38,185 bases of DNA, from NCBI GenBank assembly GCA_944384855.1, contig CALWUY010000044.1:1-38185 (forward strand), in the 5' to 3' direction. Positions 1 through 38,185 of this stretch are shown here, piece after piece. The notes beneath the pieces were generated by a model. The model saw nothing but the letters and a program-made list of their open reading frames with translations, searched no databases and was not told the origin of the DNA. The stretch is from an uncultured Clostridia bacterium (GTDB lineage Bacteria; Bacillota; Clostridia; Oscillospirales; Acutalibacteraceae). Both the position numbers and the translations under genes were made by a program. Every line of letters begins with the position of its first letter. Position 1 is the stretch's first letter.

Positions 1-242
1 TAGACACATGCGCAAGGGAATACGCGTCGGCAAACGGATTAAAGCTTAAGGAGTTTCTGCCTGAGTATGAAAAATACGGACGCGCCGCGCCGCTCAAACG
101 GAATCTGCAGATTATAGCTTATGCAGACGAGGTAGTAGCTTTCTGGGACGGGCAGTCGCGGGGTACAAAATATGTAATCGAACAATGCAGAAAGCAGAAT
201 AAAAAAGTGACGGTTATAAAGCTGATACCGAAAATAACATAA
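1..242 (+). CDS. DUF2493/YspA-like SLOG-fold protein (C-terminal part, 5' truncated by window)
   Basis: The reading frame enters from the left edge and stops with TAA at 240-242, giving about 79 residues. The end contains NGLKLKEFLPEYEKYGRAAP, then ADEVVAFWDGQSRGTKYVIE and a basic tail. This pattern (LKEFLPEYEKYG, then VVAFWDGxSRGTK) matches the C-terminal half of the DUF2493/YspA branch of the SLOG nucleotide-binding Rossmann-like superfamily. Members are small proteins of unknown exact role, probably binding a nucleotide-derived ligand, and are common on plasmids, phages and conjugative elements. The start lies outside the window, so the N-terminal nucleotide-binding loop cannot be checked. 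A promoter for the next gene lies immediately downstream, so it is probably the last gene of its unit. Confidence 0.7.
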   Translation, partial: DTCAREYASANGLKLKEFLPEYEKYGRAAPLKRNLQIIAYADEVVAFWDGQSRGTKYVIEQCRKQNKKVTVIKLIPKIT

Positions 243-262
243 ACGTATTTTTTCTAAAGCTA

Positions 263-290
263 TTGATATTATTTTTAAAAAAGATATAAT
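263..290 (+). promoter_or_regulatory. sigma-A-like promoter upstream of the PPOX-like gene
   Basis: TTGATA at 263-268 and TATAAT at 285-290 are separated by 16 nt, in AT-rich DNA 78 nt upstream of the ATG at 368. This would give a 5' leader of about 70 nt. No clear operator was seen. Confidence 0.6.
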
Positions 291-367
291 ATATTTGGGA
301 TAGCTTTATAGTTACATACACACTTAAATCGATAAAATTAATAATAAAAACACGGAAGGAGAACACT

Positions 368-760
368 ATGAAACGCGTATTTGATTTTTTAAAAAAAGCA
401 GAGACCTATTATCTTGCTACGGTTGAGGGTGATCAGCCGAGGGTTCGTCCCTTCGGAACGGTGAATGAATTTGAGGGAAAACTTTATATACAAACCGGCA
501 GAGTAAAGCCTGTCAGCCATCAGATTGCCGCAAACCCGAAGGTTGAGATTTGCGCATTCTGCGGCGGAGAGTGGATCCGAATTGCCTGTGAGCTTGTTGA
601 GGATGACCGCATTGAAGCAAAAAAATCTATGCTTGACGCATATCCCAATCTTCGAGGTATGTATGATGAAAACGACGCCAACACCCAGGTATTCTATATG
701 AAAAATGCGACGGCTACCATCAGCTCATTTACAAACGCACCTGTAGAGATTAAGTTTTGA
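368..760 (+). CDS. Pyridoxamine 5'-phosphate oxidase-like flavin-binding protein
   Basis: The product is 130 aa, a normal length for the short single-domain members of the PPOX-like split-barrel family (general stress protein 26/NimA-like). The N-terminus has the family pattern F..LKKA.TYYLATVEGDQPRVRPF, in which the strand after LAT and the RPFG segment form the flavin or cofactor pocket. LYIQTGRVKPVSHQIAANPKVEI follows, resembling the phosphate-contacting K/S region. Family members bind FMN, F420 or haem and act as small reductases or detoxifying enzymes in the cytosol; the substrate cannot be read from sequence. A ribosome binding site (AAGGAG, 355-360) stands just upstream of the ATG, and a promoter lies at 263-290. 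The gene is probably monocistronic. Confidence 0.85.
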   Translation: MKRVFDFLKKAETYYLATVEGDQPRVRPFGTVNEFEGKLYIQTGRVKPVSHQIAANPKVEICAFCGGEWIRIACELVEDDRIEAKKSMLDAYPNLRGMYDENDANTQVFYMKNATATISSFTNAPVEIKF

Positions 761-844
761 TGATGAATATCAAGATAATTTATAGATATTGTTTTTAATT
801 GATTTTTAAAGGGATACGCAATAAAATGAGGGGGGACGGTTTAT

Positions 845-1435
845 ATGGCTGAATTGCTTTATCAGGGGCACGGAAGCCTTCGCATGACCACTGAAAGCGG
901 AAAGGTGATATATATTGATCCGTTCGCTGGGAAAGGATATGATGTGCCGGCAGATCTGATTTTGGTGACCCACCAGCACCATGATCATAACTGTATAGGT
1001 TTGCCCGCAAAAAATCCGGACTGTGTGATCTGGCAGAATTTTGACGCGCTTAAGGACGGCGAGTACCGGATACTGAGATTGGATTTTGCGTATGTGGAAG
1101 CTGTGGAGGCATACAATCATCATCACAAAAAATCGGAATGTGTAGGATATATAGTAACGGCGGACGGCGTTTCGGTTTATTTTGCCGGAGATACAGGGGA
1201 AACAGGGCAGATGTCCGGCATGGCGGGACGCAGCCTTGATTATGCCGTTCTGCCTATGGATTTTATCTATACAATGGATATTCCGGAAACTGTTCGATGT
1301 GCAAAGCTTATTGCCGCAAAGCATACAATTCCGGTACATATGTCTCCCGGAAAACTGTTTGACAGTGACCGGGCAGGTCAATTCACAGCACCCGGTGCGC
1401 TGATTATAAAACCCGGTGAAATGATTCAGTTATAA
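845..1435 (+). CDS. MBL-fold metallo-hydrolase (UlaG/UPF0173-like)
   Basis: The product is 196 aa. The metallo-beta-lactamase signature HxHxDH is present as H43-Q-H45-H-D47-H48, following a hydrophobic beta strand (LILVTH). A further metal-ligand segment is visible as FAGDTGE and a late His lies in IPVHMSPG. The length and simple architecture match the small stand-alone MBL hydrolases related to UlaG (ascorbate-6-phosphate lactonase) and the UPF0173 group; the substrate is unknown. It is cytosolic, with no signal peptide. A purine-rich ribosome binding site (GAGGGGGGA, about 828-836) precedes the ATG. Antisense open frames across this gene are not credible genes. Confidence 0.87.
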   Translation: MAELLYQGHGSLRMTTESGKVIYIDPFAGKGYDVPADLILVTHQHHDHNCIGLPAKNPDCVIWQNFDALKDGEYRILRLDFAYVEAVEAYNHHHKKSECVGYIVTADGVSVYFAGDTGETGQMSGMAGRSLDYAVLPMDFIYTMDIPETVRCAKLIAAKHTIPVHMSPGKLFDSDRAGQFTAPGALIIKPGEMIQL

Positions 1436-1496
1436 ATATTTATTTCCCTTTGGATAAAAAGCTTTACGTAATTGTTAATAAAAGGAGATATCTGTT

Positions 1497-2675
1497 ATGG
1501 ATAATTTTGATTTCTATGCACCTACCTATTTTTCTTTCGGAAAAGATTCGGAAGTTAAGACAGGAAGTCTTGTGAAACGCTTCGGAGGAACCAAAGTTTT
1601 GATTCATTACGGAGGGGGAAGTGTTGTACGTTCCGGGCTGCTGGACAGGGTCAAAGCGTCTTTGGAAAAAGAGTCAATTTCTTACATAGAGCTTGGAGGA
1701 GTAAAACCCAATCCCAGAAGCGGTCTTGTTTACGAAGGTATTTCGCTTTGCAGAAAAGAAAATATCGACTTTGTTCTGGCAGTAGGAGGAGGCAGTGCTA
1801 TTGATTCCGCAAAGGCTATTGCCGCGGGAACTGTGTATGACGGGGATTTTTGGGATTTCTACGAGGGTAAACCCGTGACTGAGGCGCTTCCTATCGGTAC
1901 GGTTCTTACCATTGCTGCGGCAGGGTCCGAAGGCTCGCCGGATTCTGTAATCACGAAGGAAGACGGCATGATCAAACGCGGTGCGAGCGGAGAAGCTTAC
2001 AGACCTAAGTTTTCTGTTTTGAATCCGGCGCTTACTCAGACCTTGCCTCCGTATCAGACGGCCTGCGGAATTACCGATATTATAGCACACTTGTATGAAA
2101 GATACCTGACAAATACAAAAAATGTAGAAACTACCGACCGTATGATTGAGGCCCTGATGCTTGCCATAATCAATGAGGCGCCGAAGGTGATTGAAAATCC
2201 GAATGATTATGATGCAAGGGCAAATATAATGTGGGCGGGAATGATGGCGCACAATAATTCCTGCGGCGTAGGAAGAACTCAGGACTGGACGAGTCATAAG
2301 ATAGAGCATGAGTTATCCGCATTGTACGACTGTGCGCACGGCGCCGGGCTTGCAGTTACAATGCCTGCGGTTTTCCGGTATACCATGGGGCATGATGTTA
2401 CCCGTTTTGTTAAAGTCGCATCCAGAGTTTGGGGATGCAGGATGGATTTTGAAAATCCGGAATTGACTGCAAAGGCAGGAATTGAGGCGCTGAGCAGATT
2501 CCTTGTTTCCATAGGAATGCCTGAAAACTTTTCTGCCCTCGGAGCAAAAGAGGAAGATATAGAAAAGCTGGCGCATACATGCTGTTGGGGAAGTGAAAAC
2601 GCAGACGGAACCATAAAAGGATTTACCGTATTGACTCAGAAAGATGTTGAAGAGATTTACCGTTTGATGCTGTAA
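1497..2675 (+). CDS. Iron/zinc-dependent alcohol dehydrogenase, YqhD/BdhA type
   Basis: The product is 392 aa, the usual length for group III metal-dependent alcohol dehydrogenases that reduce aldehydes such as butyraldehyde with NADPH. The nucleotide-binding loop [13 protein letters not shown] is present near residue 100. The four metal ligands fall at D194, H198, H267 and H281, the same numbering that I recall for E. coli YqhD. The HGAGLAV segment containing H281 is typical. It would act in the cytosol in aldehyde detoxification or alcohol-forming fermentation. The ribosome binding site AAAGGAGATAT (about 1482-1492) sits well placed upstream of the ATG. The macro-domain gene follows after 41 nt and may be co-transcribed. 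Confidence 0.93.
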
Positions 2676-2716
2676 TATTATATTGCTGTCAGGCGTGGCG
2701 AAAAAAGGTGATAAGT

Positions 2717-3268
2717 ATGCCGCTTAAAATAGTTAGAAACGATATAACTGAAATGCATGTGGAAGCGATAGTAAATGCCGCCAATTCTTCTCTTTTGGGA
2801 GGCGGCGGGGTGGACGGCTGTATCCACCGGGCCGCAGGCCCCCAACTTCTGGCTGAATGCCGTACGCTTGGCGGGTGTGAAACCGGAGATGCTAAAATTA
2901 CCCGAGGGTACCGGCTGCCATGCAAATATGTTATTCATACTGTCGGACCTGTATGGCAGGGCGGAGGGAAAAATGAGAAAACGCTGCTTGAAAATTGTTA
3001 TAAAAATTCACTGAAACTTGCAAAGAAGTATAACTGTAAATCGGTAGCTTTTCCGCTGATTTCATCGGGTGTGTACAGGTATCCGAAAGAAGAAGCGCTG
3101 AAGGTTGCCGCAGATACTATCGGTGATTTTTTGCTCAGAAACGATATGACCGTTTATATTGTTATTTTCGATAAAGAGGCATATAAAATCAGCGAAAAAT
3201 TGTTTTCGGATATTTCAGAATGCATAGACGATAAGTATGCGGACAGGCATAACGATTTTCTGAAATAG
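2717..3268 (+). CDS. Macro-domain protein, probable O-acetyl-ADP-ribose deacetylase
   Basis: The product is 183 aa from ATG 2717. An upstream in-frame GTG at 2708 falls inside the ribosome binding site AAAGGTGA (2704-2711), so I reject it as the start. The macro fold shows [20 protein letters not shown] with the ADP-ribose-binding Asn-rich loop (NAAN), then [15 protein letters not shown], a glycine-rich catalytic loop as in YmdB/MacroD-type hydrolases. [10 protein letters not shown] and the diphosphate-loop motif [12 protein letters not shown] follow. These enzymes remove the acetyl group from O-acetyl-ADP-ribose or reverse mono-ADP-ribosylation. The protein is cytosolic and close behind the alcohol dehydrogenase gene. 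Confidence 0.92.
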
Positions 3269-3414
3269 TAAATGCAAATAGGTATGCCATTTCCCGCAGC
3301 GGTAAATTCGATAGTAAAACAGAATATTTTATTACACGAGGCAATTAAAATATTTTTGAAACTAACGGGGTTTTATTTATTTTTGCTCAAAGTCTTTCAG
3401 GTGCGTGAAATTTT

Positions 3415-3789
3415 ATGGACAGAAAATTTGTTTTTGAATTATGCAAAGAAAAATACGGCACTGAGCCGGATTATCCGTTTGAGGACGATTACATATCGGC
3501 AGTTTTACGGCATTCGGATTCACGTAAATGGTACGCCCTTGTTATGAATGTTTCTCCTAAAGTTTTCGGTCTGCCGGATGGCAAAAAAACAGATGTTGTC
3601 AATCTTAAAATCGATCCTATGATAAAGGGTTCATTTATAAATGAAAAAGGGATTTTTCCTGCATACCACATGTCAAAAAACTGCTGGATATCTGTGCTGC
3701 TTGACGGTACCGTTAGTAAGGAAACTATTTCGTTTCTTATAGATATAAGTTTTAATTTGACTGATAAAAACCGGAAACGCAAAAAATGA
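3415..3789 (+). CDS. MmcQ/YjbR family protein
   Basis: The product is 124 aa, the usual length for the YjbR/MmcQ double-wing fold family. Diagnostic features are the N-terminal FELCKEKYGTEPDYPF, the segment RKWYALVMNV followed by lysine- and leucine-rich NLKIDP, and the C-terminal AYHMSKNCWISVLLDGTVSKE, matching the family's YHMNK.HW..V pattern. Family members are small cytosolic proteins of uncertain function, sometimes called DNA-binding by fold analogy. The ribosome binding site is weak (AGGTG about 15 nt upstream). The preceding gap of 146 nt (3269-3414) shows no gene, terminator or promoter that I would defend. Confidence 0.88.
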   Translation: MDRKFVFELCKEKYGTEPDYPFEDDYISAVLRHSDSRKWYALVMNVSPKVFGLPDGKKTDVVNLKIDPMIKGSFINEKGIFPAYHMSKNCWISVLLDGTVSKETISFLIDISFNLTDKNRKRKK

Positions 3790-3817
3790 TATGTATACGC
3801 AATACCATATTGAATTA

Positions 3818-3826
3818 TGATATACT
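3818..3826 (+). promoter_or_regulatory. possible extended -10 promoter element upstream of the Spx/ArsC-like gene
   Basis: TG at 3818-3819 followed by TATACT at 3821-3826 forms an extended -10 element about 42 nt before the ATG at 3868. No good -35 hexamer sits at 17 nt, so this is a weak call. Confidence 0.3.
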
Positions 3827-3867
3827 TATATTAAAGTGACAGCAGTTTAAAAAACCGGAGGGATACA

Positions 3868-4221
3868 ATGATTACTTTTATTTGCTATCCGAAATGCACA
3901 ACATGTCAGAAAGCAGAAAAGTGGCTTGACGACAATAAAATCGGATACGAACTCAGGAATATCAAATCCGATAATCCAACGGTTTCCGAACTTACAGTTT
4001 GGTACCGTAAAAGCGGTTTGCCGCTTAAAAGATTTTTTAATACCAGCGGACTTTTGTATAAGTCATTGGAGCTTAAAACAAAACTGCCGCGAATGACCGA
4101 AGATGAGATGCTAAACCTGCTTGCGACTGACGGTATGCTTGTAAAACGTCCGCTGCTCATAGGTGATGATTTTGTTCTGGTTGGTTTTAAGGTATCGGAG
4201 TGGGAAGAAAAGCTGCTTTAA
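3868..4221 (+). CDS. Arsenate reductase/Spx/MgsR-family thioredoxin-fold protein
   Basis: The product is 117 aa, matching the ArsC/Spx/MgsR family. The N-terminal strand ends in a redox CxxC (C10-T-T-C13), followed by KAEKWLDDNKIGYELRNIK and the family pattern LTVWYRKSGLPLKRFFNTSG. The C-terminal part has LLATDGMLVKRPLL and the conserved VGFKxSEWE. CxxC argues for the Spx/MgsR-like or YffB-like branch over classical arsenate reductases. These cytosolic proteins act as redox-sensing RNA polymerase partners or as reductases; which applies here cannot be decided. The ribosome binding site is GGAGGGAT. It is the last gene before the terminator at 4273-4330. Confidence 0.87.
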   Translation: MITFICYPKCTTCQKAEKWLDDNKIGYELRNIKSDNPTVSELTVWYRKSGLPLKRFFNTSGLLYKSLELKTKLPRMTEDEMLNLLATDGMLVKRPLLIGDDFVLVGFKVSEWEEKLL

Positions 4222-4272
4222 TACCGGTTTGATGAAAAACCTTAAAAATATCAGCCGCTTTTCAGGCGGAGT

Positions 4273-4330
4273 AACCTCTTTTTCCTTTTATGTGCTAATT
4301 CTGCAAAAAAGGAAAAAGGGGTTTTTATTT
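4273..4330 (+). terminator. Rho-independent terminator closing the left gene group
   Basis: A 17-bp stem (4273-4289 with 4307-4323, one T-G wobble) surrounds a 17-nt loop and runs into a T-rich tail (4322-4330). It separates the left metabolic genes from the glycan locus. The arms are A/T-rich and it could work in both directions. Confidence 0.8.
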
Positions 4331-4395
4331 AAAAAAACAACATTACCGAACTCATATTTATTTATGATTGTTCGCGGTTTATTTTGTTCAAAACC

Positions 4396-4423
4396 TTGAC
4401 AAAAAATCCGTTTATAATATAAT
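4396..4423 (+). promoter_or_regulatory. sigma-A promoter of operon A (GH78-like and GH36)
   Basis: A perfect TTGACA (4396-4401) and a perfect TATAAT (4418-4423) are separated by 16 nt. The transcript would carry a leader of about 170 nt before the ATG at 4604. Confidence 0.8.
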
Positions 4424-4446
4424 TAAATTATTATATGTGTTGAAAT

Positions 4447-4459
4447 GTTAAATTTTAAC
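4447..4459. promoter_or_regulatory. candidate LacI-family operator (palindrome) downstream of the operon A promoter
   Basis: GTTAAATTTTAAC is a perfect inverted repeat (6-bp arms, 1-nt centre) located about 17-29 nt after the predicted transcription start, a typical blocking position. Its left half, GTTAAATTT, recurs at 9105 and 12231. Assigning it to the local LacI-type regulator is inference. Confidence 0.4.
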
Positions 4460-4525
4460 TGTGCTAAACACAGGCGTATTTTTTGGGGGATTTTCAAATA
4501 ATCGAAATACATTCATATATATATA

Positions 4526-4553
4526 TTCGGAAGGTTTTGTTGCAAAACCCGAA
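4526..4553 (+). other. stem-loop in the leader of operon A
   Basis: GGTTTTG-TTG-CAAAACC (4533-4549) forms a 7-bp stem with a 3-nt loop. A lower TTCG/CGAA helix extends it, with a 3-nt bulge at 4530-4532. It lies about 50 nt upstream of the ATG at 4604. No U-run follows, so it is not a terminator; it may affect mRNA stability. I recognise no riboswitch class. Confidence 0.4.
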
Positions 4554-4603
4554 AATGCCGGTAAGGACATAATATTTAAAATATTTTAGGTAAGGGTGTT
4601 TTT

Positions 4604-6673
4604 ATGCTGAAAGTATGGATAGACGATAACGATTATATGAACAAAACGGTAGCGTTCAGATGCATAGTCGATAAGTTGGGAAACAATTCAAAACTCAAAC
4701 TTGCGGCATCTAACCTCTACCGTATTTTTATAAACGGAGAGTTTATAGGCTACGGTCCGGCAAGGGCGGCACACGGATATACAAGAGTGGATAATTACGA
4801 TCTTAGCAGTTATGCAGGTGAGAAAGCAGTAATTACGGTAGAGGTTTTTTCTTCCGGAATAAACACATTTTACATAGTTGATGAGAAACCGTTTTTTGCG
4901 GCAGAAATAACCGAAAACGGAAAAAACGTATACAGCACAGATGATTTTGCGACCTTTCTTGTAACTGACCGAAAGCAAAAAGTCCAGCGTTTCAGCTTTC
5001 AGAGAAGTTTTGTTGAATCCTATTCAATGACCTGCGACAGAAACGCTTTTTATTTGGGGGATGCCGGCGTATTCAAAAAAATGAGTACAGTTGAAGTTGC
5101 CGGAAATGAACTTATAGAAAGACTTGTTTTTTATCCTAAGCTTAATTATCTTAATGCCGGAGAGAGCATAAGGAAAAGCGGCGTAAAAAAAACAGAAACT
5201 CCGGCAGAAGTGTGGAGAGACCGCAGCCTTACTGATATAGGTCCCAAATTAAAGGGGTACACCATTAACGAGCTCACAGAGTGTCTGAGTGACGAAATAT
5301 GTTCGTTGGAGCATACTTCCGGCGCAGACGGAGCAAGAACCGAACTTTACGATTTCGGCAGAGCGGTTACGGGTTTCTTTAAAATAGACGTCAGCGTAAG
5401 CAAAAAAACAGTTATGTATATAATATGGGATGAGATTTTGAATTCTGACGGAGAAATCAATCCTTTCAGAAATGATTGCTGCAACGCTTTAAAGTACGAG
5501 CTTGCTCCCGGAGAATACGGGCTTTTGAGTTTTGAGGCGAATACATCCCGATATTTTGAGGTTTTGATTTTCGGCGATGCGATTATTAATAATGCCGGCA
5601 TGGTACTTTATGAAAATCCCGATGCGCTTGATATACTTCCCGATACCGATGACAGTGAGCTGCTCGAAATTTTTGAGGGAGCGAAAAACACTTTTGTTCA
5701 GAACGCAGTTGATATTCTTATAGACTGTCCCTCGAGAGAGCGGGCTGGCTGGCTGTGCGACACCTATTTTTCGTCCCGTTCAGAAAGGCTGTTTACCGGA
5801 AAAAGTGTTGTGGAAAAAAGTTTTCTTGAAAATTACATTATGTACGATAAAGGCTGCCCGATACCCGAAGGTATGCTGCCTATGTGTTATCCGGCTGATA
5901 CCGGCGACGAGTTCATACCTAACTGGGCAATGTGGTTTGTCCTTGAATTGAAAAGTTATTTTGCAGCCACCGGCGACAGTGAAATGATAACGCGGGCAAA
6001 ACCTAAAATTTATGCATTGTTTGATTATTTTGAAAAATTTCTGAATGAAGAAAATTTGCTTGAGAATCTTGAAAGCTGGGTTTTTGTCGAGTGGAGCAAA
6101 TGTAATGATCCGGAATATACGGCGGGTGTAAATTTCCCGTCAAATATACTTTACAGTGCGGCGCTTTCTGCTGCAGGAGAGCTTTACTCTGACGCCAAGA
6201 TGAAAGAGCTTGCGCAAAAGGTAGCCGATTCGGTCAGGAAATATTCATATAACGGTGAGTTTTTTGAGGATAACTGTATCAGAATAAACGGCAGGCTTGA
6301 ACGGCAGGGGCACATAACAGAAACCTGTCAGTATTACGCTTTTTATTTCGGCATAGCAGACAAAAACCTGTATCCCGGATTGTATTCTGAAATTATCGAA
6401 AAATTCGGTCCCACACGCGATGTTCAAAAAATATATCCGCAGGTATGTCCTTCAAACGCGTTTATCGGAGATTATCTGCGGCTCGAACTTCTGATGTCGG
6501 AAAACCTTTACGCCGATGTTATACGGGACTGCAAGGATTATTTTCTCGGCATGGTACGCACAACCGGCACACTGTGGGAAATGAATTCTCCGACAGCCAG
6601 CCTTGTTCACTGTTTCGCGTCAGTTGCGGCGGTTTACATATATGAGTGCGCAAAACAATATAAGAACGCATAA
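4604..6673 (+). CDS. Short GH78-like alpha-L-rhamnosidase
   Basis: The product is 689 aa with no signal peptide, so it is cytosolic. The N-terminus (about 1-110) has a beta-sandwich pattern (LAASNLYRIFINGEFIGYGP) as in the accessory domains of GH78 enzymes. The (alpha/alpha)6 catalytic domain holds DCPSRERAGWLCD from D374. D374, E379, W383 and D386 align with the D-CPxRE-xxGW-xGD signature that forms the GH78 active site (D567, E572, W576 and D579 in Bacillus RhaB). A C-terminal TGTLWE plus LVHCFAS resembles the second family motif, which carries the proposed base. It is shorter than the usual 850-1000 aa, lacking some N-terminal domains. The gene at 30941 is a paralogue. The usual G before the final D is replaced by C. 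Rhamnosidase activity is inferred. Confidence 0.82.
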   Translation: MLKVWIDDNDYMNKTVAFRCIVDKLGNNSKLKLAASNLYRIFINGEFIGYGPARAAHGYTRVDNYDLSSYAGEKAVITVEVFSSGINTFYIVDEKPFFAAEITENGKNVYSTDDFATFLVTDRKQKVQRFSFQRSFVESYSMTCDRNAFYLGDAGVFKKMSTVEVAGNELIERLVFYPKLNYLNAGESIRKSGVKKTETPAEVWRDRSLTDIGPKLKGYTINELTECLSDEICSLEHTSGADGARTELYDFGRAVTGFFKIDVSVSKKTVMYIIWDEILNSDGEINPFRNDCCNALKYELAPGEYGLLSFEANTSRYFEVLIFGDAIINNAGMVLYENPDALDILPDTDDSELLEIFEGAKNTFVQNAVDILIDCPSRERAGWLCDTYFSSRSERLFTGKSVVEKSFLENYIMYDKGCPIPEGMLPMCYPADTGDEFIPNWAMWFVLELKSYFAATGDSEMITRAKPKIYALFDYFEKFLNEENLLENLESWVFVEWSKCNDPEYTAGVNFPSNILYSAALSAAGELYSDAKMKELAQKVADSVRKYSYNGEFFEDNCIRINGRLERQGHITETCQYYAFYFGIADKNLYPGLYSEIIEKFGPTRDVQKIYPQVCPSNAFIGDYLRLELLMSENLYADVIRDCKDYFLGMVRTTGTLWEMNSPTASLVHCFASVAAVYIYECAKQYKNA

Positions 6674-6709
6674 AAACAGAAAGCAGTATCAAAAACGCAT
6701 TCAGAAAAA

Positions 6710-6725
6710 CTGCTGTTTACAGCAG
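6710..6725 (+). other. small hairpin just before the GH36 ribosome binding site
   Basis: CTGCTG-TTTA-CAGCAG is a perfect 6-bp stem with a 4-nt loop, ending one or two nucleotides before the ribosome binding site TAGGAG (6727-6732). It could tune translation or protect a processed mRNA end. There is no T-tract, so I do not call a terminator. Confidence 0.4.
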
Positions 6726-6738
6726 ATAGGAGAAAAAT

Positions 6739-8889
6739 ATGTCGATTATATTTAAAAACAATACATTTTATCTGTCTTCAGATAATACAAGTTATGTTAT
6801 AGGTATAGAAGACGATAAGCTGAGTACATACTATTGGGGCAAAAGAATTCCGGAAGAAAATATAGAGTATTATACAAAAAACTTATATGCCACATGGGCT
6901 TTTAACAAAGATTTAACTCCTCAGGAATTTCCGGAATACGCGACAGGGGATTATAAAAATCCTGTAATAGAAATCGAATTGCCGGACGGTTCGTCTGTAA
7001 CGGATTTCCGCTACAAAACTCACAATATCATGAAAGGCAAACCTGATTTGCCGCAGCTTCCGCATACTTACTGCAATGAAGACGCAGATGCTGACAGTCT
7101 CGATATTTATCTTCAGGACGCTGTATACGATATAACAGCGGTCATTCATTATTCGGTTTTTAAATGCGGCGCTATTACAAAGAGCGTAACTCTTTGCAAT
7201 GGTTTGGAAACCGGTATACGAATAAACAGAATAGCCTCCGCGAGCTTTGATATGTTCAACGACAATTACCAAATTGTAAGTCTGCACGGCGCATGGTCCC
7301 GCGAAAGGCATTTTTATAAGCATCAGCTGCAAAAAGGAATTTATTCATTTGGGAGCAACAGAGGCACGAGCAGCCATAATGTCAATCCTTTTTTTGCATT
7401 GGCTTCCCAAAATGCGGACGAAAACCACGGCGACGTGTATGCGTTCAATATGGTTTACAGCGGCAATTTCGAAGCTGCCGTAGAGCTTAATCCATGGAAT
7501 GTTATAAGAGCGCAGATCGGAATGAATCCCTTTGAATTTTCATGGAAACTTGAAAAGGGCGAATCTTTCAACACACCGGAAACAGTTATGGTGTTTTCTG
7601 CTGATGGATTTAACGGAATGAGCGGAATATATCATTCTCTTTACAGAAACAATCTGTGCAGGGGGAAATATAAACTCTCGCCGCGTCCCATTCTTATTAA
7701 CAACTGGGAAGCTACTTATTTTGACTTTGATGAAAATAAGCTGATGAAAATCGCCGAAAAAGCCAAAAGCATAGGCGTTGAGCTTTTCGTGCTTGACGAC
7801 GGTTGGTTTGGAAAAAGGAATGACGACAAATCATCTTTGGGAGACTGGCAGGTAAATACAGAAAAGCTGCCGTCAGGACTTGACGGTATAGCGTCCAAAT
7901 TAAATTCATTAGGATTGAAATTCGGTCTATGGATAGAACCTGAGATGATAAGTCCTGACAGTAAACTGTACGAAGAACATCCCGACTGGTGTCTTCACGT
8001 TCCTCAGAGAGAGCGTTCTCAGCAGCGGTTTCAGCTCGTGCTTGACCTTTCAAGACGCGAAATATGCGATTATATAACTGATGCTGTTTCAAAAATTCTC
8101 GAAAGTGCAAATATTTCTTATATAAAATGGGATATGAACCGCTATATGACAGAGGTATATTCTGTTTCTTTGCCTAAAGACAGACAAAAAGAAGTATCGC
8201 ACAGATACGTTTTAGGTTTGTACGGTATTATGGAAAGGCTTACTTCACGCTTCCCGGATATATTGTTTGAAGGCTGCAGCGGCGGGGGAGGAAGATTCGA
8301 TCCCGGAATGCTTTACTACATGCCGCAGATATGGACGAGTGATGACACCGACGCTTATGAACGCATGCATATCCAGTATGGAACGAGTATGGTTTATCCG
8401 ATATCCACGATGGGCTGTCATGTGTCTGCCGTCCCGAACCATCAGACCGGACGCACAACGCCGCTTAAAACACGCGGTGAAGTATCAATGTCGGGAAATT
8501 TCGGTTATGAATTGGATCTCAGCAAATGTTCGGAAGACGAACTTAAAGAAATGCGCCGGCAGATTGAATTTTATAAGGAAAACCGGACACTCATTCAATT
8601 CGGAAGATATTACCGCATTATGAGTCCGTTTGAAAGCAATTATGCCATATGGCAGTTTGTGTCTGAGGATAAAAAAGAATCTTTGGTTTTTGCTTTTAAA
8701 AAGCTGAATGAGACAAACAAAACAGCAATACGGTTCAGGCTTTTGGGCCTTGACGGTAAGTATAAATATAAAATGGTACAGAACGGAATGGTTTTAAGCG
8801 GTGAAGTGCTTATGAACGTCGGAGTGGTATTTCCCGACAATATGGGTGATTATGAAAGCTGCGTAATGAAATTTGTTGCAGAGAATTGA
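6739..8889 (+). CDS. GH36 alpha-galactosidase
   Basis: The product is 716 aa, typical of bacterial GH36 (about 700-750 aa), with no signal peptide. The N-terminal beta-supersandwich leads into the (beta/alpha)8 barrel marked by WEATYFDF near 322, VLDDGWFG, and GLWIEPEMISPDS. The nucleophile is D465 in YIKWDMNRY and the acid/base candidate is D535 in WTSDDTDAYER. The conserved EGCSGGGGRFD cysteine/glycine loop lies between them. The enzyme hydrolyses terminal alpha-1,6-galactosides, such as raffinose-type sugars or galactosyl side chains. It is the second gene of operon A, 65 nt behind the GH78-like gene, with ribosome binding site TAGGAG. The pairing suggests a substrate with both rhamnose and galactose. 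Confidence 0.96.
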   Translation: MSIIFKNNTFYLSSDNTSYVIGIEDDKLSTYYWGKRIPEENIEYYTKNLYATWAFNKDLTPQEFPEYATGDYKNPVIEIELPDGSSVTDFRYKTHNIMKGKPDLPQLPHTYCNEDADADSLDIYLQDAVYDITAVIHYSVFKCGAITKSVTLCNGLETGIRINRIASASFDMFNDNYQIVSLHGAWSRERHFYKHQLQKGIYSFGSNRGTSSHNVNPFFALASQNADENHGDVYAFNMVYSGNFEAAVELNPWNVIRAQIGMNPFEFSWKLEKGESFNTPETVMVFSADGFNGMSGIYHSLYRNNLCRGKYKLSPRPILINNWEATYFDFDENKLMKIAEKAKSIGVELFVLDDGWFGKRNDDKSSLGDWQVNTEKLPSGLDGIASKLNSLGLKFGLWIEPEMISPDSKLYEEHPDWCLHVPQRERSQQRFQLVLDLSRREICDYITDAVSKILESANISYIKWDMNRYMTEVYSVSLPKDRQKEVSHRYVLGLYGIMERLTSRFPDILFEGCSGGGGRFDPGMLYYMPQIWTSDDTDAYERMHIQYGTSMVYPISTMGCHVSAVPNHQTGRTTPLKTRGEVSMSGNFGYELDLSKCSEDELKEMRRQIEFYKENRTLIQFGRYYRIMSPFESNYAIWQFVSEDKKESLVFAFKKLNETNKTAIRFRLLGLDGKYKYKMVQNGMVLSGEVLMNVGVVFPDNMGDYESCVMKFVAEN

Positions 8890-9063
8890 TTCTGAATCAA
8901 CGGAAAAATACCGGGATTTACGGGATGAATATAATATATTTTCCGGAAATAAGAGGGCGTCGGACGACAGCGGAATTGATCCTGCTGTTAATCAGCATTA
9001 AACCGCTTATCTGTTAACCGTATGTGATTTTTAACCCCAATATTATGCTGTTATAAAGATTAT

Positions 9064-9076
9064 AGTAAATTTTACT
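9064..9076. promoter_or_regulatory. AT palindrome upstream of the regulator promoter
   Basis: AGTAAA-T-TTTACT is a perfect inverted repeat about 19 nt upstream of the -35 hexamer. It resembles the palindrome at 4447-4459 in size and composition. A second inverted pair, ATTGTTG (9091-9097) and CAACAAT (9131-9137), brackets the promoter itself. Operator function is inferred only from position and symmetry. Confidence 0.35.
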
Positions 9077-9094
9077 TAAAATTTTATTTTATTG

Positions 9095-9123
9095 TTGAAA
9101 TTTAGTTAAATTTATGGTAAAAT
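9095..9123 (+). promoter_or_regulatory. promoter of the LacI-family regulator gene
   Basis: TTGAAA (9095-9100) and TAAAAT (9118-9123) are 17 nt apart, with the start codon at 9159. The spacer contains GTTAAATTTA (9105-9114), the same half-site seen near the other two locus promoters, so autoregulation is plausible. Confidence 0.65.
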
Positions 9124-9158
9124 TTATTTACAACAATTATTATAAGGGGTGGCGGTTA

Positions 9159-10139
9159 ATGGCTACAAAAGCCAAAATAGCTGAACTTGCAGGTGTTTCA
9201 CCCGCTACAGTATCTAATTTTTACAACGGTAAAGATAAAATGGCGGAAGAAACCAAGAGAAAAATTTTAGAAGCGGCAAGAAAATTAGGTTACCCTGAGC
9301 CTGAACCCAGGTGTATAAACAACGCGAAAAAAACTACTTTGCTGGTGGCAGACGATCTGCAGAATCCGCATTACGGCAGTATACTTAACGGAATGACTAA
9401 AGTGGCGGTGCAGAATTCTATTTGTGTTTCAATGTGCAAGCTTTGGGACGATGTCGACAAATTCTGCGAAATGATTATCTCAGAGGGGTTTTATGCAGTA
9501 TATTTTGTCTCGGCATCCAAGAGTGTAACCCAAAGACACATAGATTATTTATCGGATAACGGTGTAAGAGTATTCTTTTCGTGGAATAATTTTAATATTG
9601 ATTTTGATATGCTGCTTGACAAAGCGATAAAATATTTTATTGATTTAGGTCATTCGCGGATAGCGTATCTCAGCGGACTTTCTATAGATGATGATCAGAA
9701 CGTACGCTATAAATCTTATTTAAAGGCTTTGGAAGCCAATAATCTGCCGGTTGATCCGGAGCTTATAATTGACGGAATATATCCTTACAATACCGATTCA
9801 AAGAGCGGATATTGGGCAACTGTTTCGTTTCTTAAAAAAAATGTTGATTTCACGGCGATAATCGCGCTCAACGATTTGCTTGCGATCGGATCCATGAATG
9901 CGCTGGCAGAAAACGGATTAAATGTACCGGCTGATGTTTCGGTGCTGGGATGCGACGATATTGTAATGTCGGAATATGTAAATCCGCCGCTTTCTACTAT
10001 GAGGTATTCCACTTCGGATATAGGTTCGCGAACCATGTATTCAATAATACATCCGGAAGAAAATTACGGAAGCGTTCCGGTAACCCTGCAGACCGAGCTG
10101 GTTATAAGGAAATCTACCGGCAAGGCTCCTGAAAAGTAA
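9159..10139 (+). CDS. LacI-family transcriptional regulator of the glycan locus
   Basis: The product is 326 aa. An in-frame ATG at 9114 lies within the promoter, whereas ATG 9159 has AAGGGGTGG 7 nt upstream and begins exactly with a LacI helix-turn-helix, so I use 9159. The DNA-binding segment reads ATKAKIAELAGVSPATVSNF followed by YNG. The GalR/LacI sugar-binding domain follows (about 55-326), with family landmarks LGHSRIAYLSG, IIALNDLLAIGSMNAL and DVSVLGCDD. It probably binds a sugar released from the locus substrate and relieves repression. The recognition helix (SNFYNG instead of SRVLNG) and the hinge (YPEPEPRCINN) depart from the usual LGYxPNxxAR pattern. It is flanked by glycosidase operons and ends at a convergent terminator. 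Confidence 0.93.
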   Translation: MATKAKIAELAGVSPATVSNFYNGKDKMAEETKRKILEAARKLGYPEPEPRCINNAKKTTLLVADDLQNPHYGSILNGMTKVAVQNSICVSMCKLWDDVDKFCEMIISEGFYAVYFVSASKSVTQRHIDYLSDNGVRVFFSWNNFNIDFDMLLDKAIKYFIDLGHSRIAYLSGLSIDDDQNVRYKSYLKALEANNLPVDPELIIDGIYPYNTDSKSGYWATVSFLKKNVDFTAIIALNDLLAIGSMNALAENGLNVPADVSVLGCDDIVMSEYVNPPLSTMRYSTSDIGSRTMYSIIHPEENYGSVPVTLQTELVIRKSTGKAPEK

Positions 10140-10146
10140 AAAATAT

Positions 10147-10177
10147 GCCCGCTGCGGAATATTGTACCGCGGCGGGC
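10147..10177. terminator. bidirectional terminator between convergent genes
   Basis: GCCCGCTGCGG (10147-10157) pairs with CCGCGGCGGGC (10167-10177) through an 11-bp GC-rich stem with one G-T wobble and a 9-nt loop. A T-containing tail follows on the + side and an A-rich flank (T-rich on the minus side) precedes it. It lies between the regulator (plus) and the 612-aa gene (minus). Confidence 0.85.
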
Positions 10178-10197
10178 GTTTGTTATGTAAATCAGTT

Positions 10198-12036
10198 TTA
10201 AGATTTTTTAATAAGCCGGTCTGCGATTTCCGGGTAGTCAAGCAGGTCGGCATAGGTAAGCAGCAGGCTGGTTTCACTCCAGTTTGAACCGTAAAATACT
10301 CCGCCTACTCCCGCTTTGGTTTCCCAGTCACTAAGGTTAATCCGTTCGCAGATATATCCGGGAGGCTGTTTTACCGGATTTTCCCCGGCGGTATATATAG
10401 GTCTTTCCTCAGTGGATACACATTGCGGTATGCATGAAGCTATGTCAAGCAAAAGCTCTAAATATCCGCGGTTTCCGGTGGCTTTGAAAAGCTTGTAAAG
10501 GCTGTCGCCAGAAAGAGTGCAGATCCCCGGTGCCCCGTGCTTGTTTTGCACATTTGCGAAAACCGCGCCTACCGAATTAATCTTGAGACGGTAAAATTCG
10601 CTGTAAGCAGGGAAGTCATACGGATATGTGACTACCCAGCTCGAACAGTAGCAGGCGCACATTTCGGCAAAACTGAGCCATTCTGTATCTTTTGTTATTT
10701 CGTACAGTACTGAGCAGCTTTCAAGCAGAGCAAAGGCGCTTTCGCTGTCAGGCGCACAGAGAATCTCACCCGGAGCCCCTGAAGTCACACCGGTCTGTAA
10801 GAATTCCTCACAATAATGCCGGCAGGCGTTTTTTGCGGTTTCAATATATACTTCATTGCCGAAGCGCTGCCACGCTTTCGCAAGCGCGGCCGGCGCTATG
10901 GCTCCTGCTGTGCTTGCAGGCACTATCATTTCACCGGTTTCTACGTTTACAAACTGCCCGAAAGTTTTGTATTTATCAAAAAGTGTGACAAATGCGTCGG
11001 CACATTTTTTTGAGGAATTTACAAGCTTTTCATCAGGCGGTATAATCTCAAGGCATTTGAGCAGAAAATACAGCGAATCAGCGCTTTTCCTTATCAGGTG
11101 TATATTTTCCGGTCCTTTTCCGAAACCGTCGTCTTTTACGGTGTTGCCGTCAACTATGCCGTAGTAAAATCCGCTTTCGGCCTGGTGATCGGCGAGAAAT
11201 TCAAGCGTTTGCACAGCCCTCTGTTTTGAAAGACTGTTTCCTGCTTTAAGCAGAGCGTAGGCGGAAATAGGACCGCCTATCCAACCCGCCTGCCATATTC
11301 CGCTTATCTCTGAGTAATATTTTCCGCTTTTGAAGTTAATCTCATTAAATTTGTTTTCCTGCAAATACAGCAGTTCTTTATCATAACCTGCCCCGGCGCG
11401 CTGCCCTGAGAGCAGGCATTTTCTGTTTTTAAAGAAGAAACGGAAGAATTCGTCCATAGAGCCGCAGGGAAAACGCAGTATTTTATATTCTGTATGTATT
11501 TGTTCGCTGTTACAGATGTTAAAACCTTTATCATCGGAAATATCCCAGTCACTGCACATACGGTATATTAATTTTCTGTTAGCCGGATATGAAAGGGTAA
11601 TTTTGCCGGCTGATACGGTAAAACCTATATTCAGTCCTTTAACCTGCTGCGGTGTAAAAAGCAGGAAACCTTCTTTCTTATGCCGGTAATAAATTCCGGT
11701 GCATGGAACCGCCATATCACCTGTTGTGACTTCGATTTTACCGCTTCCGTCAGGCTCTAGCGCAGGGACATAGGTCATTATTGCTTCGCAGTCAGCCCCG
11801 GTTTCTTCCGGCAGGTACATCGGCGGATATGAACGTTTTACCCGCTTGTATCGGTTGCCGTTATAGGCACATGCGGGCATCATAATATAACAGTCGTCTT
11901 CCCAGTCAGAAAATGTTATTTCGGCAAAAAAACGGGCTTCGTCGGTTTTACAGCTGCTGCTTGCGGTAAATGTAACTCCATCCGTATCGGCTTTACAGTT
12001 TCCGTAATTCGAAAATGCTTTTATATCGTATATCAT
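10198..12036 (-). CDS. Putative (alpha/alpha)-barrel glycosidase-like protein, family not recognised
   Basis: The product is 612 aa with no signal peptide, so probably cytosolic. Residues about 1-230 look like a beta-rich domain (short strands, GIYYRHKKEGFLLFTPQQVK). Residues about 240-600 show helical repeats with small-residue turns, for example GIWQAGWIGGPISAYALLKA, FLADHQAESGFYYGIVDG and GGVFYGSNWSETSLLLTYAD. That pattern fits alpha/alpha-toroid enzymes such as unsaturated glucuronyl hydrolases, GH127-like arabinofuranosidases or N-acylglucosamine epimerases. I cannot assign a catalytic motif and do not name an activity. It is the only minus-strand gene in the locus core, divergent from the 22-kb gene series and sharing its control region. 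The ribosome binding site AGAGG (minus strand) lies near 12048. Confidence 0.75.
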   Translation of the reverse strand: MIYDIKAFSNYGNCKADTDGVTFTASSSCKTDEARFFAEITFSDWEDDCYIMMPACAYNGNRYKRVKRSYPPMYLPEETGADCEAIMTYVPALEPDGSGKIEVTTGDMAVPCTGIYYRHKKEGFLLFTPQQVKGLNIGFTVSAGKITLSYPANRKLIYRMCSDWDISDDKGFNICNSEQIHTEYKILRFPCGSMDEFFRFFFKNRKCLLSGQRAGAGYDKELLYLQENKFNEINFKSGKYYSEISGIWQAGWIGGPISAYALLKAGNSLSKQRAVQTLEFLADHQAESGFYYGIVDGNTVKDDGFGKGPENIHLIRKSADSLYFLLKCLEIIPPDEKLVNSSKKCADAFVTLFDKYKTFGQFVNVETGEMIVPASTAGAIAPAALAKAWQRFGNEVYIETAKNACRHYCEEFLQTGVTSGAPGEILCAPDSESAFALLESCSVLYEITKDTEWLSFAEMCACYCSSWVVTYPYDFPAYSEFYRLKINSVGAVFANVQNKHGAPGICTLSGDSLYKLFKATGNRGYLELLLDIASCIPQCVSTEERPIYTAGENPVKQPPGYICERINLSDWETKAGVGGVFYGSNWSETSLLLTYADLLDYPEIADRLIKKS

Positions 12037-12230
12037 TTTTACGACCTCTTTTTGTTTGAAATATAATTGCTATGAAGTACCTGCTTTTTTTAGAAAATTA
12101 TATATCGAATATTAATGCATAGCGGATAGCAGCCTGATATTTGCTGCTTATACAAAAATTATATATTTTTTCTGTATATACTCTAAAACAGCCAGGGTTT
12201 AAACTTGAAATAAATTATGGTTTAGCTTAT

Positions 12231-12270
12231 GTTAAATTTACCTGATGTTGTAAATATTATAAATGTACAA
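12231..12270. promoter_or_regulatory. candidate operators over the minus-strand promoter
   Basis: Two elements are visible. GTTAAATTTAC lies at 12231-12241. The interrupted inverted repeat GTTGTA (12246-12251) with TACAAC (12265-12270) overlaps the -10 box. The first matches the half-sites at 4447 and 9105; the second resembles TTTACAACA downstream of the regulator's own promoter (9127-9135). Binding by the LacI-type regulator is inferred. Confidence 0.4.
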
Positions 12271-12284
12271 CCATAATATGTCAA
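12256..12284 (-). promoter_or_regulatory. sigma-A promoter for the 612-aa minus-strand gene
   Basis: On the minus strand TTGACA (12284-12279) and TATAAT (12261-12256) are exactly 17 nt apart. An inverted repeat GTTGTA...TACAAC (12246-12270 on the plus strand) covers the -10, and GTTAAATTTAC (12231-12241) lies just after the start point. A repressor at either site could block transcription. Confidence 0.78.
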
Positions 12285-12374
12285 GAAAATTTACAATCAC
12301 AAACGTCTGATACAGTAAAAAAACTGCATTCTATATAAAAAATACACAAAAATAATAAAAATTAGATAATTTAC

Positions 12375-12403
12375 TTGACAGCTATAACAAACGGGGATAT
12401 AAT
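12375..12403 (+). promoter_or_regulatory. sigma-A promoter of the 22-kb gene series
   Basis: A perfect TTGACA (12375-12380) and a perfect TATAAT (12398-12403) are separated by 17 nt. ATGGTAAAATATTTACTAAA begins at 12418, just downstream of the start point, and includes the inverted repeat GTAAA/TTTAC (12421-12433). The same ATGGTAAAAT string occurs in the regulator promoter at 9114-9123. Confidence 0.8.
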
Positions 12404-12592
12404 ATATTTATCAAGAAATGGTAAAATATTTACTAAATTTATTAAATTTTATATTCTGCCGGGGGTTTTTGTTTTTAACTGTAAAATATGCTGAATGACT
12501 GTACCGTATCATTTCATACGGCAAATATACAACACACTGCAAAAGCTGAAAAAGGCAGATTTAAAATTATTTTATCTTCGGAGGGCGGGCCT

Positions 12593-14092
12593 ATGATAGT
12601 AAAACATAAAATAAAGCGTCTGGTGTCCTTTTTGCTTACACTTTTAATCGCTGCGGTTATACCGTTCAGCTTTTCGGCATCTGCAGGAGGCGAAAGCGCG
12701 GGAGGTACTACATATTATATATCCTCATCTGACGGAAACGATGAAAATTCCGGTACAAGTGAGTCTTCGCCATGGAAAACCCTTTCAAAGCTTTCCGGAC
12801 TGACCCTTACCGCCGGTGACAGGGTGCTTTTGAAAAGCGGAGACCTGTGGGTAGAATCGGCTGAGATATACGCACCCTGCGGAAAGCCGGAAAATCCTGT
12901 AATAATCGGAAGCTACGGCGAGGGAGAAAAACCGCAGCTGAGACTTTTTGAAGACACTGTCGAAAAATATGCAGATACGCCGGTACTTTATATTGAGGAT
13001 GCCGAGTGGCTTGAAATAGACGGTCTTGATATCGGGTTCTGCGGTGTGGGAATAAACCTTCATTATGATAACACATATAATAAGGAACACGTAAAAATCA
13101 AAAATACGCATTTTCACGATATTTACGGTTTTTACCAGCTTGACCGCGCGGATATAACATTGTTTCCGCACGCGGCCGGTATTATAGTAACCCGCAGTAT
13201 GGCAATACCGGGTTACGAACAGCCTGCCCTCAAAGGACTTTATATTGAAAACTGCACAAGTTATGACGCGGGGTCGCTTTATACATACGGCGGAGCGATA
13301 GGCGGTTCCTATCCGGCGGTAGAGGGACTTTACGTTACAGACTGCGTAATGGAAAATAACGGAATTTACGGTATCGCAATAGCAAACAACATAGGCGGAT
13401 ATATGGATAACTGCAAGATAATTGACTGCGGCTCACGGTATGCTCCTATGGGTTCAATGGGAATTATGATATCGTGCGAAGGATTTACCATAATGAATTC
13501 CGAAATAGCTTTCCAGCAGCGGCTTGAGGATAACCCCGACGGCGGCGGAATAGATTTTGAGCATCTTACGTATGATGTGGATATCATAAACTGCTATATA
13601 CACGACAACTCCGGTGTAGGAACAATGTTTTTCAATTCGGGCGCAGATGAAACTCACCAGAATAAACGTATAAGATATATTTCGAATGTTTTTGAAAACA
13701 ATAACCAAAATGTTTCTAACGTGGGCGGGGCGGAACTGATATCGATACCGCTCTATTCGCTGGTTGACGGCGCAATAATAAATAACAGATACATGGAAAG
13801 TGAAAATCCGCTTACAATGTATATGGATGCATCGGTGGAAATAGCCGGCAACCGTTCATATTCTAAAGAACTTCAGGGAAAGGTATGGCCGATACTTGAT
13901 TTTGACGATGTAAGGGATTACGTAATAAACGGGAAACCGCTGCCGCTTCCGGATGATGAAGATCTTTCTGTCAGCACGTTTGACATAAGGCAATATCTTA
14001 TCGGAGTTATATGCGGATTCGGGGTAGTAATTATTGCGGCAGCAGCAGTAATTATTATCAGGACTATAAAGAAAAGGCGGGTTCGTAAATGA
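12593..14092 (+). CDS. Exported right-handed parallel beta-helix protein with C-terminal membrane anchor
   Basis: The product is 499 aa from ATG 12593, chosen because GGAGGGCGGG lies just upstream and the protein then opens with a signal peptide (basic KHKIKRL, hydrophobic core, ASA-like cleavage near residue 31). Residues about 38-460 form a pectate-lyase-like beta-helix. It opens with TTYYISSSDGNDENSGTSES, PWKTLSKL and VIIGSYGEGEKPQL, and has coil motifs such as IENCTSYDAG and IINCYIHDNSGVGTMFF. Residues about 469-489 are a transmembrane helix followed by KKRRVRK, placing the helix domain outside the cell. It is paralogous to the beta-helix part of the dockerin protein at 15945. Polysaccharide lyase or glycosidase activity is likely but unproven. 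The stop overlaps the next start (ATGA). Confidence 0.87.
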   Translation: MIVKHKIKRLVSFLLTLLIAAVIPFSFSASAGGESAGGTTYYISSSDGNDENSGTSESSPWKTLSKLSGLTLTAGDRVLLKSGDLWVESAEIYAPCGKPENPVIIGSYGEGEKPQLRLFEDTVEKYADTPVLYIEDAEWLEIDGLDIGFCGVGINLHYDNTYNKEHVKIKNTHFHDIYGFYQLDRADITLFPHAAGIIVTRSMAIPGYEQPALKGLYIENCTSYDAGSLYTYGGAIGGSYPAVEGLYVTDCVMENNGIYGIAIANNIGGYMDNCKIIDCGSRYAPMGSMGIMISCEGFTIMNSEIAFQQRLEDNPDGGGIDFEHLTYDVDIINCYIHDNSGVGTMFFNSGADETHQNKRIRYISNVFENNNQNVSNVGGAELISIPLYSLVDGAIINNRYMESENPLTMYMDASVEIAGNRSYSKELQGKVWPILDFDDVRDYVINGKPLPLPDDEDLSVSTFDIRQYLIGVICGFGVVIIAAAAVIIIRTIKKRRVRK

Positions 14093-14886
14093 GTAAAAGA
14101 AAACTTTTTTCAGCTTTGACGGCAGTAATCATTTTGGCAGTTTTCTGCCACGGACCGATTTCCGTATCGGCAGAAGAGCCAAAGACAGATTATGTGCTGT
14201 CACGGGATTTTACATATACCGCGGGTGTATGGCAGTATTACTGGTATAATGACGGTTACAATCCGCTTATGTATGACGGTCAGCGGGAAGCATGGCACGG
14301 TGAGGAATACGGAACCGCCGCAAGTTCCGTACTGGTAACAAAGGATATGATGTGGCATCCGGGCACAGCAGGTTATACCACAGTGGCTTTCACGGCGCCG
14401 GAGTCGGGAAGTGTGACTGTCGGAATGGAACAGCCGCTTGAATTGCTCAATCCCGAACTGAGCGACGGTACGGTTTTTTCTGTGATATCGGATTATCAGA
14501 TGATCGGAGAACAGCACCTTTTGACTAAGGAAAATCCCAAGCAGGAATTTGAACCGGTCACAATAGACGTATATAAGGGTCAGAATATTTACTTTTATTT
14601 ATATATGAATACTAACAATGCGGGAGACTCTACCCGCGTTACACCGTATATAAAATACAATGAGTTTAAAGAAGTACCTGTTCCCGAGAAGTCGGAAGAG
14701 GAGAAAGAAGAAGCCGAGCCGGCGCTTAGAACCGATGTTTCTGCGGTGGAACTTCCCGATGAAAACCAATCCTCCCGTATTGATGTAATTTCAATTGCTT
14801 CAGGAGCTGCTTCGGCAATAGGTTTTTCCGCAATTGTATTTGCGGTAGTGCTCATGATAAAAAGAATACGCCGGACTAACAAGTAA
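14089..14886 (+). CDS. Exported single-module membrane-anchored protein (repeat-module family)
   Basis: The product is 265 aa. A signal peptide (SKRKLFSALTAVIILAVFC... to about residue 27) is followed by one copy of the locus's repeated beta-sandwich-like module (about 38-195). Its landmarks are TAGVWQYYWYNDG, a VAFTAPESGSVTVGM strand pair, a VDVYKG-like turn and NNAGDSTRVTPYIKY. An acidic, proline-rich linker (EKSEEEKEEAEP) leads to a transmembrane helix (about 235-257) and a basic tail. The ATG overlaps the previous stop by 4 nt, so the two are translationally coupled and may form a pair: a beta-helix enzyme and a small binding partner. A carbohydrate-binding role is inferred from context; no known CBM family is recognised. 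Confidence 0.75.
   Translation: MSKRKLFSALTAVIILAVFCHGPISVSAEEPKTDYVLSRDFTYTAGVWQYYWYNDGYNPLMYDGQREAWHGEEYGTAASSVLVTKDMMWHPGTAGYTTVAFTAPESGSVTVGMEQPLELLNPELSDGTVFSVISDYQMIGEQHLLTKENPKQEFEPVTIDVYKGQNIYFYLYMNTNNAGDSTRVTPYIKYNEFKEVPVPEKSEEEKEEAEPALRTDVSAVELPDENQSSRIDVISIASGAASAIGFSAIVFAVVLMIKRIRRTNK
14200..14670 (+). repeat. single copy of the repeated module in the 265-aa protein
   Basis: One divergent copy of the same module, recognisable by YTAGVWQYYW, TVAFTAPESGSVTVGM, VTIDVYKGQNIYFYLYMN and TRVTPYIKY in the same order as in the two larger proteins. It is the only extracellular domain of its protein, so it is likely an independently folding unit. Confidence 0.7.
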
Positions 14887-14977
14887 TTTTCAGTGTTTTA
14901 ATTTTATGGCTTTATAGCAATATAAAACATACTGCTTAATAGTAAAGAAAACACTTCAGAGAAGGGCGGTTTACAAA

Positions 14978-15919
14978 ATGGCTGATACAGAATGGTTTTA
15001 TAAGAAAAAATGGGGAATTTTTGTACATCATCTTTACGGAGGCGATGTAGCAAGGCGAACCGAGAGAGGAGAAGAACCGGGAGAGCCCCGCGGCTGGCTT
15101 GAAAGGCTTGAGTGTTTTGATGCGGAACGTCTTGCAAAGCAGCTTCACGAGATAGGTGCGGGATATTTCTGTATAACTCTTCAGCAGCAAAGCCAGTATC
15201 TTTTGGTACCGAGTCTTCGGCATGCGGAGATAACCGGATATAAGCCCGGTACGGTCATGCCAGAAAGCCGTGATATTGTAGAGGAACTTTACGCGGCACT
15301 TTCCAAATACTGCATAGACCTTATGCTTTATTTTACCGGAGACGGACCTTTGGCTGACGAGCAGGCGGGAAACGCTTACGGATACACAACTCATGCAAAG
15401 CCCGTAACAGTAGATTTTGTACGCAAATGGGGCAGTGTACTTGAGGAACTGTCGGTGCGCTACGGAAAAAAAGTAAAGGGCTGGTGGCTTGACGGATGTC
15501 ATCCATGTATAGAGTACGATGAGGAAAAGTGGGGGATACTTAAATCCGCGATTTTAAAAGGAAATCCGGACGCTATAGTGGCTTTCAACGCTTCGGTTGT
15601 AGACCGGGTAAAAAGTTTTTCTCCGCTTGATGATTACACAGCAGGAGAAAGAAACGCGTTTGACGATATTCCGGACAGCCGGTTTACAGACGGCAAACAA
15701 TGGCATATTTTTTCATTTCTCGGTTATCACAGCGGAGCGGATATTCTGACTCCGGCGTGGGCGGCTCCGAGAAGCCGTTATTCAGCAGATTATATGCATG
15801 ATTTTGTAAGCGAGGTAACTTCCAGAGGAGGCGTTGTCACCATCGACGTTTCAATGGACGATTACGGCAATATAGACAGTGCTCAGCTTGAGGTCTTACG
15901 GGCTTTAAAAAACATATAA
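14978..15919 (+). CDS. Short GH29-like (alpha-L-fucosidase-fold) glycosidase
   Basis: The product is 313 aa, shorter than typical GH29 enzymes (about 430-600 aa) because the C-terminal beta-sandwich is missing. It has no signal peptide. The barrel opens with KKWGIFVHHLYGG, comparable to the KFGIFIHWG start of GH29, followed by AERLAKQLHEIGAGYFCIT. The strand VKGWWLDGCHP carries D172, in the position of the GH29 nucleophile Asp. The usual general-acid position is variable in this family and I cannot assign it. It might act on fucosyl, galactosyl or related links, or be an inactive relative. It is unusual as a cytosolic enzyme lying among four exported proteins. The ribosome binding site GAAGGGCGG stands about 8 nt upstream. 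Confidence 0.72.
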   Translation: MADTEWFYKKKWGIFVHHLYGGDVARRTERGEEPGEPRGWLERLECFDAERLAKQLHEIGAGYFCITLQQQSQYLLVPSLRHAEITGYKPGTVMPESRDIVEELYAALSKYCIDLMLYFTGDGPLADEQAGNAYGYTTHAKPVTVDFVRKWGSVLEELSVRYGKKVKGWWLDGCHPCIEYDEEKWGILKSAILKGNPDAIVAFNASVVDRVKSFSPLDDYTAGERNAFDDIPDSRFTDGKQWHIFSFLGYHSGADILTPAWAAPRSRYSADYMHDFVSEVTSRGGVVTIDVSMDDYGNIDSAQLEVLRALKNI

Positions 15920-15944
15920 ATATTTTATGAAAGGAACCACGGCT

Positions 15945-18900
15945 ATGAAAAGATCAAAACTACTTGCATTACTGCTTTCTTTAACGCTTATCGCGGGATC
16001 ATTGCCGATGTTCGGCACTACTGTCTTGGCTGCAGAAACGCCTGACAGCATTACTTTCAATGCGCAGCAGGATTTTTCACTTGAACAAAATTCGAACGGG
16101 GTCTGGAGGTATCAATATTCTTCGGGCGACGCCGTAAACGGATACACCTTTACAGATTTGCCGCTTAACGGTACACAGTGGGGCGACGCTGCCGTGACCG
16201 GCAGTGTGTATCCGTCACCTGACCAGGTTACGGAGGGCGCTGTAAATAACAGCCTTTTTATTTATCCTGTAAGCCATCTTAACGATGCCGTGCTTACATT
16301 TACCGCGCCGTACAGCGGAGTAATAATACTAAAAATGGCGAACGGCGCTGTTTTTGCGCCCGCAACCAGAGGCGGAAGCAAGGCGGCAAGGCTTATAGTC
16401 CGGCATAATGATAAAAACATACGGACAGAAAATATTGACGGCACTAACAACACACCCGGCAGCCGGGTTTTCGAAGATACAATGATTCTTACCGTAAAAG
16501 CCGGAGATACATTGAGATTCATGGTCGGCAGGAACATACCTGAAGGCGTCTATGTTACCATGAATCCCGAGATAACCTATACACAGATTATTGAGACAAA
16601 GTACAACGCGTTTGAGGATTATTCGACCGAGAAAAATCCCAACGGCGTATGGAGTTATGTCAGCAGAAGCTCTTCTGAAAATGAGTTTACGCTTATTACT
16701 CAGTACGCTAACGGCAGCTGGCAGAATTCTTACGGTTCTTTGCTTACCGCGCCGGACTGGGTAGTTTCCGCTGAACCTAATGCTATTCAGATAGGCACAA
16801 ATGATCAGACGAGTGATGTGGCGTTAGCCTTCACAGCGCCTTTCGACGGCAAGATAAACATCCGTATGACAAACGGCGGCGTTTATGCCCCGCAGATCAG
16901 CACTCCGGGTGTAGTAAGATTTAATCTTATTAAAAATACAGAGACTTTAAGAAGTTTTACAGTATACAATTATAACAGCAACGGCGAAAGACTTTTTGCC
17001 GATACAATGACCTTAGACGTAAGGGCAGGCGACAAGCTTTATTTCGCGGTTGGAAGAAACGAGCCGATAGGCGGTTCTATAGCTTTATTTAATCCTGAAA
17101 TAGAATATATCGAATACGGAGACAAAACGGTATTTACCGCGGTAGAAGATTATTCTGACGTAAACAATCCTTCCGGAGTTTGGAGCTATCAGGATTATCT
17201 TAACGGTGTGTACACTTATGATATCTACAATGCGGAAAGCAATACATGGCAGCATTCCACCGGCTTCAGTACGATTTCTTATCTTACAAACGATCAGGTG
17301 ACCGGCAAAGAGGCACTTATGCTGACAACTCATAATAAGGGTGAAAACGCGGTAGTTACCTTTACTTCGCCGTATTCGGGTGAAATAGCCGTAAGTATGG
17401 CAAACGGCGGAGTTTTTGCGCCTACTACCAATCACGGCGTCAATCCGGGCAACGCGGTATTTACCATGACTCATAACGAGGAAGTTATACGAACCGCTGA
17501 ACTTGATAATTCTGTATTAGACTTCTTCAACGATACCGTGACGCTTACTGTATCCGCAGGCGACACGATACGCTTTAAGGTAGACAGACTCAACGGCGGA
17601 TGGCCGGAGTCTTCTATAAGGCTTTCTCCGAGAATAGAATTCCTGTCGGTTTATGAGGAGACGGGAAGAACTTTCTACATAGATTCCGTTTCAGGTTCGG
17701 ACAGTTATTTGGGAACAAGCGAGTATGCTCCTTGGCAGTCGCTTTCAAAACTTGCCGATATTGATTTGGGTGCGGGTGACAGTATACTTTTAAAGCGCGG
17801 CAGTGTTTGGAATACCCAGCTCATACTCAATAATGTACGGGGTACAGAGCAGTCTCCGGTAGTAATAGGAAGCTACGGGGAGGGCGAACAGCCCAAAATT
17901 GATCTGGGGATTACTGATGATCCCGAAACTGATTTTATTGAAACAGCTACACCCTGCGTACTTATAAACAATTCTGAAGGCCTTGAAATAAACGATCTGT
18001 ACCTAACCGGATCAGGAATAGGAATAGATTTTTATTATAAGGAAAGCTTTAACAACGAATACATAAAGATTTCAAACTGCACATTTAAGGATCTTACCGG
18101 TTTTGCTCAGCCCGAAAGCAGCGAGGGCAATACCGGAAGATACGGCTTTGCAGGCGCTGTATGCGTAAGCGGTGAATCCTATACTCTCGGAATCGCAGAT
18201 CCGTTGGTTATAGGCTTGTTTGTTGACGGCTGCGTTTCAGAAGGCTGCGGTTCGCTTATAACCTATGCCGCCTCTCCCTCTTGCACAAAAGAGTCGCGCG
18301 GCGCGGATATAAACGGACTGTTCATCACAAACTGCACCATGCGTGAAAATGATTATTACGGCACTTTTATCGGAAGCGACGGCTTTATGTCGGACTGCAC
18401 CATTACGGACTGCGGTCAGGCTGAGTACTTTGCGCCGGGAACTACCGGAATAATGATTTCTGCCAAGAATTTCGCGGTCATAAATACTGAAATATCAGGG
18501 CAGAAACGCGGCGGGGTCCCGCATGACGGATGCGCCATAGATTTTGAGCATCTTTGTGAGAATGTAACGGTGGAAAACTGTTATATCCATGATAACGAAG
18601 GCGTCGGCGTGATGTTCTATGACTCCAATAACGCTAATAACGGAGCAAACGTGAACTGTACCGTGAAAAACAACGTATTTTCAAACAATGCAGGCGGTTT
18701 TGCAAGCTCCAACGGTAACTTCCCCTCGACAGACATTTGGGTAACCTACGGCGCATATTACTCACTTGAGGACAGCACGATTACCGGAAACCGCTACTAC
18801 AATTCAAATCCGGGATATCAGTTTTTCACCGCGCGTGAAAATGCCGGGGCAATAGGGCAGGAGCCGCAGGTTCCTTCTGTGATAGAAAACAATACTTCGT

Positions 18901-19688
18901 TTGACCCGGCAAGCGAGCAGCTTACATATCTTGCCGATAAAGCGGCATTGCTTGAGGATTACCGCGTAATTTTTGAAGATTACAATACAAGCGGATACAC
19001 GGTTGATAAAAGGACCGGAAAGCAGTTCGAAAACGCAGTTGTTTCTCAGGATATTTACTCATTCAGCGAAGAGTTTTCTTCAAATATGGAGAACTGGGAT
19101 GCGGTATATTATTTGAACGGATGGCAGAATATGCAGTGGGATCCTTCGCAGAATTATTATTCATACCAGCTCGGCGGTGTGATAGGAGACGGGTTTGCGC
19201 ATCCTTCGTCCACTCAGGCTGCAGCCTTCAGGTTTACGGCGCCGAAAACCGGCAGAGTGCTTATTGATACAGAGGATATGATCGCGGTAAGCGGAGGCGG
19301 AGACGGAGTTGTAATATCACTGCTTGACAATGATCTGAATCTTATCTGCGATCCGATTACGCTTGATTCCGAGCGCCCTTCGGCTGAATTAGAAGAGATT
19401 TACCTTGACGTAAATATGGGAGATTCAATTTATTTCTACATAAGCAAGCGGGAAAACAATGCCAACGATTATGTAACTATCAGGCCGAGAGTTTCTTATG
19501 TATATTGCTATAAAAGTCTTAACGGCGATGATATAATAGACATACTGGATCTGATAACGCTTAAAAAAGCAGTAACTGAGCCGGAGTCATCGGATATTGA
19601 CGCATACAGCGCTGATATAGACGGCGATACTTTTGTCACAGCAGTTGATTTAGTACTGATGAGAAAATATCTTATGGAAACATTCTGA
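15945..19688 (+). CDS. Large exported modular beta-helix protein with C-terminal type I dockerin
   Basis: The product is 1247 aa from ATG 15945; GAAAGGA at 15929-15935 precedes this ATG, and an in-frame ATG at 15927 is too close to it. Order of parts: signal peptide (1-31); three repeated modules (about 36-215, 220-390 and 395-570); a parallel beta-helix (about 577-1000) paralogous to the protein at 12593, with YIDSVSGSDSYLGTSEYAPW and IDFEHLCENVTVENCYIHDN; a divergent fourth module (about 1038-1188); and a dockerin (about 1189-1247). The dockerin has two calcium-loop/helix repeats: NGDDIIDILDLITLKKAV, whose first loop position is Ser not Asp, and the canonical DIDGDTFVTAVDLVLMRKYL. It should dock to a cohesin on a scaffold encoded elsewhere. 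It probably cuts or binds a plant polysaccharide. Confidence 0.87.
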   Translation: MKRSKLLALLLSLTLIAGSLPMFGTTVLAAETPDSITFNAQQDFSLEQNSNGVWRYQYSSGDAVNGYTFTDLPLNGTQWGDAAVTGSVYPSPDQVTEGAVNNSLFIYPVSHLNDAVLTFTAPYSGVIILKMANGAVFAPATRGGSKAARLIVRHNDKNIRTENIDGTNNTPGSRVFEDTMILTVKAGDTLRFMVGRNIPEGVYVTMNPEITYTQIIETKYNAFEDYSTEKNPNGVWSYVSRSSSENEFTLITQYANGSWQNSYGSLLTAPDWVVSAEPNAIQIGTNDQTSDVALAFTAPFDGKINIRMTNGGVYAPQISTPGVVRFNLIKNTETLRSFTVYNYNSNGERLFADTMTLDVRAGDKLYFAVGRNEPIGGSIALFNPEIEYIEYGDKTVFTAVEDYSDVNNPSGVWSYQDYLNGVYTYDIYNAESNTWQHSTGFSTISYLTNDQVTGKEALMLTTHNKGENAVVTFTSPYSGEIAVSMANGGVFAPTTNHGVNPGNAVFTMTHNEEVIRTAELDNSVLDFFNDTVTLTVSAGDTIRFKVDRLNGGWPESSIRLSPRIEFLSVYEETGRTFYIDSVSGSDSYLGTSEYAPWQSLSKLADIDLGAGDSILLKRGSVWNTQLILNNVRGTEQSPVVIGSYGEGEQPKIDLGITDDPETDFIETATPCVLINNSEGLEINDLYLTGSGIGIDFYYKESFNNEYIKISNCTFKDLTGFAQPESSEGNTGRYGFAGAVCVSGESYTLGIADPLVIGLFVDGCVSEGCGSLITYAASPSCTKESRGADINGLFITNCTMRENDYYGTFIGSDGFMSDCTITDCGQAEYFAPGTTGIMISAKNFAVINTEISGQKRGGVPHDGCAIDFEHLCENVTVENCYIHDNEGVGVMFYDSNNANNGANVNCTVKNNVFSNNAGGFASSNGNFPSTDIWVTYGAYYSLEDSTITGNRYYNSNPGYQFFTARENAGAIGQEPQVPSVIENNTSFDPASEQLTYLADKAALLEDYRVIFEDYNTSGYTVDKRTGKQFENAVVSQDIYSFSEEFSSNMENWDAVYYLNGWQNMQWDPSQNYYSYQLGGVIGDGFAHPSSTQAAAFRFTAPKTGRVLIDTEDMIAVSGGGDGVVISLLDNDLNLICDPITLDSERPSAELEEIYLDVNMGDSIYFYISKRENNANDYVTIRPRVSYVYCYKSLNGDDIIDILDLITLKKAVTEPESSDIDAYSADIDGDTFVTAVDLVLMRKYLMETF
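16050..19510 (+). repeat. four copies of the repeated beta-sandwich module in the dockerin protein
   Basis: Copies are at about 16050-16590, 16600-17113, 17125-17660 and 19055-19510. The shared pattern is an aromatic/acidic opening (FxAxxDYS), GVWSY, a tryptophan strand, AxLxFTAPYSGxIxxxMxNGGVFAP, an acidic FxDTxTLxVxAGDxIxFxV hairpin and a final NPEIxY strand. Copies 2 and 3 match copies 1 and 2 of the next gene more closely than they match each other. Confidence 0.85.
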
Positions 19689-19806
19689 TTTTGTTGCAGT
19701 TATTACAGACATACCTTTACAGCTTTATAGAACTCAATTCAAGTTTTTTGGCGGCGCCTTACGGTGACAGTTATGGAACCGCCGTTACAAACAGGAGGTT
19801 AATCGC

Positions 19807-22800
19807 ATGAATTTAAAAAAGAAAGCATTAACGCTGCTGTCGGTTATTGTGGCTTTGACGCTTGCTCTTTCTTCAGTGGATATACTGTCCTTCGCCGATC
19901 AGTCGGGGGACGGGACGTCCAAAGCAGAGAAGTATAATGCGTTTGAGGAGTTTTCGGAAACATCAAATCCCAGCGGGGTATGGAGCTATATGTACCGCAC
20001 TGATACAGCGAGTGATTTTGTGCTTATAAACGAGGTATACAGCGGTATCTGGCAAAACGCCAACGGTTTTTTGCAGGCTGCGGCTGACTTGGTAGTATCG
20101 ACAGTGCCTAATGCTGTCCAGCTTGGTACAAATGACCAGACAAGTGAGGTTGCGCTTGCTTTTACCGCGCCTGATGACGGTAAAATAACCGTGCGTATGA
20201 CTAACGGCGGAGTATATGCTCCGGGAATAGGCACACCTGACGTTGTCAGGTTCAGTCTTATTAAAAATACCGAAACCTTAAGAAGCTTTACCGTGTACAA
20301 TTATAACAGCAATAATGACAGGCAATTTGCAGACACTATGACGCTTGACGTCAAATCCGGAGATATGCTTTATTTTGCAGTGGGAAGAAATCTTCCGGTA
20401 GGAGGTGCGTACGCTGTTTTCAATCCGGAAATCGAGTACATTGAATACGGTGACAAAACAGTGTTTGACGCGGTAAGCGAATATTCCACTGATGGAAATC
20501 CGTCAGGTACCTGGAGTTATCAGAGCTTTTCAAACGGAGAATACACCTATGATACCTTTAACGTAGAAACAGGTCGGTGGCAGGCAGCTTCTGGCCTTAC
20601 CACGTTAGAAATGCTTACAAACGACGAGGTAAGCGGTAATCCGGCGATAATGATGACTACCCACAGCAAAGGAGATAAGGCGGTTCTTACGTTTACTTCT
20701 CCTTATTCGGGTGAAATAGAGGTAAGCATGACTAACGGCGGCGTTTACGCTCCGGCTACAAATGCTCAAAATTCTCCCGGAAATGCGGTATTTGCAATGC
20801 TGCATAATGAGAAAGAAATTACTTCTGCAGAACTTGACGCGTCTGTAAAGGATTTCTTCAGCGATACCGTGACGCTCAGTGTCTCGCAAGGAGATACATT
20901 GAGATTTACGGTAGACCGTTTGGATGCCGGCAAACCGGATTCGGCTGTCCGTTTTGCTCCGAAAATAGAATATCTCTCGATAGGAGAGGATGAGGACGAT
21001 GAGCCGGATATAAAAGAGGAATATGACGCGTACGCAGATTACCGCACGGAATATGATCAGGCGGATGTTTGGCAGTATCTTAAAAGGGATACCGCTACCG
21101 GAGCCGAAAGTAAGTTATATTATTCGGCCGGAAGCTGGGGTGTTCCGGGAGATGGTTCTGTAACATCAAGTACCCAGGATATGGTGACCGGCAAACCCGC
21201 ATTGTCATTGCATCCGGGTATTACGGTTGACGCGGTAGTTTCCTTTACGGCTCCTTATTCAGGCACAATAGAATTAAGTATGGCAAACGGCGGTGTATTT
21301 GCGCCTATGAGTGCAGACGGTATACTGTTCAGTGTGTATATAGGAGATACTCTTTATTACAGCGAAGTATCAAGTCCTGCAACTGTGGATGAAGGCAAAC
21401 GGGTATTTGCGGATACCAGAACGCTTGAGGTGGAAGCCGGCGACGTAATTTACTTTGTGGTAAATAATAACGGCAATAATGCGAGCGACAGCACCTTCCT
21501 TAACCCGCATATAAAATACACCGAAATAACCGATACAGATAACAAGACCCTGCGTTTTGCAGAGAACGATGTTATTACGGTAAGCGACACCTCAAAGGAC
21601 GGATTCAGCATTTCATGGCCGTCTGCCAGAGGCGGCAAGGGCGGATACAGTTATACCGTATACATTTCGGAGCAGCCGTTTGAAGGCGCTCCGGCTTCCG
21701 GAGGGGTTTCGGTAAATTCTGCCCGCAACCACCGGTTTGAAGGACTTACTCCGGGCAAAAATTATTATATTGCAGTCACTGCAACCGACGGCGAGGCAAT
21801 TGCTGTACTCACGGCAGATACTCCCGTAATGACGGTAAGCCGGGCGTTTATATTCGACGCTTATGACGATTTTACAAGCAAGGTACAGACTTCGGTTTGG
21901 TCTTACTGTTCGGTTTCATCTGACGGCAGTATGGATGAGCTTGTTTGGACAGAAACAGTTTGGGGGAACGCTTCGGACGGTACCGTCACCGCGGAAGCCA
22001 GCGATCTGGTAACCGGAAAACCTGCGCTTGCGGTCACACCAGGCAACGATAAGGATACAGCGGTAATATTTACTGCTCCGTATTCGGGAACTGTTGAGAT
22101 CTCGCTCAGAAACGGCGGTATCTTTGTACCGTATAACGGGGCGGGAAATGATTATGACGGTATTAATTTTTCTCTCATGGTGAACGGATATGAAACAGCT
22201 TCATTCAACGCGGTAAACGCAAGTAATTCACATCCGTCATCAGCCGGGGATATGTATAAAGGGCGTGTTTTTGACGGCGTTTACACATCGCAGGTAAAAG
22301 CCGGAGACAAAATTATTTTTACCGTAAACAAAAATAAGGCGGCCGGCAACGATATAACCTATTTTGACCCCGAAATAATTTATACACAGGTTTCCGGCGG
22401 CACCGATAATCTGAAATTTACACCTTCAAGAAGCATCAGCGAAAGCGACGTCACAGATAAATCATTTACGGTTTTCTGGCCGGGAGCGGTAGGCGGTACG
22501 GGCAATTACAGCTATACGCTTTATCTTTCCGATAAGCCAATAGAAAGCATACCGTCGGCAGGAGGTATAAGTTTAGGGAACAAATTAAGCTATGAAGTGA
22601 AAAACCTCAGTGCTTATACTAATTACTATGCCGCCGTAACCGTAAACGACGGTGTAAACACCGCTTATCTTATAAGAACAACACCTATTTCCACTATAGG
22701 CAACAGCTATAAATTTACTGCTGTGGGCGGATATACCGAAGGCGTTCAGCCTATCAGCACTCCGTGGCGGTATTACTATACGGAATACGGTAAGCATGAA

Positions 22801-24372
22801 AACTTCAAGGTGATGCAGTGGGATGAACAGACAGGTTGTTTCGGGTCTGCGTCTACCGCGACTGCGGCTAAGACCGACAGCGATCTTGTAACCGGCAAAC
22901 CATCGCTTGTCCTTGTTCCGACTTTGAGCTCGGATTCCGTGCTGGCATTTATTGCTCCGTTTACCGGCAGAATAACCGTCAAAATGGAAAATGACGGTGT
23001 ATTCGCACCTTTGAACGGTACGCCGCAGCAGTTTGACGGTATAAACTTCAAATTTTATCATAACGATAAAGTTATTTATTCTAAAGATGCGGTTACCGGA
23101 CAAAATTCTCATTCGGACCGTTGTTTCGGAGTTCCGATTTCATTGGATGTTAAAAAAGGCGATGTGCTTTACTTTACAGTCAATTCAAACAAAACCGCAG
23201 ACTGTGACTCTGTCTTTTTAAATCCTTCTGTGACGTATACCTTTGTAGAAAAGGGAAGCGATGCGTTCGGATTTCTTCCGGGTGCGGAGGTGGCAATGAG
23301 CGATGCTACCGCGACTTCGTTTGTGCTTAACTGGTCAGCGGCATTTTCTCCTGTGGCAGAACGCATAACATACAGCGTTTATCTGTCTGAGAAGCCTTTT
23401 GAAGGTGAGCCTGCAGGCAAGCCTCACTATACGGGCGAGAACACTTACGCTGAATGCAAGGGACTTGAAATAGGACGCACATATTACGTTTACATTAAGG
23501 CTGTCGGTGCTTCAGGGGCTGTTGCGGCGCTTAAAAACAGCAGCTTTACATCATACTGTCCGGTTTATAATGCTTATGACGACTTTTCAACCGATAACAG
23601 CCCGGGTATATGGAATTATACCAGAAGAAGCTACGATGCGGAGCTTAACGAATATTCATATACACTGCTTAATTACGATGAAAAATCAGGCGTTTACGGG
23701 TCTGCTGAGGGCGGACTGATAAGTATAGCAGAATCTGATATGGTTACCGGAAACCCTGCAATAAGCATGCATCCAGGTACTGCAGGCAGGGCGGCGGCGC
23801 TTGTATTTACCGCACCTTATTCGGGAAATATCACCGTAACCCTTAAAAACGGAGCTGTTTTCACACCTATGAACGGTAAGGATCAGGAGTTTGACGGCAT
23901 CAGATATTCGGTACTTAAAGGAGAGGATCAGCTTTTCCTTGCAGAACGCGTGAACAGTGAAAATAATGCACAGGATAAACGGATAGGTACAGAAACAATA
24001 ACTACATATATAGAGTACGGGCAGAGAATTTACTTTATTGTAGATGCCAACAAGACAAATGCGTCGGACATAACCTTCCTCAATCCCGAAATAGCCTATC
24101 AAAATATTACGGGAGGCAGCGGGGTTCCGCCTACAGACGGATTTAATACCGAAGCTGTTACCGAGGATACTGCGCAGCAGGAGGATAAGATGTTTATTTC
24201 CTCGTTCCGTGAAAATCTCTATACCAAGACCGCGGGAAAAGCTATACCGTTTCCGGCTGATGAAGAACCGTTTACTTCATATCTGCCGTATATTATAGCG
24301 GCAGCCGTTTTGGCGGCAGGCTGTGCGGTGCTTATCGGATTCTTAATACCCAGAAAGAAAATCAAGGAGTGA
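19807..24372 (+). CDS. Very large membrane-anchored surface protein with six repeated modules and three FN3-like domains
   Basis: The product is 1521 aa with a ribosome binding site AGGAGG. Order: signal peptide (1-31); modules at about 41-215, 219-393 and 405-576; FN3-like domain (581-679); module (682-863); FN3-like (868-964); module (967-1150); FN3-like (1155-1249); module (1252-1435); linker; transmembrane helix (about 1493-1514) and tail PRKKIKE. Each FN3-like domain shows a strand-B Trp (FSISWPSA, FTVFWPGA, FVLNWSAA) and a tyrosine-corner-like LTPGKNYYIAVTATDG. There is no catalytic domain and no LPXTG motif. It most likely captures a repeating glycan at the cell surface near the importer encoded directly downstream, a role like SusD-type proteins in Bacteroidota. 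That role is inferred. Confidence 0.82.
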   Translation: MNLKKKALTLLSVIVALTLALSSVDILSFADQSGDGTSKAEKYNAFEEFSETSNPSGVWSYMYRTDTASDFVLINEVYSGIWQNANGFLQAAADLVVSTVPNAVQLGTNDQTSEVALAFTAPDDGKITVRMTNGGVYAPGIGTPDVVRFSLIKNTETLRSFTVYNYNSNNDRQFADTMTLDVKSGDMLYFAVGRNLPVGGAYAVFNPEIEYIEYGDKTVFDAVSEYSTDGNPSGTWSYQSFSNGEYTYDTFNVETGRWQAASGLTTLEMLTNDEVSGNPAIMMTTHSKGDKAVLTFTSPYSGEIEVSMTNGGVYAPATNAQNSPGNAVFAMLHNEKEITSAELDASVKDFFSDTVTLSVSQGDTLRFTVDRLDAGKPDSAVRFAPKIEYLSIGEDEDDEPDIKEEYDAYADYRTEYDQADVWQYLKRDTATGAESKLYYSAGSWGVPGDGSVTSSTQDMVTGKPALSLHPGITVDAVVSFTAPYSGTIELSMANGGVFAPMSADGILFSVYIGDTLYYSEVSSPATVDEGKRVFADTRTLEVEAGDVIYFVVNNNGNNASDSTFLNPHIKYTEITDTDNKTLRFAENDVITVSDTSKDGFSISWPSARGGKGGYSYTVYISEQPFEGAPASGGVSVNSARNHRFEGLTPGKNYYIAVTATDGEAIAVLTADTPVMTVSRAFIFDAYDDFTSKVQTSVWSYCSVSSDGSMDELVWTETVWGNASDGTVTAEASDLVTGKPALAVTPGNDKDTAVIFTAPYSGTVEISLRNGGIFVPYNGAGNDYDGINFSLMVNGYETASFNAVNASNSHPSSAGDMYKGRVFDGVYTSQVKAGDKIIFTVNKNKAAGNDITYFDPEIIYTQVSGGTDNLKFTPSRSISESDVTDKSFTVFWPGAVGGTGNYSYTLYLSDKPIESIPSAGGISLGNKLSYEVKNLSAYTNYYAAVTVNDGVNTAYLIRTTPISTIGNSYKFTAVGGYTEGVQPISTPWRYYYTEYGKHENFKVMQWDEQTGCFGSASTATAAKTDSDLVTGKPSLVLVPTLSSDSVLAFIAPFTGRITVKMENDGVFAPLNGTPQQFDGINFKFYHNDKVIYSKDAVTGQNSHSDRCFGVPISLDVKKGDVLYFTVNSNKTADCDSVFLNPSVTYTFVEKGSDAFGFLPGAEVAMSDATATSFVLNWSAAFSPVAERITYSVYLSEKPFEGEPAGKPHYTGENTYAECKGLEIGRTYYVYIKAVGASGAVAALKNSSFTSYCPVYNAYDDFSTDNSPGIWNYTRRSYDAELNEYSYTLLNYDEKSGVYGSAEGGLISIAESDMVTGNPAISMHPGTAGRAAALVFTAPYSGNITVTLKNGAVFTPMNGKDQEFDGIRYSVLKGEDQLFLAERVNSENNAQDKRIGTETITTYIEYGQRIYFIVDANKTNASDITFLNPEIAYQNITGGSGVPPTDGFNTEAVTEDTAQQEDKMFISSFRENLYTKTAGKAIPFPADEEPFTSYLPYIIAAAVLAAGCAVLIGFLIPRKKIKE
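19930..24110 (+). repeat. six copies of the repeated module in the 1521-aa protein
   Basis: Copies are at about 19930-20450, 20461-20985, 21019-21535, 21850-22395, 22705-23255 and 23560-24110. Copies 4 to 6 and, in part, 3 carry a longer DLVTGKPAL.....P segment, and copies 4 to 6 carry YDGINF or FDGI before the central strands, so two subtypes exist. FN3-like spacers occur only after copies 3, 4 and 5. Confidence 0.83.
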
Positions 24373-24378
24373 TATTTA

Positions 24379-25728
24379 ATGAAAAAAATCATAAAGATCA
24401 TATCGGTGGTAATGTCGGTTGTACTGATATCCGGGCTTTTCGGCGGCTGCGGTTCAAAGGAAGAAAAGACCGGCAAGGTTAAGATAATTGCTCCCGACCG
24501 TGTGCTTAACGAGGTGGGAATAAATGCGTTTGTAAAACAGAAGCAGGAGGAATTTGATAAACTGTACGGAGATGAAATAGAAGTAGAGCATATACTTCCG
24601 GTTGCCTCTTCAGACGTAAACGATGTGCAGAATACCTCTGCGATTCTTCTCGGAAATGATGCTCCTTCATTTGTGGGCGTATCATCTACCATTTTTATGA
24701 AGGATCTTTACAATATGGGTCTTGTAAAAGATATCACCGCTGCCGTAGAGGGAAATGAATCCTTTAACAGCAATCTTGAAGCTTCAATAGAAGCATGCAA
24801 GTACAGTGACGGCAAAATTATAGGTTATCCCACTAACATGGAGATACCGCTTCTTGGTTTTTACAACAGCGCTTTGACCGAAGCCGGATATGACCCGGAA
24901 AATTTCAGCTGCGAGACATGGGACGAATATTATGAGATAGCTAAAAAGCTTACTACATCTGCACATGCAGGCGCTTCGATCTACGCATCTGAATTTTTCC
25001 TTTGGCCGAATAACTGGTTCCTTGCGAACGGAGCGGAACTTGCGGTACAGAATTCCGACGGTACAATAAAACTGAATTATACAGACAAAAAGGTTACGGA
25101 TACCATTGAATTTTTAAGAAAGCTTTACGGAGACGGTCTTACGAACGATAACATAGGATTCACCGATGTTGATAATATGTTTACCTTGCTTTACAATAAG
25201 ACAGTATCAAGCTTTACCATGTATCCCACCTGGATTTCGCGTTTTATTGACGCCGGCATCAATCCGAACGAAATCACACTCAAAAAATTCCCCAAAGGTC
25301 CGAGCGGAGAATATAAGTCTGCAATGTATGTTGCTTCAAAAATCTTTAATTCTTCACTCAGTGATGAACAGTTGGATGCCGCAATAAAATACGTGGCGTT
25401 TATGAATTCAGAAGAATACTGGAATGACTATTTCAAGTATTGCTCGGAAAACAGTATTTCCATCCTTAACATTCCTACCGTAAAGGATGTCGATTGGTGG
25501 TCTTCGCTTACAGATTTTCCTGAGCAGTGGATATCGGTAACCAAGGAAGCGCTGGAAACAGCTACCGATACATCTCTTAATTCAAACGGATACTCAACAT
25601 ATATTTCCGCGGTTCTTCCCGGAATAATTTCAAGCAGCGACACAGATGTGGCAGCCGAGATGGAAAAAGCGGCCCAAACCACCGAAAACGAGTGGCTGAA
25701 CGATTTTAATAAATCTGTAAAAAAATAA
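24379..25728 (+). CDS. Sugar ABC transporter substrate-binding lipoprotein (family 1)
   Basis: The product is 449 aa. The N-terminus is a lipoprotein signal with basic KKIIK, a hydrophobic core and C24 in LFGGC. The mature part reads like family 1 extracellular solute-binding proteins: IIAPDRVLNEVGIN, NDAPSFVGVSSTIFMKDLYN, KIIGYPTNMEIPLLGFYNSA, TWDEYYEIAKKLT and FPKGPSGEYKSAMYVASKIF. It would be tethered outside the membrane and deliver oligosaccharides to the two permeases that follow. The gene begins 7 nt after the six-module surface protein, with AAGGAG as ribosome binding site, so surface capture and import are tightly linked. The substrate is not readable from sequence. Confidence 0.93.
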   Translation: MKKIIKIISVVMSVVLISGLFGGCGSKEEKTGKVKIIAPDRVLNEVGINAFVKQKQEEFDKLYGDEIEVEHILPVASSDVNDVQNTSAILLGNDAPSFVGVSSTIFMKDLYNMGLVKDITAAVEGNESFNSNLEASIEACKYSDGKIIGYPTNMEIPLLGFYNSALTEAGYDPENFSCETWDEYYEIAKKLTTSAHAGASIYASEFFLWPNNWFLANGAELAVQNSDGTIKLNYTDKKVTDTIEFLRKLYGDGLTNDNIGFTDVDNMFTLLYNKTVSSFTMYPTWISRFIDAGINPNEITLKKFPKGPSGEYKSAMYVASKIFNSSLSDEQLDAAIKYVAFMNSEEYWNDYFKYCSENSISILNIPTVKDVDWWSSLTDFPEQWISVTKEALETATDTSLNSNGYSTYISAVLPGIISSSDTDVAAEMEKAAQTTENEWLNDFNKSVKK

Positions 25729-25746
25729 TCATCGCAGGTGAATCAA

Positions 25747-26658
25747 ATGACTATTCGCGAGGGGAAAAAACCTTTTAGGCTATGGATAAAATCTCAGCCG
25801 GGTAAAAGATGCATGCTTGGTCTTGTACTGTTGATTCCTATGTTTGCGGCACTTATGATTTTTCAGTACTATCCTATAGTACAATGCATATTTCAATCAT
25901 TTTTCCAGTACAAGATAACCGATTTGCCGGGTGATTTTGTAGGCATATCGAATTATAAAACGGTATTTTCATCAGATTTATTTTACACTTATTTTAAAAA
26001 TACCGTAATACTGTATCTTTTCAATATTCTGTTTGGATTTACCATTCCGATTTTTCAGGCGTTAATGCTTTTTCAGCTTAAAAGGCCTCGGGGTATTTTC
26101 AGGTATTTATATATTTTCCCTACCGGTATCACAGCTCTTGCCGGACTTTCGGTATGGAAATATATCTGGGAGCCTGACGGCGGTTTAGCAAACTTTTTGA
26201 CCGGCTCATTAGGGCTGGGAACATTTGACTGGCTGTATGACGAGAGTTTAGTTAAATTCTGTCTGCGATTTCCCGGCATACTTGGCGGAGGTATGGCTGT
26301 AGTGCTGTACCTTGTTACAATGAACAATATATCAGATCAGCAGTTTGAGGCCGCCAAGATAGACGGTGCTAACGGATGGCAGATTTTACGGTATATAACT
26401 CTTCCCGGAATAAAGGGAATGGTTTACATACAGCTGCTTTTAAGCCTTACAGGCAGTCTGCTTGCGTTTGAGGATGTATATATGATGACTCAGGGAGGCC
26501 CCGGTTTTTCATCAACCACTTTGGTACTCGGAGCATATATAAAGGCCTTTAAGGAACAGAATTTCGGTGTGGCGATGGCCATGTCTGTGGTAATCCTTAT
26601 ATGTACCCTATGCATAACTTCGTTTGTTTATTATATGCAGAACAGAAATGAGGATTAA
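25747..26658 (+). CDS. Sugar ABC transporter permease 1 (MalF/UgpA type)
   Basis: The product is 303 aa from ATG 25747. The GTG at 25738 is rejected because it is part of the ribosome binding site AGGTGA. About six transmembrane segments are visible, starting with MLGLVLLIPMFAALMIF. FQSFFQYKITDLPG and FVGISNYKTVFSS are typical of the family just after the first helix. The EAA loop that contacts the ATPase reads EAAKIDGANGWQILRYITLP. It forms a heterodimeric channel with the next gene's product. No ATPase gene is present in the cluster, so a shared MsmK-like ATPase from elsewhere is expected. Confidence 0.94.
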   Translation: MTIREGKKPFRLWIKSQPGKRCMLGLVLLIPMFAALMIFQYYPIVQCIFQSFFQYKITDLPGDFVGISNYKTVFSSDLFYTYFKNTVILYLFNILFGFTIPIFQALMLFQLKRPRGIFRYLYIFPTGITALAGLSVWKYIWEPDGGLANFLTGSLGLGTFDWLYDESLVKFCLRFPGILGGGMAVVLYLVTMNNISDQQFEAAKIDGANGWQILRYITLPGIKGMVYIQLLLSLTGSLLAFEDVYMMTQGGPGFSSTTLVLGAYIKAFKEQNFGVAMAMSVVILICTLCITSFVYYMQNRNED

Positions 26659-27985
26659 TGCCGTGAAAGACAAGACACTTAGAAAAAACAGAATAAAACC
26701 GCCGCTTGCGGATAAATTTCTTATAGGGGTATCCCTTACGCTTACACTGTTCTGGCTTTTATGCCTGTTTTTTCCGATATACTGGATGGTTGTATCTTCA
26801 TTCAAGGATGCAAGTATTCAGTACGCCGACCCGCCGGAATTCGGAATCACGGTACCTGACGCCTATACCCTGACGGTGGATTATACCGAAGAGCAGGCTG
26901 ATGAGTTAGGCAGCGAAGGTATGTATCGCGATGCAAACCTTTTGCTGTGGCGCATGTTTGGAATTAAAGGCACAAATATAGGCAGGGCGGTGGTTACGGC
27001 TACCGTAGAAGGTAATCCTGAAGTGACATATTCGCTGGATAAGGCAGATTATCAAATAAATTACTCGAATTTTTGGTCAAAGTCTGTGCTGTTAGCGTCT
27101 GATATTGACAGGGTATTGCCTCAGATAGAGGAAAAAGGTATTGTCGAGGTAGATGAAGAAACCGCTGCATTGCCGGAAAAAAAGAATACCAACAGTAAGA
27201 CTGAGGAAATGACGGAAACCTTTTCCACAGACGAAGACATTGTCGGACAAATAACCGGATGCAGCTATTGCAACAGCTACAGAAACTTTTTTGATAATTA
27301 CAAAATAGCCTGGGCTTATCCAAATAAGTTAGGTCTTGAAAGCGGTATGTTCAGGCCGGTTATTAACACCATTTACGTCGCCGTAATGCAGTTTGTGCTC
27401 ATAACCTTAATAACCTCTCTTGCAGCTTATTCGCTTTCAAAACTGTTGCCGAGACGCCTAAAGGGCAAGATCATGATAATTATTATGGCTTCGGGTATGG
27501 TTCCGTCAACCGTTACCCTCATACCCAAATATCAGGTGATACAGTCGATTGGAATTTCAAATACGCTTTGGGCGGTCATCCTGCCTACAGTTGCGGCATT
27601 CGGACAAATGCTTCTGTTCAAAGGTACTTTTGATGCTTTCCCGGATTCAGTGCTTGAGGCGGCGCGCATTGACGGCAGCGGAGAGATAAGGCTGTATTTT
27701 AAATTTGTTTTGCCCTCGGCTATGGGAGTAATAGGACTGGGTGCCATTACATCGTTTACAAGTGCGTGGAACGATTTCTTTTGGCCCATGATGGTATTGC
27801 GTGATCAGGAAAAATATACTGTAAGCCTTGTACTGAATATACTGCTTAACGGATCCGGAAGTTCTCCGGACTATTCTACGGCGCTGGCTTTGGGATTCCT
27901 GATTTCGATACCGACACTTTTAATATATGCCGTATTCCAGAAAACACTTACATACGGTTTTGATTTCAGCGGTTTAAAGGGATAA
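26648..27985 (+). CDS. Sugar ABC transporter permease 2 (MalG type) with a large extracytoplasmic insertion
   Basis: The product is 445 aa if it starts at ATG 26648 (11-nt overlap with the previous gene). GTG 26663, with AGG 9 nt upstream, is an equally good start. MalG-type permeases are normally about 270-300 aa. Here the first transmembrane helix (LIGVSLTLTLFWLLCLFFPI) is followed by about 175 extra residues (about nt 26810-27345) before the second helix (PVINTIYVAVMQFVLITLIT). The insert is outside the membrane by the positive-inside rule. It has beta-like segments, a charged stretch (EEKGIVEVDEETAALPEKKN) and a CSYC pair near its end. The rest is normal, with the EAA loop EAARIDGSGEIRLYFKFVLP and SFTSAWNDFFWP. 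Confidence 0.92.
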   Translation: MRINAVKDKTLRKNRIKPPLADKFLIGVSLTLTLFWLLCLFFPIYWMVVSSFKDASIQYADPPEFGITVPDAYTLTVDYTEEQADELGSEGMYRDANLLLWRMFGIKGTNIGRAVVTATVEGNPEVTYSLDKADYQINYSNFWSKSVLLASDIDRVLPQIEEKGIVEVDEETAALPEKKNTNSKTEEMTETFSTDEDIVGQITGCSYCNSYRNFFDNYKIAWAYPNKLGLESGMFRPVINTIYVAVMQFVLITLITSLAAYSLSKLLPRRLKGKIMIIIMASGMVPSTVTLIPKYQVIQSIGISNTLWAVILPTVAAFGQMLLFKGTFDAFPDSVLEAARIDGSGEIRLYFKFVLPSAMGVIGLGAITSFTSAWNDFFWPMMVLRDQEKYTVSLVLNILLNGSGSSPDYSTALALGFLISIPTLLIYAVFQKTLTYGFDFSGLKG

Positions 27986-27987
27986 TT

Positions 27988-30924
27988 ATGTTTGATTATA
28001 TTGATTTTTTAGAAAAAAACAGCGGCAATTTCGGAAGCTGCCCCTTCTGGAGCTGGAACGATGAGCTCCGGAAGGATGTGCTTTTGAGGCAGATAGAAGA
28101 TATGAAACGTCTTGGGATGCGCGGTTTCTTTATGCACGCGAGAAGCGGACTGAAAACCGGATATTTCAGTGAGGAATGGTTTGACTGTGTGCGCGCCTGT
28201 GTGAACTATGCGAAAGAAAATGATATGCAGGCATGGCTATATGACGAAAACGGCTGGCCGAGCGGATTTGCAGACAGGCGTCTCTTAGATGACAGGAGCA
28301 ACTTATGCGCATACCTTAAAATGTCAGAGACAGAGAATTATCCTGAAGAGCATGCCGACGGTCCGTATACGGACGGTGTGATAGCAGTATACAATGTCAG
28401 CGACGGCATTCCGATACGTGTAAACGCTCCTTCGGAAAACGGAAAATATATATGCATAAGCCGTTTTTTGGAACCGTCGTATGTAGATACACTTAACGTT
28501 AAGGTGACCGAGAAATTTATAGCGCTTATTTACGATGAATATTACAAACGTTTTTCTGATGTTTTAGGCAGCGAAAATATGCCGGGTTTTTTTACCGATG
28601 AGCCGCAGTATTTCCGATATGCTACTCCATGGTCGGAAGTCTTGCCCGCAGAATTTGAAAGGGAATACGGATACAGCGTTTTTGATGCGCTGCCGGCGTT
28701 ATTTACAGATTATGACGGAGCATGTGAGAAACGATACGATTACTGGCGGCTGTTACATAAGCTTTTTATAAAAAACTGGATAAAGCCGGTTTACGAATGG
28801 TGTGACAGCCACGGCTGTATTATTACGGGACACGCCATTGAGGAAAGCAGCCTTTATGCACAAATGTGGTGCTGCGGCGGTGTTATGCCTTTTTACGAGT
28901 ATGAGCATATTCCGGGTGTCGACCATCTCGGACGCGGAATAGACGGGGGTCTGGAAGCAAAGCAGGTAGGTTCGGTTTCGGCACAGCTCGGTAAAAAAAG
29001 AACTCTTGCGGAAATTTTCGCCTGCACCGGCTTTGATGTGACGCTCAAAGAGCTTAAACGCATAGGAGACTCCATGTATGTAGAAGGAGTAAATCTGCTT
29101 TGCCAGCATCTGTACGCCTATTCTCTGAGGGGTATGCGGAAATATGACCATCCTATGTTTGTTTCGGAACAGTCAGAATATAAGGACGCTTTGAAAAAAT
29201 TCAATCTGTATTTTGACCGTTTGGGATGTCTGCTGTCTTCAGGAAAGGATATGACAGACGTGCTTGTCATACATCCTATGCAATCGGCATACCTTTTTTA
29301 TCGCCGTGAAGATGATGAGCAGTCGGTTTCACGTCTTGAAACTGCATTCAAGGCACAAATCAGGCAGTTATGGCGGGCCCATATACTTTTTCACTTCGGT
29401 GATGAGGAACTTATGGAAAAGTACGCCTGTGTTGACGGCGACAGCCTCAGGGTAGGAAAATGCGTTTATCATACGGTAATTTTACCGGATATGTATACCA
29501 TAAGCAATAACACGAAAAAACTGCTTGAGGAGTTTGTAAACGGCGGCGGAAAACTGCTTTGCATGGGCAGAACTCCCGAATTCACAGACGGAAGAAAAAA
29601 TTCTGCGGCATTCAGCTCAAATGTAACACTTGATGAAATAAAAGTTAATTGCGGGGTAAAACTCGATTATCAGGGCGAAGAAGCGGATATGCTAAAATAT
29701 GCGCTCCGGAAAATCGGCGGAAGGCATGTAATGTTTGTAGCCAATCTTTCGGATACTGATATGGAGGATATTACTGTCAGCGGGCTGAAAAATCCTATGC
29801 TTCTGGATCTCACCAAGCTTGAGTACCGCAATCCGGATACGGCAGGCGAAAAAGTTTTGCTTTCGCTGAAACCGGGAGATTCGGCGGTGCTTGCAGAAGA
29901 TGCGGAGGTTAAAAACGCTCTTGCCCGAGGGAATATAAAGTCGGTTATTGAACTTGACGGAGAATACGCGGTTGCAGATTCTCCGGAAAATGTTTTTGTG
30001 CTTGACTATGCAAGATATTCTTTGGCAGACGGCGGTTATTCGTCGCTTATGCCGGTAGTAGGTATAAGACAGGAACTTTTAAATGCGAGATATGAAGGAA
30101 GAGTAAGCCTTAAGTTTGAATTTGAGGCAAACATTATTCCGGATAAATTAAGAGTAGATACCGAACCGCAGAAAAACGCCGTTCTTTCGGTGAACGGCAG
30201 GGAAATACCGGCATATAAAAGCGGGGACGGAACGCATTTATGCTATGATATCTCGGAAGCCGTAAAAACAGGAAACAATATAATTATATTAACCTTTGAT
30301 TATTATCAGAGCCGGTATATATATGATATATATTTCGGCAACGGAACAGAATCTTTGAAAAACTGTCTGTCTTTTGATACAGAAATTGAGAATATATATT
30401 TGCGCGGTAATTTCTGTTTAAAAACTGATGACGAGGCATTCAGTACTGAGGCTGAAGGCGTACTTTGTTATACCGGAGGGTTTACTTTAGACCGGCAGCG
30501 CAACAAAATTTCTGCTTTGTCTGTTACAAGAGACGGTTATCCGTTTTTTAAAGGCGCGTTGAAATTAAGCCGTAAGCTCAAAGTGGATTCCGGTAAAGCT
30601 TCGGTAAGGATTACAGGCAGATTTACTGCATGTGAGGTATATTTAAACGGCGAATATGCCGGCGACTGTTTGTTTGACGATACAGTTGATATCTCCCGGT
30701 TTGTTTTACCGGGCGACAATCTTCTTGAACTGAATGTATACAGCACATACAGAAATATGTACGGTCCTTTTCATTATATAAAGGCAGAGCCTATGTCAGT
30801 GGGACCGCCACAGTTTTTATTTGAAAACGAGTGGAAAGACGGCGGCTGTCAAAATTTCTGTAACCGGTATGCTTTTGTAAATTTCGGAATTAAAGCGGAA
30901 ATAATCGAATATGATGTAAAATAA
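27988..30924 (+). CDS. GH106-like glycoside hydrolase (putative alpha-L-rhamnosidase or relative)
   Basis: The product is 978 aa with no signal peptide. The N-terminal barrel starts with PFWSWNDELRKDVLLRQIED, then MRGFFMHARSGLKTGYFSEE and WLYDENGWPSGFA, the hallmark start of the large GH106-like/related Firmicutes glycosidase family. T203-D204-E205 (FFTDEPQYF) follows a barrel strand and is a candidate acidic active-site pair. ITGHAIEESS and MPFYEYEHIPGVDHLGR are further conserved-looking barrel loops. The C-terminal third (about 690-978) is beta-sandwich, ending in a GH2-like sugar-binding domain (ACEVYLNGEYAGDCLFDDTV). It is probably cytosolic and acts on imported oligosaccharides. The start is 2 nt after the permease stop; AAAGGGA serves as ribosome binding site. 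The family assignment is by motif memory only. Confidence 0.78.
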   Translation: MFDYIDFLEKNSGNFGSCPFWSWNDELRKDVLLRQIEDMKRLGMRGFFMHARSGLKTGYFSEEWFDCVRACVNYAKENDMQAWLYDENGWPSGFADRRLLDDRSNLCAYLKMSETENYPEEHADGPYTDGVIAVYNVSDGIPIRVNAPSENGKYICISRFLEPSYVDTLNVKVTEKFIALIYDEYYKRFSDVLGSENMPGFFTDEPQYFRYATPWSEVLPAEFEREYGYSVFDALPALFTDYDGACEKRYDYWRLLHKLFIKNWIKPVYEWCDSHGCIITGHAIEESSLYAQMWCCGGVMPFYEYEHIPGVDHLGRGIDGGLEAKQVGSVSAQLGKKRTLAEIFACTGFDVTLKELKRIGDSMYVEGVNLLCQHLYAYSLRGMRKYDHPMFVSEQSEYKDALKKFNLYFDRLGCLLSSGKDMTDVLVIHPMQSAYLFYRREDDEQSVSRLETAFKAQIRQLWRAHILFHFGDEELMEKYACVDGDSLRVGKCVYHTVILPDMYTISNNTKKLLEEFVNGGGKLLCMGRTPEFTDGRKNSAAFSSNVTLDEIKVNCGVKLDYQGEEADMLKYALRKIGGRHVMFVANLSDTDMEDITVSGLKNPMLLDLTKLEYRNPDTAGEKVLLSLKPGDSAVLAEDAEVKNALARGNIKSVIELDGEYAVADSPENVFVLDYARYSLADGGYSSLMPVVGIRQELLNARYEGRVSLKFEFEANIIPDKLRVDTEPQKNAVLSVNGREIPAYKSGDGTHLCYDISEAVKTGNNIIILTFDYYQSRYIYDIYFGNGTESLKNCLSFDTEIENIYLRGNFCLKTDDEAFSTEAEGVLCYTGGFTLDRQRNKISALSVTRDGYPFFKGALKLSRKLKVDSGKASVRITGRFTACEVYLNGEYAGDCLFDDTVDISRFVLPGDNLLELNVYSTYRNMYGPFHYIKAEPMSVGPPQFLFENEWKDGGCQNFCNRYAFVNFGIKAEIIEYDVK

Positions 30925-30940
30925 TTTTTCGGAGGTTTTT

Positions 30941-33037
30941 ATGTCCGGATTTAAAAAGGCCCTGCCGGTTTGGCCGGCAGAGCTTTTGTATCAAAAAAAT
31001 ATTCGGGTTATCTTTCAGGCGTGTATTGAGATAGAACCCGAAACTGTACTCTGCGCAGCGACATCCTGTGTATATAAGCTGTATGTTGACGGCAACTTTG
31101 TCGCCTACGGCCCGGCAAGGGCGGGTCGAGGATATTTCAGAAAGGATATTCTGCCGCTCGCAAAATTTGCAGGCGGCAGGCGTGTCATTTCGCTTGAAGT
31201 GCAGTCTTACAGAGTCAACAGTTTTTATATAATGGACCAGATCCCGTTTTTGCAGGCTGAATTAGTTTCAGGCGAAAATGTAGTTGCTTTTACCGGAGGT
31301 GACGGATTTATCGCTCAAAGGGATATTTCGGTTATTCAGAAAGTGCAAAGATTTGATTTTCAGCGCCCGTTTATTGAAGCTTACAGGTTAAAGTCAGATA
31401 CGTTTTGTCACAGGTACGAAAAATTCAAAACCGGATTAGAGCTGCGAGTCTTAAACGGCGGCAGAATTATTGAGAGGACGGCGGATTATCCGGCTTACGA
31501 GTATATTGAGGCTAAACCGGTTTTTGCGGGCAAAGCAGAAAAAACAGAAAAGCCAGAATATACCGACAGCCGCTCTTATACCGGTATAGGACTTACCCTT
31601 AAGGGTTTTGCTCCGGAAGAGCTTGAGTGGCATATTTCAAGAGAGGTTCAGGGATATCAATATACGCAGACCGACAGTGTTGATTTATATAATCTGAGGG
31701 AAGGCGAGTATTCGGTATATGAGCTGACGTATGACGCCGCGGGATTTGCGGATTTTGAAGTTGCCTGTGAAAATGATTCAGAGCTTTTTGTGATTTTCGA
31801 TGAGGACCTTACGGACGGCGATGTCAGTATAATAAGTGACGAATGCTGCCGAGCGGTGAAATATACACTTGAAAAAGGCGGGTACAGACTCAGCTTTTTT
31901 GAAGTGTACAGTATGAAGTACATAAAATTTTTTGTAAGACGGGGAAGCTGTAATATCAGGCGTGCGGGACTTGTGACTTACATACATAAGCCGGTAACCT
32001 ATGATATGAGCGGTTTCAGTGCCGATGAAAAACTGCTTGCCCTGGCGGCAGTAAACACTTACCGTGCAAATGCGGTAGATCTGTTTACCGACTGCCCCTC
32101 AAGAGAACGCGGCGGTTATTTATGCGACAGCTTTTTTACCGCTAAAACCGAGTATCTGCTTACAGGTAAAAGTAAGGTGGAAAAGAGTTTTCTTGAAAAC
32201 TTTTTGCATGAGGACAGTTACTGCCGAATTGACGGAGGCATGGTTCCTATGTGTTATCCTGCCGACCATATAGACGGCGTTTACATTCCTAACTGGAGCC
32301 TTTGGCTGATCCTTGAGCTTGCAGATTACTTAAAAAGAAGCAACGATACGGATTTAATAGAAGCCTATAGGGGAAAGGTCGAAGGAATACTTGAATTTCA
32401 CCGAAAGCTTGAAAATGCCGACGGCCTGCTTACGAATGTGCCTGAGGGGGTATTTGTCGAGTGGTCGCACGCCAACGAGCTTGTACAGGATATTAATTTT
32501 CCTTCTAATATGCTTTACTGTGCAGCGCTTAATACTGCGGCCGGGCTTTACGGTTATAATGAGTATTCACTGAGAGCAGAAAAGACCAAAGCATCGGTCA
32601 TTAAATATTCGTATGACGGTAAATTTTTTCACGATCTCGCTATGGTAAGCCCAGAAGGTATTGAGACGACCGGCGATATAACTGAGGTCTGTCAATATTA
32701 TGCATTTTGTTTCGGGATTGCCGACAGAGACGGTTATCCGCGGCTTTTCGAACTGCTGGTAAATGAGTTTTCCAAAAAGCGGCGCAGCGAAAACCGATAT
32801 CCTGGAATCTGCTTTGCGGAGTTGTTCATCGGTATACCTCTGAGAATAGAAATGCTGATTAAGTACGGCGAATACGAAAGGGCTTATGATGAGATAATGT
32901 ATTATTATCTGCCGCAGGCTCAGAAAACAGGCACCCTGTGGGAAGGCCTTTATGCCGGATGCAGCCGAAATCACGGTTTTTCGAGCGTTGTGCTGTATTG
33001 GCTTGACCTTATTTTAAAGCAAAAAAATAATCAGTAA
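30941..33037 (+). CDS. Second short GH78-like alpha-L-rhamnosidase (paralogue)
   Basis: The product is 698 aa, cytosolic, and clearly paralogous to the protein at 4604. Shared strings include FVAYGPARAGRGY versus FIGYGPARAAHGY, KVQRFDFQRPFIEAY versus KVQRFSFQRSFVESY, VEKSFLENF and CQYYAFCFGIADR. The signature here is DCPSRERGGYLCD from D384: D384, E389 and D396 are kept, but the usual Trp is Tyr393. TGTLWE and NHGFSS appear near the C-terminus as in GH78. The Trp-to-Tyr change lies in the sugar-binding site, so specificity may differ from the first copy. The start follows TCGGAGG and is 16 nt after the GH106-like stop. Confidence 0.82.
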   Translation: MSGFKKALPVWPAELLYQKNIRVIFQACIEIEPETVLCAATSCVYKLYVDGNFVAYGPARAGRGYFRKDILPLAKFAGGRRVISLEVQSYRVNSFYIMDQIPFLQAELVSGENVVAFTGGDGFIAQRDISVIQKVQRFDFQRPFIEAYRLKSDTFCHRYEKFKTGLELRVLNGGRIIERTADYPAYEYIEAKPVFAGKAEKTEKPEYTDSRSYTGIGLTLKGFAPEELEWHISREVQGYQYTQTDSVDLYNLREGEYSVYELTYDAAGFADFEVACENDSELFVIFDEDLTDGDVSIISDECCRAVKYTLEKGGYRLSFFEVYSMKYIKFFVRRGSCNIRRAGLVTYIHKPVTYDMSGFSADEKLLALAAVNTYRANAVDLFTDCPSRERGGYLCDSFFTAKTEYLLTGKSKVEKSFLENFLHEDSYCRIDGGMVPMCYPADHIDGVYIPNWSLWLILELADYLKRSNDTDLIEAYRGKVEGILEFHRKLENADGLLTNVPEGVFVEWSHANELVQDINFPSNMLYCAALNTAAGLYGYNEYSLRAEKTKASVIKYSYDGKFFHDLAMVSPEGIETTGDITEVCQYYAFCFGIADRDGYPRLFELLVNEFSKKRRSENRYPGICFAELFIGIPLRIEMLIKYGEYERAYDEIMYYYLPQAQKTGTLWEGLYAGCSRNHGFSSVVLYWLDLILKQKNNQ

Positions 33038-33066
33038 AAGCCGCATCTTTTTGAGGAGGAAATTTT

Positions 33067-35007
33067 ATGAAATCACCTATGCGACAGGTTCATCTTGATT
33101 TTCATACGTCAGAGCTTATTGAAAATATAGGATATAAATTTTCAAGAGAAAATTTTACGGAAAACCTTATCAGAGGAAACGTGTCCTCAATAACCGTTTT
33201 TGCGAAATGTCATCACGGTATGTGTTATTATCCGACGAAAATAGGGAAAATGCATCCGAACCTTAAATTTGATCTGCTTAAAGAGCAGATATCTGCCGCA
33301 CACAGTATAGGTGTCAGAGCGCCTGTATATATAACTGCCGGCTGGTCTGTTTATGATACTGCCAATGAAAGCTGGCTTGCCAGGAATAAGGACGGCAGCG
33401 TACAGACAGTAAATTATGATAGAAACGCGTCTGATGATACGCCGAAACCGTTTGCATCTTGGCAGAACCTTTGTTTAGCAGGAGAATATGCGGATTATAT
33501 TTATAAGATTACCGAGGAAATCTGCCTTAATTACGATATAGACGGACTTTTCTATGATATTTGTTTTAACGAAGGTGTATGTTACTGTGAAAGCTGTATA
33601 TCCGGAATGAAAAAGTCGGGTTTAGACCCTGATAATGAGGATGACGCGAGGCGGTATTATAAAATCAAACGTCTGGAATTTATGAAGAAATGCGGTGAAC
33701 TGTTAAAGAAATATCATCCGAAGGCAACCATTTTCTTTAATGGCAGCTGTGAACCGGAGCTTTGCGATTTTCACGGACTTGAAACACATTATGAACTTGA
33801 GGATCTGCCCACCGCGTGGGGAGGATATGACAAGTTTCCGTTCAGAGCAAAGTATTTTTCGCGGTATGAAAAACCTATTATTGCAATGACGGGTAAATTT
33901 CATACATCCTGGGGAGAATTCGGAGGATACAAAACAAAAGACGCCCTTAAATTCGAGTGCGCTTCAATGCTCGCTTTCGGGGCGGGATGCAGCGTGGGTG
34001 ACCAGCTGCACCCTAACGGACTTATGGACAGTTCCACCTACGAGCTTATAGGAGACGCATATTCTTATGTAAAAAGTATAGAGGATATCTGCCGTGACAG
34101 TAAGCTTGTCACGAATTTAGGATTATGGATCTCTTCAGATCCGGAAGAAAACGAAGGTATGTCCAAAATACTGCTTGAGAAACAGCTTGATTTCGATTAT
34201 GCCTGCGCAGACAATTTAAGTAAGTTTGACACGCTTATAGTACCCTGTAATCCGGTTTTGAGGGGTGACGATGTAAATCTTATAAATGACTTTATCAAAT
34301 CGGGCAAAAAAGCCGTTCTTATGGGAAACTGTATTGAAAGAGGCATAAACTGCGGTATAGATTATATCGGTAAAAGCAAATGCGACATTGATTATGTCAC
34401 GGCGGGCGAAAAAATATCCGAAGGCATGGTAAAAAGTCCGATTTTGTTTTATGAAAGCGCGTATATCGTAAAAGCTGACGGATACGAAACGCTCGCGAGT
34501 ATCAGAGAACCGTATTTCAACAGGACATACGGGCATTACTGTTCCCATATGAATACGCCTTACAGGGAAGAAACCGCCGATTATCCGGCAATATGCTTCA
34601 AGGATAATATAATATATTTCGCGCACGATGTGGGGCGTATTTACCGTGAATACGGGAGTGTATATCACCGAACATATTTCTGCAATGCCTTGAGGCAGAT
34701 TTATAACGGCGAATATTTTAATGTTGAATTAGGCGGAAGGGGAAGGGCAACGCTCAGGAAAACAGCCGACGGGCAAAAATATTTGCTCCATTTGCTTTAC
34801 GCCTCTCCATATAAATCAGGCGCCGCCGAAATTATAGACGATACGACAAAACTTTACAATATACCGGTTAAGCTGAACGTTTCGGGAATAAAAAAGATTA
34901 CTTTGCTTCCTGATGAAAAAAATATTGAATTTACCGATACCGGAAACGGAGTTGGTTTTGAACTTGCGGTTTTGCATATACATCAACTGATAATGTTCGA
35001 AAAATGA
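33067..35007 (+). CDS. GHL6-type putative glycoside hydrolase with GATase-like domain
   Basis: The product is 646 aa with no signal peptide. It starts with RQVHLDFHTSELIENIGYKF, then SITVFAKCHHGMCYYPTKIG, the signature start of the hypothetical glycosyl hydrolase 6 (GHL6) group of alpha-amylase-superfamily barrels. D159-G-L-F-Y-D164 marks a barrel strand with an acidic end typical of a nucleophile or acid position. Residues about 350-440 (NLGLWISSDPEEN ... FDTLIVPCNPVLRGDDVNLI) resemble the beta-galactosidase trimerisation/GATase1-like domain common in GH42- and fucosidase-like enzymes. The last part is beta-rich. Substrate unknown. It is the last gene of the long series, with ribosome binding site GAGGAGG; the terminator is at 35175-35217. 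Confidence 0.8.
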   Translation: MKSPMRQVHLDFHTSELIENIGYKFSRENFTENLIRGNVSSITVFAKCHHGMCYYPTKIGKMHPNLKFDLLKEQISAAHSIGVRAPVYITAGWSVYDTANESWLARNKDGSVQTVNYDRNASDDTPKPFASWQNLCLAGEYADYIYKITEEICLNYDIDGLFYDICFNEGVCYCESCISGMKKSGLDPDNEDDARRYYKIKRLEFMKKCGELLKKYHPKATIFFNGSCEPELCDFHGLETHYELEDLPTAWGGYDKFPFRAKYFSRYEKPIIAMTGKFHTSWGEFGGYKTKDALKFECASMLAFGAGCSVGDQLHPNGLMDSSTYELIGDAYSYVKSIEDICRDSKLVTNLGLWISSDPEENEGMSKILLEKQLDFDYACADNLSKFDTLIVPCNPVLRGDDVNLINDFIKSGKKAVLMGNCIERGINCGIDYIGKSKCDIDYVTAGEKISEGMVKSPILFYESAYIVKADGYETLASIREPYFNRTYGHYCSHMNTPYREETADYPAICFKDNIIYFAHDVGRIYREYGSVYHRTYFCNALRQIYNGEYFNVELGGRGRATLRKTADGQKYLLHLLYASPYKSGAAEIIDDTTKLYNIPVKLNVSGIKKITLLPDEKNIEFTDTGNGVGFELAVLHIHQLIMFEK

Positions 35008-35083
35008 TTTTTTCTGTTGAATTGATGGGTTTAAGAACTGCAATTCAAAACTTATAATTTAATAAGTCTTATTGATAAATTTG

Positions 35084-35255
35084 AAAAAACGAATAATTCT
35101 GCTTTTTACCGGGCGGTTTCTTGGCAAAAAAGCACAGTTAATATTGTATTTTTTGATTTTAACACGGACAGATGAAAAGCCCTTGAAAACCTAAAGTTTT
35201 CAAGGGCTTTTTGCAGGGAATAGTGATTCGAAAAAAACGAATAATTCTGCTTTTT
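35084..35255. repeat. pair of 24-nt direct repeats flanking the terminator
   Basis: The copies at 35084-35107 and 35232-35255 are identical over 24 nt: an A-tract, CGAATAATTCTGC, then a T-tract, start-to-start spacing 148 nt. Each copy is itself roughly palindromic (GAATAATTC core). They could be the scars or ends of a small inserted element, or two weak terminator hairpins. Confidence 0.75.
35175..35217. terminator. strong bidirectional terminator between the glycan operon and the GH20 fragment
   Basis: AAAAGCCCTTGAAAAC (35175-35190) pairs perfectly with 35196-35211 across a 5-nt loop (CTAAA), and T/A tracts sit at both ends. It would stop the long plus-strand operon and also minus-strand transcription from the GH20 fragment. 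Confidence 0.93.
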
Positions 35256-35345
35256 TGGTTGTTTATCGGTCATTATGATTTTTAATTGGGGTGTCAAAAA
35301 AGAACCTGTCGGAATATAACGGAAGACAATAACATTATCTGAAGA

Positions 35346-36248
35346 TTAGTTTATGCCGTGCGAAATCACAGATGCCGTAAAAGTTCTGTACCATGATTGG
35401 AAAGAAATAAGACCCTTATGAAAATTATCACCGCCGCCGTAAACATCAAGAAGTTTTTCGTCAAGTTCATCAATGTGATCGATTTTTCCGTCTCTTAAAA
35501 GAATCAGTCTGTCACGGCAGTTTTCGGCGCGTTTTATAACGCCCCCGATTCTCATATCCTGAATTTCGAAGCCTTGTGCCTTGTTTTCTCTGTACCACTG
35601 CTCTCTGTACGCAGTATAAAAAACATTCAGCTTTTTTATAAGCAGTTTGTATTTATCAATAAGCGCATTAAGCTCATTGGTATTTCTTTCTGCATAAATT
35701 CTACGGGTTTCCTGTCCCAAATTAGCCTTAACGGTTAAAACGTCGCAGAGAGCATACATAGTACCGAATAAAAAACCCCATTCTGGATTTTTCTTTAAAA
35801 GAGAAAGTTTTCGCGCGCATTTTGCAAACAGCTCTGATTCATCGCCGCTAAGAGTACTGTCAAATATTCCGGAAAACGGGTCATTATATAATAAGTATTT
35901 TTCGGGATTTTTTACGTCGCCGCCATTATTTTGTATATCAGGCAAATCAAGAAGCATAAAACGGTCATAGGAAATTCCGAATTTTTCTTTAAATTTCTGT
36001 TTTATGTCATCCGCATTATAGTTTCCTTTTGCGTATTCAGAAGCGGCGAACAAAGAGGGAAGAACGGCGAACCGTGAACATTCTCCGCCGTCGTCGCCCC
36101 ACAATGTGAGAAATATGTTTTTTATATTATGATCTTCACAGCTTTTCAGTGCGCTTTTTGTCGTTTTTAAAGAAAAAGCGTTGTTTGGAGCAAATACACA
36201 AAACGAACTTTTTGCAAAATGTGATGCGATAACCGCACTGTCGGCAAA
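35346..36248 (-). pseudogene. 5'-truncated GH20 beta-N-acetylhexosaminidase remnant
   Basis: On the minus strand a frame of 300 codons is open from 36248, after a TGA at 36251-36249, to the stop at 35346. Homology to Firmicutes-type GH20 is visible from about 36194: FAPNNAFSLKTT, LKSCEDHNIKNIFLTLWGDD, GGECSRFAVLPSLFAASEYA, KYLLYNDPFSG and a helical C-terminus with FEIQDMRIGG. That is roughly the C-terminal half of a normal 600-650-aa enzyme. The N-terminal half, including the Asp-Glu catalytic pair, is missing. Upstream of 36194 the frame continues through repeat-like DNA and finds no good start; the nearest in-frame start candidate within the homology is a TTG at 36104. The remnant is therefore almost certainly inactive, broken by a rearrangement at about 36195. 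Confidence 0.8.
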
Positions 36249-36340
36249 TCAATTTGCCGCAAATCTCTACGGCAAAATACCGCAAATCTCTCCGATGAAA
36301 ATGCTCTAAGAATGTCTCAAAAAGCAAATCGGCTTTTTGT
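36195..36340. repeat. palindrome-rich repeat-like segment at the GH20 break
   Basis: This segment contains a perfect palindrome CGGCAAAT-CA-ATTTGCCG (36242-36259), a 12-bp direct repeat CCGCAAATCTCT (36257-36268 and 36280-36291) and a hairpin CAAAAAGC/GCTTTTTG (36318-36339). The density of symmetric elements and its position at the truncation point suggest a small mobile or dispersed repeat. That interpretation needs genome-wide copies to confirm. Confidence 0.5.
36318..36339. terminator. possible weak terminator hairpin
   Basis: CAAAAAGC (36318-36325) pairs with GCTTTTTG (36332-36339) over a 6-nt loop. The stem is A/T-rich with only short T/A tracts, so it is weak. It may equally be part of the surrounding repeat. 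Confidence 0.35.
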
Positions 36341-36402
36341 AAATTAAGCTTTTAACTGTATAAAAGTGACTTGCTCGACGAATTATATCGATAAGTGCTC
36401 AT

Positions 36403-36454
36403 GGACATATTGACATTTTCTCATAGACATTGTATAATGTCCGTGATAGGACAT
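36403..36454 (+). promoter_or_regulatory. sigma-A promoter overlapped by GACAT operator repeats
   Basis: TTGACA (36410-36415) and TATAAT (36433-36438) are perfect hexamers 17 nt apart, directly before the regulator gene at 36471. Five GACAT/ATGTC sites lie on top of it: 36404-36408, 36412-36416, 36426-36430, 36437-36441 (inverted) and 36450-36454. GACATTGTATAATGTC (36426-36441) is a perfect palindrome across the -10. This strongly suggests repression of the promoter, most simply by the regulator encoded next. Confidence 0.75.
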
Positions 36455-36470
36455 TTTTGGAGGCGAGTAT

Positions 36471-37802
36471 ATGAATATCGGCAAAGAAACAGAGTTTATA
36501 GAATTCAAAAAATCAACATCTGAAACTAAAGAAGGACTTATTTCCATTGCAAGCATTCTGAATAAGCATAAAAAGGGCAATTTGTATTTCGGAGTAAAGG
36601 ATAACGGGGATGTAATCGGTCAGGATATCGGAAAAGATACCGAGAGAAAGCTGTCCCGTGATATAAGCGATAATATCAAGCCTGCTATTTGGTATGAGAT
36701 AACAACGAGACATTCGGATGACGGAAGGCAATTCATAGAAGTTACGTTTAACGGTTCTAACGCTCCGTATTCTGCATACGGCAAGTATTATGAGCGCTTT
36801 GCGGATGAGGATAAACAAATATCCGACGCGGAGCTTGAAAGGCTGTTTAAAGAACGGCAAAAGGATTATTCCGAGTGGGAAGCCTCAGACTCCGAGGAGT
36901 CGGTTCCGGATGTTGACGAAGATCTTTTGAAGAAGGAAATTGCGGCAGGTAACGAAAGCGGCAGGATTAAATACGGTTATACCGACGCCGCTTCAATTCT
37001 GTCAAAGCTCGGGCTGTATAATTCGGAATCCGAACTGTTGACAAACGCAGGCAGAGCACTGTTTTCAAAAAATCATCCGATTCTTATGAAAACCGCAATA
37101 TATGCTACTCCGACAAAGGAAACCTTTATAAAACTAAATCACTTCGAGGGAAATATCTTCGAGTGTATTGATGAGGCAATCGCATTTATTTTGTCTGCAA
37201 TAGATTGGAATATTGTGATTGACGGTAATGCAAAGCGAAAGGAAGAACCGGAAATTCCTCAAAAGGCAATTCGTGAAATGGTTGTTAATGCCTTTGCGCA
37301 CGGTTGCTATTTTTCCAATACAAGCTTTGCAATAGAGGTTTTCAGCGATAAGGTGATGATATACAGTCCCGGTCTTTTTCCGGTTGGGTTCAAGCCGGAG
37401 GATTTTGCCGAAAATTCAGCCGAGCCGATTATGCTTAATCCTAAAATTGTTAATGTTCTCTTTAAGTGCTCTGTAATCGAGTCCTTTGGCACGGGCTTTG
37501 AACGAACCTTTTCTTCCTGCAAAGCAGCAGGAGTAAAATACGAATATGAGAATACAAAAGCGGGCTTTCGTTTCATATTTTACCGTGCTCACGGACATAA
37601 AAATGTCCATGAAATGTCCAAGAGCGAAAAAGCAGTTTATGGCTTGTTGAAGGAATGCGATTATCTGACAACAGCAGAGCTTGCAACAAGGATTGGAAAA
37701 ACAGAAAAAACGGTTTACCGTGCAATTAAGGCGCTTAAAGAAAACGGATATATTGTCCGTGAGGGAACGGATACTTCGGGATACTGGAAGATACTCAAAT
37801 AA
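36471..37802 (+). CDS. AlbA_2 (Schlafen-type) domain regulator with HATPase-like and winged-helix domains
   Basis: The product is 443 aa; TTTTGGAGGCGAG precedes the ATG. Residues about 5-125 match the AlbA_2 domain: ETEFIEFKKSTSE, SIASILNKHKKGNLYFGVKD and NGDVIGQDIG. A central linker is followed by an ATPase-like domain (about 265-350) with REMVVNAFAHGCYF, VMIYSPGLFPVG and SFGTGFERTF, as in RecG-like/HATPase_c_4 regulators. The C-terminus (about 385-443) is a winged helix: YLTTAELATRIGKTEKTVYR, AIKALKENGYIVREG. Such proteins are transcription regulators or nucleic-acid-binding factors, often on mobile elements. The self-overlapping GACAT promoter and a similar palindrome within its own gene suggest autoregulation. 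Confidence 0.88.
   Translation: MNIGKETEFIEFKKSTSETKEGLISIASILNKHKKGNLYFGVKDNGDVIGQDIGKDTERKLSRDISDNIKPAIWYEITTRHSDDGRQFIEVTFNGSNAPYSAYGKYYERFADEDKQISDAELERLFKERQKDYSEWEASDSEESVPDVDEDLLKKEIAAGNESGRIKYGYTDAASILSKLGLYNSESELLTNAGRALFSKNHPILMKTAIYATPTKETFIKLNHFEGNIFECIDEAIAFILSAIDWNIVIDGNAKRKEEPEIPQKAIREMVVNAFAHGCYFSNTSFAIEVFSDKVMIYSPGLFPVGFKPEDFAENSAEPIMLNPKIVNVLFKCSVIESFGTGFERTFSSCKAAGVKYEYENTKAGFRFIFYRAHGHKNVHEMSKSEKAVYGLLKECDYLTTAELATRIGKTEKTVYRAIKALKENGYIVREGTDTSGYWKILK
37593..37619. promoter_or_regulatory. internal copy of the GACAT palindrome within the AlbA_2 gene
   Basis: GGACATAAAAATGTCC (37593-37608) is a perfect inverted repeat, with a third ATGTCC at 37614-37619. The sites are the same hexamer found at the gene's promoter. 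They fall between the ATPase-like and winged-helix coding parts, so they may be an auxiliary operator or roadblock, or chance. Confidence 0.45.
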
Positions 37803-37818
37803 CTGAATATTTCTATTG

Positions 37819-37848
37819 AGCACTCACAGGGCGGTGAGTGCTTTTCTT
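37819..37848 (+). terminator. terminator after the AlbA_2 regulator gene
   Basis: AGCACTCAC (37819-37827) pairs with GTGAGTGCT (37834-37842), a perfect 9-bp stem with a 6-nt loop, followed by TTTCTT. It lies between the regulator stop and the PrgI ribosome binding site, so it may insulate or attenuate the conjugation genes. Confidence 0.75.
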
Positions 37849-37877
37849 ATACCCAAATTAAAAAAGGAGGAGTTTAT

Positions 37878-38185
37878 TTGGAAATTAAAATCAACCGGGA
37901 AATAAGGAATTACACTGAATCCATGTTTTTCGGACTGTCTATGCGGCAGTTTATTTTTGCCGTTGCGGGCTGCGGTATTGCCGTGCTTTTGTACTTTGTA
38001 TTAAAGCCGTTTTTCGGCGTGGAAACGCTGTCATGGATGTGTATGCTCGGAGCAGCTTCGTTTATCGCCTGCGGGTTTGTCACCTATAACGGTATGACTG
38101 CCGAGCAGTTTGCGTGGGTATGGCTGAAATCGAAGTTTATTGAGCCTGTAAAGGTTAAGTTTGAATGCGACACGCTGTATGCGGC
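37878..38185 (+). CDS. PrgI-family conjugation protein (3' truncated by window)
   Basis: The start is TTG 37878, chosen because AAAGGAGG lies 7 nt upstream and the translation then begins like the family: LEIKINREIRNYTESMFFGL. About 102 residues are visible. Two transmembrane helices follow (about 23-45, FIFAVAGCGIAVLLYFVL, and about 52-72, WMCMLGAASFIACGFVTY), then AEQFAWVWLKSKFIEP. PrgI is a small inner-membrane part of Gram-positive type IV conjugation systems, usually followed by a VirB4-like ATPase. Its presence marks an integrative conjugative element or remnant reaching past the right edge. Confidence 0.88.
   Translation, partial: MEIKINREIRNYTESMFFGLSMRQFIFAVAGCGIAVLLYFVLKPFFGVETLSWMCMLGAASFIACGFVTYNGMTAEQFAWVWLKSKFIEPVKVKFECDTLYA

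What the first reader, a model, noticed from the sequence alone, without database searches (positions are those of the whole stretch)
14089..24372. An 11-copy family of beta-sandwich-like modules in three neighbouring exported proteins
The module (about 150-185 aa; pattern GVWSY ... FTAPYSGxI..xMxNGGVFAP ... FxDTxTLxVxAGDxIxFxV ... NPEIxY) occurs once in the 265-aa protein, four times in the dockerin protein and six times in the 1521-aa protein. I recognise no named family for it. Its order of strands loosely recalls jelly-roll modules attached to secreted carbohydrate-active enzymes. Its presence in a membrane-only protein, around an enzyme domain and in a non-catalytic tandem array points to an independent glycan-binding or adhesive unit. 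A new CBM-like family is the simplest reading.
Basis: partly seen in the sequence, partly recalled or inferred. Interest (0 to 1): 0.85.

Follow-up and report, generated by a model that had tools for sequence, protein, structure and literature searches.

The report
Unnamed, probably sugar-binding protein module
A Clostridia bacterium carries eleven copies of an unnamed, probably sugar-binding protein module, shared between a secreted enzyme-like protein and the cell-surface proteins encoded beside it, and the module looks like a distant relative of a known family of carbohydrate-binding modules.

Summary
Eleven copies of one module (156-186 aa) lie in three exported proteins, 1 + 4 + 6. Each copy is recovered when the profile is built without its own protein: 41.8-181.8 bits, against at most 10.7 for 1000 shuffles of each protein. 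AlphaFold2 gives a confident all-beta sandwich (pLDDT 93). The best Pfam E among the 11 copies is 0.013.

Among 60 other genomes of the genus one has the same gene order, again with 11 copies. Two modules at the tip of the surface array are near-copies of two in the dockerin protein (69% and 62% identity).

I read it as an undescribed, sparsely spread CBM-like family holding one glycan for a docked beta-helix protein and for the cell surface beside an ABC importer. Sugar binding is untested; dbCAN/CAZy could not be searched.

The parts
14179..14670 (+). module copy 1, in the 265-aa protein (gene 14089-14886; N-terminal hydrophobic stretch and C-terminal TM by hydropathy)
   Evidence: orthologue in L107 (51% id, fork 100/100)
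16044..16592 (+). module copy 2, dockerin protein (gene 15927-19688), residues 40-222
16590..17120 (+). module copy 3, dockerin protein residues 222-398
   Evidence: 69% identical to copy 6
17121..17654 (+). module copy 4, dockerin protein residues 399-576
   Evidence: 62% identical to copy 7
17664..18992 (+). right-handed beta-helix domain of the dockerin protein (approximate limits); N-terminal stretch akin to GH136 lacto-N-biosidases
   Evidence: Pfam Beta_helix 2.2e-11; 5gqc E 1.9e-15 over residues 2-80 only; 37% identical to the beta-helix of 12488-14092
19044..19511 (+). module copy 5, dockerin protein residues 1040-1195, without the NGGVFAP motif
   Evidence: orthologue in L107 (43% id, fork 98/94)
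19518..19673 (+). type I dockerin
   Evidence: Pfam Dockerin_1 2.8e-8; one of 21 dockerin matches in the genome, which also has 3 cohesin matches
19921..20451 (+). module copy 6, 1521-aa surface protein (gene 19807-24372), residues 39-215
   Evidence: near-copy of copy 3
20452..20985 (+). module copy 7, 1521-aa protein residues 216-393
   Evidence: near-copy of copy 4
21010..21531 (+). module copy 8, 1521-aa protein residues 402-575
   Evidence: orthologue in L107 54% id
21535..21822 (+). FN3 linker 1 (approximate limits)
   Evidence: Pfam fn3 in the 1521-aa protein 8.4e-16, 3 stretches; alignment A8
21841..22395 (+). module copy 9, 1521-aa protein residues 679-863
   Evidence: orthologue in L107 55% id
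22402..22686 (+). FN3 linker 2 (approximate limits)
22702..23250 (+). module copy 10, 1521-aa protein residues 966-1148
   Evidence: orthologue in L107 47% id
23254..23541 (+). FN3 linker 3 (approximate limits)
23554..24111 (+). module copy 11, 1521-aa protein residues 1250-1435; the copy modelled by AlphaFold2
   Evidence: orthologue in L107 53% id
24271..24357 (+). C-terminal transmembrane segment of the 1521-aa protein (residues 1489-1517)
   Evidence: hydropathy peak 2.79
12488..14092 (+). membrane-anchored beta-helix protein, no module; overlaps the 265-aa gene by 4 bases
14978..15919 (+). GH29-like protein between the module genes (no signal peptide seen by eye, not tested)
   Evidence: Pfam Alpha_L_fucos 6.7e-15
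24379..27985 (+). ABC sugar importer: binding protein and two permeases, 6 bases after the 1521-aa gene
   Evidence: SBP_bac_1 3.4e-15, BPD_transp_1 1.3e-7 and 8.6e-12; spacing
9114..10139 (+). LacI-type regulator
   Evidence: a like gene in the same place in L107 (by eye)
27988..35007 (+). GH106, GH78-like and GHL6 genes downstream

Best explanation
The module is an undescribed family of CBM-like beta-sandwich domains, a distant relative of the CBM51/NPCBM family, that binds the glycan which this locus consumes. In the dockerin protein, three N-terminal copies and one C-terminal copy hold a beta-helix protein, probably an enzyme, on the glycan, while the dockerin plugs it into a cohesin-bearing scaffold. 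In the membrane-anchored 1521-aa protein, six copies, the last four separated by FN3 domains, form a surface array that keeps the same glycan or its fragments next to the ABC importer encoded 6 bases downstream; the 265-aa protein is a short version of that anchor. The two outermost array modules were copied from, or into, the dockerin protein, which would keep both proteins on one target. Shown: the copies, predicted fold, anchors by hydropathy, dockerin, gene order, conservation and block copy. Inferred: glycan binding, the copies' common ligand, that the beta-helix is catalytic. The ligand is probably a plant or host glycan with rhamnose, fucose and/or galactose, judging from the neighbouring enzyme families only.
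Confidence: 0.66

Rival explanations
1. Structural or spacer modules: the sandwiches only project the beta-helix and the array through the cell wall, like FN3 or Ig-like repeats, and bind nothing.
For: Tandem repetition; FN3 domains in the same protein; Big_2 domains beside the module in two other proteins; runs of up to nine copies elsewhere.
Against: FN3 already supplies spacing in the 1521-aa protein; four array copies keep one-to-one orthologues across species at 47-55% identity; a single copy sits alone before a membrane anchor (265-aa protein), where a spacer has nothing to space; kinship to a binding family.
Confidence: 0.17
2. Protein-protein or cell-cell adhesion modules of the C1q/TNF kind: the sandwiches bind protein partners or each other.
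Against: Profile comparison with three bacterial C1q sequences is at chance (score 12.7, probability 0.3%), though that alignment is thin; fewer residues align than with CBM51 (101-105 against 128-140).
Confidence: 0.12
3. The module is simply a divergent CBM51, to be filed in that family.
For: Top structural neighbour; consensus NPCBM hit E 9.2e-4; profile score 31.2 against at most 16.1 for permutations.
Against: Of 38 members scanned singly one shows NPCBM at all, at E 0.054, and none of the 11 window copies does at E 1. The N-terminal half has no NPCBM counterpart in the alignment.
Confidence: 0.15

Closest known systems
CBM51 / NPCBM (PF08305), e.g. 2vng from Clostridium perfringens GH98
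   Different: Below the Pfam cut-off wherever a score was shown; N-terminal half without counterpart; ligand unknown; own subfamily motif NGGVFAP in most window copies.
GH136 lacto-N-biosidase LnbX (NF047897; 5gqc)
   Same: The LnbX model is weakly matched by 4 of 11 window copies (best 1e-4) and 8 of 38 rows (best 6e-6). In the two matches whose positions were shown they are 774-933 (copy 11) and 801-940 (265-aa protein), beyond the solved part of about 600 residues, so LnbX probably carries a copy there. The beta-helices of the locus share its N-terminal stretch.
   Different: Outside that stretch the beta-helix does not align; a GH136I-type partner was not searched for; the LnbX cut-off (2500 bits) is not approached.
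Cell-surface glycan-binding proteins of gut Firmicutes, e.g. Sas20 of the Ruminococcus bromii amylosome (abstract and outline seen, PMC9112005)
   Same: Several binding domains in one non-catalytic surface protein, in an organism with a cellulosome-like complex.
   Different: Different protein (no comparison run); here membrane-anchored, encoded next to an importer, and sharing modules with a dockerin protein.

Membership tests
CBM51 / NPCBM (PF08305) | score at or above the Pfam gathering cut-off (23.9 bits) | tested here: not met
   not listed for any of 11 window copies at E 1; 1 of 38 rows at E 0.054; consensus 19.7 bits
CBM51 / NPCBM (PF08305) | beta-sandwich fold of the family | tested here: met
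CBM51 / NPCBM (PF08305) | homology by profile comparison | tested here: inconclusive
   score 31.2, probability 49%, 90 columns; permutations at most 16.1
CBM51 / NPCBM (PF08305) | binds galactose or blood-group glycans | not testable with these tools
   no binding data
carbohydrate-binding module in the CAZy sense | discrete folding unit joined to a carbohydrate-active enzyme | tested here: met
   compact AF2 model; joined to GH2, GH10 and SASA domains in other genomes; in the window joined to a beta-helix + dockerin whose activity is unknown
carbohydrate-binding module in the CAZy sense | demonstrated carbohydrate binding | not testable with these tools
   needs purified protein
carbohydrate-binding module in the CAZy sense | match to an existing CAZy/dbCAN family | not tested
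   dbCAN not available; among Pfam's CBM-named models only weak hits of single members (NPCBM 0.054, CBM_35_2 0.06)
C1q/TNF superfamily | profile similarity to C1q | tested here: inconclusive
   hhalign probability 0.3% with three bacterial C1q sequences; window-copy consensus Pfam C1q E 0.087, below cut-off; cerebellin chains E about 0.04-0.07
C1q/TNF superfamily | jelly-roll fold and trimer | tested here: inconclusive
GH136 (beta-helix of the dockerin protein) | GH136 sequence over the catalytic domain | tested here: inconclusive
   only the first 80-116 residues align to solved GH136 chains; catalytic Asp pair not located; AF2 model with this domain was poor (pLDDT 52.8)

The most novel reading that the evidence does not exclude
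The module founds a new carbohydrate-binding family, allied to CBM51 and spread sparsely through Bacillota, and in this genus the bacterium keeps its docked enzyme and its surface receptor on one glycan by copying module pairs between the two genes, so that receptor and enzyme specificity change together.
Probability: 0.35. Interest if true: 0.65.

Novelty: new variant of a known kind. Interest (0 to 1): 0.5.

Why it matters
The module has no model in the Pfam copy used here, yet it occurs in 16 of 391 class genomes sampled, the window's own included, and in runs of three to nine copies in 7 of 17 module-bearing frames looked at, so a part of how Clostridia may hold glycans goes unannotated. 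It probably also lies in an uncharacterised stretch of LnbX, a known milk-sugar enzyme. The block copy between dockerin protein and surface array gives a testable case of specificity being shared between a docked enzyme and a receptor.

Tried and rejected
Chance repetition: rejected by leave-one-protein-out profiles against 1000 shuffles per protein. Known domain: among the 11 copies the best Pfam E is 0.013 and the only NCBIfam hit below 0.01 is LnbX. In wider members some Pfam models come near or over their cut-off in an implausible way: Cir_N in one row (7.8e-5; 22.1 bits against 22.6 over 17 residues of the parent protein), and 4PPT_N and AbrB-like summed over the repeats of a nine-copy protein with no single stretch passing; I set these aside as chance. 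Solved homologue by sequence: A2 profile, only a natterin-like protein at E 0.33; A3 profile, cerebellin from 0.039 and CBM77 0.075. C1q: profile comparison at chance, with only three sequences. Intramolecular C1q-like trimers (three contiguous copies in each large protein): dropped, because the counterpart array in L107 has only two contiguous copies and other proteins have two to nine in a row. Mobile elements: tblastn of one typical relative found nothing in plasmids or phages; the 1521-aa protein found no relative among viral contigs. Beta-helix by structure: the AF2 model of beta-helix plus copy 5 had pLDDT 52.8, so I made no fold search with it. Viral Foldseek hits were weak (best TM 0.54) and serve only as a note for the C1q rival. 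Literature: searches listed no paper that I recognised, from titles and starts of abstracts, as being on this module; only open-licence papers are held, and supplements could not be read. PMC7335108 mentions two putative C-terminal carbohydrate-binding modules in a Roseburia GH136 protein (passages); I could not see which. PMC12997984 and PMC8106489: passages only.

Rows dropped: 9 of 63 rows from other proteins (those of L024, L057, L058) were left out, and like rows were not thinned, 12 of the 13 NPCBM matches were aligned (one, L142, left out), 13 of the 17 frames were scanned; A3 holds 38 of the 74 rows.
Full report
1. What is there. The 265-aa, 1253-aa (dockerin) and 1521-aa proteins hold 1, 4 and 6 copies of one module (alignment A2). 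Leave-one-protein-out profiles find all 11 copies at 41.8-181.8 bits; the best of 1000 shuffles of each protein gives 6.2, 10.7 and 10.4 bits. Hydropathy shows an N-terminal hydrophobic stretch in all three proteins and a C-terminal transmembrane segment in the 265-aa and 1521-aa proteins. The 1521-aa protein has three FN3 domains; the dockerin protein has a right-handed beta-helix and a type I dockerin. The genome (2.69 Mb, 96 contigs) has 21 dockerin and 3 cohesin matches. With one copy as query, all 11 matches in the genome are these; with the profile one more, distant, match appears on contig C32 (E 1.4e-9), in a 1649-aa protein with Big_2 domains in which an iterated profile marks five divergent modules. 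A solute-binding protein and a response-regulator-like gene lie beside it (these two names are my reading of the sequences, not a search result).

2. The locus. Around the module genes lie a LacI regulator, GH36, two GH78-like proteins (Bac_rhamnosid6H), GH106, a GH29-like protein, GHL6 and an ABC importer whose binding protein starts 6 bases after the 1521-aa gene. The sugars concerned are therefore likely rhamnose, fucose and galactose; this is inference from family names, and no activity was tested. The habitat of the bacterium is not known to me. That the class is Clostridia follows from a same-class genome (G532) whose modules are identical to those of Clostridium sp. 12(A).

4. Sequence kinship. 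Among the 11 copies the best Pfam E is 0.013 and the best NCBIfam hit is LnbX at 1e-4, against a whole-protein cut-off of 2500 bits. Among 38 wider members the Pfam hits are weak and scattered; the strongest, Cir_N at 7.8e-5 in one row, covers 17 residues in its parent protein and looks like chance. The consensus of those 38 hits NPCBM (the Pfam model of CBM51) at E 9.2e-4, below cut-off; the consensus of the 11 window copies does not, and shows C1q at 0.087. Profile comparison of the 38 rows with 12 NPCBM sequences gives score 31.2, E 1.8e-4, probability 49% over 90 columns; the 11 window copies give 27.2, probability 22%. Controls: 100 column permutations at most 16.1 and 15.2; reversed profiles 14.6 and 15.1; C1q 12.7 and 13.5; FN3, F5/8C and Big_2 12.1-16.5 (these alignments hold 6, 2 and 3 sequences). 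Positive control: window copies against 25 non-window rows 180.1, probability 99.8%. I take this as remote kinship to CBM51, not membership. Against it: the best PDB sequence hits of the same profile are cerebellins (C1q), E 0.039-0.065 for four single-domain sequences.

5. Spread. Matches (the window's own genome counted): 4 of 299 phylum genomes, 16 of 391 class genomes and 6 of 200 family genomes at E 1e-4, 4 of 61 in the genus, and with the 38-row profile 7 of 398 phylum genomes at 1e-5 (that profile holds rows from the own genome and three others of the seven, which match by construction, and one match, G022, is a 30-position hit in a 43-aa frame). No match in 72,556 plasmid and 50,697 phage records with one relative as query. 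Named carriers from the one genome scan: Clostridium sp. 12(A), [Clostridium] aerotolerans, Lacrimispora algidixylanolytica and a Hungatella MAG. In Clostridium sp. 12(A) a beta-helix gene with two modules follows a binding protein and two permeases (Pfam); the reading frames of the [Clostridium] aerotolerans locus are laid out alike. Partner domains in 14 scanned proteins (13 of the 17 module-bearing frames, plus L024): SASA (one), GH2 with NPCBM, F5/8C and FIVAR (one), GH10 (one), SLH (two), beta-helix (one, with SLH), Big_2 (two), F5/8C with FIVAR (one), SpvB/TcdB-mid/RHS (one), none in four, and only implausible repeat hits in one.

6. A sister locus. Of 60 other genomes of the genus three have matches: G898 with 11, G920 with 2 (best 1.4e-9) and G923 with 1 (1.1e-6); the last two loci were not looked at. 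In G898 the gene order of the window recurs: regulator, beta-helix/TM (506 aa), two modules/TM (476 aa), GH29-like, 3 modules + beta-helix + module + dockerin (1256 aa), five modules/TM (1341 aa), SBP, two permeases, GH78-like; there the contig ends. Pfam was run on the three module proteins; the other names there rest on likeness to the window's proteins, seen by eye. No GH106 lies between permease and GH78-like gene. On a tree of 22 modules and 4 outsiders, six window copies pair with a G898 copy at starred forks; window copies 6 and 7 (tip of the array) pair instead with copies 3 and 4 (dockerin protein) at 100/100, at 69% and 62% identity; at DNA level one 1064-bp block is 69% identical. 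By this tree the array's other four copies are older than the split of the two species. Amino-acid change is slow relative to silent change (dN 0.41-0.73; dS 1.7 or more, saturated in 6 of 11 pairs), so the copies are under constraint.

7. Conserved residues. Across 22 genus copies and 54 others (9 further rows left out) the most conserved are W20, Y22, F85, A87, P88, G91, D114, G115, G156, D157, F161, P178 and Y182 (numbering of copy 11). The 'NGGVFAP' stretch (99-105) belongs to the genus copies: P105 in 17 of 22, a gap in 44 of 54 others.

8. Link to GH136. The NCBIfam model of LnbX is matched by 4 of 11 window copies (best 1e-4) and 8 of 38 rows (best 6e-6); where positions were shown they are 774-933 (copy 11) and 801-940 (265-aa protein). 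So that enzyme probably carries a copy outside the part that was solved. Both beta-helices of the locus match solved GH136 chains only over the first 80-116 residues. They are 37% identical to each other and share a DG..IDFE motif with both counterparts in G898. I do not file them in GH136.

9. Verdict. Most likely mechanism: modules hold one glycan both for the docked beta-helix protein and for a surface array that feeds the neighbouring importer (0.66). Rivals: spacers (0.17), protein-binding C1q-like modules (0.12), divergent CBM51 proper (0.15; overlaps with the main reading, so the figures do not sum to one).

Noticed in passing
window 26624-27985: The second ABC permease (453 aa; 434 aa in G898) seems, by eye, to carry an insertion of very roughly 170 residues between its first membrane segment and the BPD_transp_1 part (which matches residues 266-436), an unusual extra domain kept in both species.
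   Followed up: no
window 35346-36104 (-): This 252-aa frame matches only the C-terminal domain of GH20C (PF18088); no catalytic part was listed for it, so it may be a fragment.
   Followed up: no
window 10198-12036 (-): A 612-aa protein between the LacI gene and the module genes has no Pfam match at E 0.001.
   Followed up: no
L024 (G000 contig C32:28000-37000): Second array-like protein of the same genome: 1649 aa, Big_2 domains and about five very divergent modules, beside what looks like a solute-binding protein.
   Followed up: partly
L132 (G964:C366): Three stretches of the module (two of them short, the last at 12.3 bits) lie in a frame with SpvB, TcdB-mid and RHS domains, so the module is not confined to sugar enzymes.
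   Followed up: no
L124 (G512:C11): A 1727-aa frame made mostly of nine tandem copies of the module.
   Followed up: no
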